This document shows, one piece after another, positions 1-56,033 of a DNA stretch of 56,033 bases; position 1 is the stretch's first letter; every line of letters begins with the position of its first letter. Source of the stretch: an uncultured Desulfosporosinus sp. GTDB taxonomy: Bacteria > Bacillota > Desulfitobacteriia > Desulfitobacteriales > Desulfitobacteriaceae. The notes beneath the pieces were generated by a model that was given only the letters and a program-made list of their open reading frames with translations, was not told the origin of the DNA and did not search any database. The DNA lies in contig CAKMJS010000058.1 in the NCBI GenBank assembly GCA_927405585.1, forward strand, positions 1 to 56,033, in the 5' to 3' direction. The position numbers and the translations under genes were made by a program.

Positions 1-400
1 AGTAATTCGAGGGGATTTAGCAAAAATCAGTATTGGAAAGAATACTAATATTCAAGACTTAGTAGTGATCCATGTAAACAAAAATCAACCTGTCATCATT
101 GATGACTATGTCACGATCGGTCATTCCGCAATTCTTCACGGCTGTAGTATTGGTAGAGGTTCACTTGTCGGAATGGGAGCAATTATTCTTGATGGGGCTA
201 TCGTTAATGAGGAAACCTCGATCGCCGCAGGGACCCTTGTTCCTGGTAACAAATCCTTCCCCCCCCGAGTTATGCTGATGGGCGTACCTGCTCGAGTGGT
301 CAGAGAGCTTACTGAAGAGGAAATATCATCAATGTTTCATACGGCAGAGCGATATGTGGGTAAAGCAAAGGATGCCAAGGAAAATCATTCGATTTCCTGA
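1..400 (+). CDS. Gamma carbonic anhydrase-like hexapeptide-repeat protein (5' end outside window)
   Basis: The reading frame is open from base 2 and ends in a stop at 398-400, so 132 C-terminal residues are visible and the start lies upstream. The protein shows left-handed beta-helix hexapeptide repeats (for example IIDDYVTIGHSAILHGCSIG) and three histidines in the spacing expected for the trimer metal site (one in VIHVNK, two in GHSAILHG). It then has the LVPGNKSFPP and MGVPARVVREL segments typical of the YrdA/PaaY/CaiE family of gamma-carbonic anhydrases. Such proteins are cytoplasmic trimers, some with CO2 hydration activity and some of unknown role. A run of eight C lies at 259-266. The gene converges on the MgtC gene with a gap of only six bases. 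The family call is firm; enzymatic activity is inferred. Confidence 0.85.
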   Translation, partial: VIRGDLAKISIGKNTNIQDLVVIHVNKNQPVIIDDYVTIGHSAILHGCSIGRGSLVGMGAIILDGAIVNEETSIAAGTLVPGNKSFPPRVMLMGVPARVVRELTEEEISSMFHTAERYVGKAKDAKENHSIS

Positions 401-406
401 CTTAGC

Positions 407-1150
407 TTACATGGAGGGAGGCTTATTAGGTCCTTTATTAAAGGGCCATAATTTCCTGATCGGGGAGGGCAGCCTTGACCTTCCATCCGTTCCTACTTGC
501 TCAGTTGAGTATATTCCGTCAATTTCATTGATATCTTCAATGATTCTCTCCATATTTATTTTACGGAAGGGAGTTCTTAATTTATATTCGATGGTTGTTC
601 TGTTGTGTTCTTCAATTAATAATGTCATCGAAATATTTTGGGGAATTATGCAATGCGATTCTAATAGACGATTTATTTCTTTAACTTTACAAGTGCCATT
701 TACTGCAACTACTTTTAGAGTTTGACTATTTCTGAAAAAATACGTTTCGACGGAACGCTCTAATGTCAGAAAGACTAATACGGTTACAAAAAACGCCGAA
801 AAATAGAACCCTGCCCCTGCAGCTAATCCAATTGCAGCAACAACCCAAAGTGAGGCAGCCGTTGTTAATCCTTTAATGGATGTTTTATCTCTTAAAATTG
901 TCCCTGCTCCTAAAAATCCGATACCAGAAACGACTTGAGCGGCGAGTCGGGCAGGATCTTTATTGACTGAATTAAATTCATTAAATCCATACATAGATAT
1001 AACCATGATTAAAGCAGAACCTAGGGAAACTAAAATATGTGTCCTAAACCCGGCCGGACTATCATTCCGCTCTCTTTCAAAGCCTACTATACCCCCAAAT
1101 AGACAAGCTAAAAATAATCTTAAAGCAATCTCATAATCCGAAATATACAT
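407..1150 (-). CDS. MgtC/SapB family membrane protein
   Basis: This 247-residue protein has the MgtC signature: an N-terminal block of four to five hydrophobic segments (residues about 8-125). It contains GGIVGFERER, a HILVSLGSALIM stretch, VVSGIGFLGAGTIL and GLTTAASLWVVAAIG. A soluble C-terminal domain of about 110 residues follows (from about 140) with an ACT-like beta/alpha pattern. MgtC-type proteins sit in the cytoplasmic membrane; in pathogens they act in low-magnesium survival and inhibit the F-type ATP synthase, but in environmental Clostridia their role is not defined. The gene is monocistronic and faces away from the peroxiredoxin remnant across 280 bases. No magnesium riboswitch could be recognised upstream. 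Confidence 0.88.
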   Translation of the reverse strand: MYISDYEIALRLFLACLFGGIVGFERERNDSPAGFRTHILVSLGSALIMVISMYGFNEFNSVNKDPARLAAQVVSGIGFLGAGTILRDKTSIKGLTTAASLWVVAAIGLAAGAGFYFSAFFVTVLVFLTLERSVETYFFRNSQTLKVVAVNGTCKVKEINRLLESHCIIPQNISMTLLIEEHNRTTIEYKLRTPFRKINMERIIEDINEIDGIYSTEQVGTDGRSRLPSPIRKLWPFNKGPNKPPSM

Positions 1151-1318
1151 TTCTATCTCACATCTTTCTCAATGATTGATATTATTTTGTTAATTAACCA
1201 CATTCTACTATTCGATAAGTGAAATAATAATTCCTTTTTTTATAAGGTATTATAGTAATAGCACCACAATTCGTTCATACTTTATTCCTATTATGATTGG
1301 ATTGATTCTCTACCAGTA

Positions 1319-1366
1319 AGATACCCCCTTACTTCTCAAGCTTTATTTGAGTAGTAGGGGGTATCT
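1319..1366. repeat. Large inverted repeat in the gap upstream of the MgtC gene
   Basis: Eleven bases at 1319-1329 (AGATACCCCCT) are perfectly complementary to 1356-1366, and a further partial stem lies inside (TCTCAA / TTGAG). It falls between the end of the peroxiredoxin remnant and the start of the MgtC gene, both on the minus strand. No T-run follows on either strand, so it is a poor intrinsic terminator. It could be a structured 5' leader of the MgtC gene or an operator. The rest of 1151-1431 shows nothing else recognisable. Confidence 0.5.
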
Positions 1367-1431
1367 GCAAACACTATTATAATCTACTGGTTTAAAACCA
1401 AGAGCATATTTACAAGTATATAAGGTTTATG

Positions 1432-1818
1432 TTAATTGCTGAAAAACCTCTTCAATGTTGGAAGTTCATGTATATCGTAAACCTTAAACCATAGAATTTT
1501 GCCGTTTTCATCAACAAGGACATTAGCCCGCTCAGAAAACCCTTCCTTTTCACGAAACAAGCCGTATGCTTTGGCGACTGCTCCATGTGGCCAGAAATCT
1601 GAGGGCAACTTAAGAGTGGCAAGCTTCAGTTCCTTAGCCCAGGCATTTTTTGAAGGCTTCGCATCAATACTCAACCCCAGTGGAACTGTACCCATTGCTT
1701 CGAATCGTGAGTAATTAGTTTCTAATGATTTCATTTGTTCAGCACAAACGGGGGTCCATGCTAACGGATGCCAGGAAAGTAAAACCTTTTTACCTTAATA
1801 ATCGTTTAAGCTTACCAT
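1432..1818 (-). pseudogene. Peroxiredoxin (AhpC/TSA family) interrupted by an in-frame TAA
   Basis: A strong ribosome binding site (AGGAGGTAAT) precedes an ATG at 1816-1818. It opens MVSLNDY, then a TAA at 1795-1797, then continues in the same frame as GKKVLLSWHPLAWTPVCAEQM and on to the stop at 1432. The peroxidatic cysteine motif WTPVC and the downstream SDFWPHGAVAKAYG, SERANVLVDENGKILW and HELP segments are those of the peroxiredoxin/redoxin family. One base change (AAA to TAA, restoring DYKGKK) would repair the frame. The N terminus is also about 20 residues shorter than usual for the family. Internal initiation at the ATG at 1734 would yield a 100-residue product lacking the catalytic cysteine. 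A sequencing error at 1795-1797 is the alternative explanation. Confidence 0.8.
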
Positions 1819-1842
1819 ATTACCTCCTATCAAATTTTTGTT

Positions 1843-2619
1843 TTAGTGCAAATGAGAATTTGATGGGTATACGGGATCTTCCCACTTAGAATATATTTTA
1901 ATAATGTTACCGGGGTTCCCTGGGATAATATTTTCGAGAATTTTTACTAAAGTGACAGGTATTTTGTTATATAAATATAATGAGTGTTTTCCTAAAAAAT
2001 ATTTGTAAAAGGAAAACTCATTTACTTTCTTAAATCCAACGCTTTCTGCCAAAGCATCCATTTGTTTTGAATTAAAGCCATTACATTCCGAATTTGTTGG
2101 ACAGTCAAAATGGTCCTTTGCATAAGCATCATACCATACAAAAATCCCTCCTTCTGAATTCAAATTTTTATAGATGTTAGTTAAGGCTTTGTTTAAAATA
2201 TCTTCTGTATCGAAGTGCATCAAAACATCAAACGCTGTGATTAAATCAAATTTAGTGCTGAAATTATGGCCCTTTACAATATCGCCATTTATATATTCAA
2301 TATATTGTGAGAACTTTTTAGCAGTTTGAATTCTATAATCCGATAGATCAATGCCCACAATATTCGAAGGATGACCTTTGAACTCTGCAAATAACCTTGT
2401 TATCCATCCAGAACCACATCCAACATCTAAAATTTTTATAGTGGTAATGTCAATATTCTTACTTATTAAGAATTGAAAAATTTTATAAACAGCACTTTCT
2501 ATGCTGAGATGTCCATGAAAACCAATAGGGTTAATAATAGAATAAATATTTTCACTCATCTGTTGATCTATTTCTCTTCCATCATACCTTTCTTTAATTA
2601 CTTGCTCATATGGTTTCAT
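1843..2619 (-). CDS. Class I SAM-dependent methyltransferase
   Basis: The product is 258 residues if started at the ATG at 2617-2619, which has AGGTG eight bases upstream; a longer version could begin at a TTG at 2706 but has no better site. Motif I is clear (ILDVGCGSGWITRLF, about residues 72-86), followed by an acidic residue at the end of strand 2 (VGIDLSDYRI) and a motif around DLITAFDVLMHF. These bind S-adenosylmethionine in a Rossmann-like fold. The substrate cannot be read from the sequence; small-molecule, quinone or natural-product O/N/C-methylation are all possible. The gene stands alone between the peroxiredoxin remnant and the trp terminator. Confidence 0.8.
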   Translation of the reverse strand: MKPYEQVIKERYDGREIDQQMSENIYSIINPIGFHGHLSIESAVYKIFQFLISKNIDITTIKILDVGCGSGWITRLFAEFKGHPSNIVGIDLSDYRIQTAKKFSQYIEYINGDIVKGHNFSTKFDLITAFDVLMHFDTEDILNKALTNIYKNLNSEGGIFVWYDAYAKDHFDCPTNSECNGFNSKQMDALAESVGFKKVNEFSFYKYFLGKHSLYLYNKIPVTLVKILENIIPGNPGNIIKIYSKWEDPVYPSNSHLH

Positions 2620-2831
2620 GGTAAGGCACCTCGATTCTTTCAGTTCTAAAAGTCTCCAAATAGTTTTATTTAGGTTTTGCAAGGGTATCATCACATATAT
2701 TTCCAAGGATTAACTAACTTATACATCTTTCGTTCGTTACCACATCTTGAATATTTGCCACCTGTACATATTCCTATGCTGAATAGTACAAGTTAGAATC
2801 ACTTTCTACCTCTTCAATATCTTGGTAAGAC

Positions 2832-2854
2832 AAAACAGCCCTCACGGGCTGTTT
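2832..2854 (-). terminator. Rho-independent terminator of the trp operon
   Basis: On the minus strand AAACAGCCC-GTGA-GGGCTGTTTTGTC forms a seven to nine base-pair stem with a four-base loop and a T-rich tail. It begins a few bases after the trpA stop codon, so it ends the trp transcript. Confidence 0.85.
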
Positions 2855-2865
2855 AATTGGCTCTG

Positions 2866-3645
2866 TCATTCTGATTCCCTTATCGCGTTTTTCATGCTTT
2901 TGACATAGTCATAAATATAAGAACCCGCGTTTTCGCCGTGTTTTTCGATTAGTTTGACGATTGCGCTCCCGACAATTACTCCATCCGCAATTTTGGCGAT
3001 CTCCCCGGCCTGTTGCGGTGTGTTGATTCCAAAGCCAACGGCAGTAGGAATGGAGCTCGATCCCCTGACAACCTCTAATATCGCCGGTAGGTCGGTTTTA
3101 AACTCACTACGCATCCCTGTGACGCCCATTGAGGAGACCACGTAGATAAAGCCGGTTGCCCCCTTCGCGATCTGTTCAATGCGCTGTTCTGAGGTGGGCG
3201 CAATCAACGAAATAACGTCGACTCCATACCCTGAAGCAATTTCTGCCAGTTCTCCTTTTTCCTCGAAGGGCAAATCAGGGATGATGATGCCATCAACACC
3301 CAACTCTGCACAGCGAGCGAAGAAACGGGGGTACCCGTAGTTAAACACAGGGTTTAGGTAGGAAAGAAAAACGATCGGCACGTCTGTCTTTTGACGCACA
3401 GAGGCCACTAAGTCGAAAACCTTATCCACGGTTGCCCCCGCAGACAGCGCGCGGATATTTGCTTCTTGAATGACCAAGCCCTCGGCCATCGGATCGGAAA
3501 ACGGTATGCCGATTTCTACCAAATCAGTGCCACCCCGGACCATTTCTAGAATAAATTCCTCGCTCTTTTCCATGGTAGGGTCTCCGCCCGTGACAAATCC
3601 AATAAATGCCGTCCCATTTTTGAAAGCCTGTGCTATTTTACTCAT
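2866..3645 (-). CDS. trpA: Tryptophan synthase alpha chain
   Basis: The 259-residue TIM-barrel subunit cleaves indole-3-glycerol phosphate to indole and glyceraldehyde 3-phosphate and passes indole to TrpB. The catalytic acids lie in [15 protein letters not shown] (Glu, then Asp after the loop), and the phosphate-binding segments GFGI and [12 protein letters not shown] are present. The start is taken as the ATG at 3643-3645 (MSKIAQAF). It overlaps the trpB stop by eight bases (ATGAGTAA), the usual translational-coupling arrangement; an upstream in-frame extension would lie inside trpB. It is the last gene of trpEGDCFBA. Confidence 0.96.
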
Positions 3646-4822
3646 CGATACATACCCCCTTGTAGCGCGCAATGGCGGCAACGTCCTTATCCCCTCGTCC
3701 AGAAAGACATACGATCATAATTTGGTCTTTGCTCATTGTCCCGGCAATTTTCTGCACATGGGCGATAGCATGGGCGCTCTCAATGGCGCAGATAATGCCT
3801 TCTGTGCGGGCCAAATATTCGAAGGCTTCGACTGATTCATCATCACTTACGGGCACATACTCAGCCCGTCCTGTGTCGTGAAGGTTAGCATGTTCCGGTC
3901 CGATCCCCGGATAGTCAAGGCCGGCGGAGATGGAATACACCGGAGCAATTTGCCCAAAGTCGTCCTGACAGAAATAGGACTTCATGCCATGGAAGACGCC
4001 CTGTCGTCCCTTCGCGATGGTGGCGGCATGTTTTTCGGTATGAAGACCGTGTCCTGCTGCTTCGCAGCCAATTAACTTAACGGTGTCATCACCGAGGAAG
4101 TGATAAAACATTCCGATGGCATTACTGCCACCCCCTACACAGGCAACGACTGCATCAGGAAGTTTGCCCTCGAGTTTCAGAATCTGCTCTCTCGCTTCTA
4201 GGCTAATTACACTCTGAAAATCGCGGACCATCATTGGAAAGGGGTGGGGACCCATCACAGAGCCTAAAACATAATGGGTGTCATGAACACGGGCCGTCCA
4301 TTCTCGCATCGTTTCGTTCACTGCATCCTTTAACGTCATGGTGCCGCTCGTGACTGGGTGAACCTTAGCGCCTAAAAGCTGCATTCGGTAGACATTCAAG
4401 GCCTGTCTGTCCGTATCTTCCTTGCCCATAAAAATCTCACAGTCTAAACCGAGCAGCGCAGCGGCCGTAGCCGTCGCAACACCGTGCTGACCGGCGCCTG
4501 TTTCAGCAATAACGCGTGTTTTGCCCATTTTCTTGGCCATCAGAACCTGCCCCAACACGTTATTGATTTTGTGTGAGCCGGTATGGTTGAGGTCCTCACG
4601 CTTTAAATAGATTTTTGCGCCCCCCAAATCCTTGGTCATTTTCTCTGCATAGTACAGCAAGGACGGTCTGCCGGCATATTCACTCAGCAACTTATTCAGC
4701 TCAGCGTTGAACTCTGGATCATTTTTAAAGTGTTCATAGGATTCTTCCAGGTTAATGATTGCATTCATCAGGGTCTCGGGAATATATTGGCCCCCGTGAA
4801 CACCGTATCTGCCTTTAGCCAT
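3638..4822 (-). CDS. trpB: Tryptophan synthase beta chain
   Basis: The 394-residue PLP enzyme condenses indole with serine to give tryptophan. It shows the PLP lysine in [14 protein letters not shown], the [23 protein letters not shown] block and the glycine-rich phosphate loop [13 protein letters not shown]. It is of normal TrpB1 length and carries the residues expected for coupling to TrpA. The start overlaps the end of trpF by eight bases, and the stop overlaps the trpA start. Confidence 0.97.
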
Positions 4823-5492
4823 TTCGCATTCTCCTTACTATTTCTAAGATTTTATCTCGGTCTTTCTTGCCTTCCGTTTCCACTCCGCTGCTTAAATCGA
4901 CAGCGTAAGGATCGGTCGCAGCAATTGCCTGTTCAAGATTGCCAACCTTTAAGCCTCCCGCCAGGAAAAAGGGTTTCTGTGTTTGATTCTGAATTTGTTT
5001 CGGGTTTGATTTTGGTTTTTGTTCCTTTTCCGTCCCCTTTTCCTGCACCTGCCTCTTTCTGACGAGACTCCAGTCGAAACTCTCACCCGTTCCGCCAGCT
5101 CCATTGTCGAGCAGTAGAAAGTCTGCAACGGTATCCTGCGCACTCTCTATATCCTCCAGAGTTAAAACTCGGACTGCCTTAATGATGGGTTTGTTGGTCA
5201 GAGCTTTTAATGCTTGGATATAAGTTTCATCTTCATTCCCATGAAGTTGGGCCATATCGATGATGCCATCATTTAAGAGCTTGGTTACCTTTTCCAGCGA
5301 CTCATTGACAAATACTCCAACCGGCGTGATCTCTGAACTGAGCTTAGGGCGCATGGCCTCTGCCCATTCCGGACTCACTTGACGGCGACTTTCCGCGAAA
5401 ACAAATCCTATCAAGTCGGGCCTAGCCTCGTTCACGTAGTCGATGTCGCAGTCTCTGAACAAGCCACAAATTTTTATCTTCCTCAAACACAA
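4815..5492 (-). CDS. trpF: Phosphoribosylanthranilate isomerase with low-complexity insertion
   Basis: The 225-residue TIM-barrel enzyme performs the Amadori isomerisation of phosphoribosylanthranilate to CdRP. The catalytic cysteine is in KIKICGL near the N terminus, and the general acid and phosphate region in [16 protein letters not shown] is intact. Between SFDWSLVRK and PFFLAGGL there is an extra stretch of about 25 residues (about 149-174). It is rich in Q, K, E, N and P (for example [17 protein letters not shown]), which ordinary TrpF proteins lack. It would lie in the loop before strand 7 and probably protrudes. The DNA there (4975-5060) is G/T-rich and repetitive. A gap of 49 bases separates it from trpC. 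Confidence 0.93.
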
Positions 5493-5541
5493 TCACCTCT
5501 TGGATGGCACATTTACCTCTCAATAGTGCCAAGTTCACTGC

Positions 5542-6348
5542 TTACGATGCCTGTTCTCCTCTCAGAATGGCCAACTGAGCTTTTTTATTCTCGCTGCGCA
5601 TTAGGCTTTCTCCGATCAGTACAGCATCGGTCTTGTTCACTTTCAGCCTAGCTACATCTTCAGGGGATTTTATCCCGCTTTCCGAAATGAAGAGGATCTC
5701 CTCGGGTACCAAGCCTCGAAGCCTTAGGCTAGTATTGATGTCAACCTCAAAGGTCTTTAGGTTGCGGTTATTGACCCCGATCATTCTGGCCCCTGCTGAC
5801 AGCGCTGATTTGACCTCCTCCTCCGTATGCGCTTCCACCAGGACAGACAACCCTAAGCTATGGGCAATCTCCAGATAATCCTTCAAGGTATCGGTGTTCA
5901 GGAGGGCACAAATCAGAAGAATCGCCGAGGCGCCGATGAGCTTCGACTCATAAATTTGATAACTGTCCACAATAAAATCCTTACGTAGGAGAGGTAGGCT
6001 GACCTCTCGCTTGATCTCTGTGAGGTAGCGGTCTTGTCCATGAAACCAATAGGGCTCCGTGAGCACTGAAATTGCGGCAGCCCCCGCCGATTCATAGTCC
6101 TTAGCAATCTTCAGATAGGGGAAATCTTGAGCAATGATTCCTTGCGAGGGTGACGCCTTTTTCAACTCGCAGATAAACGATAAGCCATCTGCTCTCAGCG
6201 CCTTTTCAAATGAAAAGCCGTTATTTATCTCTAAGTCGCTATTGGAGTCTAAAGCTTTTGCCTCAGCTATGACTTGCTCTAATGGTTTGTTTCGTTTCAA
6301 TTCAGCAACCCGCTCGATTGTTCGGGCTGCTATTTCATCCAAGATCAT
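5542..6348 (-). CDS. trpC: Indole-3-glycerol phosphate synthase
   Basis: The 268-residue TIM-barrel enzyme closes the indole ring, converting CdRP to indole-3-glycerol phosphate with loss of CO2 and water. Conserved blocks are FICELKKASPSQG (substrate lysine), LLRKDFIVDSYQIYESK (catalytic lysine), LLVEAHTEEE-like LVEAHT, GVNNRNLKTFEVD and FISESGI. Its ATG overlaps the trpD stop by four bases (ATGA). Confidence 0.96.
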   Translation of the reverse strand: MILDEIAARTIERVAELKRNKPLEQVIAEAKALDSNSDLEINNGFSFEKALRADGLSFICELKKASPSQGIIAQDFPYLKIAKDYESAGAAAISVLTEPYWFHGQDRYLTEIKREVSLPLLRKDFIVDSYQIYESKLIGASAILLICALLNTDTLKDYLEIAHSLGLSVLVEAHTEEEVKSALSAGARMIGVNNRNLKTFEVDINTSLRLRGLVPEEILFISESGIKSPEDVARLKVNKTDAVLIGESLMRSENKKAQLAILRGEQAS

Positions 6349-7367
6349 CCCCTCACCTCGTTAGAAAGTCTCACAAAGTCTTCTAGTTTATTGAGAGCCG
6401 CACCGCTATCGATCAGGTCCTGGGCTAGGGGTATTGCACACTTGATGGTCGCTGACTTCCCGGCTAGATACAGACACAGTGCCGCATTGAGAACAACAAC
6501 ATCACGCTTAGCACCCTGCTCAGTGCCGTTTAAAATACTGCGGGTAATTTTGGCGTTCTGCTCAGCATCGCCTCCGATCAGCTCAGCCAAGGTACAAAGT
6601 TTGAGACCCAACTCCTCCGGGTCGAGGAGATAGCTGCGTAAAACGCCCTTCTCTAGTTCGCAGACCTTCGTCCTCGTCGTAAGAGTTGCCTCGTCCAATC
6701 CGTCGCAACCATGGACCACCATGCCACGCTTCACACCGAGATTAGAGAGCACCTTAGCCAACGGTTCCACAAGCTTTTCGTCATAAACACCCATTAACTG
6801 CATATTGGCTCCAGCGGGGTTGGCCAGAGGTCCCAAAATATTAAAAATTGTGCGGACCCCCATTTCCCGGCGCACCGGAGCACAGTGTTTCATCGAGCTG
6901 TGATAAGTTTGGGCAAACATGAAACAAAGATTGATTTCCTCTAGAATTTTCCGACTATGCTCAGCGGTTATGGCTATATTGATGCCCAACTTCTCTAAGA
7001 CATCCGCCGCGCCGCTTTTACTGGATACACTGCGGTTGCCATGCTTCGCTACAGGAACACCGCCGGCTGCGACGACAAAGGCAGTCGTGGTGGAGATGTT
7101 AAAGGTTCCCACCTCGTCCCCACCGGTACCTACAATATCCATGACATCAAGAACCTCCTGATTAAGGGGTATGGCATGTTCGCGCATAGCCATAGCACTG
7201 CCAGTAATTTCATCGATACTCTCACCCTTCATCCGCAGGGCCGTAAGAAAAGCGCCCATTTGGCCATGCGTGGCGGTCCCGTCCATCATTTCTCCCATAA
7301 CCGCCTTTGCTGCCTCAAAATCCAGATTCTCTCCTTTAATGACCTTGTGTATTGCTTCAACGATCAT
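6345..7367 (-). CDS. trpD: Anthranilate phosphoribosyltransferase
   Basis: This 340-residue enzyme transfers phosphoribose from PRPP to anthranilate. The PRPP loop VGTGGDEVGTFNIST and the segment AKHGNRSVSSKSGAADVLEKLG are exact family signatures, as are the anthranilate-side HCAPVRREMGVRTIFNILGPL residues. It is a stand-alone TrpD, not fused to TrpG, whose stop codon it overlaps by 11 bases. Confidence 0.96.
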   Translation of the reverse strand: MIVEAIHKVIKGENLDFEAAKAVMGEMMDGTATHGQMGAFLTALRMKGESIDEITGSAMAMREHAIPLNQEVLDVMDIVGTGGDEVGTFNISTTTAFVVAAGGVPVAKHGNRSVSSKSGAADVLEKLGINIAITAEHSRKILEEINLCFMFAQTYHSSMKHCAPVRREMGVRTIFNILGPLANPAGANMQLMGVYDEKLVEPLAKVLSNLGVKRGMVVHGCDGLDEATLTTRTKVCELEKGVLRSYLLDPEELGLKLCTLAELIGGDAEQNAKITRSILNGTEQGAKRDVVVLNAALCLYLAGKSATIKCAIPLAQDLIDSGAALNKLEDFVRLSNEVRG

Positions 7368-7938
7368 GCGTATCCCCTCCTAAAAAATTCTCCAAGATGG
7401 TTCTGCCCTGTGGGGTTAGGATCGATTCTGGATGGAATTGAACGCCATACACTTCAAAATCTCTGTGTTTAACGGCCATGATCTCTCCGTCGTTAGTACG
7501 GGCGATTACCTTGAGTTCAGTGGGCATGGTGTCTTCGATGGCGGCCAGCGAGTGATACCGCGCACCTTTGATCGTTTTAGGCAATCCGTCAAAAAGCGGA
7601 TCATCAGTATCAATTGTTATTTCTGACTGCTTACCATGCATTAACTCCCGGGCATAGGACACTTTAGCCCCAAAGGCCTCACAAATGGACTGATGCCCTA
7701 GGCAGACTCCGAACACGGGAACTTTGCCTGCGAAATGTCTTGAACTCTCGACACATATTCCCGCATCGGCCGGTCTTCCTGGTCCAGGGGAGAGGATAAT
7801 AGCCTCAGGCGCTAATGCCTCTATTTCTGGGATACTCAGCTCATCGTTGCGGATGACTTTAATATCCGGTTTAATGGAACCGATCAGTTGATATAAGTTA
7901 TAGGAAAAACTATCGTAATTATCAATTAAGAGAATCAT
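7357..7938 (-). CDS. trpG: Anthranilate synthase component II (glutamine amidotransferase)
   Basis: The 193-residue class I amidotransferase supplies ammonia to TrpE. The catalytic triad is visible: the nucleophile in VFGVCLGHQSICEAFG and the His and Glu in GVQFHPESILTPQG. The oxyanion region ILSPGPGRP is present. It may also serve para-aminobenzoate synthesis, as TrpG often does in Gram-positives; no pabB is nearby. Start and trpE stop share a base (TAATG). Confidence 0.95.
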   Translation of the reverse strand: MILLIDNYDSFSYNLYQLIGSIKPDIKVIRNDELSIPEIEALAPEAIILSPGPGRPADAGICVESSRHFAGKVPVFGVCLGHQSICEAFGAKVSYARELMHGKQSEITIDTDDPLFDGLPKTIKGARYHSLAAIEDTMPTELKVIARTNDGEIMAVKHRDFEVYGVQFHPESILTPQGRTILENFLGGDTHDR

Positions 7939-9431
7939 TAGTCGATCCCCTCCTCTGATAGTTTCAGGGCGTTCATGACTGCTTGCGCTTTGTTAATACA
8001 TTCTTGATACTCGTTTTCCGACACGCTGTCAGCAACAATTCCTGCGCCCGAGCGAACGAACACCTTGCCGTTTTTCTTAAAAGCAATGCGGATTGCAATG
8101 CAGGTATCCAGATTACCCGTAAAATCAATATACCCGATCGCACCACCGTAAATGCCACGCTTATTGTTTTCAAGTTCATTGATAATCTCACAGGCTCGGA
8201 TTTTGGGTGCGCCGGAGAGCGTACCGGCAGGCAACACGGCATCTAGCGCGTCTAGGGCGTTTTTATCGTCTCGTATTTCTCCCCGAACCGTCGATCCGAT
8301 GTGCATAACATGAGAGAAACGTTCAATGGACAAATAATTTTCTACGTTGACCGTTCCGAATTTGCTGATTCTACCTAGGTCGTTCCTACCCAAATCCACC
8401 AGCATATTGTGCTCGGCCAATTCTTTGGGATCAGAGAGTAAATCCTTTTCATTCTGAAGATCCTCCTCATCTGTCTTCCCTCTTGGTTTTGTGCCTGCCA
8501 GTGGAAAGGTGGAGAGATTACCATCCTGTAGTTTTACAAGGGTTTCTGGGGAAGCACCAGCAATTTCAAGATCATCACTGGAGATATAAAACATGTAGGG
8601 CGAAGGATTAGAGGTTCTCAAAATACGGTAGGCATTGAGCAGACTCCCTTCGAAATCCGCTTCAAAACGATTGGACAACACAACCTGGAATATATCCCCT
8701 TCACGAATATAATGCTTCGCCTTATTGACCATAGCGCAATACTCAGCTTCCTTAAATAAAGGGCGGAATTCAGAGGTGATTTTAGCGGGTTGTGTCTCTT
8801 GATAAGCACCGTGCTTAATGAGCTTTACCATGCTTTCAAGTTCCATAATGGCCCTGTTATAGCCTGACTCCAATTCTTCAGTTTTTAGATTGGCAATAAG
8901 AATGATTTTCTGTTTCAAATGGTCAAAGGCGATTACCTTGTCAAAGAGCATCAGGTCTACGTCCTTAAAACCTTCCTGGTCCTCAGCGTCTAGCTTTAGG
9001 GACGGTTCAATGTACTTGATGTAATCATACGAGAAGTAGCCCACAAGACCGCCGGTAAAGGGCGGCAGGTACTCGAACCGAGGACTGATGTTCTCGTTTA
9101 GGATCTGTTGGATATACTCACGAGGGTGATTTGAAGCTACGGTAGTTCTGGTAGTTCTGGTAGTTTTGGTAGTTTCCGTATCAGAATTAAGGATGAGAAC
9201 TCCGTTGGTACAAGTCAGCTCTAGTTTCGGGTCAAATCCCAAAAATGTATAACGTCCCCACTTTTCAGCACTCTCCAGACTTTCTAGCAAAAAGCAATGA
9301 CGGCTGACGTTTTTGAGGATTTTCAGCACCTCAATCGGTGTCCTGAGATCAGAATAAATCTCACGGCTGATTGGAATCATCTTATACTCCGTTGCAATTT
9401 CTTTGGCTTCAATTAGACTTGGTCTGTACAT
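7938..9431 (-). CDS. trpE: Anthranilate synthase component I with Thr/Arg repeat insertion
   Basis: The 497-residue chorismate-utilising enzyme makes anthranilate from chorismate. The C-terminal catalytic block is complete (GDIFQVVLSNRF, GASPETLVKL, PLAGTKPRG, DLGRNDLGRISKFGTV, HVMHIGSTVRG, LPAGTLSGAPKIRACEII, YGGAIGYI). The N-terminal feedback-site LLES motif is present (LLESLESAEKWGRYTFLG). A short insertion near residues 85-97 reads TETTKTTRTTRTTVAS and is encoded by four near-identical 9-bp units at 9141-9176. The ribosome binding site AAAGGAGGG precedes the ATG at 9429-9431. First gene of the operon. Confidence 0.96.
   Translation of the reverse strand: MYRPSLIEAKEIATEYKMIPISREIYSDLRTPIEVLKILKNVSRHCFLLESLESAEKWGRYTFLGFDPKLELTCTNGVLILNSDTETTKTTRTTRTTVASNHPREYIQQILNENISPRFEYLPPFTGGLVGYFSYDYIKYIEPSLKLDAEDQEGFKDVDLMLFDKVIAFDHLKQKIILIANLKTEELESGYNRAIMELESMVKLIKHGAYQETQPAKITSEFRPLFKEAEYCAMVNKAKHYIREGDIFQVVLSNRFEADFEGSLLNAYRILRTSNPSPYMFYISSDDLEIAGASPETLVKLQDGNLSTFPLAGTKPRGKTDEEDLQNEKDLLSDPKELAEHNMLVDLGRNDLGRISKFGTVNVENYLSIERFSHVMHIGSTVRGEIRDDKNALDALDAVLPAGTLSGAPKIRACEIINELENNKRGIYGGAIGYIDFTGNLDTCIAIRIAFKKNGKVFVRSGAGIVADSVSENEYQECINKAQAVMNALKLSEEGID
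9141..9176. repeat. Four 9-bp tandem units inside trpE
   Basis: The units GGTAGTTCT, GGTAGTTCT, GGTAGTTTT and GGTAGTTTC follow one another directly on the plus strand. They keep the trpE frame and code for a Thr-Thr-Arg/Lys repeat in a surface loop. Copy number could change by slippage without breaking the gene. Confidence 0.85.
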
Positions 9432-9434
9432 TAT

Positions 9435-9555
9435 TACCCTCCTTTGGGCGGCCGCTCTTTGCCATCACGGCGCCTTGCCATCCATGGCGGCGCTACTAAT
9501 CTCGAACGTCCTGTTCGAGTCATGGCACCGCGGCATTAGTCCATCCGTGGACAGC
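9435..9555 (-). other. Structured spacer between T-box terminator and trpE, with anti-T-box segment
   Basis: About 120 bases of transcribed leader lie after the T-box terminator and before the trpE ribosome binding site. They contain CTCGAAC/GTTCGAG and ACTAAT/ATTAGT stems and GGCGC/GCGCC palindromes. Bases 9523-9533 read TGGCACCGCGG on the plus strand, so the transcript carries the exact complement of the 11-base T-box core found at 9613-9623. The leader could therefore fold a second structure that sequesters the T-box. The function is inferred; the sequence match is direct. Confidence 0.5.
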
Positions 9556-9845
9556 ACAAAAAACCCGCCCATGACTATTATCGTCAAGGACGGGTTTAAA
9601 AAATCAAATACCCGCGGTGCCACCTTGCTTTGCGGAAATTTCCGCACGCTTATCAGAATACTAACATATTCCTGGCAACTGACGTATGCCTTCACGTCGC
9701 GAAATACTCAGCCAAAGCCTTTGATCGCGCCCTCCGTGGTCCATTTAACAATCTGCGTCCTGCCGGGTTCACAGCAACTCCAGCTCTCTGAAAGTGCACG
9801 ATTTGTTTTTATCTCCACATCAACGGTTTTTTGTAGCTATTAAAT
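9556..9845 (-). promoter_or_regulatory. Tryptophan T-box riboswitch of the trp operon
   Basis: Read on the minus strand, the leader has an AGAGAGCTGG stem-I start and a GTGAACCCGGC segment. Next comes a specifier loop in which TGG (tryptophan, 9741-9743) is followed by A, then the T-box core AAGGTGGCACCGCGG (9612-9626). A terminator stem follows (AACCCGTCC...GGGCGGGTTTTTT, 9556-9597). Uncharged tRNA-Trp would pair with TGG and with the T-box bulge through its NCCA end, stabilise the antiterminator and allow transcription of trpEGDCFBA. Charged tRNA leaves the terminator formed. The specifier was assigned by position and flanking A, and fits the downstream genes. Confidence 0.93.
9563..9597 (-). 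terminator. Regulated terminator of the trp T-box
   Basis: The minus-strand hairpin AACCCGTCC / GGGCGGGTT is followed by six T. It competes with the antiterminator that contains the T-box core immediately upstream. Confidence 0.88.
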
Positions 9846-9853
9846 TAGTCTTT

Positions 9854-9882
9854 ATAATACGCGTATTAATATTGTTTGTCAA
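9854..9882 (-). promoter_or_regulatory. trp operon promoter
   Basis: TTGACA (9877-9882) and TATTAT (9854-9859) are spaced by exactly 17 bases on the minus strand, ending about 10 bases before the T-box leader. The spacer holds a palindrome AATACGCGTATT (9856-9867), which may be an operator or chance. Confidence 0.8.
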
Positions 9883-9948
9883 CTAAAAAAATTGTCTTAA
9901 TCTTCGTGTATTGCCAGTTAACACACTGTTCTCATGTTCCTCTTGAAT

Positions 9949-9976
9949 TTGAACCACAATAGATTGATACTATAAT
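9949..9976 (+). promoter_or_regulatory. Promoter of the small membrane protein gene
   Basis: TTGAAC (9949-9954), 16 bases, TATAAT (9971-9976), about 40 bases before the ATG at 10015. It is back to back with the trp promoter. Confidence 0.6.
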
Positions 9977-10014
9977 AGTAATAATATAAATAAGGGACAA
10001 GGAAGGGTTCAATT

Positions 10015-10419
10015 ATGACAGGTGTCACACATATGTTAGCAGCAACAGCTATCTATAAAGTCGTTCCTCTTGGAAAACCAATAGTATTGGCGATGGCTTT
10101 TGGATCGCATTTTCTGCTTGATGCAATTCCCCACTATGAACTAAGTACTCTGCTTAATTATATCCTAGGGGCAATTACTTTTTCGTTTTTAGTCATTCTT
10201 GCCTTTTATACACAGAACTATTACCTATTAGTTGCAGCTTTTTTAGGTGCTTTACCGGACCTAAACTGGATATTAGGCTGGAACCAATCTTTGGGTCAGT
10301 TCCACTCGTTTATGCATGTAAGTAATGTACTACAACAACAAAGTGCTCTGATTATTGCTGAAGCAGTTTTTGACATAGTATTGACATTTGTTATTTTACG
10401 TCAGTCAAAACTTCGCTAA
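10015..10419 (+). CDS. Small integral membrane protein, YdjM/DUF457-like
   Basis: The 134-residue protein has a histidine near the N terminus (GVTHMLAATAIY), then FGSHFLLDAIPHYE, two to three hydrophobic helices and LGALPDLNW. The H...HxxLDxxPH and PDLN pattern resembles the membrane-bound, putatively metal-dependent hydrolases of the YdjM/DUF457 group, but the protein is shorter than most of them. It has GGAAGGG before the ATG and its own promoter and 3' hairpin, so it appears monocistronic. The enzymatic role is unknown; the resemblance was judged by eye. Confidence 0.7.
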   Translation: MTGVTHMLAATAIYKVVPLGKPIVLAMAFGSHFLLDAIPHYELSTLLNYILGAITFSFLVILAFYTQNYYLLVAAFLGALPDLNWILGWNQSLGQFHSFMHVSNVLQQQSALIIAEAVFDIVLTFVILRQSKLR

Positions 10420-10465
10420 ACCTGCAACTTGAGCCTGAAGTCCCACGAGGCTCTAGGGGCAGGTT
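10419..10465 (+). terminator. Hairpin directly after the small membrane protein gene
   Basis: AACCTGC (10419-10425) pairs with GCAGGTT (10459-10465), and GAGCCT (10431-10436) pairs with AGGCTC (10448-10453). It starts at the last base of the stop codon. The tail is only moderately T-rich, so termination is likely but not certain. Confidence 0.6.
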
Positions 10466-10599
10466 ATGATTTCCTTAACGTTGCCTAGTTTCCACGTTAG
10501 TTATCCTAATATTTCTAAAAGGTTGATGATCGCCTGAACCAGTTGACCATTTACAAAACTAAATGCCTGTTTCCTAGACTATAAACCCTGGTTGTTGGG

Positions 10600-10716
10600 A
10601 TGTAATGTATGGCGGAGGCGAGGCGCTGTATGCCAGCCAGGTAGAAGATTTAGTATTTAAATGCAAAGAAGCCTTGAGGCAGTTCAACTGAACTGATGTA
10701 CCTCAAGGCGTTCGTT
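10600..10716. repeat. Interspersed hairpin repeat, copy A
   Basis: GCCTTGAGG (10671-10679) pairs with CCTCAAGGC (10701-10709), with AA-rich and TTCGTTAT flanks. It matches the cores of the copies at 13381 and 25072. A GGCGGAGGCGAG-type segment lies nearby at 10610-10622, as in copy B but on the other side. The remaining gap 10470-10860 shows no convincing gene. Confidence 0.75.
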
Positions 10717-10861
10717 ATTATATTCGGCTGAATTTAACCCCTTAGGGTCGATCCCAAAGTACTATCCCATCCTCTGTTCTTCAGACTCCTAATGTCAAGA
10801 TTATAAGCAGAGCAGTGATATATTAGAATAAATTAAATATTCTAAATTGTCGTTCAAATTA

Positions 10862-10890
10862 CTGACATTTTAACCTTAAAGGTGTATTAT
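10862..10890 (+). promoter_or_regulatory. Promoter of the acetyl-CoA synthetase gene
   Basis: CTGACA (10862-10867), exactly 17 bases, TATTAT (10885-10890), followed by a short leader and the AGGAGGG ribosome binding site of acs. Confidence 0.65.
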
Positions 10891-10918
10891 TAACGAATTA
10901 AAGACAGGAGGGCACTAT

Positions 10919-13240
10919 ATGAAAGAAAAACACAGTGAAGGATTGATGGAGGAAAAACGGTTCTTTTTCCCTCCTACAGAGTTTAGTTCAAAAGCCGTAA
11001 TTCAAAACCCTAAAATTCACGAACTAGGGGAGGACAGGACAAAGTTTTGGGACGAACAAGGGAGACGGTTGGACTGGTTTAAACCATGGGACACAGTTCT
11101 AGAATGGAATCCTCCATTTGCCAAGTGGTATGTCGGCGGAAAATTAAATGCTGCTTATAATTGCTTAGATCGACATTTAGCTGGCCCGCGTCGGAATAAA
11201 GCGGCCCTTATATTTGAAGGAGAACTGGGAGATCGTAGAGTATTGACCTATCAAGATCTTCATCGTGAGGTATCCCAGTTTGCGAATGTGCTTAAGTCTC
11301 TTGATGTAGAAAAGGGAGACCGGGTGACAATTTATATGCCCATGATCCCGGAGACTGTTATCGCGATGCTAGCATGTGCTAGGATAGGAGCTGTGCACTG
11401 TGTTGTATTTGGCGGGTTCAGTGCAGAAGCTTTGAAGGACAGGATTCAGAACTCTCTGTCAAAGGTTGTTGTGACAACGGATGGGAGCTATCGACGTGGA
11501 AATAGTATCCCTTTGAAGGCTAATGTTGATCATGCACTGCCTGTAACTTGTATAAATAATTGTGTAGAAAGTGTTATCGTCGTCAAGCGGACCGGTCAGC
11601 TTGTAGATATGTTAGAAGGACGAGACATTTGGTATCACGAGGTCATTAAGAATGTTTCTATCGTATGTCCAGCTGAACCAATGGAAGCGGATGATATGCT
11701 TTTTATTCTTTACACAAGTGGAACAACTGGAAAACCCAAAGGAGTTGTTCATACTGTCGGAGGTTATATGGTTGGGGTATCAACAACGCATGAATGGGTA
11801 TTTGATCTCAAAGAGGAAGATGTGTATTGGTGTACTGCGGATGTCGGCTGGATAACAGGGCATAGTTATTTGGTGTATGGGCCATTGTCGAATGGTGCGA
11901 CGATACTTATGTATGAAGGAGCCCCGGAATTTCCGGAAAAGGATCGGTATTGGGAAATCATCGAGAAATATAGGGTCACAATTTTATATACTGCGCCCAC
12001 TGCGATTCGCACGTTTATGAAATGGGGGGAAAGCTATCCGTTAGGCAGAGATCTTTCAAGTTTACGGCTCTTGGGTTCGGTCGGAGAACCGATTAACCCA
12101 GAAGCTTGGATGTGGTACTACAAATTTATTGGGGGAGAGCACTGCCCTATAGTAGATACCTGGTGGCAAACGGAAACGGGTATGATTATGATGACACCCG
12201 TTCCAGGGATTACTCCTCTAAAGCCAGGCTCGTGCACGATAGCCTTCCCAGGTGTCCATATAGAAATCGTGGATCATGCGGGTGACCCAGTACCGAAGGG
12301 TGAGGGCGGATATTTAGTGGTTCGCGAGCCATGGCCGGCGATGATGAAAACGGTGTATGGGGATGACAAACGCTATCAGGACACATATTGGAGCGAGATT
12401 GCAGGTGTATATTTTACCGGGGACGAAGCGAAATGGGATGAAGATGGTTATTTCTGGGTGATTGGACGCGTAGATGATGTCATCAATGTCTCGGGGCATC
12501 GGATTGGGACGGCGGAAGTAGAAGGTGCTTTGGTTGATCATCTCTCGGTTGCCGAAGCAGCCTGTGTGGGCAGAACCCACGAAGTAAAGGGTCAAGCGGT
12601 GTTTGCCTTTGTTAGTTTAAAAGAAGGGATCGAAATTCACGATGGGCTCATTGCTGAATTAAAAGCGCATGTTGTCCTGAAAATCGGAGCACTTGCCCGT
12701 CCTGATGACATTTTCCTGACGGCTGAACTACCTAAGACACGAAGCGGAAAGATTATGAGGCGTCTTCTAAAGGACATTGCAGAGGGTCGGACAATAGGGG
12801 ATACCAGTACCCTTGCCGATGTTGAGGTTATTAATTTTCTGAAAAAGAATATTGATGCCCAGAAAGTTCTTGATGCGCGGAATGCCTCGCTTAAATTTAG
12901 GAGGAATAAGGTTTCAATTCCTGACACTGCCGCATTTAATCGTTGTAGCGATGAGTCTTATGAAGGGTACAGTTATACGGTATGGTTCGCTACACCGGCT
13001 CAAGATGGATCACGTCATCCAAATACCCATTTTTATTGCTTTCAGTGGGTAGAAAGACTGAAGTTGGTGCAGCAAGTTGCGTTGGCTATCACAAATATAA
13101 TGGTAAATAACAAGGCTGCTGTCGAAGCAATCTTCGCGTACGGGACACCGGATTTTAGCCATGCGGTGATCAATGAAGGAAGTATTACGGATGACTTGTC
13201 AGAAGAAGGACAAATTTGCTTTTTTGGTTCAGGGGACTAG
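10919..13240 (+). CDS. acs: Acetyl-CoA synthetase (AMP-forming) with extra C-terminal domain
   Basis: The 773-residue protein activates acetate (or a close short-chain acid) to acyl-CoA through an acyl-adenylate. The ACS N-terminal segment ([15 protein letters not shown]), the ATP loop [65 protein letters not shown]-type hinge and the acetylatable catalytic lysine in [13 protein letters not shown] are all present. Known Acs proteins end near residue 650. Here about 110 further residues follow (after [12 protein letters not shown]) that match no domain I recognise, rich in aromatic residues ([26 protein letters not shown]). AGGAGG precedes the ATG. In anaerobes this enzyme assimilates or scavenges acetate. 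Substrate choice is inferred from the family. Confidence 0.92.
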
Positions 13241-13380
13241 GCGGACTATACCGCCCCACTTCTAATAGTAGAACATTTCACTATTTGCATTATTCGCTAG
13301 ACTCTATGAACTCAATGCACGATCCTGAATCGGAGGCGCCAAAAAAGTGACGTTCTAACGAGCATTACCTTCGAGAAATC

Positions 13381-13480
13381 AAAAAAGCCTTGAGGTCGTA
13401 CAACCTAGTGTACCTCAAGGCTTTCATTATGTATCTCCGCCTAATTTCGAGTTTGATTGGCGGAGGCGAGACGCATTGAT
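13381..13480. repeat. Interspersed hairpin repeat, copy B (convergent-gene terminator)
   Basis: AAAAAAGCCTTGAGGT...TACCTCAAGGCTTTC forms a stem of about 12 base pairs with an A-run on one side and a T-rich tail on the other, so it can terminate both strands. A second stem, CTCCGCC / GGCGGAG, lies at 13434-13468. It sits between acs (+) and the giant gene (-), which converge. Copies A and C share the first stem. Confidence 0.78.
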
Positions 13481-13538
13481 CCAAACCCTCGAAAAAAACA
13501 AACTGTCATCTTGTAGCTATCAGTCCTTCTTACCACTT

Positions 13539-16500
13539 TCATCGTAAATAAGTCAGCGGTATCTTCAGGGCAGGGCTTACTCTGCCAAAATCATCCTTGA
13601 CCTTGATATAGATGTTCTGGGCTTTACTAGTTAAGCCTACAGGATTGGCTAAGCTATTTATTCCTCCTGTAAATTTGATTCCTGATCCATTGGTATCAAT
13701 GATGGGTTCAGGCTCACCCCTATCGACAACTTTATAGTAGCAGTTTCCCGATAGATTCGAATAAATCGCGACTGTGCCGTTAGTTTCAGAACTCCTGCCC
13801 ACGAATCCGGCTTTCACCAGCAGAGGCGGAGCCAAGGCTAAAAGCGTTTTTTCATCGAAATTATCCGGGGTTCTTCCTTCATTGGAAAACGTAATGTAAT
13901 CATAACCAGCTTGCCCCCCTGCAGCCGTACCATTAGCCAGCATGGCCAGCTTCCCGTTTAGGGCCTTACCCGACATCGATAGGGTGAAAAATCCTGTCTC
14001 TATAAGGGCTCCCACATAATTGCCTCGATCAAGATCGGTTCCCAAATTGTAGGCATATTTCGACACAGTAATCCCTAGGCCAGCCGGACCATACACAGTC
14101 GCAAAGTTCATCAACAGAGGGATAGCGAAGTTTAAGCCCATCATATTTTTATAGGCGTTGTTGTTGCCAACCGCACGGGAACTCTCTTCAGCTCCATACC
14201 CGGCTTCGACGAGCAGTTTCACAGCTGCTAGCCAAGGTTTTTCCAGTCCTACTGCTGCAGTAAACCAGTTTCCGACGCTGAGCCCGACTCCATCCTCCTC
14301 CAGCATTGCGGTAGCATATCTAACAGACAAACCACAGTCCCTAAGGATAGAGAGCGCAGTCGTGTCCGTCGGCATATTGAGTTTTGCTTCCTGTAAGCGC
14401 TTTCCAGCTATGGACTTCACCCCGTTGTAGATATCCCCATAGCTGAAACTGGCATCTCTAGAGTTATCCGGACTGTACTGGAGTAAACCAGCCACAATTT
14501 CCTTCAGGCTTATGATTATACCAGGTTCTTTGGCTACATCATAAAGGATATCCGCAATAGCTACTGCAGACGAACATTGGCCCTGATTCCCTCTCGAGAT
14601 GCTGTCTTTGTACATGGTGCCCACCAGACCCTGCATTGCCTCAGTGCCGATCTTGGCAAGAGCTGAGACCGCTTCTCGTGGGGTGTATCCCACATCCATC
14701 AGATCATAATATACTTCTTTATAGTATAAGCTTGTTCCAACATTAGAGAATGTCGTAGTTTTGTGGTGGTAAAAATCCCCTCTGGCCATTTCATCGATAC
14801 CGTATCTGCCTTTTAGCGTGGCCAATAGGGACACCGCACCACTTCTATATTTGGGGCGCACCCCACCACCCCACCCCCCCCGCGGGTTGCCGTGGGTCCC
14901 ATGCACCGGGGGATCTTCAACTACATAATACGTAACCAGCCTATCGAACATTTCCTCCCAAGTGTAGTTGCCCTTTAAAAGCCAAGATATAGTCTCATCT
15001 AGGTTGTATCCCCAGCCGTGGAGAATTTCTATCGCTTGGTGTGGATATAAGCCAATTCTACCATCACCATACCCTACGACTGCCGCCAGCTCATCATCAC
15101 GCTGAGTTTTAACCTTCCTGATCCAGCTAAATAGATTATTGCCGGTACTACTTCTGCCGCCATCTTCATAGGCTGGAAAACCGGCAGCTTGAAGTGCCCT
15201 TGCTATCATCGCGTTGCTAATACCGGGAAAGACCTTGTTTAGACCATTAATCAAAGCATCCATATCAAAATTAAGTTCTGGCAGATTCAGATCTTGAAAC
15301 TGCTTACCAATCGCCTTGGGATCCTTATTGCCATAAACATTTTTAAGAATAGTTACGACTTCACTCTTATAGTCCCAATGGCTGCCGACTGCCTTCCAGC
15401 AATCCTCCTCCGAATAACCGGCAAGTCTCAAGTAATTGAACACTTTAGCATGATCCATGATGCCTAGCGTTTTCACGATATCATCATAAACATTTTTGGC
15501 ATCGAATCCCTGACTCTGCCAATACTGGATAGTCAACAGATTATAATCTCCTCCATAAATCCCTGTCACCTGTAAACCAATATCCATCATCTCGAAATAG
15601 CCTTTATCCACTAGGAGTTCTGTGGCCTGCTCTGAGGACACCTTGTAGACGTCCTTTAGAACCCGTACGATCTCTTCCAGAGGGTATTCCGAACGGTGCA
15701 GTGTGCCAATTGCCCCGGAAGGTGTGGTGACTCCTGCAGCCTCCAGTAGGGAAACAATATTGTCCTGAACGCTTTGCTGATAAATGCTCTGTAAGGTCTT
15801 TCCAAGCTTTTTCAAAGTTTCAGGGTAATCATGGTTTACTTCGTAAACGGCAATCCAGGCTTCTCTTGCTGTGTAGCCTGCTTTCTTCAGATAAGTCAGA
15901 ACCATAGCCGGATCCTTAATTCCCATTTCGTCCTGAAGCCGCTCATAGCATTTATCAACGGTTATCCCTTTGCTTTGCCAGTACTTAATGGTCAGTAGAA
16001 TATAATCCCCTTTGTAAATTGTATCAACTTGAACAGTAATATCCGCTTGCTGGTAGTAACCACTCTTCGCGAGCAGGTCGGCAGCCTCTTCAGCTGTGAC
16101 GCTATACACTTCTTTCAGTGCTCGGACAACCATTTCCAGGTTATAGCCCGCCTGGTGCAAAAGTACAATGGCTTTGTCCCGTGAACCGACGCCGGAAGCC
16201 GTTAACAGTGCTGCGATATTATCCTGGCTCGGTTGCTGATAGACCTTTTGAAGGAGTTGATCAAGGGCTATCAGAGCTTTACTCATCGCCACTTCTTGAT
16301 AGAAGCCCTTGACCAATGCGCCAGCCACCTCGTTCTTTTCGTAGCCAGCCTGATACAAGAGTTCAGCCACTATTTCCTGATCTTTGATGCCCAAGTCATT
16401 GATCATTATCTCTAATACCTGGACCGCAGTAACGCCCAATCTCTTCTTATGCTGGATATAGCTTAGCCTGTCCAAGCCGAAGACTTCCAGTACTATAGGA

Positions 16501-19500
16501 TTATATACCTGAAAAATTTCTGGGTAACTGCCATAGAAGGACCCGATAGCTTCCAGAACCTGACCAATGTTCTGAGAATATTGGTCTTTTAGGATTTGGG
16601 CGGTTTCCTTGATGGTATATTTATTAGATTTCAACAGGGCTACTACACTTTTAGCGCTTGATTCGCTGCTTACACAGAACAGAGCGGCATCCAGAGCGAA
16701 GCGCAGGTTTTGTTGCTTAAATACTTCCTGTTCAAGCTGAAATAGATTCCCGATTAAATCTCTGAGTTCGTAATTGGGGTTTATTTCCGAGTAGTAGTAG
16801 ATTCTGGCAATCCCGTTGAGCACCGTCGGTTCATCATAGTCAGCTTGGACTAGGTACCTGGCAGTTGCCACCGGGTCTTTGAGCATATAGGTGTTCCGCA
16901 AAGAGTTTACTATCTGGACCACGGTAGCGCCCGCATTCTTCATGGCCAAGATTGCATTAAGGATAGGCTCAATACCATAGGCCTCTACCAGGGCATCATT
17001 AATTTCCACCGGATTTAATTTTGAATTATTCACGAAGTATGTGTAGGCGCTTTGTTGATCAAGTTCATAGATAGTTTTGATTGCCAGAGCTGTTTCAACC
17101 AGACCATAGCCTGCCTCCAGCAAAAATCGAATCGTCGCGCCAATCTGAGAGTTACGGCTGTATTTAGCATAATCACTTTGCACCCAGGTTGCCGCATCGG
17201 CGGCTGTATAACCGTTCGCCCTGTAATCCGCCAGCCATCCCTGCTTACCTCCTACCTTCTGAGCCACCATTTGTGGAGTCAACCCGATTTCTTTGAGCAC
17301 CCCAATCATGCCTCGGTCCGTGGTTATCCCATAATTACCTTTCATCATGTACATTAAATCGCCCAGACCGTACCCATATTCAGGATAACTCTCTTTTACT
17401 TGTTCAGTCCATCCGCCAGCATACAACGTTTTTGCTGCATCAACAGCTTCCAAGTGATAGTAGGTGTTGAATATCCTGTATAAATTGTTTACAGGATCCC
17501 CCCTAAGAATGTTCGTTGCGATTGGGACCATCTGCTGAGCACTGCAGTTCATATCATTGACCAGGAAAGCCTCAATATCTTCGGTTTTGTAATAAGTTCT
17601 TACCAATGCCTGAGCCAATGCTTGAAGGTCATCGCCAAAGATGTGGGCCACTACCGCTCCAGCCTCGGCGGCCCGGTAGCCGGTGTAATAAAATATATTA
17701 GCAAGCATCACGACATCAAGGGATGGATATTTTTGCTTTAGCTTTTCTGCCACTTCGAGCGGCGTGAGACCAGCATCGTCTCTTAGTATTTTAGCCATAG
17801 CTTGTAAAGACTGCGCTGAAGGCTTCTTCCAGTAGGTATCCAGATGGAGGATGGTCCAAGCGCAGCTAATCATAGACTCCAAGCCATAGAGCCGGAAGAT
17901 AGCCTTATATATCGTGTTGAAGGTAACTTCATTTTTTAATATACTTGGTAAATTTAACGCACAGTCGATATGCTGATAGCCGAAGAACTTCACCATAATG
18001 GTGACAATGTCATCAATGCTGAATCCCGCGTTTTTTAGGGCAATCGCTACCCCTGAATCCTCATGACCACTGCCCAAACGCAAAATTTCACTTCGGAAAA
18101 CCTTCCGTATAACTTCAGTTACGGACAATGCGTCATAACTGGCATTTTTTAACAACTCAACAGCTTTTGCCAAGGATAACTTATAGTTCGAGTCTTTGAG
18201 TGCACCAACAATCTCTATGGCTGTGAAGGAAGCATACTTCATGGCCTCAAAAGCTTGGGTATCAGTATCGCCATATCCGTTAAGCAGTTCATTAGCAATC
18301 ACAACGGCCTCGAAACCAGCAGCCTTCATGTATTCGGCGGCTTCCTTATCCGTTAACCCTAAACTTGTGGTGAAAGTGACACTCTCGCTGCTGCCCCAAC
18401 CAAAGGCATTTTTGGCCATTGCCCTGAATTCGTAGTTCGTACCACGCTTCAGGCCGTTCAATATGAAGTCGAAAGAAGACCCTGTGGCACCGTAGGCTAC
18501 ACCAGTCTCGGCCCACTCTTTGCTACCAGCGATTCTGTACAGGAATTTAGTGGCATGACATACCACTCCGCTTGCGCCGGTATCCGTGATTTCACCGTTT
18601 AGGGCTGCACTTTCTGGACCGGACGCTGCCTTGTCGTATCTGGCTTTCACTCCCGGAAGCTTTGGCACCGTGAAAGAAAGAACTTCCCCGACGCCCTCGC
18701 CCGCTGTGTTAAGGGCATAGGCTTGAAGGTAATAGAGGCCGGGGACCAGGCTATCCTGGCTAGAGAGCCCGCGGGAGATAAAATCCCCGCTGTGTTCAAG
18801 GCCTAGCACTGAGTTAAGCCAAATCTTTTGATCGCTGCTGAGTTTTAGGCCGTACTCGATTAACGGGACGCCGCCATTGGAAACGATGCTCCCGATCAGG
18901 ACCCATTGTTCACTGACTGGGTCGAAGTCCACTGACTTAGTCTCGACGATCGGAAGCGTTGCTGGTTCCGTCTTGAAGCTGACGGTCTCACCGTAGCCCG
19001 TGCCTTCCGCATTCACAGCATACGCCTTAGCATAGTAGGTGGTTTCGCCTTGAAGCCCGCTCAAGGTGAAGGAAAGCGTGATCCCGTCCTCAGCGGGGTG
19101 CACGATCACCTTGTTTTGTGGTTGCTGGTCGGTTCCCCAGAGGAAACCGCTTTCCGTGATAGCGAAGCCGTGTTTATCAGTAATAGCGCCGTTGACCGTA
19201 GCCATAATCTGGGTTATCTCAGTTACCGGTTTGGTAGCCACCTCCGGACCCTTGCTCAAAGTCGTGAAGCTCTCGACTGATCCGCTCATTTCCCCATCTT
19301 TTGCGTCCTTAGCAAAGGCCGCGTAGAAATAGGTTGTGCCCGGTGTCAGTCCTTCCAGCACAGCTGAGAAAGAACCATCCGCCTGTGGAACAGTGTGCAG
19401 CAGCGCAGTTAGTCCCGGATTGACGGTGAATCCACTATCCGTGATCCTGCCACTTCCTTTGACGCTGCCCTGCAGAGTTGCATTCTCAAAGCCAATGTCT

Positions 19501-22500
19501 GTGGCCTTTAGTGTTACAGTTAAAGATAAGGGGATTTTAAAGCTAAGTAGCTCCCCCTTCGCGATGCCACTGGAATTGGCAGCAAAGGCCCGGAAGTAAT
19601 AAACGGTATCCGACGTTAGGGCCGGAAGGCTGAGGGTCAGAGTATTCCCCTCACCGGCTGCGGCACGCTGCTTCTGCAGATTACCGCGGTCAAGCCCCCA
19701 TTCAAAACCGCTATCGCTGATGGCGTTCCCGCCGTTGTCAAGGATACTGCCGCTTATGGACGCTGTTGTAGGACCGGTGACGACCGACTCAAGGGTTGTT
19801 ACCGTTGGCAAAGCTGTTTTTGTAGTTGTAAATTTCAGAGTCTCTCCTTCGCCCATCCCATTCTCACCGTTAGCCCTGGCTTGAAATTGATAGTTCGTAT
19901 TCGGTTTTAAATCGCTAACCCGGGCGCTGAATGTCTCTCCATCGCTGAGGGAAACCGATTGCGTAGCAGTATAGAGCCATTTCGAATCACCCTCAGGCTG
20001 GTAACGGAAGCTCACTTTCGTAAGATAACCGCCGCCACTGCTGATCACTTGACCATTCAGCGTAGCCTGAGCGGCGTTGATCCCGGAGGCTTGTTCGGTG
20101 GCAATACTGATCACTGTTTTCTTGGCGGGAAGGATCACTTCTTCCAGGGTCTTCGTGATAACCGGCGGCAGGTCGGAGGGCTGCACTACCGGCGGCGGTG
20201 TTGATGACCCGGAATCCTTACGCTCACGATAGTAAAAGTTGCAGCTGACCGTCCACAGTTGCGGTACGCCATCCTCTGCTGTCACTAGATAGGTTACGGT
20301 ATTTCTAAAGTCTCTCGGTGTGCCGATTACCGGTGAGATGGTGGCCCCAAGAGAAAGCGTGATAGCCGGAGTCAGGGAAGCAATGTTCGTTCCCGAAGGC
20401 ACCTGGAAACTGACAGTATGGTTGCTGGGATTGATCAGTGGTGTCCCTGCTTGCTCCGGGACCGTAAAGCCGGTGATGTCATTAGCCGTGTTTTTCTGTA
20501 GGCAGGTGACTGTCCAGGCCTGAGGTGTTCCGTTTTGTGCCGTGACCGTGAAGCTCTGGGTCATACTGAAGTTTACTCCTATGTCCAAGGTCGGCGAGAC
20601 CATGGCTCCGACGGATACTGTCAGCAACGGCTTCAGGGCTGTGACATCCGAGCCATAAGGCATTTGAAAGCTCACGCTATGATTGGACGTATTGATCTTG
20701 GTATCACCCATCTGTCCGGGCACTGCGAAACCAGTGATATCGTTGGCAGTGTTTTTGTCGACTACGCAGTTCACAGTCCATACCTGAGTTGTGTTGTCCT
20801 TCGCGGTGACGATGTAGCTTTGGGCCGCGGTGAAGTTCCTGGAAACTCCCGATTCCGGCGATACGACGGCCTCTGCCGAGAGGGTTAGCACCGGTGTCAG
20901 GGTAGTGACATCCGTCCCATAGGGCATGTGGAACGTCACACTATGATTAGTGGTGTCGATCACTGGAGTCCCCACCTGGTTCTCCACGACAAAACCAGTC
21001 ATATCATTGGCTGTGTTCTTGTCGACTACGCAAGTCACCACCCAAACCTGGGGTGTGCCGTTTTGCGCGTTGACGGTATAATTCACAGGTTCTCTGAAGT
21101 CGTTAGGCAATCCCGAAGCGGGCAATAGAGTTGCTTCGGTTGAGACAGTCAGCGACGGGATCAAGACGCTGACATCCGTTCCATAGGGCATGTGAAAGAT
21201 GACGGTATGATTCGTTGCATCGATCGTTGATATCCCGGTCTGGCCGGAAACAGTGAAGTCGTTGATATCGTTGGAGGTGTTCTGATCAATAATACAGGTT
21301 AATGTCCACTCCCGAGTTGTTCCGTTTTGAGCGGTGACGGTGTAGGTCACCGGAGCGCTGAAATCGTTAGCAGATCCTGAAGCTGGTAAAACGGTGGCCT
21401 CGGCGGAAAGTTCAAGCACCGGGGCTAAGGTACTGACATTAGTTCCGAAGGGCATATGGAAGATAATCGTTTGGTTGGCAGCATCGATCGCCGCAACGCC
21501 CACCTGTCCTGTCAGAGAAAATCCCGTGATGTCATTAGCCGTATTCCGGTCGACTACACAGGTCACGGTCCAGATCTGGGCCGTGCCATTCTGCGCAGTT
21601 ATGGTATACGTCTGGGGATTCGTAAAGTCCCGGTCTGTTCCGGACAGTGGTGTGAGCGTCCCTTCCGCTGAGATGGTCATGGTCGGTGACAGTTCAATAA
21701 CGTCGGTCCCATAGGGCATATGGAAGAGGACACTGTGATTTTCCGTATCAATCTCCGCTTCCCCTACCTGATTTTCTACCGTAAAACTGATGATGCTGTT
21801 GTTCGTGTTTTTATCGACTACGCAGGTGATCGTCCAAACCTGTTGTGTCCCATCATGGGCGGTGACGGTATAGGTCTGCGGGCTACTGAAGTTCCTCGCA
21901 GTCTGGGAGGCAGGGGCAATGGAGCATTCATCCGATACCGAGATTGCCGGCATCAAAGCCGTCACGTCGCTGCCATAAGGCATGTGAAAGGTGACCGTTT
22001 GGTTAGCTGTATCAATTGCTGGGTCGCCAACCATATTCGTAACAGCAAAGCCGGCGATATCGTTCTCAGTATTGGGGTTGATAATGCAGGTTACCGTCCA
22101 GATGTGCTCATAGGATATGCCAGGGGAATTATCATCTGTGAAGACGTGGTAGCTCACCGGATATGTGAAGTCCATCGCTCCATAAATTCTTCCCCCCCAC
22201 TCGTCGCTGACGTAAAACGATGCTCCGGTTGTCACTGTCACTACCGGTGTAAGAGCCGTTACATTGCTGCCATATGCCATGTTAAAAGTGACGCTGTGCT
22301 CGTTCTTATCAATAATCGTAGTGCCTACCTGATTAGGTACGCTGAAGCCGGTGATCTCGTTCAGGGGATCATCGATCGTACAGTTTACCGTCCACTCTCT
22401 GGGCGTCCCGTCCTGTGCGGTGACGGTGTAGATCACCAGACTGCTGAAATTAAGAGTTGTCCCGGAAATTGGCGATAGCAAAGCTGTGGCTGAGACCGTA

Positions 22501-24488
22501 ACCTCCGGAGCTAAGGCCGTGACGTCGGTCCCGTAAGGCATATGGAAGGTGACGCTATGATTTTCCGTATCAATACTTGCATCCCCAACCTGGTTGGGCA
22601 CCGTAAACTCAGTGATATCATGGACGTTATTTGGATTGACGGTACAGGTAACCGTCCAAATTTGCTTTGTTTCGTCTTCTGCCGTCACTGTGTACGTCTG
22701 AACACCGCTAAAGTTAACTGCCGTTCCCAGTGCCGGCGTTATCGACGCTCCAGGTGAGACGTTAATCAACGGCTTCAATGAGGTTACGTCGCTGCCGTAG
22801 GGAATATGGAAACTAACGCTATGATTCAGCGCATCAATCGTCGAATTCCCAGCCTGATTCGTCACAGTGAATCCGGTGATGTCCTTCCCAGATCTCACTT
22901 CGACTACGCAGGTTACTGTCCACGCCTGCTGAGTTCCGTCCTCCGCCATGACCGTATAACTCTGTGCACTATTAAAGTTTCGCACTGTCTCCGAGGACGG
23001 CAATACTGTAGCCCCGCTGGATACCGTCAAAGTCGGTGTCAGATTCTCGATATCGGTCCTGTAAGGGACGCGAAAACTCACGGTGTGGTCCATAGAGTTG
23101 ATTACTGAATCCACTGTCTGACCCGGCACTGTAAAAGAGGTGATGTCGTGCTCAGTGCTGATCAGCTCAACTTTAAGGATACAATTTGCCCCGGAATCGG
23201 CAATGTAAAGGTTGCCGTCCCCGCCAATAGCCAACCCTTCAGGCTCGTTGAGCGGGGATTCTGTTGCCGGACCGTTTACCGGATTGCCCTGAACCCCGTT
23301 GCCCGCCACGGTGGTGATTTTTCCTGTCGTATCAACCTTACGTACTCGAAAGTTAGCACTATCAGCTATATAGACGTTGCCGGCACTATCCACTGCTATG
23401 CCTTTCGGCGAGGACAGCTTGGCAGCGTTTGCCGGACCGTTATCGCCGGCAAAGTCCCCTAAGTCCATGTCCGTTCCGGCGAAACGTTGATAGGAGCCGT
23501 TCGCTAAAAGTTTCCACACTGCATGATTAGTACCGGTTATGTAAAGACTGCCCTGACTGTCCATAGCCACGCCCTGTGGTTCATCTTCTCGGGTATCGTC
23601 CCGATACTTTATAGCTGAAAGCCCAGCAGTAGTTATATCCATTTTTTGAATCATATTCGTTAGGAAGGGATCAACAAAATAGAGCGCACTACTACTACTA
23701 TTCAGAACCAGACCCCAAGGATTATATCCAGGATCTGGGAGAATCTCGCTGGAAGCTTCACCGCTGATCTTATATATTTGCCTTTCCCCATCGGCTACAT
23801 AGACGTTGCCATTTGCATCTGTGGTCACAGCCATGATGCCGGGATTGCCCATACTAGAATTCACGGTAGTTATCTTAGCAGAAGCATCTACCTTGCGGAG
23901 TCTGTTATTGCCAGAATCAGCTATATAGAGGTTGCCGCTGCCATCCATAACCATGCCTCTGGGAAAAGACAATTCCGCGTTTAAAGCCGGGCCTTCATCA
24001 CCACTATACCCAGCGGTTCCCGTACCAGCAACGATCGTTATATCACCCGCTTGCGGAGATGATAGATTTACCACCGCTACTGTCGCCGGGAATACTGCTG
24101 TCACAACTCCTGAATCCGCGCTATTAGTTGCTGTTGTTGCTCCATCTACTGTAAAGAAGTTGGCAACCACACCCGTCAAGGTATAACCTGGTTTGGGTGT
24201 AATTAAAATTGTTGCCGTGTATGTTGTGTTCGGTGCAAATGGGGTATCTGACGGTGACCAGGCAATCGTTGCCGAATATTCTGTCGTATCAGCTATTGTC
24301 AATACTGGTGTTACGCCTGTTGCCGGTGACGTTACTCCAGCTATGTCCATTGTACTTATTGGCGCTACCGGGGCGACGGGAGGTGATTCGGCATAGAGTT
24401 CAGTTGGTATACCGGTTATTATTAGTCCGGTAATTAACAGAATAATCAGCATATTTTTGCCTAATTTTCTTGCTTTCCTAGTGAACAT
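13539..24488 (-). CDS. Giant exported multidomain repeat protein (3649 residues)
   Basis: An N-terminal signal peptide (basic start, hydrophobic core, cleavage probably after LYA near residue 32) points to export. The order is then: NHL-type beta-propeller (about 149-445, repeated GNLYIADSGNNRLRKVD); 11 tandem units of about 85 residues (about 447-1420, pattern NDITGF..VG...ID..NHSV.FHMPYGTDV...YTVTAQ.GT...WTVTC, DUF5018-like); a proline-rich linker near 1433; about six FN3-like domains (1450-2040); and a long array of alpha-helical units of about 40 residues (about 2041-3190, consensus LK.AGY...E...LK..Y). A 450-residue C-terminal region follows, with hydrophobic helices and an Ig-like end. 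No SLH, LPxTG or other anchor is visible. It has GGGAG before the ATG and its own promoter. A surface or matrix protein for binding or contact is a reasonable guess; function is unknown. Confidence 0.85.
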   Translation of the reverse strand: MFTRKARKLGKNMLIILLITGLIITGIPTELYAESPPVAPVAPISTMDIAGVTSPATGVTPVLTIADTTEYSATIAWSPSDTPFAPNTTYTATILITPKPGYTLTGVVANFFTVDGATTATNSADSGVVTAVFPATVAVVNLSSPQAGDITIVAGTGTAGYSGDEGPALNAELSFPRGMVMDGSGNLYIADSGNNRLRKVDASAKITTVNSSMGNPGIMAVTTDANGNVYVADGERQIYKISGEASSEILPDPGYNPWGLVLNSSSSALYFVDPFLTNMIQKMDITTAGLSAIKYRDDTREDEPQGVAMDSQGSLYITGTNHAVWKLLANGSYQRFAGTDMDLGDFAGDNGPANAAKLSSPKGIAVDSAGNVYIADSANFRVRKVDTTGKITTVAGNGVQGNPVNGPATESPLNEPEGLAIGGDGNLYIADSGANCILKVELISTEHDITSFTVPGQTVDSVINSMDHTVSFRVPYRTDIENLTPTLTVSSGATVLPSSETVRNFNSAQSYTVMAEDGTQQAWTVTCVVEVRSGKDITGFTVTNQAGNSTIDALNHSVSFHIPYGSDVTSLKPLINVSPGASITPALGTAVNFSGVQTYTVTAEDETKQIWTVTCTVNPNNVHDITEFTVPNQVGDASIDTENHSVTFHMPYGTDVTALAPEVTVSATALLSPISGTTLNFSSLVIYTVTAQDGTPREWTVNCTIDDPLNEITGFSVPNQVGTTIIDKNEHSVTFNMAYGSNVTALTPVVTVTTGASFYVSDEWGGRIYGAMDFTYPVSYHVFTDDNSPGISYEHIWTVTCIINPNTENDIAGFAVTNMVGDPAIDTANQTVTFHMPYGSDVTALMPAISVSDECSIAPASQTARNFSSPQTYTVTAHDGTQQVWTITCVVDKNTNNSIISFTVENQVGEAEIDTENHSVLFHMPYGTDVIELSPTMTISAEGTLTPLSGTDRDFTNPQTYTITAQNGTAQIWTVTCVVDRNTANDITGFSLTGQVGVAAIDAANQTIIFHMPFGTNVSTLAPVLELSAEATVLPASGSANDFSAPVTYTVTAQNGTTREWTLTCIIDQNTSNDINDFTVSGQTGISTIDATNHTVIFHMPYGTDVSVLIPSLTVSTEATLLPASGLPNDFREPVNYTVNAQNGTPQVWVVTCVVDKNTANDMTGFVVENQVGTPVIDTTNHSVTFHMPYGTDVTTLTPVLTLSAEAVVSPESGVSRNFTAAQSYIVTAKDNTTQVWTVNCVVDKNTANDITGFAVPGQMGDTKINTSNHSVSFQMPYGSDVTALKPLLTVSVGAMVSPTLDIGVNFSMTQSFTVTAQNGTPQAWTVTCLQKNTANDITGFTVPEQAGTPLINPSNHTVSFQVPSGTNIASLTPAITLSLGATISPVIGTPRDFRNTVTYLVTAEDGVPQLWTVSCNFYYRERKDSGSSTPPPVVQPSDLPPVITKTLEEVILPAKKTVISIATEQASGINAAQATLNGQVISSGGGYLTKVSFRYQPEGDSKWLYTATQSVSLSDGETFSARVSDLKPNTNYQFQARANGENGMGEGETLKFTTTKTALPTVTTLESVVTGPTTASISGSILDNGGNAISDSGFEWGLDRGNLQKQRAAAGEGNTLTLSLPALTSDTVYYFRAFAANSSGIAKGELLSFKIPLSLTVTLKATDIGFENATLQGSVKGSGRITDSGFTVNPGLTALLHTVPQADGSFSAVLEGLTPGTTYFYAAFAKDAKDGEMSGSVESFTTLSKGPEVATKPVTEITQIMATVNGAITDKHGFAITESGFLWGTDQQPQNKVIVHPAEDGITLSFTLSGLQGETTYYAKAYAVNAEGTGYGETVSFKTEPATLPIVETKSVDFDPVSEQWVLIGSIVSNGGVPLIEYGLKLSSDQKIWLNSVLGLEHSGDFISRGLSSQDSLVPGLYYLQAYALNTAGEGVGEVLSFTVPKLPGVKARYDKAASGPESAALNGEITDTGASGVVCHATKFLYRIAGSKEWAETGVAYGATGSSFDFILNGLKRGTNYEFRAMAKNAFGWGSSESVTFTTSLGLTDKEAAEYMKAAGFEAVVIANELLNGYGDTDTQAFEAMKYASFTAIEIVGALKDSNYKLSLAKAVELLKNASYDALSVTEVIRKVFRSEILRLGSGHEDSGVAIALKNAGFSIDDIVTIMVKFFGYQHIDCALNLPSILKNEVTFNTIYKAIFRLYGLESMISCAWTILHLDTYWKKPSAQSLQAMAKILRDDAGLTPLEVAEKLKQKYPSLDVVMLANIFYYTGYRAAEAGAVVAHIFGDDLQALAQALVRTYYKTEDIEAFLVNDMNCSAQQMVPIATNILRGDPVNNLYRIFNTYYHLEAVDAAKTLYAGGWTEQVKESYPEYGYGLGDLMYMMKGNYGITTDRGMIGVLKEIGLTPQMVAQKVGGKQGWLADYRANGYTAADAATWVQSDYAKYSRNSQIGATIRFLLEAGYGLVETALAIKTIYELDQQSAYTYFVNNSKLNPVEINDALVEAYGIEPILNAILAMKNAGATVVQIVNSLRNTYMLKDPVATARYLVQADYDEPTVLNGIARIYYYSEINPNYELRDLIGNLFQLEQEVFKQQNLRFALDAALFCVSSESSAKSVVALLKSNKYTIKETAQILKDQYSQNIGQVLEAIGSFYGSYPEIFQVYNPIVLEVFGLDRLSYIQHKKRLGVTAVQVLEIMINDLGIKDQEIVAELLYQAGYEKNEVAGALVKGFYQEVAMSKALIALDQLLQKVYQQPSQDNIAALLTASGVGSRDKAIVLLHQAGYNLEMVVRALKEVYSVTAEEAADLLAKSGYYQQADITVQVDTIYKGDYILLTIKYWQSKGITVDKCYERLQDEMGIKDPAMVLTYLKKAGYTAREAWIAVYEVNHDYPETLKKLGKTLQSIYQQSVQDNIVSLLEAAGVTTPSGAIGTLHRSEYPLEEIVRVLKDVYKVSSEQATELLVDKGYFEMMDIGLQVTGIYGGDYNLLTIQYWQSQGFDAKNVYDDIVKTLGIMDHAKVFNYLRLAGYSEEDCWKAVGSHWDYKSEVVTILKNVYGNKDPKAIGKQFQDLNLPELNFDMDALINGLNKVFPGISNAMIARALQAAGFPAYEDGGRSSTGNNLFSWIRKVKTQRDDELAAVVGYGDGRIGLYPHQAIEILHGWGYNLDETISWLLKGNYTWEEMFDRLVTYYVVEDPPVHGTHGNPRGGWGGGVRPKYRSGAVSLLATLKGRYGIDEMARGDFYHHKTTTFSNVGTSLYYKEVYYDLMDVGYTPREAVSALAKIGTEAMQGLVGTMYKDSISRGNQGQCSSAVAIADILYDVAKEPGIIISLKEIVAGLLQYSPDNSRDASFSYGDIYNGVKSIAGKRLQEAKLNMPTDTTALSILRDCGLSVRYATAMLEEDGVGLSVGNWFTAAVGLEKPWLAAVKLLVEAGYGAEESSRAVGNNNAYKNMMGLNFAIPLLMNFATVYGPAGLGITVSKYAYNLGTDLDRGNYVGALIETGFFTLSMSGKALNGKLAMLANGTAAGGQAGYDYITFSNEGRTPDNFDEKTLLALAPPLLVKAGFVGRSSETNGTVAIYSNLSGNCYYKVVDRGEPEPIIDTNGSGIKFTGGINSLANPVGLTSKAQNIYIKVKDDFGRVSPALKIPLTYLR

Positions 24489-24577
24489 TTTAATAACACT
24501 CCCACAACTTAAGTGATCCTATCTAATGATAGTGAGACATTTGGCATGAAGAAAAATTGGTTGCCCGATTGATTAAT

Positions 24578-24606
24578 ATAATATTCAGCAAAGCCAGACG
24601 GTTCAA
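24578..24606 (-). promoter_or_regulatory. Promoter of the giant exported protein gene
   Basis: TTGAAC (24601-24606) and TATTAT (24578-24583) are spaced by exactly 17 bases on the minus strand, about 90 bases before the start codon. Confidence 0.65.
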
Positions 24607-24688
24607 AAAAACAACGTAATAAAAACGATAGGTAAGCTTGATTGATATTATCACCGCTTTTTCCCCCGCCCCACACTTATTTCAACTT

Positions 24689-24883
24689 TTAAAGTAATCC
24701 ATGATCCTTATGCCCATGGCTTACTCCACCAAAACCTGGAATTTCTACGGAACTTGCGCTACACTTATAGACTGTTTTTAAAATAGTATCCTTATCCTTT
24801 TCGTCTCTGAACTCTTTCCACACATCAATTTGAACGGCCTTATTAATAGATCGACAAAAACCTATATATCTCTCACTATCAAC
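24689..24883 (-). pseudogene. Unidentified gene fragment, about 64 codons
   Basis: An open stretch encodes RYIGFCRSINKAVQIDVW, then a charged segment, then IPGFGGVSHGHKDHGLL before a stop at 24689. It lacks a start codon with a ribosome binding site and is bounded upstream by an in-frame stop. I do not recognise the protein. Its position beside a radical-SAM fragment suggests decayed genes. Confidence 0.3.
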
Positions 24884-24948
24884 TCACTTCTTCGACATAA
24901 GGGAGAGTTATCCTTCCAGTAAATACATTTATTATGAAATATATGTAT

Positions 24949-25068
24949 TTAGGCACCCAGGTTGAAACGCAACTCGTCAAGACCGGCTTCACCTAAAGCT
25001 TTCAACGTCTCTTCCGTAGCTAAAGTGATATTAGTGAAGGTCTGTATAGGAATATCTTTCTTTAATGC
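24949..25068 (-). pseudogene. Radical-SAM protein fragment
   Basis: About 39 codons read ALKKDIPIQTFTN, then LATEETLKALGEAGLDELRF, NLGA and a stop. This resembles the strand-loop region of radical-SAM proteins (the T/L-T-NG-T-LATEE...AGLDEIRF.LGA pattern). The cysteine cluster is absent, because the fragment is cut upstream by repeat copy C. It is a remnant, not a working gene. Confidence 0.5.
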
Positions 25069-25140
25069 AAAAAAGCCTTGAGATCGTACAACTTCATGTA
25101 CCTCAAGGCTTTCGTTATGTATCTCCGCCGAAATTCGAGG
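25069..25140. repeat. Interspersed hairpin repeat, copy C
   Basis: AAAAAAGCCTTGAGATCGTACAACTTCATGTACCTCAAGGCTTTCGTTATGTATCTCCGCC begins at 25070. It closely matches copy B, including the downstream CTCCGCC and the ATTCGAG.GTTTGATT segment (25130-25148). It directly abuts and appears to truncate the radical-SAM fragment. Confidence 0.75.
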
Positions 25141-25258
25141 GTTTGATTGTCTAATAACTCAATAATTGATACAAATTAATTATTCACTCCCTTGTTTTTC
25201 AATCGGGTGCATTTACTTTTTGGGGGGTGCAAATCCTGTATTAGACAAAGGTTCTCTT

Positions 25259-25423
25259 TTATTTTCTAAACATTGGCCGACCAGTTGTCTGCGCCCAGAA
25301 CTTAACCACGTCGCACTTATGTGACTCCATGTGATCAACTATAGCTTCTGGCATAACCTCGGCTTGCTTCATACTTAAACACAAATGATTAGCTCGAAGG
25401 AATTCAGACCAACATGTCACCAT
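25259..25423 (-). CDS. Possible 54-residue protein or gene remnant
   Basis: An ATG-started frame gives MVTCWSEFLRANHLCLSM and then MPEAIVDHMESHKCDVVKFW before ending TTGRPMFRK. No ribosome binding site is visible and I recognise no family. It lies 30 bases downstream of the membrane protein gene. Given the decayed fragments around it, a remnant is as likely as a real gene. Confidence 0.25.
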   Translation of the reverse strand: MVTCWSEFLRANHLCLSMKQAEVMPEAIVDHMESHKCDVVKFWAQTTGRPMFRK

Positions 25424-25452
25424 CTAACCAAAAAATAATCATATAAGTATCA

Positions 25453-26373
25453 TTATACGCTAATAGAGTTGCCCTCTTTCGTGATTTCATAGACCTCATT
25501 ATTTTGAATATTTAATTCACTCCCTAGAAATTTCTCTGCTCTTTCAAGAATCCTCATAAATCTTTGAATTTTGCTGTGCACTTCCCATTGATTTATCGTA
25601 ATATGTTCCGTTTTATCATTTCCATTAGTATGTTTATGACTCTCACAATTTATTTCTACAAGTAAGTTATCGTCTTGGATTAAATAATCTTCGTTGAGCC
25701 AATCAGGATTCATATATTCAGTATTCCTGAAAATATAGTACAATTCAATGCCTGATTTAAGTTGATTTTCCATTTTTGGAAATAATTTTTCAAAGTTCTC
25801 TTTGTCTATAACCCAAATCCTTTGAATTCTAATTCCTTTTGTTTTTATTAATGCAATTTGTGCTTTTAAATACTCTATTGCAAAATTATCATCCCAATAA
25901 TCTTTAACTGAACTTAGACATCTTAAAGTTCGTTGAGTATGATTTATACCTTCTATCCCAAAAGTATCTTCAGCATGTGGGTGAGTTCTATTAGAACCTT
26001 GAAAAAAATCATAATTACTTGCTATGAATTCTTCCAGTTTTATTTCACTCCATTTTTTAAAATAAGGGTGTTTCAACTTAATTATATCATCCTGTATTAC
26101 TGATAATAATTTTAATTGATCGATTTTTGCGTTTAATATCATATTGTTTTCAAAAATCTTCTTTGTACTAAGTTTTGAATTAATATTATACTCAAGCAAT
26201 GATGAAAAAATCATAGTAAGTAACGTAATAGTAACTAATTCTTGTACACTTGATTCTATTAAAATACTAAATAGAACACCAATGATTAAAGAAAATATGG
26301 GAATTAGTATAGTAATGACCAGACTATCTATTTTTAGGTGATCGTCAGAATTAGAACCATTTTCTTTTTTCAT
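25453..26373 (-). CDS. Two-helix membrane protein with unknown cytoplasmic domain
   Basis: The 306-residue protein starts with two hydrophobic helices (about 17-38 and 42-60). A hydrophilic coiled region and an alpha/beta domain follow (about 145-300), with RIQRIWVIDKENFEKLF, SGIELYYIFRNTEY and DDNLLVEINCESHK. This pattern, strand - short acidic loop - helix - 'I.L.YIF', vaguely resembles DUFs with a phospholipase D-like or sensor fold, but no HxK motif is present. AGGAAGGGG precedes the ATG. It is monocistronic and AT-rich like other accessory genes here. Membrane-anchored proteins of this size occur in defence loci, but that link is only positional. Confidence 0.6.
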   Translation of the reverse strand: MKKENGSNSDDHLKIDSLVITILIPIFSLIIGVLFSILIESSVQELVTITLLTMIFSSLLEYNINSKLSTKKIFENNMILNAKIDQLKLLSVIQDDIIKLKHPYFKKWSEIKLEEFIASNYDFFQGSNRTHPHAEDTFGIEGINHTQRTLRCLSSVKDYWDDNFAIEYLKAQIALIKTKGIRIQRIWVIDKENFEKLFPKMENQLKSGIELYYIFRNTEYMNPDWLNEDYLIQDDNLLVEINCESHKHTNGNDKTEHITINQWEVHSKIQRFMRILERAEKFLGSELNIQNNEVYEITKEGNSISV

Positions 26374-26664
26374 TAATTATTCCCCTTCCTATAACCTCTT
26401 ATTGTTTTCTTTACTTCTCTCGTTTTCATAGGATTCTTAAATTACCAAAACAGCTCACCTAGAATAGAATCTACATAGAATGCAAGATTCAGAGAAAATG
26501 GATATGGCAAAGATAACGTCTATTGTTTTTCGTATGTTGACCGTTGTAAACCCATTTACTCATGGTGCTAAATCTCCCATGTCTAACATGGTCAAGATTA
26601 AGGATCTGACCTAAATTCCTTCGTTCCACCTATCCATTGATTGGGTGTCAGTAATGCTCCTTCT

Positions 26665-27411
26665 TTAGATACTTGTAAACCCACCATCTACGCTTATTGA
26701 AGCTCCAGTTATATAACTGCTAGCATCAGATAATAAAAATTCGACTACCTTTGCTACTTCATCTGCTGTGCCTATTCTTTTTATCGGCTGTGCGTTTTTA
26801 CTTTCTTCGATTATAGATTCAACTGGTAAGTTATATAAATTAGCATATGTATTAGCAGCGTTCTGAAACATTGGAGTATCAATAGTGCCTGGACATACAC
26901 AATTAACTCTGATGTTAAAATCAGCATAATCTACTGCTAAACCCTTTGACAGTTGAGCGATGGCTCCCTTTGTTGCACCATAAATTGAGTTTTTAAATTT
27001 CGCTATAATACTTTGGTCTGATCCCATTAATACTATGCTACCTTGTTTATTCTTCTTCATTAGAGGAATTACTTCTTTAATAACATAAAAAGCGCCATAT
27101 ACATTTGTTTTCATAATTCTATCAAACTGTTCAAAATTGATTTCATCCAAATAACCATTCAGATGAATACCCGCGCAAGTAAATAAATAATCTACTCTTC
27201 CCTCAGTTTCCTTAATAATATCCACTTTACTTATCACATCGGTATAACAACTAACATCACATTCCATATAAATATAATTCTCATCTATTTCTTTTCCTAT
27301 ATTTATATCTAATATATACACCTTACATTTTTTATTTACTAATAATTTAGCAGTAGCTGCGCCCATTCCTGAAGCCCCCCCAGAAATTACAGCAATTTTT
27401 TGATTACCCAT
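26665..27411 (-). CDS. Short-chain dehydrogenase/reductase (SDR)
   Basis: The 248-residue Rossmann enzyme has the cofactor motif SGGASGMGAA near the N terminus, the acidic VYILDINIG end of strand 2 (NAD preference), the NNAG-equivalent TCAGI, the catalytic Ser (VLMGSDQS) and YGATKGA (Tyr and Lys). It also has the C-terminal RVNCVCPGTIDTPM and DGGFTSI blocks of classical SDRs. AAGGAG precedes the ATG. The substrate is unknown; a sugar, hydroxysteroid or hydroxy-acid would all be possible. No pathway neighbours help. The upstream gap 26374-26664 holds no convincing gene. Confidence 0.9.
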   Translation of the reverse strand: MGNQKIAVISGGASGMGAATAKLLVNKKCKVYILDINIGKEIDENYIYMECDVSCYTDVISKVDIIKETEGRVDYLFTCAGIHLNGYLDEINFEQFDRIMKTNVYGAFYVIKEVIPLMKKNKQGSIVLMGSDQSIIAKFKNSIYGATKGAIAQLSKGLAVDYADFNIRVNCVCPGTIDTPMFQNAANTYANLYNLPVESIIEESKNAQPIKRIGTADEVAKVVEFLLSDASSYITGASISVDGGFTSI

Positions 27412-27724
27412 CTTATCTCCTTTACTAAGTTAACATCATAATTTATTGTCCTGAAATAGGGTTCTTCACTGGTTACAATATTCTACATAAAGAGAGACAA
27501 ATAAGCAATAGAAACCGCTCCGTTATTCCATCCAAACGCTCGCCTTTCCGTTATCTTTACAAGCTCAAACTAAATATCCGCTCTGCCGAGTAGATCCCAT
27601 TCCATGCAGGATCAATTTCGCAAGGTATAGTTTAACAGCCTTTTTCATATTTGACACTGAGATTGCATTCGATTCGCTCATCTCTTTTGCTGAAAAAACC
27701 CTGCAGTTTTGTGGTTCGATAATC

Positions 27725-27781
27725 TTATTCTTCAATCACCGTACCGTCCCTAAATGTAAACTGTATATCATCGGAAGCGTA
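27725..27781 (-). pseudogene. 3'-terminal fragment of a large serine recombinase, copy 1
   Basis: The last 18 codons read YASDDIQFTFRDGTVIEE and stop. They are nearly identical to the ends of the fragments at 31658 and 33348, but nothing of the rest of the gene remains upstream. A weak decayed hairpin follows (27680-27715). The rest of the gap 27412-27817 shows only short unconvincing frames. Confidence 0.7.
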
Positions 27782-27817
27782 TCCTTTTTAACACAACCAT
27801 ACAAGCCACTGTGGTGT

Positions 27818-29047
27818 TTACTCTTCAGGAATCCAATCATCGCCGAGCAGATCAAATAACAGAGCGCTTTCGCCTAATATTTCATCCTGCTTCCTGGTCA
27901 GTGGATCTAGCCAGTCCGCCTTGTCTCTTACCCATTTAAGCAAGTTCTGTATCTTTGCCCTTTCTTGTTCACTTTCAAAGTCCGCAATTTTTAATTCTAT
28001 GCTCTCAGCAAACTTTCTTATTTTTTCCGCTCTACTCCAATCAGACGCATGATTTTCAAATATTTCTAGTTGCTCCAATTCTTCTTTTCTCTTTTTTTCA
28101 CTTTCCAACCGTACACGTTCTTGTTCGGCTCTGCAGATTTCCTCAGTTTCACGTTTTTCACGTCTATCTTTTACAATATTAATGGCTTCCATTATCCATA
28201 TAATTATTTCACCGATTTGGTCTTCAATTTTCTTATTATCACTGTCACGCCAATGTTTGCGCTTAGAATGATATTCGTCAATTTCAAAATTCAACTTCCC
28301 ATTTTTCACTAAGTCATAAGGTGGTATGCGCGCCCAACTATATCTTTTCTGATCGGCAAGCTCTTCTTTTGTAGGTTTATGCTCTACTCTCTGCTGTAAC
28401 TCTTTGATTAGAATAGGTACCCCATCAACCCCCAAACTTATATATGTAACGTTGTCATGCACGCGTCGCTCATAGTTGTAATAGCGTTCTGCCTTTGGCG
28501 CTTTAATATCAACAGAATAGCCTAGATGTTCTACAGCCTTAAATAGAGTACTTAGTATTTTATATGCCCGATCTTTCTGATCATCTGAAACACCAATATT
28601 TAAAACCCTGTTCAATGGAGGTTTTGTAGTTTCCTTCCTTGAACGTAAATATTGTATTGTGTCTCTGACTAAACCATGTAGATGGGTTAATTCTGCAGAA
28701 ACAACTAAAGATAAACAATAACCTTTTACAGTTTGATAATGATCCTCCGGTAAGAACGAAAGAGTCTCCGTATTCTTAATCCCGGATAGACTACTCGAAC
28801 GATTCATGGAAGGATTTCTCGTTACAATCTTATCTGGTCCTTTTGACTTCGGAAGATTTGGTATCTTTGGTTTTTGCCCAGCTTGAACTTTCGCCCAATA
28901 GCCATTTGGAGGCGTGGGTATTCCAAGCTTCTTACAATGTTTTCTCAACGCAACATCAGATATGCCATACCGCTTGGCAACTGTTGTCATTGGTTCAACC
29001 CAAACTTCCTTATAAAGCTTTTCTCTTTCATATGTCCTTGTTTCCAT
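27818..29047 (-). CDS. HTH-containing protein of unknown function with coiled coil
   Basis: The 409-residue protein begins TYEREKLYKEVWVEPMTTVA, then KRYGISDVALRKHCKKLGIP and PPNGYWAKVQAGQKP. This is a recurrent N-terminal helix-turn-helix module seen in uncharacterised bacterial proteins of phage and island contexts. The middle is alpha/beta; residues about 290-335 are a charged coiled coil (REKRETEEICRAEQE and following); the C terminus is acidic and tryptophan-rich. The ATG at 29045-29047 is preferred because GAGGTG lies just upstream. It is the last gene of a probable operon with an HNH nuclease and a PD-(D/E)xK nuclease, 53 bases after the latter. Its partner and role are unknown. Confidence 0.7.
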   Translation of the reverse strand: METRTYEREKLYKEVWVEPMTTVAKRYGISDVALRKHCKKLGIPTPPNGYWAKVQAGQKPKIPNLPKSKGPDKIVTRNPSMNRSSSLSGIKNTETLSFLPEDHYQTVKGYCLSLVVSAELTHLHGLVRDTIQYLRSRKETTKPPLNRVLNIGVSDDQKDRAYKILSTLFKAVEHLGYSVDIKAPKAERYYNYERRVHDNVTYISLGVDGVPILIKELQQRVEHKPTKEELADQKRYSWARIPPYDLVKNGKLNFEIDEYHSKRKHWRDSDNKKIEDQIGEIIIWIMEAINIVKDRREKRETEEICRAEQERVRLESEKKRKEELEQLEIFENHASDWSRAEKIRKFAESIELKIADFESEQERAKIQNLLKWVRDKADWLDPLTRKQDEILGESALLFDLLGDDWIPEE

Positions 29048-29100
29048 AAGAAACACCTCAAATAAAATACTCAGGCAGCAATCTTATATACTTTGATTCT

Positions 29101-29580
29101 CTATTTGACCAACCTCTTGTCATCCTCTAACAAAGACTCAAGAACTTCTTCGAAATTAAACGGTTTGAGTATGTGCATATTCTTTTTGGACAAATTCAAA
29201 CCATACTCAGGTTTGCTTTTTAACCCCTCGTAGTCTTTGTCACATAGAAGATCATTGGGGACTTTCCATGCCGAGGCAGGAACAAGGTAAGTTTCTGGTA
29301 GCTTGCCATCTTCAAACAATAATAACGATAGATAGATATCCGAATTATCTATGTTCCATTTTTCCTTTTGCATAAAAACATAATTGGATCGTCTAACAGA
29401 TTTCACTTGAATCTCAAGAAATCTCCCGCTTTTGCTTTTCGCAATAAAGTCAATCCCGTGATTATCCACTTCGGATGTGTAAACCTCAAAACCATATGAC
29501 GCAAATTCCATCTTTGCATAATACTCTGCATATCTTCCTAGTTGCAAACTATTCAGTTTTGACCAGTTTTTATTGGGCAT
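29101..29580 (-). CDS. PD-(D/E)xK nuclease-like protein (DUF4365-like)
   Basis: In this 159-residue protein the core reads LGRYAEYYAKMEFASYGFEV, then HGIDFIAKSKSGRFLEIQVK and SVRRSNY. The Asp of GIDF and the E-x-Q-V-K end of the next strand form the PD-(D/E)xK active-site pattern shared by restriction and Holliday-junction type nucleases and by DUF4365. Such proteins are often parts of restriction or anti-phage cassettes. It lies 60 bases downstream of the HNH gene and upstream of the HTH protein. Catalysis has to be assumed from motifs. Confidence 0.75.
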   Translation of the reverse strand: MPNKNWSKLNSLQLGRYAEYYAKMEFASYGFEVYTSEVDNHGIDFIAKSKSGRFLEIQVKSVRRSNYVFMQKEKWNIDNSDIYLSLLLFEDGKLPETYLVPASAWKVPNDLLCDKDYEGLKSKPEYGLNLSKKNMHILKPFNFEEVLESLLEDDKRLVK

Positions 29581-29640
29581 CTTAATCCTTCCAATCTTGA
29601 ATACATTTGAAGAACGTTCTGTCGGTAATCGCCCTTGCCA

Positions 29641-30543
29641 TTAAGATTTAATCCTGTTTTTAGCAACCATCTTCTTCACTTCTTCAATCGAATAAGTACC
29701 ACCTTGCTTTGAATGTAACACCATATGGCAATTGGGACAAACAGGTACAAGGTCGTGTTCCGGGTCGACTTCATAGGTGTCCTCAATCAAGTGAAGTGGC
29801 TTGGTGTGGTGAATATGTATCTTTCCTTCTAAGTCAGGGCCGTAGAAGGTACCAAAGTCAAAACCACATATTATACATTTGCTGCCAAGTATCTCAATGC
29901 ATTTATGCCGGGCATTAGGGTTACGTTCATAGGCGTTTACAATAATCTGCCTTTTGGCACCTTCGGTAAAGGTTTCGCCTTGAGTGGCAACTAGTTCCTC
30001 GGGCAATGGCTGCATTCCGATTATTTCCTTTTCGAGCGATGCTGTTTGTTCGAAGGTAGACGCGATATTAGTAGGTGTATCATCCGTTTCTTTCAGCATA
30101 GTGGGGGCGTTCTCCATGAGCGTATCTGTAGTAGTTGGAATATTAGTTTCGATGTTTTCATGCGGACGTGGTAACTCTAAATCAAAATTCAGGTAATCTG
30201 CCAGCTTATACCATTCTTTACATTCTCGTATTCTTCTTAGTTCTAGAGAAAACAGCTCCCTTTCATTTCTTCCCATAGTGTCAATTCCGAGCTCCCTCAT
30301 CAGATCGTAGAATCCAACTCCGGCGGTTCCACTGCCTCTACTGACAACTTTTGCCGAGAGCAGAGGTAGTCCAAGTTCCTTGCACAGCTTTGAAACCTCA
30401 CCAATCTCTCTACCAACCTGCCTTTGAAATATTGGAGGATTGATCCTTTCAGCCAGTTCATTATACTCAACTACGCTCTCGCGCTTAATAACAGTCAACA
30501 GCAGCTGTTCAGCAAGCTTTCTCTGGGTATCCGTTAATTTCAT
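29641..30543 (-). CDS. HNH endonuclease
   Basis: The 300-residue protein has a C-terminal HNH module (about 221-283). It has a CIICG zinc knuckle, HIHHTKPLHLIEDTYEVDP with the histidine pair, LVPVCPNCHMVLHS with the second CxxC and the final histidine, which together form a Zn-bound beta-beta-alpha metal nuclease. Residues 1-110 form a separate N-terminal domain (MKLTDTQRKLAEQLLLTVIK; GSGTAGVGFYDLMRELG), probably for target recognition, and a Thr/Glu-rich linker lies between. AAGGGGTGA precedes the ATG. First gene of the HNH / PD-(D/E)xK / HTH operon. A restriction enzyme specific for modified or foreign DNA is plausible; no methylase is nearby. Confidence 0.85.
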   Translation of the reverse strand: MKLTDTQRKLAEQLLLTVIKRESVVEYNELAERINPPIFQRQVGREIGEVSKLCKELGLPLLSAKVVSRGSGTAGVGFYDLMRELGIDTMGRNERELFSLELRRIRECKEWYKLADYLNFDLELPRPHENIETNIPTTTDTLMENAPTMLKETDDTPTNIASTFEQTASLEKEIIGMQPLPEELVATQGETFTEGAKRQIIVNAYERNPNARHKCIEILGSKCIICGFDFGTFYGPDLEGKIHIHHTKPLHLIEDTYEVDPEHDLVPVCPNCHMVLHSKQGGTYSIEEVKKMVAKNRIKS

Positions 30544-30704
30544 AGTATCACCCCTTATAGTACCGTTTAGGCTTTTGGTGTTCTCATTCTTCTTTTCCCT
30601 AAGGCAAACGTATTACTGTGCCGTTTCTACAATTAATTATACGCTATCTCATAACTGCAATCATTAAATAATTGGTATAAGTATCCTTAAACTCCATTAA
30701 ACCA

Positions 30705-30749
30705 AAAACCATAAGAAAGACAAATAATCCGCCAATCTTATGGTTTTTC
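30705..30749. terminator. Bidirectional terminator
   Basis: AAAAACCATAAGA (30705-30717) pairs with TCTTATGGTTTTT (30737-30749), giving a long stem with an A-run and a T-run, so it can stop transcription on either strand. It separates the 30887 gene from the HNH operon. Bases 30770-30880 hold a short frame (REIIEFFLSHNDVDDIP) that may be a gene remnant. Confidence 0.8.
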
Positions 30750-30886
30750 TTTACTATAGGTTTTACAACATTAAGATACTACCATACCGTCTGGTAACCG
30801 GGATATCATCGACATCATTATGACTTAAGAAAAACTCGATTATCTCCCGCTCTACCCGACGCGTTTTAAGGCTCTAACACCGGCGA

Positions 30887-31471
30887 TCATCCCAATAGAT
30901 TCCAATTTTCCAGATGGTCAGTAACGTCAATAGGCTTTTCACGAACTTCAGTTGCCTTCTCATCTTTAATCACAAAATACAAATGAAGCAACTCGCTGTT
31001 TGCAGAGCGATTTTCATCTCGGTAAATTCCCAATTCATCCGGCTCAAACAACAAGAAATTCCACTCACCATTTTTATCTACAATCGAGAATAAGCAAAAA
31101 TCAAATATGCTCCCAATTATGTCATCAAGATTAATTGTGTGCCAAGCGTGTCCATGTTCGTATGTCTTACTATGAAAGAATTTTATAATGATAGGTTTCT
31201 TGGCATTTTCATTTGATTTTATTAATTTTATGCCACTTCCCTCTCTCCTTGAAGCCTTCTCTACAATATAATCCTGGAACTTACTCTGAATGATTTCCAT
31301 TGCTTTGTCTCTTGCCTGCGACCGAGTAAAATCTCCCGTTTTAGTATCGACTTCATCAACTCCATCCTCATCACATTTATGAGATGCCAGATCATCCTTA
31401 ACTGTAGACATCTGTTCTTCAAGACATTGCACCCTACTTAATAGTTCCAAGATTATTTTATCGTAATTCAT
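30887..31471 (-). CDS. Unknown protein with N-terminal coiled coil, under a repeat-flanked promoter
   Basis: The 194-residue protein starts at the ATG at 31469-31471, chosen because AAAGGGGGTC lies just upstream (an in-frame extension to 31600 would run through the promoter). Residues 1-35 are a short coiled coil (IILELLSRVQCLEEQMSTV). A compact alpha/beta domain follows with KPIIIKFFHSKTYEHGHAWH and GEWNFLLFEPDELGIYRDEN. I recognise no family. The promoter carries operator-like repeats, so it looks like a regulated or stress-type accessory gene. It lies between the HNH operon and the phage/recombinase remnants. Confidence 0.65.
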   Translation of the reverse strand: MNYDKIILELLSRVQCLEEQMSTVKDDLASHKCDEDGVDEVDTKTGDFTRSQARDKAMEIIQSKFQDYIVEKASRREGSGIKLIKSNENAKKPIIIKFFHSKTYEHGHAWHTINLDDIIGSIFDFCLFSIVDKNGEWNFLLFEPDELGIYRDENRSANSELLHLYFVIKDEKATEVREKPIDVTDHLENWNLLG

Positions 31472-31501
31472 CACTAGACCCCCTTTGTGTTTTATGATTA
31501 T

Positions 31502-31530
31502 ATCATAGATGATAAAATTTATTATGTCAA
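31502..31530 (-). promoter_or_regulatory. Promoter of the 30887-31471 gene
   Basis: TTGACA (31525-31530), exactly 17 bases, TATGAT (31502-31507) on the minus strand, about 30 bases before the start codon. Confidence 0.8.
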
Positions 31531-31558
31531 TGATAAATTTTGATGAATAATTTATCAT
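31509..31558. promoter_or_regulatory. Operator-like repeats at the 30887-31471 promoter
   Basis: ATGATAAATT (31530-31539) and AATTTATCAT (31549-31558) form a perfect 10-base inverted repeat touching the -35 box. A third ATGATAAAATT half-site lies in the promoter spacer at 31509-31519. A dimeric repressor bound here would block the promoter. The regulator is not identified. Confidence 0.65.
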
Positions 31559-31601
31559 GTAGTTTTTTACCATTGTTGAGACTTCTTCACCAAAAACCAA
31601 A

Positions 31602-31642
31602 AGAAACCCGTAGGGTTAGCACACCGCTAACCCTACGGGTTC
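31602..31642. terminator. Terminator hairpin after recombinase fragment copy 2
   Basis: AACCCGTAGGGTTAGC pairs with GCTAACCCTACGGGTT around a five-base loop, a nearly perfect 16-base stem. A related hairpin stands in the same position at 33302-33338. Confidence 0.75.
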
Positions 31643-31657
31643 TTAAATTGTTGGATA

Positions 31658-31858
31658 TTATGCTTCAATCACCGTACCATCCCTAAATGTAAACTGTATC
31701 TCATCGGAAGCGTAGACCGTAACTGTATCCGCAATCGCAAACCAAAGAGTCTCGTCAAACTATGTCAGAACAGAATCCTGCCGTAACAAATTTGAAATAA
31801 AGGCATCCAGCTGCTCTTGCTTTACCCGTAGGGCTTGACGCAACTCCTCAAAGACGTC
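31658..31858 (-). pseudogene. 3' fragment of a large serine recombinase, copy 2
   Basis: About 66 codons read VKQEQLDAFISNLLRQDSVL, an in-frame TAG, then FDETLWFAIADTVTVYASDE and FTFRDGTVIEA. They parallel the C terminus of the 33348-34190 copy. The 5' end is fused at 31858 to a phage protease remnant, so an illegitimate join has occurred. Confidence 0.85.
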
Positions 31859-32069
31859 CCCCCTGGGGAATTCATGTACACGTTTAGTATCGTTATATCC
31901 CCAAGGGCATCGAGCTCTGCCTTAAACGATGTTGGAGTTACCTCGTTCCCCTCCTAAACCAACCACCTTGTGAATCTGCGATCTCTCCATAAATGGTTAA
32001 CTCGCCTTTATTGTCGGCCAGTGCTTTGAATGCCCAGAACTTATTCTTGGCTGTCACTTTTTTTGCCAC
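31859..32069 (-). pseudogene. Prophage ClpP-like prohead protease, N-terminal remnant
   Basis: AGGAGGTG precedes a GTG start (32067-32069). The frame reads MAKKVTAKNKFWAFKALADN, then GELTIYGEIADSQGGWFR. A single frameshift near 31948 leads into NEVTPTSFKAELDALGDIT and VYMNSPGG. The IYGEI, TP.SF...L and NSPGG segments are those of ClpP-family phage head maturation proteases. The catalytic serine and histidine regions are lost at the junction with the recombinase fragment. Confidence 0.8.
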
Positions 32070-32104
32070 TATATCTAATCACCTCCTTTCAAAGGCAAAA
32101 CAAA

Positions 32105-32123
32105 AAGCACCCTGAAGGTGCTT
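32105..32123 (-). terminator. Intrinsic terminator upstream of the prohead protease remnant
   Basis: On the minus strand AAGCACCTTCAGGGTGCTTTTTG forms a seven base-pair stem with a four-base loop and a T-run. It is a leftover of the gene order of the former prophage. Confidence 0.7.
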
Positions 32124-32276
32124 ATAACGGGTTCTCTCTTTGGGTGCAAAATGAGTAATAATTACATAGACATGTGCAACATGCACCTGATTTCCGAACT
32201 TTCAAAGAGGATATTTTACAAAAATAATAGAATAAACATAATATGTAAGAAATTTGAGGAAGAAGGGAAAACAGGT

Positions 32277-32960
32277 ATGAAACTTATTAATCGAATAACG
32301 ATTATTACTTTATTCCTAGGGTTAGTTTTAGTGGGATGCGGTACTTCTCAATCTACACAGACGCCCCAAGGGAATTATGTGACACAACCATCAAATAATA
32401 ACAATTCAAATAAGGATATAAAGCAAAGTAAACCTTCAACTCAACCAATAAGTCAGCAAAATAATTTCCCTGATAGATTCGTTAAGCAAAGCGGCCCTAT
32501 AACTCTCGGTGTTCAATGGTTAGGTGCTGACAAAGATACTGCAATGTATTTGTATTCAACATTAGGTGGTAAAACGACGTTTCGCTCAAATAGTCCAGAC
32601 GGCATTGTAGATGGACATCTCAAAATAACTGTAACAACTAAAGATGAGGCTAAACTTAATAGGATTGATATTTTGGGAAACCATTTCGAAGATACACTTA
32701 TGTGGGGTTGGCCCTTCTACGGCAGTATTTTTTCAAAAACTGCTCTCATCTCATCAAACAATACTGCAGAAATAGTAGGTACAACTTTAAAACCAGGTAC
32801 TAAATACGAATGGGATCTATATCTTACAGGTAACCCGACGGTTGGATTCGATAACGTAGTTAAGGATTTTTCGTTTAAAGGCAAGAAATTAAATATCAAA
32901 GTTACTATACCTACTTCAAATGGGAACAACAGTATTATCGGGGCAATTGTGATTCCTTGA
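32277..32960 (+). CDS. Putative lipoprotein
   Basis: The 227-residue protein starts at the ATG at 32277 (AAGGGAAAACAGGT upstream); an earlier in-frame start at 32118 would put 53 unusual residues before the signal. The lipoprotein signal is MKLINRITIITLFLGLVLVG followed by Cys, a good lipobox (LVGC). A Ser/Asn/Gln/Thr-rich linker (about 25-65) leads to a beta-rich domain of about 150 residues (GVQWLGADKDTAMYLYSTLG; KPGTKYEWDLYL) with no family I recognise. It is anchored to the outer face of the membrane. It is the only plus-strand gene between 13.2 and 54 kb. The gap 32961-33300 shows nothing convincing. Confidence 0.75.
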   Translation: MKLINRITIITLFLGLVLVGCGTSQSTQTPQGNYVTQPSNNNNSNKDIKQSKPSTQPISQQNNFPDRFVKQSGPITLGVQWLGADKDTAMYLYSTLGGKTTFRSNSPDGIVDGHLKITVTTKDEAKLNRIDILGNHFEDTLMWGWPFYGSIFSKTALISSNNTAEIVGTTLKPGTKYEWDLYLTGNPTVGFDNVVKDFSFKGKKLNIKVTIPTSNGNNSIIGAIVIP

Positions 32961-33301
32961 AAATCCAAGTGAAACACGGGCTGATTAGGTTTTTCAATTG
33001 TAGAAACAATGGCCCGCGGATGCTTACCTACAGAACTGCTCCTTGATCGTGAAGTTTCGAGTAAGGAGGGACACTTGTCCAAGAAGTTTAAGTCGGTATG
33101 TAATTACCGATGCAAATTGAATATATACATATTGAAGTTGTTTAATTTCTATGTCTACTGCAAGTAGGGGGCAAATTTAAGAGGATTACAAAGTAAAATT
33201 AAAGTCCTTACCAAATACCTCTAATATTAGCCTCCATCCAGCTTGTGAGTTCACTACACTTTCCATCATCATACAATTATTTCTCTAACCACAAATCAAA
33301 A

Positions 33302-33338
33302 AACCCGCAAAATCAGCACATTGCTGACCCTGCGGGTT
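33302..33338. terminator. Terminator hairpin after recombinase copy 3
   Basis: AACCCGCA and TCAGCA pair with TGCTGA and TGCGGGTT. It lies 10 bases beyond the stop of the recombinase fragment on the minus strand and matches the arrangement at 31602-31642. Confidence 0.65.
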
Positions 33339-33347
33339 CGTGAAATA

Positions 33348-34190
33348 TTATGCTTCAATCACCGTACCATCCCTAAAAGTGAACCGTATATCATCTGAAG
33401 CATAAACGGTGACTTTATCCGCGATCGCAAACCAAAGAGTCTCATCAAACTCTACCAGAACAGAATCCTGCCGTAACAAAGTTGCTATAAATGCATCCAA
33501 CTGCTCTCTCTTCACCCAGCGGTCTTGTTGCAGTTCTTCGATTTTTCCGAGCCTGTCTTTGGCTTTCTCGTATCGTGCAACAAGCCCATTATATCGTTGT
33601 TGGTATTCAGCCTGATCGATGATCGAGCGTGCATTTTCATCCACCCACTGACGAATCAACTCTGTAACCATAACAATCTCGTCTTGCAGTTTTTCCGTTT
33701 CAGAATTCAAGTCGGCAGTGTCTGTTAATACCTGCTTGATCATTTCACAGTTTTCCATGATTTCATACTTGTTTGTTATCAGTTGGTTAAAGGCATTCAA
33801 AAATGACTGCTTTAAGGTGGCTTCGGCAATGTGTGGTGTTCCGCATTTTTCGGGGCCTTTGAATTTGTGGTTGCATTGCCAGATCGTACGGCGATATTTG
33901 CTGGTGGAGTGCCACACCTTTGATCCGTAGAAATTACCGCACTCGCCGCAAGCAATTTTACTCGAGAAGCAGCCTGCCCCGCTGTGGTGTCCACCTTTTT
34001 CTTTTCGACGTTTCATCTCAAACTGAACCATATCAAATATTTCAGGCTCTATAACTGCTGGATGGCTATTCTCCACATAATACTGTGGAATCTCGCCCTC
34101 ATTAATTTTTTTCTTTTTGGTTAGAAAGTCTACCGTGAATGTCTTTTGAAGCATCGCATCGCCCTTGTATTTTTCGTTAGCCTGTGTCAA
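33348..34190 (-). pseudogene. Large serine recombinase lacking its catalytic domain, copy 3
   Basis: About 280 codons remain: the recombinase domain end (NEKYKGDAMLQKTFTVDFLT; INEGEIPQYYVENSHPAVIE), the zinc ribbon (CGECGNFYG ... WQCNHKFKGPEKCGTP) and a coiled-coil C-terminal segment. The roughly 250-residue N-terminal resolvase domain with the nucleophilic serine is missing. An in-frame stop lies just upstream at the point where ..LT-NEKYKGD would normally continue. It cannot recombine DNA alone. It is the largest of three 3' fragments in the window. Confidence 0.88.
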
Positions 34191-34368
34191 GTCTTACATA
34201 AAAAAATGACTTTCCCATGAAATCTTTTTGTGTCTCAGGAAGTCGGACAGATACGAATATTTCCTCTGGCAAGCTTCATCAATCGCAGAAATATCATTAA
34301 TATGGATAATGTGCAGTTAAGTTAAACTTTACTACGCGTCTTAAAAACTCATAAAGTTAGATTACGTA

Positions 34369-35853
34369 TTAAATTTGATCTGGTAATTCTCCTTCTTGTC
34401 GTAAACACATAGTTTGGAAATGAAGTTCTGAATCCCATATAATGATTTTTCTAATTTCTTCTTTTGACATTCCCATATGAGAATATAATATCATTATAAT
34501 TAGTGACTTAAGAACATTTATGGTATCGTACATTTGCTGGAATCCTAATACGTTATCCCGATTAGCTTTGTAATGTGAATAATAATTTCGAGTTGATGCA
34601 ATCTTTTTATAGTAATCGGCGATAACAGCGCTAGACTCTTTGCTTTCATTTACCGTTCCACTTACCCTATCAATTCTTTTAATGGTCTCTGCATTCAACG
34701 CTATGATGTTAAAAAACATGTCATCTAATTCTTTCAATCTTTCTGCTAGATTAATTCTTCCTAAGAATCCAGATGCAATCCACGAAGCAACATCATTAGC
34801 GTGCTTTGAGTTATATTTCCAATTAGCTTTGTCAAAAATCGGTTGAAATAATTCTTTTCCTTCATTGGTAAAAATCATCTCTTTTATGTCTTTTTCTATA
34901 TCACTTGCAATCTGTTCTTCGTCAGTAACTCTTAAATGATACCCCTCCAGTATTCTAACATATTGAACTAATATATCTTCAGCAAAAATATTTTTCTTCG
35001 TATTTCCCATAAAATACATTCTACGGACTAATTCATATTTATCATCTTTGTAAAAGGTATACCAGGTTTCAAAATAAGTATGTAAATTTTCTTGAACTTT
35101 TTGCAACTTAGTTCTAGGTTTATTTATAATGCCTAGGGTTCTTAGATTGTACGAAAAATCTTCATTAATATACAACCAACTCTTTAAATCCTGTCCCTGT
35201 ATTTCAAGCCGTATATCTAGTACATCCGTTACATATCCAATCATTAAAGCAAAAAATTGCATCAGCGCTCTTATGTCACTGTGTACTTGGCGGATATTTT
35301 TAGGTTCCCCATATGATACACGTATTCTGGGTTGATTATTGATTGTAAACATAGTTCTGCTATCCGCACTTGGGTCAAATAAAGAGCTCTTCGATTCAAA
35401 ATATATTTCAACACGAGGGTCTCCATCTTTTAAAATCATACTTGGCAATTTTGTTTCTGCTGCTATTAATTCCCCATCTTCTGTTGCTCCCCAATCTATA
35501 GTTTTCAAAGCAATCCAATCAATCAATTCATGAATCACCAAAGAAACTGTTTTAATATCATCAATTTCTAACCCTGATTTGAATTCACAATTTTGCTGTA
35601 AAACATAAAACACCCTATAGCTTGCAATGTTCTCCAGTGTTCTATGTTTACCATAATTGCCTGAGCCAGAAGTAAACACCTTATATCTGTGGTCATTATC
35701 ACTACCAACGAAAGCACAGGGAAATACTTCACTGTAATCACGTCGATAAAACTCAATATGATTTCCATCAATAATTAACTCAGCTACAGCCAGTTTATCA
35801 CTATTTTCTTTTTCCCATAAACCAATATGTCGTTCCATTTTGATAGTCTCCAT
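34369..35853 (-). CDS. ApeA-like HEPN anti-phage protein
   Basis: The 494-residue protein has an N-terminal beta-rich domain beginning HIGLWEKENSDKLAVAELII, as in ApeA N-terminal domains, a long helical middle, and a C-terminal HEPN domain. The HEPN domain has the R-x4-H motif in RNYYSHY (about residues 421-427). HEPN pairs form RNase active sites, and ApeA proteins protect against phage, probably by RNA cleavage and growth arrest (established for family members). The ATG at 35853 or a TTG six bases upstream may start it; AAAAGGT lies before both. It is the gene next to the nucleosidase-STAND protein in the same orientation, 114 bases away. The HEPN motif is clear; the ApeA assignment is by resemblance. 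Confidence 0.75.
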   Translation of the reverse strand: METIKMERHIGLWEKENSDKLAVAELIIDGNHIEFYRRDYSEVFPCAFVGSDNDHRYKVFTSGSGNYGKHRTLENIASYRVFYVLQQNCEFKSGLEIDDIKTVSLVIHELIDWIALKTIDWGATEDGELIAAETKLPSMILKDGDPRVEIYFESKSSLFDPSADSRTMFTINNQPRIRVSYGEPKNIRQVHSDIRALMQFFALMIGYVTDVLDIRLEIQGQDLKSWLYINEDFSYNLRTLGIINKPRTKLQKVQENLHTYFETWYTFYKDDKYELVRRMYFMGNTKKNIFAEDILVQYVRILEGYHLRVTDEEQIASDIEKDIKEMIFTNEGKELFQPIFDKANWKYNSKHANDVASWIASGFLGRINLAERLKELDDMFFNIIALNAETIKRIDRVSGTVNESKESSAVIADYYKKIASTRNYYSHYKANRDNVLGFQQMYDTINVLKSLIIMILYSHMGMSKEEIRKIIIWDSELHFQTMCLRQEGELPDQI

Positions 35854-35967
35854 TTTCAATTTTACCTTTTGTCATTATGAATCACTCCATTCAGCACTCC
35901 CATTATTAGCCTAATCGAAAGTAGTGTCATATCGACAAGTTCTTATTCAGTTCAACCCTAATTAGCA

Positions 35968-38900
35968 TTAATCGAATAACCATTTGGTAATTTCTTCTTC
36001 CAATTGAACATTGCATCCATTCTTCAATAATTTTAACACATGTTTTATGTCTTTGAGTTTAGGTGTAATAACTGCGTCGTCACTCATCAATCTTTTTGCT
36101 TTATTAAGATCACTATTTAATCTATTTTCTCCATTTAATAAATTTAGCCATGTATTTTTCAAGTATTGTAAATACTCTATTCTGTAAAAAGCATCATTGG
36201 GTTTAATGCGAAATGATATGTACTGTAAAGTATTTATTTGTATTTGTAATGTGCTTTGGGTAATGGGTAGTTCGGCGGTTGAAAGTAAATATGCCATAAC
36301 CTGTAGTTCGGGGAAAGATGTTTTAAAATTATTTCCAATATTTAGTAAATCGTTGCTAGTAAAATTATTATTAATAAATATCATAATCATCTCTTTATAC
36401 TTAACAGCTAAAGGAAAGCTTTTGTAAGTATTACAGAAATTAATTATTTCTGTCTGAAAAGATTTTAAAATTTTCGCTTGAGAATCCCTACTAGCTTCAA
36501 TGTACTTGTTAATAAAAGATACTGTAATCATGAAAAAATGCATAGTAAGAAAATCTTTAAAAACATCATTTGAAGGTGTGTTTTCATTAAGATAATCATA
36601 CGCACTGTTGAGCAAGTTAAATGCATCAGGAATCATATTGCATTGTATGGTTTGAAGCCAAATAAAAGGTGATACCAATACCGCTAGGCCCATATTATTC
36701 CGAACATTAGTTTCAGGCAAAATACTTTTCTGGATCACTGCCTCTCTGATTATTTCCTGTGTTTCAATTATTTTTCCGTAAAAGCTAAGTAAATCTGATA
36801 TTAAAAACAATGCAAAATATAGTTTATCTTCGGAATGGTTATTGAGGAACCACTCTGAGGCTTTGTCATTAATAAATATCCTTCTCCTTGGTGATACATA
36901 TTCCTCTTCGCCATACATCATTGGTTTAGTATTATACACAATGTCATTTACAATATATATAAGAACATGGCACCAGATAGCTATTATTTCTTCACGACCA
37001 TCGAATTGTTCATTTTCTAACAGCAACTTAGCAACTTCGTAGTATAGGTTGATATATTGTTTAGTACGCCCGTGCAAATAGATATTTATCAAATGTTCTC
37101 CGTATATTTTTAAATTGTATGCTAGGCCCCATTCGAAAGTTGGAACTACTATATCCAGTGCTTTCTGGGTTTCTTCAATAGATTTTTCAGGATCTTCATC
37201 GTCCAAAATGGACGACAGAGTTAAATGAAGGTTGACTTTTTCTAACAATAAATAATCTTCATTGACTTCAAAAGTTAGTGCTTGCTTTATTAAACGCTTA
37301 GCATACTCATAGTCTTTTTTATCTGAAGAAATTATCGACATCATTGATGTTATTAAAAAGCCTGACAATTGATTATCCTTACAGGTAAGCATTGTCGACA
37401 TATAAAATGTGCCTGCTTCTTGATAACTATCATGAGTGTTAATTAACTGCAATTGTTCTCTTGCAGCTAAGGCATAAAAGAAAAGCCAATTAGATTTTTG
37501 TCCGTATTCCTGCATTTTACTAAAGACTTCTCTTGTTTCTATTAACAATTTTTTGGTAGAGGTGGGCTCAATAGCTTTAAACAAAACTCTTTCTACTGCT
37601 ATAAATATTGAAGCATAGAAACCCTTATGTTCACAAGCTTCCTCAATCAATTTAAAATTAATAAGTTTTAAATTTTCAAACCACTTTTTTAATTGTGCCA
37701 GATCTTTTATTTGAGCAACAGTGAGAAAAGTTATTCCCGACATGATATTCATTGGAAGAGAATCAGAACCATGGAAATCAATATTTACACCTTTTATTAA
37801 TGCTCTATGAAACAAATCTAATGCAACATTAGTATTTGAAAGGCCAATAGTTGCCGCCCCTATTAACAAGTAGTAATATAAAGATTCTTGTTTTTCAGAA
37901 CACTCTATGAGATTTTCAATTGCAAAACTAATATCTTTATTAAGCTTACTAAACACCTTTATTTGTAATATTCTAATACGACACTTTAAATCATCATTCA
38001 TTTTAATGGGTAACGGAAGGGTACTCCAAAACGTTGTAAACATAAAAGGATCATATGTATAATCGCTATTATCAAGTTCCCATAATGCGCGAATATAAAC
38101 ATTTCCGGCGTCATCATACTGCTCCGCCTGAAGAAAATGACCAATTAAACGTGTTACATCAAACTGATTTAAAGTGCGTTTCTTTATTATTTGCTCTGCT
38201 ACAACTAAAGAAACCTGCTTTTTAAGTTCATAGCTTACATTTTTCTCCGCTATGTTCTTAATACTAGAGGGAACATTATATTGTCCTTCATTATCAAGAA
38301 GAACCCATTGCCCGAACAATTCGTTCATTCGCTCCATTGTATGTTGCACAGGAGGAAAAGTGGATGCAATATATGGAATATAGTCCTGAGGTATTTCATG
38401 CCCCACTATGGCGATACGATAAAGCAGTTCTCGCGTTTCTTCATTTGGAATAGTATGATTGATTAGCCGTTGTAATTCAAAGGACACTTCTCCAGCATTA
38501 CTATATATAATTGCATCAAATACATTATTATTAATATTCCAATTATTATCTTCTAAATACTTGATTAAAGCCATTATGATAGCTGGCGTCCTTCCATTAG
38601 TTGCAGCAAGCCATGTATTTACTTTACTATCTAAAATTCGATCCGGTGCTTTAAAATGTTGTAATATTTCTTTTACTTCTTCCTCATTCATGGGAGGAAT
38701 ATTTATTGCATGAAGCATACAATCATTTCTGACAATGGAAGTCAATTTTTGATTTCCTGTTGTTACTAGCCGAATTTGTCTTTGTTCCCCAATGTGGCAC
38801 AGATTTAATAATAGATTAAGTAATTTGTGATCCCTTGGCAAAATTGGGATATCATCAATAAGAAAAACTGTGTTTTCTTCAAAGTTATTCAAAAAAGTAG

Positions 38901-40074
38901 TTATAAGATGGTTCTCATCAATAATCTTATAGTCGATACTACTAATTAGAAGTTGTAATAAAGTTTGAAAAGCTTCATCTGGATTTTTATTTTTTAAATC
39001 AATCCAATAATATCTAGATACTTGTTCCGAAAGTAAAAGTAATAACTGACTTTTTCCACTCCAGACATTCCCCCATAAATTAATCCATTTGTATTGATTA
39101 ATGGATCCACAAATACTTTTTACTAGTTTGCTTCTGTTACTTCCATTAAAAACATGTTGTGGATGAAAAAAGCTAAGCTTGTTATTGCTAACATTTATCG
39201 TATATCGAGATTCTATTGGTAATAGGTTGGTATATAACGAGTTACTGCTCATCGCATCTTGCACAGAAGACCTTTTTTCTAGATCAGCAAATGCTTTTTC
39301 TGACATTACAGCTTTACATAAAGATACAGCAGATTCAGCAGCGATTTGCTGGTACTCACTTTTATTTTCATTTTTGTTTCCATCTGCCCAGTCACATATC
39401 GCCTTTACGATAATCCATTCATTAATCCCAGCATTAGCAGAAGCGCTATATACGCCAAAACCCTCCATTTCTCCGCCAATTGCATTCGGAAAGCTCTGCT
39501 TTAAATTATTCTTAAAACCATTGTTATCAACCAATTTCTCACCTGAGACTATTAGTCCAACATGTTTCCGTGCTTTACGCCCTTTCTCTAAAACAAAGTT
39601 CCAATTAAACATATTCTGGAATCGATTTAACAGCAGTTTCCCACTTTCTGGAATATTTCCTCTATAAATTGTTTCACTTTTAGAAATTCGCGCACTTTCA
39701 TAATTGACAATAGCTTGCGAAACTAAAACATCTCCTATTTGTTGTTTTTGTGCATCCATTCCGAATGCAATACCAACCATAATAATCGCATTGGGATTCC
39801 AATGTCGAATAGCATCACTTACCGTATTAACTGATGAATCTCTTCCAACTGCACCCATGCTACCACATTGAACATGTATAACATTATAAATGCCTAATTT
39901 CCCTATATGATATGTTCCGTTTTCCACAAAACACTTTTCAACCTCATCATAATTATCCAATGGACTTAACTCTTCCAATAAAGAAAACGTTTCTCTATCT
40001 GTAGCTGTTACCATAAGGAATAAAATATCACTATGGAGTTTAGATAATGCTTTCTCATAGTTGCTAATATTCAT
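35968..40074 (-). CDS. Nucleosidase-STAND NTPase-TPR protein (putative anti-phage sensor/effector)
   Basis: The 1368-residue protein has three parts. Residues about 15-255 are a PNP/MTAN-type nucleoside phosphorylase fold: QCGSMGAVGRDSS, IMVGIAFGMD, GGEMEGFGVYSA and the catalytic Asp in KAICDWADG. Residues about 310-560 are a STAND P-loop NTPase with LWGNVWSGKSQLLLLL (Walker A) and NTVFLIDDIPIL (Walker B). Residues about 640-1330 are helical repeats, TPR-like, a likely ligand sensor. In related conflict proteins, sensing of a phage product drives ATP-dependent oligomerisation and switches on the N-terminal effector, here cleavage of a nucleoside or nucleotide. AAGGTGGG precedes the ATG. AT-rich DNA, consistent with acquisition. 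Confidence 0.82.
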   Translation of the reverse strand: MNISNYEKALSKLHSDILFLMVTATDRETFSLLEELSPLDNYDEVEKCFVENGTYHIGKLGIYNVIHVQCGSMGAVGRDSSVNTVSDAIRHWNPNAIIMVGIAFGMDAQKQQIGDVLVSQAIVNYESARISKSETIYRGNIPESGKLLLNRFQNMFNWNFVLEKGRKARKHVGLIVSGEKLVDNNGFKNNLKQSFPNAIGGEMEGFGVYSASANAGINEWIIVKAICDWADGNKNENKSEYQQIAAESAVSLCKAVMSEKAFADLEKRSSVQDAMSSNSLYTNLLPIESRYTINVSNNKLSFFHPQHVFNGSNRSKLVKSICGSINQYKWINLWGNVWSGKSQLLLLLSEQVSRYYWIDLKNKNPDEAFQTLLQLLISSIDYKIIDENHLITTFLNNFEENTVFLIDDIPILPRDHKLLNLLLNLCHIGEQRQIRLVTTGNQKLTSIVRNDCMLHAINIPPMNEEEVKEILQHFKAPDRILDSKVNTWLAATNGRTPAIIMALIKYLEDNNWNINNNVFDAIIYSNAGEVSFELQRLINHTIPNEETRELLYRIAIVGHEIPQDYIPYIASTFPPVQHTMERMNELFGQWVLLDNEGQYNVPSSIKNIAEKNVSYELKKQVSLVVAEQIIKKRTLNQFDVTRLIGHFLQAEQYDDAGNVYIRALWELDNSDYTYDPFMFTTFWSTLPLPIKMNDDLKCRIRILQIKVFSKLNKDISFAIENLIECSEKQESLYYYLLIGAATIGLSNTNVALDLFHRALIKGVNIDFHGSDSLPMNIMSGITFLTVAQIKDLAQLKKWFENLKLINFKLIEEACEHKGFYASIFIAVERVLFKAIEPTSTKKLLIETREVFSKMQEYGQKSNWLFFYALAAREQLQLINTHDSYQEAGTFYMSTMLTCKDNQLSGFLITSMMSIISSDKKDYEYAKRLIKQALTFEVNEDYLLLEKVNLHLTLSSILDDEDPEKSIEETQKALDIVVPTFEWGLAYNLKIYGEHLINIYLHGRTKQYINLYYEVAKLLLENEQFDGREEIIAIWCHVLIYIVNDIVYNTKPMMYGEEEYVSPRRRIFINDKASEWFLNNHSEDKLYFALFLISDLLSFYGKIIETQEIIREAVIQKSILPETNVRNNMGLAVLVSPFIWLQTIQCNMIPDAFNLLNSAYDYLNENTPSNDVFKDFLTMHFFMITVSFINKYIEASRDSQAKILKSFQTEIINFCNTYKSFPLAVKYKEMIMIFINNNFTSNDLLNIGNNFKTSFPELQVMAYLLSTAELPITQSTLQIQINTLQYISFRIKPNDAFYRIEYLQYLKNTWLNLLNGENRLNSDLNKAKRLMSDDAVITPKLKDIKHVLKLLKNGCNVQLEEEITKWLFD

Positions 40075-40327
40075 AACTACCCACCTTGTAACATTTTATC
40101 AAAAAACCAAGCTTCTAAAATTATAGACATAATTACTCGTTTACCTTGCTTGAAAACTAAACCAGCGAATACCGTTAGAACTTGGGTAGACCTATGACAA
40201 GTGTACCATTGAGTGGCTGTTATGCCGGATTAGTGGCTCTGAAAATTCAATCTCTGGCTCTGACACTCAAACAGTGGGTCAATTTACTCCATATTATTCA
40301 CTTCAAACAGTCGGGCACAAGTGCTGG

Positions 40328-40539
40328 GTAGTTAAATCTTCAATCGACAACTCCAAGAGCCACTGCTAATCGTGCTATCAAATTTACGGATATTTAAGAC
40401 CAATCTCGATGCAACTGAGACGGTTATCCTCCATACCCACAATAACAGCAAGTTTTGCTTGAGATAGCTTACGTTCTTTTCGGTAGTGGACTATGTTTTC
40501 ACCGATGTTACTGTCAAGATTATAATTAATTTGAGCCAT
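40328..40539 (-). pseudogene. XRE-family HTH regulator broken by frameshifts
   Basis: The frame starts MAQINYNLDSNIGENIVHYR and continues KERKLSQAKLAVIVGMEDNR and LSCIEIGLKYP before a TAA. Shifts then pick up VNLIARLAVALGV and SIEDLTTQH, the expected C-terminal half of a 70-residue XRE repressor. At least two frameshifts are needed. It stands in the 760-base gap upstream of the nucleosidase-STAND gene and may be its former regulator. Confidence 0.7.
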
Positions 40540-40651
40540 CTGGGTTGTCAAGGTACTTAACCAAGACGTCGAATACCGATGCTTTCAATGCAATCTCAAA
40601 CCATTCTTCAAGGGTTATATTGAGCGATTTGCAAACGGCTATAAATTTCAT
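40526..40651 (-). pseudogene. C-terminal fragment of a second XRE-like protein
   Basis: Forty-one codons read MKFIAVCKSLNITLEEWFEI and ALKASVFDVLVKYLDNPDGSN. The first part has the look of the last helix of an XRE domain. It overlaps the start of the broken repressor. Bases 40075-40320 and 40660-40838 hold nothing else I can support. Confidence 0.4.
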
Positions 40652-40838
40652 AATATATCTTTTTGTACATCCGAGAACCATATTTTGTTGATCATTATCC
40701 CTACCTCAGTGGGGGCAACATGCAACAGGTGTTGCTTTTCTCTACAAAAACCTTGATTATAATTGCTATGACTCATGACCTATATCTTGAATAGAAACCA
40801 CTAGCTTTCATCAATATGTTGATTTTATCCACAATTTG

Positions 40839-41372
40839 TTAATCGCTTGCCAATCGGCATAAATCATAGATCTTGTCATTCTCAATCATAGAATTATAGC
40901 GTTCATTGTACTCGCTAATGAACTTAAATATGTTCTGCAGATATTGATCCATTTCTTTAGATTCTTCCATGATTTTTTCATATAGAACCTCTATTCCGCC
41001 TAAAACATACTGTTCAAACAACTCATCTCCAGCTTTGCGTTTTCCTTCATCTTTATCATACCTAAAAGCTCTATCCATTCTTTCTTCTAGAGATAAAGTG
41101 TCTTTTTGAGCAAGTAACATAATGAGCCTATAATTATAAGTTAACACGTCTAACTCCCCTTGAAGTTGCTCGGTATGAATACTTGTATCATCCTTCAGCT
41201 CATTGTCCACAAGAGCAGTTCTACCATAAACTATCCCAATAATTGGAGCAAAAATATACACATCAAGGTTACGGTTAAACAACTTAATACCGTTGCTTAC
41301 ATTAAGTATGGAGTGTAGTTTTTTCATATATTCTGCGTGCTTGCCTTTAAGAATTATATTTTTCTTGAACAT
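40839..41372 (-). CDS. 177-residue protein closing the phosphorothioation operon
   Basis: The start is the ATG at 41370-41372 (AGAGGTGATTCT upstream), four bases after the ATPase stop, so the two are surely co-translated. The N-terminal part, KHAEYMKKLHSILNVSNGIK then LFNRNLDVYIFAPIIGIVYG, could be a small DNA-binding unit. The rest is helical and charged (LSLEERMDRAFRYDKDEGKR; YLQNIFKFISEYNERYN). I do not recognise a family. The position, directly after a DndD-like ATPase, is that of a small accessory subunit such as DndE or one of the Ssp restriction components, but the sequence does not prove this. Confidence 0.7.
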   Translation of the reverse strand: MFKKNIILKGKHAEYMKKLHSILNVSNGIKLFNRNLDVYIFAPIIGIVYGRTALVDNELKDDTSIHTEQLQGELDVLTYNYRLIMLLAQKDTLSLEERMDRAFRYDKDEGKRKAGDELFEQYVLGGIEVLYEKIMEESKEMDQYLQNIFKFISEYNERYNSMIENDKIYDLCRLASD

Positions 41373-41376
41373 AGAA

Positions 41377-43395
41377 TCACCTCTCACAAATTTCAGACTG
41401 AGTAAGTGTGCTCTTCTTAATTAGATACTTTGCTCCAATTATGCTCCCCAAATGCTCCTCTGCCACATCACCATCTGTATCTTTAATAAAGAAAACAATT
41501 TGTTGTGCAATTTTAGGCAACGTATCACAGATATTTTTAATGCGTTTCTTATCAAACGCTGATAACGGTGCGTCCATCACTAGCGGATAACCAGCTGCTT
41601 CGTAGAATATTCTATCATCTTCTCCAACCTCTTTATTCGTGCCGGATACTTCCTGACTTTTCTCTTTCGCCATCTTAATAATGCCCGCAATAAATGCAAA
41701 GATAACGGAATAATTCTGCGCTGTTGACCTCTCCAACTCATCCTCTGAAGTATCTGTATCCATTACACTAACTCCGATGTTATATTTGTCATCGACCTTA
41801 ATAGCAATCCCGCCTTCATATATATCGGAGAAAATCTCGTTTATGTACCTTTCTAGCCTTTCACGTGTTACCATCTCTTGATAGTGGTAAGTCTTAACCA
41901 ACTCATCAAATAAGTGAAATGCATATTGCCTATAAACTTCAAACTCTCGGTTTTTCTCATCAACAAGAATGAGTTTATCCTTTTCAGCTTCGAGATTTTT
42001 TTTGTTACTCTTTACTGCACCAAGTCTTTCCGATTTCTCTCGTATCTCCTGCGAAAATTGAACTACTCTTTGTTCATCCTCAGCTTGCTTCTCTTTTAAT
42101 GCTTTGATTTTCGATGTATCACTTAAATTGTTGTAAAGTGTAGTCATTTCACGAGTTTTTAATGAAATAGAATCTTCAATTTCCATTATCCGCTTAATCG
42201 AATTGGTTAACATATCAAAGTACGTTTCAGATAGTTGAGTTTTTTCCTTTGACGTTTTAGCGAACTGCCCAATCATTGTGCCAATAGACTTTGGCGGTAG
42301 GTAATCTATCACTTTATACAATTCTTTTACAGCATTTGATCCAGCATCAAGTTTGGTTCCACATATACAAAATCCTCTCTTAAGTAAAAACTCGATGGTT
42401 TTCTGGTGCATATCGGGGATACCTTTATCAAGCTTGTCTGCAGATGCTAATTCTGTCAATGATCGTTCAATAAGCGGTTTAGCCAAAAACGAATGAGTAT
42501 TCTTATTAAAATAGTTTAGAAAGGTTTTAATTGCTTCGTTTTTAATTATACTAAGTCTTCTTATTTCTGCCTCAAGCGAATTATACTTTGTACGAATTTC
42601 AACCGCATCGGCATAAGATAGTACCTCCTGTTTAATAGCGGCAATTTGCTCTTGATAATATTTAATTTGTGGTTCTAACTCAGCGATTCTCCGGTCTAAC
42701 TCCTCATATTCAATCTCAAGCCTACCAATCCTTCGGCTTAATTCAGCAATATTTTTATTACCAGCTTCGTCAATCTTGTTATTGTACCTACCAATAACAG
42801 TATGATTCGTTGTAGATGGTTTAAGATGGTTTATAGCGTTCATTATTGCAGTTAGGCCTACCAAACTTCGAACTGCTTCGGAAAATTGTTTACTGCGTCC
42901 TTTTTCAATTTCATCGCTCATAGTCTTAATTCTCTCACCATCAAAGAAGAAGAATTTCGACAATTCGTACGGCAACATTTTTTTTACAAATATTTTTGAC
43001 TCGGACTCGGTCATATATTTTTGACTACCGTTCTTCTTATATTTAATAGTAAACTCAGTGTTTTCCTCTTTCACCGCATTAAAATCACGTTTGAACGGTT
43101 GCCGCCTTGAAATTATGTAATGGTTGTCATCATGATTAATATATATGTCAACATTTACGTATTCTTTAGAATTCGGGATCATACTGTCCCTAACATTACG
43201 ATTGATAAGCTCCTTTATTCGAAAATCATTTTCTCCGTATAAAGCCCACAGGAAGGCTTGCGCTAATGTTGTTTTACCTGCTCCATTCTCACCCATAATT
43301 ACGGTAATATTCTTGACTGGGTCAGTTGCGAAGTCAATTGTATGCTTCCCAGCAAATTGTCGAAAATTCTGAATATCAATTTGTTTTATAAGCAT
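41377..43395 (-). CDS. DndD/RecF/SMC-like ABC ATPase
   Basis: The 672-residue ATPase begins LIKQIDIQNFRQFAGKHTID with Walker A in IMGENGAGKTTLAQAFLWAL (about residues 33-52), as in RecF, SbcC and DndD. Two coiled-coil arms (about 205-265 and 410-480) flank a zinc-hook-like GFCICGTKL (one CxC visible near residue 341). The C-terminal half has the Walker B/D-loop PLVMDAPLSAFDKKR (about 603-617). Such proteins scan or clamp DNA in an ATP-dependent way. In Dnd systems DndD is essential for modification; here the gene lies in the downstream half of the operon, where restriction genes of Ssp systems lie. Its start overlaps the small gene 43386-43562 by 10 bases. Confidence 0.8.
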   Translation of the reverse strand: MLIKQIDIQNFRQFAGKHTIDFATDPVKNITVIMGENGAGKTTLAQAFLWALYGENDFRIKELINRNVRDSMIPNSKEYVNVDIYINHDDNHYIISRRQPFKRDFNAVKEENTEFTIKYKKNGSQKYMTESESKIFVKKMLPYELSKFFFFDGERIKTMSDEIEKGRSKQFSEAVRSLVGLTAIMNAINHLKPSTTNHTVIGRYNNKIDEAGNKNIAELSRRIGRLEIEYEELDRRIAELEPQIKYYQEQIAAIKQEVLSYADAVEIRTKYNSLEAEIRRLSIIKNEAIKTFLNYFNKNTHSFLAKPLIERSLTELASADKLDKGIPDMHQKTIEFLLKRGFCICGTKLDAGSNAVKELYKVIDYLPPKSIGTMIGQFAKTSKEKTQLSETYFDMLTNSIKRIMEIEDSISLKTREMTTLYNNLSDTSKIKALKEKQAEDEQRVVQFSQEIREKSERLGAVKSNKKNLEAEKDKLILVDEKNREFEVYRQYAFHLFDELVKTYHYQEMVTRERLERYINEIFSDIYEGGIAIKVDDKYNIGVSVMDTDTSEDELERSTAQNYSVIFAFIAGIIKMAKEKSQEVSGTNKEVGEDDRIFYEAAGYPLVMDAPLSAFDKKRIKNICDTLPKIAQQIVFFIKDTDGDVAEEHLGSIIGAKYLIKKSTLTQSEICER

Positions 43396-43562
43396 TTGAC
43401 TTCCTCCTCAATAATCTTCTGGAGTTTAGTTACCATTTCACTGTCACCTGTTTCTTTGGTTTTTTGATTAGCATTCTCAGTAAATATAATTCTCATGAGC
43501 ATCTTTCTAACACGATTCTTCTCTATGTTTACACCGTTCCTAATTTCTGTATTGTCTTTCAT
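43386..43562 (-). CDS. 58-residue protein of the phosphorothioation operon
   Basis: The ATG at 43560-43562 is preceded by GGGAGGAAGAG. The product MKDNTEIRNGVNIEKNRVRK, then MLMRIIFTENANQKTKETGD and EMVTKLQKIIEEEVKCL is helical and charged and ends with a cysteine. It overlaps the ATPase gene by 10 bases and follows the helicase gene by 21 bases, so it is translated within the operon. I find no family. A small bridging subunit between helicase and ATPase is plausible. Confidence 0.65.
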   Translation of the reverse strand: MKDNTEIRNGVNIEKNRVRKMLMRIIFTENANQKTKETGDSEMVTKLQKIIEEEVKCL

Positions 43563-43583
43563 CACTCTTCCTCCCAATATATT

Positions 43584-45746
43584 TTAGTAATATTCAACTT
43601 CTTCATCAGTATAGATATCATACGCTTCAGAAATATCATCAATAAGCTTGTCAGCGTCATAAGGATTAAGCGACAAGTCCTTAAACTCGATAATGCGCTT
43701 TAGCTCATTGCGGACTAAGGATTTGTCTTTATTCATCTCCTCAACTGTTAGCTGTTTGACTGTATCTAGTGGTCTTGGAAACGTTACGAAATCATAAATA
43801 ACCGCATATTCCTTGCCTTGAGCAAGACGCAATACTCTACCTCGTCGCTGTATGTACTCCTTTGGATTGGTCGTACTGGCTAAAATGAAGGCCGCCTTTA
43901 TCATTGGGATATTTACGCCTTCATCTAAGCATTTTATCGCAATAAGAGCTTGTAAACTGTCGCCCTTCTCGAACTCTCTTTTGAGAAGTTTACGTTCCTC
44001 ATTGTCCTCTCTTGAAGTAAACTGTGAAACCTTCATATTCAAATCATCGCCCAATTTTTTAGTTATGAAATCAATCTGGCGAATATCATCAATATCGTCA
44101 TCAGACTCTTGCGCAAATAACTTCGTAGCCCCGCAATACACCAAAAGGTGAGTAGCATCTCTAAAATCTTCCATAAGTTCAACCAAAACAGTGGCTTTTT
44201 GAATAGCACCTGCAACAACCCTCGCACGTTCCAACGCTTTCCGTTTTCCTTTCTCACTTAGCCTGTTTTTACCGTTTTTCCCCTTTATTAAGCACCTTCC
44301 GATTTCATGCGTTAAGATACCATAGCGTTCTAATTCAGCTTCGGAAAGAGTAATAAAAACAGGATGATAATAGTACGGAGTAAGTTTCTTCTCTCTTATT
44401 GCCCTCTCTAATCCATACTCAATACACTTATCGCCAAAATACTTTTTGAGTTTGGCTGTTCCTTCTTCATCATTATGTCTTTCAAAAGTAGCCGACAGCG
44501 CAAGTCTGTATTTATAAACATCACTTAAAGTCTGACTTATATTCAGCGCTCCAAAATTGTGAGCTTCATCTACTACAAGCAAAATATTACCTCGAAGCTG
44601 CAGAAGTTCTTTTTGCACAACCTTTGACGAAAATGTGGCATTAGTACACACAAGACAAAAAAACTTTTTAATACCTAAGTTAAAGTTAAATACAGTATTT
44701 TTTATACGTTTTTTATAATCATTTTGTTCCGATCCGCTATGACCAATTATAGGATTTATATTGAACTGTTTAATATCATCTACCCATTGTTCCACTAAAT
44801 GCTGATATGGGCATACTACTATAACAGCCAAATTACCCTTAAGATGGTCATATAGCCGAACAATACCACCTAGTCCTGTAAAGGTCTTGCCTGTTCCGGT
44901 AGCCATATCAAAGATACCTCTATAATTACGCTTTTCCCATTCATCTATGGCCTCAATTTGGTAATCGTGTAACTCTACATTCTGCGGAATATCAGGTCCT
45001 AAACGATATTTTGCTGTTTTCTCTAATACGAATATTCTTTCTCCAAACTCATTCTTATCTATATCGTAATTGGGGGCTGCTTTTTTATATCTATCAATAA
45101 TTTCTTGCTTTAGGTTTGGGAAGTCAACGATGCGTATATTAGGTTCACAATCATTCCAAATCGATGCAAACGCATTTTCCTTTGAAGCTACACGGTCTTG
45201 TTCACCTTTCCAAGAGCAAAACACATCTATAGTTTCATAATTTATTTTCATAGCCGTTGCAGACTCATTCATCGAACCGGAAAAGGCAACCTTGTTGCCA
45301 GACTCGTCACAGATAATGCCCATCTTTTCATGGTACATTCCCATTTTATCCTCATCTTCGATAAAGGCTATTTTGATGTCTAACACGCCATCCGATATAA
45401 GATTTGCTAAAAGATTAAGCCGGTCCTGCTCATACACATCTTTTGCTTCTCTGAGTTCACGCACTACAGCTTTTTTAATTATGTTATCTCTCAATTCATA
45501 TCCTTTGCGTATTGCTTCCACATCTTCCGCTGATAAATATGGAGAAGCTACTAATAGCATATTACCACCATTTTCCACAAGTGCTGCTATGCCTTTAGAT
45601 ATTTCAACAAGCGCTGAGGACGAAAAAAATCCGACGGCTCTTTTATATGACACTGCTTGTTGTAACAAAGGAATATAAAAATCCTTAGCCATATTGTCAA
45701 GCAATGAGCGATATTCACTTTTGATTTCTATATCCTGCAAGCTCAT
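43584..45746 (-). CDS. SF2 helicase with N-terminal phospholipase D-like domain
   Basis: In this 720-residue protein, residues about 1-215 look like a PLD-family nuclease domain, with VGFFSSSALVEISKGI and the HxK motif in MYHEKMGIICDESGNKVAFS followed by GSMNESATA. Residues about 255-680 are a superfamily 2 helicase: ELHDYQIEAIDEW (Q-like), MATGTGKTFTG (Walker A), VVDEAHNFG (DEAH), LALSATFER, and motif VI in YIQRRGRVLRL. PLD-helicase fusions cut or remodel foreign DNA in several defence systems. It lies downstream of sspA after a 300-base stretch of decayed sequence. This is the likely nuclease/translocase of the restriction half. Confidence 0.85.
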   Translation of the reverse strand: MSLQDIEIKSEYRSLLDNMAKDFYIPLLQQAVSYKRAVGFFSSSALVEISKGIAALVENGGNMLLVASPYLSAEDVEAIRKGYELRDNIIKKAVVRELREAKDVYEQDRLNLLANLISDGVLDIKIAFIEDEDKMGMYHEKMGIICDESGNKVAFSGSMNESATAMKINYETIDVFCSWKGEQDRVASKENAFASIWNDCEPNIRIVDFPNLKQEIIDRYKKAAPNYDIDKNEFGERIFVLEKTAKYRLGPDIPQNVELHDYQIEAIDEWEKRNYRGIFDMATGTGKTFTGLGGIVRLYDHLKGNLAVIVVCPYQHLVEQWVDDIKQFNINPIIGHSGSEQNDYKKRIKNTVFNFNLGIKKFFCLVCTNATFSSKVVQKELLQLRGNILLVVDEAHNFGALNISQTLSDVYKYRLALSATFERHNDEEGTAKLKKYFGDKCIEYGLERAIREKKLTPYYYHPVFITLSEAELERYGILTHEIGRCLIKGKNGKNRLSEKGKRKALERARVVAGAIQKATVLVELMEDFRDATHLLVYCGATKLFAQESDDDIDDIRQIDFITKKLGDDLNMKVSQFTSREDNEERKLLKREFEKGDSLQALIAIKCLDEGVNIPMIKAAFILASTTNPKEYIQRRGRVLRLAQGKEYAVIYDFVTFPRPLDTVKQLTVEEMNKDKSLVRNELKRIIEFKDLSLNPYDADKLIDDISEAYDIYTDEEVEYY

Positions 45747-45812
45747 GGTTTCACCTCTGTTTCTGCATTCTTTGATATTGTTAAAGAGTTAAAAAACTCT
45801 CCCATTAGCAAA

Positions 45813-46042
45813 CTAATAATATTTTCTTAAAGCGTTTGAGATGTTTCCGTTTGTATCTTTCATCTCCTGCTTGATGCGTACCAACGTATCGTACATTTGC
45901 CATAATCGTTTACGATAGCATCCGTGAGGAAATAAAATGTCGTTCTACCATTCTATCCTTATTAACCCGTGAACGTACTACCTTAGTTTTGCTGACAATA
46001 TTTGAATTAGCACGTAAAAATTTCATATTCGGTTTCACTCAT
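45813..46042 (-). pseudogene. Decayed small gene between sspA and the helicase gene
   Basis: Three overlapping frames give pieces of one protein: MSETEYEIFTC, then SKTKVVRSRVNKDRMVERHF and ISSRML, then YRKRLWQMYDTLVRIKQEMK and DTNGNISNALRKYY with a stop at 45813. Two or three frameshifts would join them. The family is unknown. A hairpin AGAGTTAAAAAACTCT follows at 45785-45800. The loss leaves a 300-base gap in an otherwise tightly packed operon. Confidence 0.4.
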
Positions 46043-46053
46043 AATACTCGCAT

Positions 46054-47211
46054 CTAATCATTATCCTCGATGTACTCTAACACTTCTTGTAGCTTTTCAA
46101 AATCGCTGTCATCGTTAAAATAACTGACACTAAACCGAACTGTACCAGAAGGTAAAGTGCCTAAAAACTCATGGGCATATGGGGCGCAATGTAGTCCTGT
46201 TCTAACTGCAATATCGTGCTCGTTCAAAATTTGACCGATACTGTCACTGCTGTAACCATCAAATACACAAGATACTACACCTATGCCTATTTCTTCATCT
46301 ATCGGACTCACGATTTTAATATTGCCGAAAATCTTTAACACTTCTAACAACCTTTTATGATTTTCCTTTTCTTTTTCAAAAAGTGATTCGATACCAACTT
46401 TCTCAATCCATTTTAAGGCTGCATTTAATCCCGAAATCGCCATAATATTCGGACTTGCTACCTCATACCTCTCCGGTATTGTTTCTGGTAGGCCTTGGTT
46501 TGCAGAATCTACTCCAGTCCCACCATATAGCAAAGGCAATGGTTTTACTGCACTTGAGAAAATAAAGCCAGCAACACCCAACGGACCATATAAAGTTTTA
46601 TGACCGGCAAATACTGCAAAGTCAATAGCCCCACTACTTAAATCGGTGTCTACCAGTCCCGCAGTTTGACACATATCAATCACATTGATAGCATTATAAG
46701 CCTTTGATAAGACACAAATCTTATCAACAGGAGCCACCACACCACATACATTGCTTGCGTGGCTTACTACAACAATATTTGGCTTATTCTCTGCAAACTG
46801 ATACTTTATTTTCTCTAGATCATAAATAAAGGTGTTTTTATCCACAGCCAAAGTATGGATATTCAGCTTATAAATGCTTTGCAGATGATTAATTACCCTT
46901 GTAACGGCGTTATGTTCAAAAGGGGATATATAAATGTTATAGTAATCGCCGATGGATAACCCTTGTAAAATGATATTAAGAGCCTCTGTTGCTGTATGAG
47001 TAAAGACCACCTTTTTATTGGGACAATGAAACAAATTTAGTAAAAGTGTCCTTGTATCTGTTACTAGACTACTTGCAGTAAGGGCCAGCTTGTGCTGCCC
47101 TCTACCTACATTGACTCCACACTCTCGATAAAATTTATCGGTAAATAAATAGACTTCCTCAGGCTTTGGAAATGTTGTGGCAGCATTATCAAAATAAGCG
47201 ATTCTATTCAA
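46054..47211 (-). CDS. sspA: Cysteine desulfurase of the phosphorothioation system (SspA/DndA-like)
   Basis: This is a 385-residue class V PLP enzyme that removes sulfur from cysteine and passes it as a persulfide. The N terminus AYFDNAATTFPKPEEV, the PLP region VVSHASNVCGV, the Schiff-base lysine in FAGHKTLYGPLGVAG (about residue 204) and the catalytic cysteine in RTGLHCAPYAHEFLG (about residue 340) are intact. The TTG at 47209-47211 with TTAGGAGGG upstream is the best start, 13 bases after the sspC stop; an upstream extension would lie inside sspC and is not needed. Here it is embedded after sspC. It should donate sulfur to SspD. Confidence 0.8.
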   Translation of the reverse strand: MNRIAYFDNAATTFPKPEEVYLFTDKFYRECGVNVGRGQHKLALTASSLVTDTRTLLLNLFHCPNKKVVFTHTATEALNIILQGLSIGDYYNIYISPFEHNAVTRVINHLQSIYKLNIHTLAVDKNTFIYDLEKIKYQFAENKPNIVVVSHASNVCGVVAPVDKICVLSKAYNAINVIDMCQTAGLVDTDLSSGAIDFAVFAGHKTLYGPLGVAGFIFSSAVKPLPLLYGGTGVDSANQGLPETIPERYEVASPNIMAISGLNAALKWIEKVGIESLFEKEKENHKRLLEVLKIFGNIKIVSPIDEEIGIGVVSCVFDGYSSDSIGQILNEHDIAVRTGLHCAPYAHEFLGTLPSGTVRFSVSYFNDDSDFEKLQEVLEYIEDND

Positions 47212-47224
47212 CAGCAAAGCCCTC

Positions 47225-50200
47225 CTAACACATCTTTTCAAGCAGTTCCATGAGCACCTGGCGCTTTTCCTGTTGAGAAATTGCCTGCCCCATTTCTTCA
47301 AGTGACGTTGTGATTTCGTTTAAGAGCAATTTTGCTCTGTCACTATATTCTGACTTACTGAACGTCTTAACGACCTGGCTACCAGCTTTGTCCATAAAAA
47401 CAATTTTGTACATTTCGGAATCATTTTCATTACCCTCTGTGTAATTATTATCAAAGTCCTCTACAGTTTCCTTAAAGGCAGTTAAATCTCTTAGGAACAT
47501 TTCTATTGTGTTTGAATTCCAATCGTCAATTCGTAATGCTGTGACAGCTTTACCTAATCGTTCCATAAAGATTACTTGATCATTAGTTATTGACTTCATA
47601 AGTTCAAGGATTTTACTCTCGTTATTAGCAAACAAAAAATTAATGGTAGTTTCATCGAGAGATTCATACCAATCCTTAATAACAGATGTAAGACTTGCAT
47701 TATTGGTGTTTTGTTTTCCAAATATGGTTTTGGCATCTTTAATCAGCACATTGATAAGGCTGCCCTTTGCCAAATCAAAGACTTGTTTAGTTGCTCTGAT
47801 ATTATCAAGAACCATTAGATTAAAGTCATTCATACCAAAGAATTTGAAAATTTCTTCAAAAAGATATTCTCTGGAATTGTTATTAATCTGTTTCAAACTG
47901 TTTATAAACTTTTTTTGTTCTCTCGGAACAGGTTTAATGGGCTCCTTGCTTTTGATACCACAATAGATTGTGCTCATTTCTTTAGCGTACTTTGGTAGCG
48001 ACATATACCAACGGTTCATTGCGAGCACAATAAAGGAAAAGCTGTTATATGCCTTTTCTTTCTCAAGGATATATTCACTAAAGATGTTTTCAAGTTCCGT
48101 CATGTACTGTGCTTTATCCTCGTTCCAGTCCTCTAAGAAAACCGAATATTCATCAGGGTTTTCATTGATGCTGTTTAAGAGATCGGCTGTGATTTTTACC
48201 TCGTGGTGTTTATTTTTTATAACCAGGTACTTTTTACAATGATGCAACACTGCAGCAATATAAATAGGGATAACACCTTTTTTCAATCCAATACCGTTTT
48301 GGGGAAGAATTAAGGTATTATACAGCACACGGAAACTCTGACCACCAGCCACATTAGCGCCTGTAAAAAAGTTTTGTATGGTAGCCAACATGTTCAGCAT
48401 ATTTACATCATCAGGGTTTAAGTTGATAACTGGAACACTATCTGCGTTCTGCAAAACACCTGTCTGAATTAGGGTACTTCGCATAATGGATACATCTTGT
48501 CCTGTACCAGTCAACCCTAAGTTAGTATCCAGTTCGTTTTCCAAAAGACCTATTATCAACTTTGTACGGCTGTTGATAGCAACGGTCGGGAGTAGATTCT
48601 TGTTGATAGATTCGTTGTTAATAACCGGAGTGTAAAGATAGATGTTCTCACAAATATGGGAAAGTAGAGTGGAAATCTGTGCTTTTCGGTACAAATTCTG
48701 TTTTTCACCCATATAAAAATATTCCGCACCACCTGTTTCAGGTCTTGCGTAAGAGAATATGAAGCTTCCTATAACTTCCTCTAAATCCTCAATATAAATT
48801 TCATATTCATCAGCAAGCAAATCATCATCTATCACAAGGGATTTAAGTTGCTTTACTGCACTATACTCATATGCGATCTTTCCAATTTCGGTATAGCTGT
48901 TCGGTACAACAAAAACAATTCTATTATGGTTGTGCTGATTGCTCAAAATCGCCTTTTTAATAAGGTCTATTTCTTCTTCGCTTTTAGGGATTATTGCATA
49001 AACCACTCCGGTTGCATCAGTTCCTTCAATTTTCCTTTCCCAATTCTCCACAGACCAAAAGTCAGAACTGTCGATAAAAATAAAGTCAAAATAACGGGTA
49101 ATTTCCTTTTCATCGTTGTATCGAGTTGGATACATAAAGCTGTCAAACGTGGATTTATTCAATATCTCCTTTACGCTTAATATGCTTTTATTTTTCTCAA
49201 TAGTTTTTGTTATTTCACCAGGGATATCTACGCCGCTACTTTCTTTCAATTTTAAGTAGTTATTGCTTCGCTTTAAATAAATAATACACTCTTTGTCAAT
49301 CAATTCAGACAACACATTGCCAATTGCTTTTGTGTTTCCAACACAGTCTTGGAAAGTATCAGAGATAATGTTAAAAATAGGTGGTAGTTTCTCAAACTGC
49401 TCAATGATATAAATAAGTGAAATCGTCTTAATTATCTTTGCCCCAAGAGAGTCTGGCTCAACCTTTAGAAGTACATTAGAAGTGAGCTTATACAGCTTAT
49501 GCGTTTCGCTTGTATAAGGCTCTTTTCTAAGTAGTGGCTCAAAATAGTCATAAATGTAATCGGGGGTAAGCATGGGAAAATCACCCTCAGCTATTTTCAA
49601 AAACATAGACAGGGTGTATTTCTGATCTGATGACAGAAAAGTAAACAAGGTTCGCTCATTCTGAGCAACCTTTTCCGACAATCTTGGTAATATAAACGTT
49701 GAGATAGGATGCAGAGGATAACAGCCCATGATTACTGTCTGCACCATATTATCGTCTTTTTTATCCAACACTCCATTTGCAGCAAAACGTTGGGTCAAAT
49801 CATTAAATCTATCTTGGTTTTTCTCGCAAAATGTATTCCAAAATGTTTTGTCTTTCTTTATAACAGCAGCAATAATCTCGTACATCTGTGAAAAGTTGTT
49901 GTGTAGATTGATATGCTTAAATCTGCCGGACACACCACGCCATCCGTCTACTTTTTCTTTTGGTAAATTGTTGTCAATATAATTAGAAATATCCTTATGG
50001 CAAATGAGCATCAAATGAATCTGTTTATTTCCGCTACGATCACACTTTTCCGCAAAGTCCTGTAATAGCTTGATATCACTAATGGTTGCAGTCGCAATGC
50101 TTGACTCCAAGTATTTGCTAAACTCGTCATATATAATGTAGACGCCGTCATAACCTTTCGTCTGAAGCTTTTCCACTACTTTTTCATAAAGTTCTACAAC

Positions 50201-50860
50201 ATCAAATCCGAGAAACGGATTAAAGGTGCTACCGGAAGTAAGGGAAGGATATAATTTTTCAAAACGTTCATAAGCATTAACATCATACTCTTTCAGTGCT
50301 AGGATAAAATTATCCACTGGTTCACTCAAATTCTGTGCAAATTTTCCGTAAGTATCTGGATAGTCTTCCTTCCAAAGACGCTCTATTGTATCGATAGAAG
50401 CCTTAAAGTTGGTTTCCGGCATCAAATCAACTAAGTTTTCTGATTTTAAGGCCTGTTGCAAAGCATTAAGAAAAGACTGCGTAAGACTTGCGCTACTTCC
50501 GCTGACAATGATAGGGAGCAGTTTTTTATCACTGTTTATATAATCAGCCGCAAATTCATAAAGATTCGGATCGTGTATTTTCATTTTCCTTAGGAGCATT
50601 TCAAACAAAGCCATATTTTTCTTAAAAAGAAGTGACATAAGCATAAGGATTATATGCGATTTGCCCTTACCGTAAGCCCCAATCAATATTCTTGCCCTTT
50701 GAGCTACGTTTTGGGTTGTGCTAAGAAGCACATCTTCCAAAACATCAAAGGACGACATAGTTGGTATAAAGTTTTTCACTTTTTCATCATTATGTAAATC
50801 ATAGGCAATGTTGACTGAGGTTTGAAACCCTTTGGCAACATCAATCTTTTCGTTAAACAT
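47225..50860 (-). CDS. sspC: Large P-loop ATPase, SspC-like (BrxC/PglY-related)
   Basis: The 1211-residue protein has Walker A in RILIGAYGKGKSHIILML (near residue 57) and Walker B in YIIYDEFSKYLESS (near residue 237). A long helical and alpha/beta C-terminal body follows, with no other known domain visible. This is the architecture of the large ATPases of the Ssp phosphorothioation, BREX (BrxC) and Pgl (PglY) systems. The ATG at 50858-50860 with CTAGGAG upstream is preferred; a GTG at 50926 would overlap sspB. Its place between the DUF4007-type gene and the desulfurase supports SspC. The role in sulfur insertion (ATPase needed for modification) is known from the family. Confidence 0.75.
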   Translation of the reverse strand: MFNEKIDVAKGFQTSVNIAYDLHNDEKVKNFIPTMSSFDVLEDVLLSTTQNVAQRARILIGAYGKGKSHIILMLMSLLFKKNMALFEMLLRKMKIHDPNLYEFAADYINSDKKLLPIIVSGSSASLTQSFLNALQQALKSENLVDLMPETNFKASIDTIERLWKEDYPDTYGKFAQNLSEPVDNFILALKEYDVNAYERFEKLYPSLTSGSTFNPFLGFDVVELYEKVVEKLQTKGYDGVYIIYDEFSKYLESSIATATISDIKLLQDFAEKCDRSGNKQIHLMLICHKDISNYIDNNLPKEKVDGWRGVSGRFKHINLHNNFSQMYEIIAAVIKKDKTFWNTFCEKNQDRFNDLTQRFAANGVLDKKDDNMVQTVIMGCYPLHPISTFILPRLSEKVAQNERTLFTFLSSDQKYTLSMFLKIAEGDFPMLTPDYIYDYFEPLLRKEPYTSETHKLYKLTSNVLLKVEPDSLGAKIIKTISLIYIIEQFEKLPPIFNIISDTFQDCVGNTKAIGNVLSELIDKECIIYLKRSNNYLKLKESSGVDIPGEITKTIEKNKSILSVKEILNKSTFDSFMYPTRYNDEKEITRYFDFIFIDSSDFWSVENWERKIEGTDATGVVYAIIPKSEEEIDLIKKAILSNQHNHNRIVFVVPNSYTEIGKIAYEYSAVKQLKSLVIDDDLLADEYEIYIEDLEEVIGSFIFSYARPETGGAEYFYMGEKQNLYRKAQISTLLSHICENIYLYTPVINNESINKNLLPTVAINSRTKLIIGLLENELDTNLGLTGTGQDVSIMRSTLIQTGVLQNADSVPVINLNPDDVNMLNMLATIQNFFTGANVAGGQSFRVLYNTLILPQNGIGLKKGVIPIYIAAVLHHCKKYLVIKNKHHEVKITADLLNSINENPDEYSVFLEDWNEDKAQYMTELENIFSEYILEKEKAYNSFSFIVLAMNRWYMSLPKYAKEMSTIYCGIKSKEPIKPVPREQKKFINSLKQINNNSREYLFEEIFKFFGMNDFNLMVLDNIRATKQVFDLAKGSLINVLIKDAKTIFGKQNTNNASLTSVIKDWYESLDETTINFLFANNESKILELMKSITNDQVIFMERLGKAVTALRIDDWNSNTIEMFLRDLTAFKETVEDFDNNYTEGNENDSEMYKIVFMDKAGSQVVKTFSKSEYSDRAKLLLNEITTSLEEMGQAISQQEKRQVLMELLEKMC

Positions 50861-50891
50861 AAATTTATTATCTCCTAGCTTGTGCGTTATT

Positions 50892-51770
50892 TTAGTTGTT
50901 AATTGCTCGGTAATATTCTCTAACACACCCCAAAAAGTTTATTTCTCTTTCGATCCGAACAACATCAAGTCCAGCGGTGCGAACCACCTTGATGTACCCC
51001 ATAAGTTCAATTTTATAAAGTAGATTGGTTAATGTGATTATATCCAAGTTAAATACCTTACCAGCGTTAGAAGAATTGTTTTGAATCGCTGAAATTTTTA
51101 TTTCACGTTGTCCCCCAGCCTGATCCAAAATAACCGCAAGCAAGATCAGTGGATGCAAGGTATCCTTTTTCGGGGTGGTTTTCTTGTATATCTTTTCTTT
51201 TTTGTTAACAATGTCAATAAGTCCAAGCTCACCCAAAGGACAGTCGATATTGCTCTCTGGCTGTACCTTTTCGGGATTTGACTTGAAGCGTGGAACATAG
51301 GTGTTAACAATACAATTGTAATCATCCTCTAATGAACGCTCTGATACCTCGTCATCATTTATGCGAATATAGTTATTTAATTGCACTACAAAATCATCTC
51401 TTGTGAACTCAGACAATTTAAATTCATTAAAGAAATAGTACCATGCAGTGGCTTCAGATTTGTTAGTAGCAAGTTTATAGTGGAGGAGCCATAGCGTACC
51501 TATTTCTTCAATATAAGGATCGTTTTCATAAACAGCTATGCCAAAATCAGTGAAATTCTGCACCTTTCGTCCATTAGCTGGTTCATCTGTAAGCCCTACT
51601 GCCTGTAACCAATAACGCAACGCCTTTACCATATTGGCCCCTATGCCTAAAATATCCATAGGGTTTCCGTTAGCACCCATGAAAACCTGAGGGTCATTTC
51701 GAACATTTTTCATACCTTTATTTAGCCAACCTTTTCTAATAAAAAAGGTGTCATGCGCTCTAAACTTCAT
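50892..51770 (-). CDS. sspB: DUF4007 protein, SspB-like nickase
   Basis: The 292-residue protein has the DUF4007 pattern: KFRAHDTFFIRKGWLNKGMK at the N terminus, then FMGANGNPMDILGIGANMVK, ALRYWLQAVGLTD and GTLWLLHYKLATNKSEATAW. In studied Ssp systems SspB is the nickase that opens one DNA strand for sulfur insertion, so modification is single-stranded. The ATG at 51768-51770 has TTAGGAGTG upstream and lies 17 bases after the sspD stop; a longer frame to 51854 would sit inside sspD. The family call is good; nicking activity is inferred from characterised relatives. Confidence 0.82.
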   Translation of the reverse strand: MKFRAHDTFFIRKGWLNKGMKNVRNDPQVFMGANGNPMDILGIGANMVKALRYWLQAVGLTDEPANGRKVQNFTDFGIAVYENDPYIEEIGTLWLLHYKLATNKSEATAWYYFFNEFKLSEFTRDDFVVQLNNYIRINDDEVSERSLEDDYNCIVNTYVPRFKSNPEKVQPESNIDCPLGELGLIDIVNKKEKIYKKTTPKKDTLHPLILLAVILDQAGGQREIKISAIQNNSSNAGKVFNLDIITLTNLLYKIELMGYIKVVRTAGLDVVRIEREINFLGCVREYYRAINN

Positions 51771-51787
51771 TATTTCACTCCTAAGAA

Positions 51788-53503
51788 TTAATCTTTGGTT
51801 CTCAAATATTTTTCCATTGAACAGCCGCCCTCTAAATACTTCGCAGTAACACACATCTTACAGTGCTTACATTTCTGCTCATTGATAGAGTAGGTATCGC
51901 CATGGATCGAGATAGCGCCATACTTGCAAAGAGACTCACATTTTAAGCATTTTCTACAGGCATTGAATTTCCTAACCTGATAGCCTACCATACGTTGTAA
52001 GTCGTCGTGCGTTGCTACGTTCAAGGTCTTAATCTTAACCGCATAATCGTATCCATCCTGCGAAAACGGCTGAATAGATAGTATCGGTACATTGGTTTTA
52101 ATATCTACCACGATGGTTTCATTGATGAGCTTTCTGCCTAATTCCGGTGCAATTCTGCCGAAAGGATTAAAAAGATGAATGAAACTATAGTTCATCGACC
52201 TGTTTAGCATATAAAGCTTAGCGTTTTCTTCTGCGGTACAGTTAGTGAACTTTATCTTGACGTCCTGAGCTGCAGCAACACCATTGCCGCCTTGTCGGGC
52301 TTTCCATTTACCTGTATCAACATATATCTCCGGATCAGGCTTTCCAATTTTCTTTGCAAAGTCAACCAAGAAGTTCCTCCATCTCTCGGCCTGTTCAGAC
52401 ATATAAATCTTCGAAAGAAACTGTGCTCTTTCGTTATTGTTCGGACAACACCAACAACCCACGCGATCATATCCTAACCGATAAGCATCGTTAAAGTCTA
52501 ACTGTTCTCCCAATATGTAAAGCCATATATCAATGTCTTTCCAATGGAAAATCGGGGAAGCAACCTTTTGTTTTTGTATTTTAACAGCTTCCGCGTTATC
52601 CTCAATTCGTTTATACTTACTTCGGCTTACAGATTCACACTTGCGGATGCCGTAAAAAGTCAAAATACTTCTATTACGATACATATTGTTTAAAACACGG
52701 GTTATCGGACCCGTCTTAAACATAGAACAACACCAGCGAAGCATACGAGCTGGTGGACCAATGTCCTCGCATACTTCGTAAAAATCTTGCTCTTTATTTT
52801 TTGCCACCTTGAAAATTGCTTTTGGATTTTCCCTTCGAAATCGATCTGCATACTCCAGCGTAAGCGGAAATTCTAGAGTAGTATCCCCGAAAATATGCAC
52901 AAGGCACGGATTGCTTAAGGCTCTCGTTGCCAAATCTGCTGTGACCGTTGAATCCTTACCACCTGAGAATGAAATAACGATGCTTTCCGGTGAATAGTTA
53001 CTTGCAACAGTTTGAATGAATGAATACGCTTCGTCTTTAAGACTATTTAACCGTTCTTGATTTGCACAAACAAATCTGTTAATGAAATCATTATAATACT
53101 CATAGGTGTTTTGAGCTCTATATTTTTCAAATTGTTGAATGACCTCATTCACGTCAACTTGATGAAACAGGGATAAGGGTAGTGCCTTTGACTCCCCATC
53201 TATATAATACCGGTTACCTGAACACCAGACTGAGCTCTCTATATAGGCTAACGGCTTGTCAATAAGTATCTCAAGCAATAATCGTTCTTCAGGAAATACT
53301 GGCCGTAGGTCCACACTTAGATAAGCCGTAGAGCCAGCACAAACTGGGCATGTAGTTTTACTTAATTCATTCGCTAACTTGATAATCGGAGTTTTGCATT
53401 CTTTACACCAATATATTTCAATAGGGATGTCTTGTTCTGTAGTGCCTCCACACAGTTCGCAAACCTCATCAAAAGTCTCTCTATTACATTTTTTACACCA
53501 CAA
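51788..53503 (-). CDS. sspD: PAPS reductase-family ATP pyrophosphatase, SspD/DndC-like, with zinc ribbons and ferredoxin domain
   Basis: The 571-residue protein has two N-terminal zinc ribbons (CKKC...CELC and CKEC...CPVC, residues 3-56). The PP-loop ATP pyrophosphatase domain has SFSGGKDSTVTADLA near residue 173 and a conserved ILTFYGIRKCES, DIDIWLYI and GCWCCPNNN core like DndC. A 2[4Fe-4S] ferredoxin-like C terminus follows (CRKCLKCESLCKYGAI and CKHCKMC, about 523-560). It should activate the DNA backbone with ATP and insert sulfur from SspA. The start is a TTG (53501-53503) after GGTGGTGAT; a TATAAT box lies at 53535-53540. First gene of the operon. Confidence 0.85.
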   Translation of the reverse strand: MWCKKCNRETFDEVCELCGGTTEQDIPIEIYWCKECKTPIIKLANELSKTTCPVCAGSTAYLSVDLRPVFPEERLLLEILIDKPLAYIESSVWCSGNRYYIDGESKALPLSLFHQVDVNEVIQQFEKYRAQNTYEYYNDFINRFVCANQERLNSLKDEAYSFIQTVASNYSPESIVISFSGGKDSTVTADLATRALSNPCLVHIFGDTTLEFPLTLEYADRFRRENPKAIFKVAKNKEQDFYEVCEDIGPPARMLRWCCSMFKTGPITRVLNNMYRNRSILTFYGIRKCESVSRSKYKRIEDNAEAVKIQKQKVASPIFHWKDIDIWLYILGEQLDFNDAYRLGYDRVGCWCCPNNNERAQFLSKIYMSEQAERWRNFLVDFAKKIGKPDPEIYVDTGKWKARQGGNGVAAAQDVKIKFTNCTAEENAKLYMLNRSMNYSFIHLFNPFGRIAPELGRKLINETIVVDIKTNVPILSIQPFSQDGYDYAVKIKTLNVATHDDLQRMVGYQVRKFNACRKCLKCESLCKYGAISIHGDTYSINEQKCKHCKMCVTAKYLEGGCSMEKYLRTKD

Positions 53504-53719
53504 AACATATCACCACCAATTCAAAGTCAAATTCATTATACAATATAAACTGGACAAAAATATGACAGCAGCTTTTCTGTTTAATCAAATTTCTCAAACA
53601 CACGCACCAGAAACACATTTTCGAATAAAAATGGTTTCTCGGCAAAGTCATCACATGTTCCCCATCATAAACAATTCTTATCTAAGATTCAACACGTTCC
53701 CCGAATACTCCTCCTAAAT

Positions 53720-54047
53720 TAACAAATATTAGAAGAGTCAAATAGAAAACAAAAACACAGACCGTCCAATATAAAACGATCTGGCGAATTATTTTGTGAC
53801 CGACCTGACACATATTCTCACGCCCTGTACGCCGAGACGCCACCTCGGCGGGACGCACCTAGATATGTGCATCGAGAACGATTCTGAGGAGAGGGGCGGA
53901 AAGGGGGCCGACTGGTATGGACGGTGTCCACTCAATCATCAAGCATCCCATTACCCAAATATGGATAGCACTAAACCGCTGGCGCGGTGGTTTCCGGAGT
54001 GGTGTTTTGCTGCTTAACCAAATATGGCTGTAGACTATTACTCCCTT
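53720..54047. other. Left part of the IS91-like element, no gene seen
   Basis: GC-rich hairpins CGCCGAG/CTCGGCG (53830-53850) and ACCGC/GCGGT (53975-53988) and a twice-repeated CCAAATATGG (53954-53963 and 54018-54027) lie in the 330 bases before the recombinase gene. Subterminal hairpins are usual at the ends of IS91-family elements, but the exact element end could not be set. Bases 53504-53719 hold only the sspD upstream region. Confidence 0.4.
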
Positions 54048-54094
54048 ACACATCTCCTGTAGAATATTAGATATTTATTCTAAAGGAGATGTGT
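54048..54094 (+). promoter_or_regulatory. Hairpin that hides the ribosome binding site of the recombinase gene
   Basis: ACACATCTCCT (54048-54058) is perfectly complementary to AGGAGATGTGT (54084-54094), which contains the AGGAG ribosome binding site of the gene starting at 54101. The AT-rich loop is 25 bases. Read-through mRNA from outside would fold and mask the site, as in other insertion elements that block translation from impinging transcripts. Confidence 0.7.
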
Positions 54095-54100
54095 TGTTTT

Positions 54101-54964
54101 ATGACAAAGGATGAGGTTTTAGCCAAGCTAGTATTTGATGTGGAACTACGAGGATTAAGCAAGAACACCCAGAATGAATACTATTCCAGAGTTAAAGGTT
54201 TTCAGGATTACTTTAATAAACCTGCAACCGAGCTAGACATAGAGCATATAAGACAGTTTCTCCACTATCTCACCAAAGAAAAAAAGCTAGCTTCCGGATC
54301 GGTAAACACCTACAACAGCGCACTTCGCTTTTTGTATGGTATTACCTTTGATATTAATTTAGCAATAAAGAAGATTCCTCGTCACCGTAAACATCGTAAA
54401 CTCCCTGCTATCTTTACCCAAGAAGAACTCCAATCCCTTTTTAATGCCTGCGATAACTTGAGAGATAAGTGTATTCTTATGACTCTCTATAGTGCAGGGC
54501 TTCGCCTCAGTGAAGTGGCCGCTCTTAAAGTTTCTGATATCGACAGCAAAAAAATGCAGTTGTTTATTCGCAATGCTAAAGGCAGCAAAGATCGATATGC
54601 TATCCTCTCACAAGCAAATCTGGATATACTCAGAACTTACTGGCAAGCTTATCGCCCTAAAGAATGGCTATTTTACAGCAGGAATAATACTGGCACACAC
54701 CTTACGACCAAGGCCGTACAGAATGTATTTCACAAATATGTCACTAAAGCTAAGATCAATAAAAACGTGACAGTTCACAGCATGCGCCATAGCTTCGCTA
54801 CTCATTTACTTGAGTCTGGAATAGATATTTTTCGAATCAAACAGCTGCTTGGACACACAGATATCACCGCAACTTGCTTCTACTTGCATTTAGTAAAGAT
54901 TGAATCACTCAATGTAAAAAGTCCTCTTGACCAGATGACTGAACTGGACAAAGCCAATGGCTGA
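54101..54964 (+). CDS. Tyrosine recombinase (XerC/D-like integrase) of the IS91-like element
   Basis: The 287-residue phage-integrase-family enzyme has an N-terminal SAM-like DNA-binding domain (NTQNEYYSRVKGFQDYFNKP). The catalytic residues follow: Arg in YSAGLRLSEVAAL, His-x-x-Arg in HSMRHSFATHLLESGIDIF, LLGHTDI and the Tyr in TATCFYLHL. The ATG at 54101 is chosen because AAAGGAG at 54082-54088 is well spaced; an ATG at 54089 would overlap it. Its stop overlaps the transposase start by eight bases (ATGGCTGA), so both are translated together. It is likely a helper of element movement. Confidence 0.9.
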   Translation: MTKDEVLAKLVFDVELRGLSKNTQNEYYSRVKGFQDYFNKPATELDIEHIRQFLHYLTKEKKLASGSVNTYNSALRFLYGITFDINLAIKKIPRHRKHRKLPAIFTQEELQSLFNACDNLRDKCILMTLYSAGLRLSEVAALKVSDIDSKKMQLFIRNAKGSKDRYAILSQANLDILRTYWQAYRPKEWLFYSRNNTGTHLTTKAVQNVFHKYVTKAKINKNVTVHSMRHSFATHLLESGIDIFRIKQLLGHTDITATCFYLHLVKIESLNVKSPLDQMTELDKANG

Positions 54965-56033
54965 GGTACAAGATATTTTCCAGAACTATGGCGAGGGCTA
55001 TCGAAACCATCACAAGCTCACCCTGGATCAACATAAAGCAATGTCTTCCATCCAAAAATGCAGAACATCACAATTAGGCGGGCATAAAGAAGTGTGTGAT
55101 AGTTGTGGAAATACGCGAAATGCTTACAACTCATGTCGCAATAGACACTGCCCAAAATGCCAGGCTCTTGCCAAAGAGCGCTGGATCGAAAACCAGAAAG
55201 ATAATTTGCTCCACATAGGATACTTCCATGTGGTATTTACCATACCGGATACTCTCAATTTAGTAACCTATCAAAACCAAAGAACTATATATAACCTTAT
55301 GTTTAAGGTTGTTGCTGAAACTCTTACCGAATTAGCTTCTGACAAAAAGTATCTCGGTGCAAAGATTGGTTTTAGTTCGGTTCTTCATACCTGGGGGCAA
55401 GCCCTTATGCATCATCCGCATCTTCACTGTATTGTACCCGGCGGCGGATTATCTTCTATTGGAAAATGGGTGAATAGCAGAAAAAAATTCTTCATTCCAG
55501 TTAAAGTTCTATCCCGAATGTTCAGAGGCAAATTTCTATATCACCTTAAACAGCTATATGGCCTAAATAAGCTTGAATTCCATGGTAGTCAAACCTATCT
55601 TTCTGACGATAAGGAATTCGAAAAACTTCTTTCCACTTTATATAACAAAGAGTGGGTTGTTTATTGCAAACCGCCGTTTAAAAACGCAGCTTGTGTTGTT
55701 GAATATCTGGGCCGTTATACTCACCGGGTGGCTATATCAAATAAACGCATCATTAACATTGAAAAAGATACGGTTTCCTTCAAATGGCGGGACTACAAGG
55801 ACAACAGTAAACAAAAGGTGATGACTCTTTCTGCTGAAGAGTTTATTCGCAGATTTCTTATTCATATCTTGCCGAGTGGCTTTATGAAAATTAGACATTA
55901 CGGTTTGCTTGGTAATCGTAACAAAACTACTAAGCTCAAGCTATGTAAACAGCTTACCCATACGCCTTTATTAATAAGAGAGAAGGCTTGTGTTGTTGAA
56001 TATCTGGGCCGTTATACTCACCGGGTGGCTATA
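54957..56033 (+). CDS. IS91-family Y2 transposase (3' end cut by window edge)
   Basis: The frame runs from ATG 54957 to the window end (359 codons). The N-terminal zinc ribbon is CDSCGNTRNAYNSCRNRHCP then KCQALAKERW. The HUH motif is HPHLHCIVPGGGLS, followed by YLGRYTHRVAISNKRI with the tyrosine of the Y2 pair, SGFMKIRHYGLLGNRNK and LTHTPLLIRE. These are the hallmarks of rolling-circle IS91/IS801 transposases. The normal reading ends near 55984; from 55985 it re-enters the internal CVVEYLGRYTHRVAI sequence, an artefact or rearrangement. The catalytic part is complete. Confidence 0.9.
   Translation, partial: MAEVQDIFQNYGEGYRNHHKLTLDQHKAMSSIQKCRTSQLGGHKEVCDSCGNTRNAYNSCRNRHCPKCQALAKERWIENQKDNLLHIGYFHVVFTIPDTLNLVTYQNQRTIYNLMFKVVAETLTELASDKKYLGAKIGFSSVLHTWGQALMHHPHLHCIVPGGGLSSIGKWVNSRKKFFIPVKVLSRMFRGKFLYHLKQLYGLNKLEFHGSQTYLSDDKEFEKLLSTLYNKEWVVYCKPPFKNAACVVEYLGRYTHRVAISNKRIINIEKDTVSFKWRDYKDNSKQKVMTLSAEEFIRRFLIHILPSGFMKIRHYGLLGNRNKTTKLKLCKQLTHTPLLIREKACVVEYLGRYTHRVAI
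55985..56033 (+). repeat. Exact 49-base duplicate of an internal transposase segment at the window end
   Basis: Bases 55985-56033 equal bases 55689-55737 exactly. The join falls in the transposase frame after LLIREK. It is an odd direct repeat with nothing shared on its left side, which suits an assembly-edge artefact. Confidence 0.9.

Follow-up and report, generated by a model that had tools for sequence, protein, structure and literature searches.

An operon of eight genes in an uncultured Desulfosporosinus sp. (Bacillota) raises the question of which defence families its genes belong to and whether its two halves work together. The operon lies at positions 40839-53503 of contig CAKMJS010000058.1, and the window, which is the whole stretch of DNA analysed, comprises 56,033 nt. 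The first-pass annotation of this DNA had described eight successive minus-strand genes running from sspD to a small closing gene, and all eight ORFs on that strand are indeed open and follow in that order. Read 5' to 3', they are SspD-SspB-SspC-SspA followed by PbeA-PbeB-PbeC-PbeD. Strong PADLOC matches and the repetition of the gene order in other genomes place the set far from chance. The word "fused", used earlier for the two halves, suits the operon and none of its proteins, as no single one is a fusion of the halves.

The window is a defence island, with ApeA-like HEPN and PNP-type genes adjoining the operon. Between sspA and pbeA, a decayed small gene (45792..46020, minus strand) is visible as tblastn pieces of 79% and 86% identity with stops between them; it has an open frame in L029 and is split by an IS in G086.

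The phosphorothioation writer

Known Ssp writers introduce single-stranded phosphorothioate (PT) at a short motif, CCA. That the first four genes form such a writer had been claimed before, and PADLOC and Pfam matches to SspD, SspB, SspC and SspA bear this out: judged by sequence, the upstream half is an Ssp-type PT writer, with a DUF4007 SspB, an SspC ATPase, a PP-loop SspD and a linked desulfurase, SspA.

The first gene, sspD (51788..53503, minus strand, predicted TTG start at 53503), encodes a PP-loop, PAPS-reductase-like sulfurtransferase of 571 aa (PF01507, 8.6e-32) in a BrxP-like form, which matches the PADLOC BrxP model at 4.7e-79 and the SspD model at 1.3e-12. Its N-terminus appears by eye to be zinc-ribbon-like, and a ferredoxin-type region lies at the C-terminus. 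The SGGKDS motif and eight C-terminal cysteines are invariant in 15/15 sequences, and a sequence search against solved structures returned no match for SspD at E 0.001. The adjacent sspB (50892..51770, minus strand, probable ATG start at 51770) encodes a DUF4007 protein of 292 aa, assigned by PF13182 (5.3e-87), PADLOC SspB (1.5e-63) and the solved SspB structures 6juf/6lb9 (E 4.4e-27); in Ssp systems, the literature names SspB as the nickase.

The large AAA+ ATPase gene sspC (47225..50926, minus strand) has two candidate starts, GTG 50926 (1233 aa) and ATG 50860 (1211 aa), the latter proposed because alignments with homologues begin only at about residue 17-28. SspC carries the Walker A sequence GAYGKGKS and matches PADLOC SspC at 2.1e-122 versus BrxC at 9.1e-48, while a sequence search against solved structures gave no match at E 1. 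The desulfurase gene sspA (46054..47211, minus strand, 385 aa) would start with TTG 47211, immediately after TTAGGAGG; its product matches PF00266 (1.1e-71) and PADLOC SspA (1.9e-34) and contains an RTGLHC stretch, which we take to be the active site. The SspC ATPase is of the ORC/Cdc6 kind according to the available text of PMC10853773.

The BrxP-like SspD, together with the likeness of SspC to BrxC, could also point at a degraded BREX type 4 locus, since SspD matches BrxP far better (4.7e-79) than the SspD model (1.3e-12). However, SspC is closer to SspC models (2.1e-122) than to BrxC (9.1e-48), and the same SspD form is present in a subset of Ssp systems in the available part of PMC12839542. 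Neither PglZ nor BrxL was found among 20 window proteins (10 scanned with PADLOC and Pfam, 10 with Pfam alone; for PbeC, among the best 25 of 79 PADLOC matches). We consider a BREX origin very improbable.

The effector half

The first-pass annotation had recognized the last four genes as an effector (restriction) half, which agrees with their match to PbeABCD; the module had looked new and turns out to be this already known set. The HMM comparison with Ssp, Dnd and BREX profiles that it had proposed was run, and assigns the upstream four genes to Ssp and the downstream genes to PbeABCD. Family matches were obtained for seven of the eight operon genes; that of PbeD lies below the cut-off, and PbeB has none.

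The product of pbeA (43584..45746, minus strand, predicted ATG start at 45746, 720 aa) consists of a PLD (HKD) nuclease domain, approximately residues 1-235, fused to an SF2 helicase, as had been described. It matches PADLOC PbeA at 2.2e-245 and TIGR04095 at 1.4e-148, the latter with 495.7 bits, below the curated cut-off of 600. Residues H139, K141, D147, G157, S158 and N160 are invariant in 21/21 sequences, and a model of residues 1-250 adopts a PLD fold closest to SauUSI (Z 11.7), NucT (Z 11.3) and BfiI (Z 9.0). The model search also returned this fold in FAM83B and TrmBL2, neither of which is named as a nuclease; this counts against the attack on DNA proposed for PbeA.

The two small genes had been thought to match nothing; they correspond to PbeB and PbeD. 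For pbeB (43386..43562, minus strand, putative ATG start at 43562, 58 aa), searches of PADLOC, Pfam and TIGR profiles gave no family match, and the assignment follows from its position between PbeA and PbeC, its size, tblastn matches down to E 6e-17 at the same place in other loci, and a shuffling control. Across 86 loci, all 81 PbeA-PbeC gaps within the size range considered have a longest ORF of 43-95 aa, and in 71 of these 81 the observed length is reached in at most 5% of shuffles.

Once labelled an SMC ATPase, the 672-aa product of pbeC (41377..43395, minus strand, probable ATG start at 43395) is an ABC ATPase of the DndD/PbeC type that carries a CxC hook: it matches PADLOC PbeC at 1.3e-102 and DndD at 1.6e-39, and C343, C345 and G346 are invariant in 22/22 sequences. 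The closing gene, pbeD (40839..41372, minus strand, likely ATG start at 41372, 177 aa), matches TIGR04062 at 1.4e-5 with 25.2 bits, below the cut-off of 74.25. Its AlphaFold2 model (pLDDT 89.5) resembles the DndE structures 7x4e, 4lrv and 5wtu at Z 8.0, 7.0 and 6.7, followed by the next fold at Z 2.3; DndE is also top-ranked in Foldseek, but at E 0.72. By its modelled fold, PbeD is thus a predicted DndE cognate.

The founding PbeABCD case is linked to a DndCDEA writer, and no DndD/DndE writer pair was found beside this operon, where the DndC-like match is SspD and the DndD-like match is PbeC. Membership in PbeABCD is therefore claimed for the effector module alone.

The idea that the set is a variant of sspBCD-sspFGH draws on the shared writer family and on relatives, L132 among them, in which SspFGH occupies the corresponding position. 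However, no SspF, SspG or SspH was among the PADLOC matches listed for the operon proteins (for PbeC, the best 25 of 79), and PbeA, PbeC and PbeD fit families of their own, so that we give this idea next to no credence. SspE was likewise missing among the matches listed for all eight proteins (with the same best 25 of 79 for PbeC), in line with the earlier remark that no SspE-type gene was seen. Elsewhere in the host genome, another contig carries one DUF262/GmrSD_N gene with no demonstrated SspE identity.

Recurrence and histories of the two halves

How often the two halves meet was examined in 398 genomes of Bacillota, the host's phylum, using the window's own proteins as queries. PbeA is present in 23 of these genomes, 12 of which encode SspB and SspC within 20 kb around it; G086 is an extra case, split by two IS copies of 99.8% identity. 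PbeA and SspC occur together in 14/398 genomes versus 1.6 expected (P 1e-12, uncorrected for kinship), including G274, where they lie ~148 kb apart. Among the genomes with SspC, 13/28 link it to Pbe, making Pbe its commonest partner seen in the sample, a proportion tilted towards relatives of the window's SspC because that protein was the query; 8/28 link it to SspFGH-like genes. Further effectors coupled to Ssp writers include SspFGH-like and DUF262-like ones. Of 18 complete sets, 17 keep the order SspD-B-C-A-PbeA-C-D without a break. Anaerovibrio slackiae (L059) is a cultured carrier of the operon.

When the loci listed are ranked by likeness to Ssp-linked PbeA, Ssp is found at 22 of the best 80, which is not a frequency, since the ranking favours such loci. 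Close Pbe sets without Ssp nearby also exist (L052 and L062); whole-genome searches found no SspC in L062 and, in L052, a single SspC interrupted by three stops, on the contig that also carries the Pbe set. Only two of 79 loci in an IMG/VR scan (L150 and L151, 27% and 31%) are near full-length PbeA relatives, so that viral contigs of that collection do not typically carry the system. On plasmids, PbeA matches occur in 23 records, every one below 60% identity.

The PbeA tree covers 89 of 103 loci, those whose best PbeA ORF is shorter than 500 aa being dropped. Loci were labelled Ssp when at least one SspB and at least one SspC blastp match at E 1e-3 fell anywhere in the locus; L117 was counted as Ssp although its SspC is a mere fragment, and five loci with just one of the two genes were kept apart as "partSsp". 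The pairing label needs nine changes on this tree, several of them forced by well-supported branches. In Bacteroidota the two halves appear to have been paired a second time, independently: a single clade is rejected at p-AU 0.0188 in a 26-row subset under a simpler model, a value that is optimistic because the groups were named after the tree was seen.

The Ssp and Pbe halves have independent histories. Among the 18 complete sets, the genes of either half are inherited together, but the Ssp and Pbe halves show no correlation with each other (Mantel r 0.07, p 0.29, 5000 permutations). This test was entered with 21 sets, namely 18 loci as single places, G086 assembled from two places, L148 and L149; an earlier comparison was entered with 28 loci, 16 of them complete, and nine of its incomplete loci are absent from the 21-set run. 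In 16 sets, the parts of PbeA correlate with PbeC/PbeD at r 0.45-0.86 versus 0.00-0.24 with Ssp. We thus rejected the notion that the PbeA nuclease domain travels with the Ssp module, as all parts track PbeC/PbeD more; the first 270 residues do so less than the others. Between the window and G086, PbeA is 81-95% identical over the first 300 residues in 60-residue blocks, and 45-66% identical beyond, with one block at 88%. We retain the claim of a probable recombination breakpoint inside PbeA for this pair only.

These uncorrelated histories (r 0.07, p 0.29) would be expected if Ssp and PbeABCD were separate systems brought into one operon by the clustering of defence genes, with Pbe having no need for PT. 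The island setting, with ApeA-like HEPN and PNP-type genes alongside, points the same way, and other PbeABCD sets stand beside Dnd, beside different genes or where no modification gene was seen, as the available text of PMC6459918 reports too. On the other hand, the gene order is kept across deep divergence, the pairing label needs nine changes on the PbeA tree with a single clade rejected in the subset, and archaeal Pbe is inactive without PT (PMC6459918, available text). Such independence in function appears quite unlikely.

Both halves were known before, and we found no description of the SspABCD-PbeABCD pairing in the literature, where Pbe is tied to DndCDEA or methylases. The earlier suggestion of a distinct combination thus holds for the pairing, an apparently undescribed one in which the order of Ssp writer and Pbe effector recurs in other genomes. 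In the available text of PMC6459918, which predates the description of Ssp, 165/553 PbeAC sets have no modification gene nearby, and that of PMC8092258 counts sspFGH in 196, sspE in 199 and both in 36 more of 2,678 sspBCD sets. The Ssp-Pbe pairing could give a partner to some of the orphan PbeAC and some of the orphan sspBCD sets.

Proposed mechanism and relation to known systems

By analogy with the archaeal PbeABCD, we consider it fairly probable that SspABCD-PbeABCD is an antiviral system that depends on PT and is built from exchangeable modules, an activity that we infer. The parts of the operon are identified, their gene order recurs, and the catalytic motifs are intact; the HKD residues of PbeA (21/21), the CxC of PbeC (22/22) and the PP-loop and cysteines of SspD (15/15) speak for coupling. 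The missing co-inheritance of Ssp and Pbe counts against it, because a motif-matched pair would be expected to co-inherit, and so do the close Pbe sets that stand apart from Ssp (L052 and L062).

Going by their families, SspA would take sulfur from cysteine, SspD would act as its carrier through the PP-loop and ferredoxin-type cysteine clusters, SspB would nick one strand at its motif, and SspC would power insertion of the single-stranded phosphorothioate. PT in host DNA may then serve both as a licence for the effector and as a self mark. Pbe would consequently be harmless and inactive without PT, whereas in a marked host it would act on entering unmarked DNA and let a PT-marked virus pass. 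The PbeC-PbeD pair of CxC ABC ATPase and DndE-like subunit would scan DNA; DndE is able to nick and prefers nicked DNA (PMC9239217). The SF2 helicase of PbeA would translocate and its PLD domain attack, halting replication, and PbeB may gate or stabilise the complex. Writer and reader would be separately inherited cassettes, kept together by position and exchanged among hosts.

PT-dependent antiviral activity of Pbe is demonstrated for the archaeal case only, where, in the available text of PMC6459918, PbeABCD required host PT itself, beyond the mere presence of Dnd proteins, a distinction drawn with a catalytic-cysteine mutant of DndA, and a PT-marked virus escaped. We rejected a scheme that would have Pbe attack any unmarked DNA and poison a PT-less host, as archaeal Pbe was neither toxic nor protective without PT (PMC6459918, same text). 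The role of Pbe as a PT-dependent restriction module has also been doubted: the accessible part of PMC10853773 proposes suicide for CxC/Pbe systems, in which phage action would set PbeB free as an inhibitor and the cell's own DNA would be cut by PbeA. The small, fast-evolving PbeB suits such a role, but no trigger is visible in the sequence, and archaeal Pbe is non-toxic without PT and inhibits viral replication while leaving viral DNA intact, which is itself compatible with suicide (PMC6459918, in part). We regard a suicide system as unlikely.

Within the favoured PT-dependent reading, a more tentative and rather doubtful extension is that what the Pbe reader senses is sulfur or the nick/PT state, whatever the sequence motif of the writer. 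PT writers and readers would then be interchangeable cassettes served by a general PT-licensed reader, since that reader would ignore the motif. Pbe would have paired at least twice independently with an ORC-type Ssp writer and also with an ABC-type Dnd writer. A single operon would house two DNA-scanning engines of unrelated kinds, SspC-SspB doing the writing and PbeC-PbeD the reading, and readers would be swapped under a resident writer by recombination at pbeA and within it. SspABCD does pair with more than one effector, but for SspFGH the Ssp writer was not replaceable by a Dnd writer with a different motif (both from the available text of PMC8092258). As archaeal Pbe works only in a PT-marked host, the Ssp-Pbe pairing makes it possible to test directly which feature a PT reader recognises.

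Among the closest known systems is the archaeal DndCDEA-PbeABCD, in which, in the available text of PMC6459918, these four effector genes follow in identical order beside a PT writer: PLD-helicase, small protein, AAA/coiled-coil ATPase and small protein. There the writer is Dnd-type (DndD/DndE, double-stranded), whereas here it is Ssp-type (SspB/SspC, with single-stranded PT expected). SspABCD-SspE and SspABCD-SspFGH (PMC8092258, in part) have the SspABCD writer in common, with PbeABCD here in the place of their effectors, which were not found in the operon (PbeC, best 25 of 79 matches). The CxC ABC ATPase-anchored systems share the HKD-SF2 nuclease-helicase, small disordered protein, CxC ATPase and DndE cognate; the available text of PMC10853773 lists Dnd genes and methylases as their partners and does not name Ssp among them. 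BREX type 4 shares the BrxP-like PAPS-reductase, DUF4007, BrxC/SspC-like ATPase and cysteine desulfurase, but PglZ and BrxL are missing among the window proteins scanned (PbeC, best 25 of 79), and DUF4007 is here unfused to the reductase. SauUSI (PDB 7clg), an ATP-dependent PLD-helicase restriction enzyme of type IV, consists of one protein and cleaves methylated DNA. PbeA shares with it both the PLD and the SF2 helicase domain (fold Z 11.7, helicase profile 5.8e-19), whereas PbeA would act in concert with PbeB-D and would be expected to leave marked DNA uncut.

Composition of the SspABCD-PbeABCD operon

The window is contig C58 in its entirety, from a draft genome of 4.48 Mb, and carries eight minus-strand ORFs running from 53503 to 40839, in the order described by the first-pass annotation. 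Both halves of this SspABCD-PbeABCD operon are known and already named in annotation libraries; their combination is recurrent and, within the literature searched, undescribed.

Pfam and PADLOC scans of the window proteins identify SspB as DUF4007 (5.3e-87, with a match of 4.4e-27 to the solved SspB structures 6juf/6lb9), SspC (PADLOC, 2.1e-122) and SspA (PADLOC, 1.9e-34; Pfam aminotransferase class V, 1.1e-71). The PP-loop protein matches the PADLOC BrxP model (4.7e-79) far above the SspD model (1.3e-12), and its SGGKDS motif and eight C-terminal cysteines do not vary in any of 15 sequences. Proteins of this form, with a ferredoxin part, are described from BREX type 4 and from some of the Ssp systems (PMC12839542). 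Given these profile matches, the invariant motifs and the described form, the upstream four genes are, as judged by sequence, an Ssp writer with a BrxP-like SspD, in line with their earlier assignment to the Ssp phosphorothioation (PT) set.

In the effector half, PbeA (2.2e-245) and PbeC (1.3e-102) are matched by PADLOC, and PbeA also matches TIGR04095, under the family cut-off. The predicted N-terminal domain of PbeA (pLDDT 84.5) adopts a PLD fold, close to SauUSI (Z 11.7), NucT (11.3) and BfiI (9.0), with Foldseek E values of 4e-6 to 7e-6. FAM83B (Z 11.7) and TrmBL2 (10.7), neither of them named as a nuclease, score equally high, so the case for nuclease activity rests on the HKD residues: H139, K141, D147, G157, S158 and N160 are invariant in 21 of 21 sequences. 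The CxC hook of PbeC is kept in 22/22. These features fit a published re-annotation that makes PbeABCD a CxC ATPase system (PMC10853773).

The two small genes had been thought to match nothing known. The 177-residue protein, PbeD, has a weak match to TIGR04062 ('phosphorothioation-associated protein 4'; 1.4e-5, under cut-off), and its predicted structure (pLDDT 89.5, built on 14 sequences) resembles DndE, with Z scores of 8.0, 7.0 and 6.7 against DndE entries and 2.3 for the next row; Foldseek alone also has DndE as its top hit, though not significantly (E 0.72). The 58-residue protein finds no family match in profile searches, yet occupies a recurrent PbeB slot. Among 86 loci with PbeA and PbeC on the same strand, 81 gaps fall within the examined size range, and in all 81 there is an ORF, 43-95 aa long with a median of 61; for 71 of them, shuffled gaps reach that length in at most 5% of trials. 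Among near relatives, tblastn matches to PbeB go down to E 6e-17. In the founding archaeal case, DndCDEA-PbeABCD, the two proteins measure 66 aa (PbeB) and 152 aa (PbeD) (PMC6459918), against 58 and 177 aa here.

The window also contains a defence island with an ApeA-like HEPN protein (34369-35859) and a 1368-aa protein (35968-40074), whose N-terminus is nucleosidase/phosphorylase-like (PADLOC 'Effector, PN-superfamily') and whose remainder is STAND-like by eye. A tyrosine recombinase (54089-54964) lies on the opposite strand immediately upstream of sspD, preceded by a 19-nt, 95% inverted repeat (54048-54066/54076-54094). At 13539-24488, a large protein of 3649 aa with DUF5018, NHL and fn3 matches probably sits at the cell surface or is secreted, this location being a guess.

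Recurrence and variation

PbeA is present in 23 of 398 genomes drawn evenly from the host phylum Bacillota (E 1e-60 or better), and SspB and SspC lie in the 20 kb around it in 12 of these (the window and loci L027-L036 and L046). These 12 and a thirteenth genome, G086, carry the PbeA relatives nearest to that of the window (at least 39% identity); the other ten (31-38%) show neither SspB nor SspC in the 20 kb fetched. In G086, an IS comes after SspDBCA, which is 79-91% identical to the window's, and PbeABCD starts ~31 kb further on (contig C18, L128 and L026), directly after a 99.8% identical copy of that IS. Since a single small gene is split in two, with its halves flanking the two IS copies, we infer that this operon was formerly whole, unless the assembly is misjoined at the IS.

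Searching with the window's own SspC, a query that favours its relatives, yields SspC in 28/398 genomes (E 1e-20 or better). Its partner is PbeABCD in 13 and SspFGH-like in eight (G056 and G370 by PADLOC; G135, G274, G073, G243, G070 and G178 by blastp to those, G073 on its SspF-like part alone). Two (G206, G091) have a helicase with a GHKL-type ATPase, one (G029) a gene that is DUF262-like by eye and has no SspE match, and four (G039, G164, G214, G338; short contig or unresolved) no assigned partner. PbeA and SspC co-occur in 14 genomes against 1.6 expected, uncorrected for kinship; in one of them, G274, they are ~148 kb apart.

Other arrangements were seen around SspC. In L130 (4713-6476, 2935-4716) and L136 (10239-11651, 8440-10257), the writer is followed by a nuclease-less PbeA-like helicase and, by eye, a GHKL-type ATPase (MzaB match in L130), with a third protein of 302-314 aa; this is a further Ssp effector type. 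DndB-like genes lie in or beside Ssp operons in L130 (7655-8908; PADLOC DndB 1.3e-20), L107 (7586-8821), L113 (16106-17359) and L115 (8676-9929), the latter three 46-50% identical to the first. A second, divergent SspB-like and SspC-like pair adjoins the Ssp operon in L133 (7711-12840) and L134 (12948-18341).

Among the best 80 of at least 145 named loci, SspB and SspC stand beside PbeA in 22. Hosts include Anaerovibrio slackiae, Eubacterium sp. An11, Solobacterium, Acholeplasmatales and Selenomonas MAGs and a Methanobrevibacter MAG, where MAG assignments may be wrong, most of all in the last; a second type occurs in Bacteroidota, e.g. Hyunsoonleella flava and Alloprevotella tannerae. In the Selenomonas locus (L058), a DUF262-like gene by eye (7851-9971), 28% identical to that of L131, lies between the Ssp genes and PbeA, perhaps giving one writer two effectors. 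SspD-B-C-A-PbeA-C-D is also present on two gut scaffolds recorded as 'Bacteriophage sp.', whose flanks appear bacterial by eye. Within the Bacillota cluster, the order is SspB-C-D-A in L056 and L061, Pbe precedes Ssp in L035, and SspD is short in L030.

In L052 (Peribacillus muralis) and L146, SspFGH-like genes come after PbeABCD; the P. muralis genome yielded one SspC, which lies on the same contig ~3 kb beyond the locus and has three stops. The PbeA-C-D-like sets of L038, L039, L042, L043, L044, L045 and L151 showed neither an Ssp nor a Dnd writer; they adjoin a protein with, by eye, a B12-binding radical SAM-like start, which may be a further modification partner for effectors of the Pbe kind. 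In L038, L039 and L042 it measures 494-685 aa, with an additional upstream protein of 1121-1156 aa.

In the 89-row PbeA tree, 26 of the 30 rows in one set (support 99) form the Ssp-linked Bacillota-type cluster, and a Bacteroidota cluster (support 99) holds 7 Ssp-linked and 3 partial rows of 13. Dnd-linked and other rows fall between the two, and the Ssp-linkage label requires 9 changes in total. Forcing both Ssp-linked clusters together is rejected (p-AU 0.019; 26-row subset, groups picked after viewing the tree). The Bacteroidota operons have a different SspD form (~368 aa) and run SspB-SspC-SspD-PbeA, some with a DndB-like gene, SspA or both inserted ahead of PbeA.

In the parts covered of open-access papers on PbeABCD (PMC6459918, PMC9239217, PMC10853773, PMC11676413, PMC11662687, PMC12707154, PMC8053081, PMC9646914) and of further literature (PMC12839542, PMC8092258, PMC11931770, PMC10470545, PMC7464106, PMC11811056), we found no description of an Ssp-Pbe operon, and PbeABCD does not occur in the main text of PMC11326445. 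Strains with PT-modifying genes and pbeA-D are counted in PMC7464106, with dnd and ssp not separated in the passages covered. Supplementary tables and subscription papers, including the 2020 Ssp paper, lie outside this scope and may hold an earlier mention.

Proposed mechanism and independent histories of the two halves

Single-stranded PT, the product of other Ssp systems (PMC8092258), is also expected from this writer half, SspB being the nickase and its nicking being required for PT (PMC9239217). In the archaeal case (PMC6459918), each of the four pbe genes contributes, viral replication is inhibited although the viral DNA remains intact, PT-marked virus escapes, and in the absence of PT the effector neither harms nor protects the host, even when the Dnd proteins are present. 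Because archaeal Pbe is idle without PT and PT-marked virus escapes, PT most likely both licenses Pbe and marks self. PbeC-PbeD would sense the nick or PT state, as suggested by the DndE-like PbeD and by the preference of DndE, which itself nicks DNA, for nicked DNA (PMC9239217). The intact HKD residues of PbeA favour a putative nuclease step, whose target they cannot choose.

Across the 18 complete sets, of which 17 are unbroken and that of G086 is split, gene distances correlate inside SspDBCA (Spearman 0.51-0.85) and inside PbeACD (0.82-0.83), but not between them (-0.10 to 0.26). The Mantel r of writer versus effector is 0.07 (p 0.29, 5000 permutations), and among all 3:4 splits of the seven genes, PbeA-PbeC-PbeD versus the rest is best by far. 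Between the window and G086, the shift in identity falls within pbeA, near residue 300.

This absent co-inheritance counts against a pair simply matched by motif. Either the reader responds to PT as such and not to the writer's motif, or these writers share one motif, or the two halves act separately; with SspFGH as the reader, a Dnd writer that has a different motif was no substitute (PMC8092258). The independent writer and effector histories of Ssp-Pbe resemble those of DndCD and PbeAC (rho 0.107; PMC6459918), and independent evolution of both module kinds is likewise noted in a review (PMC12707154).
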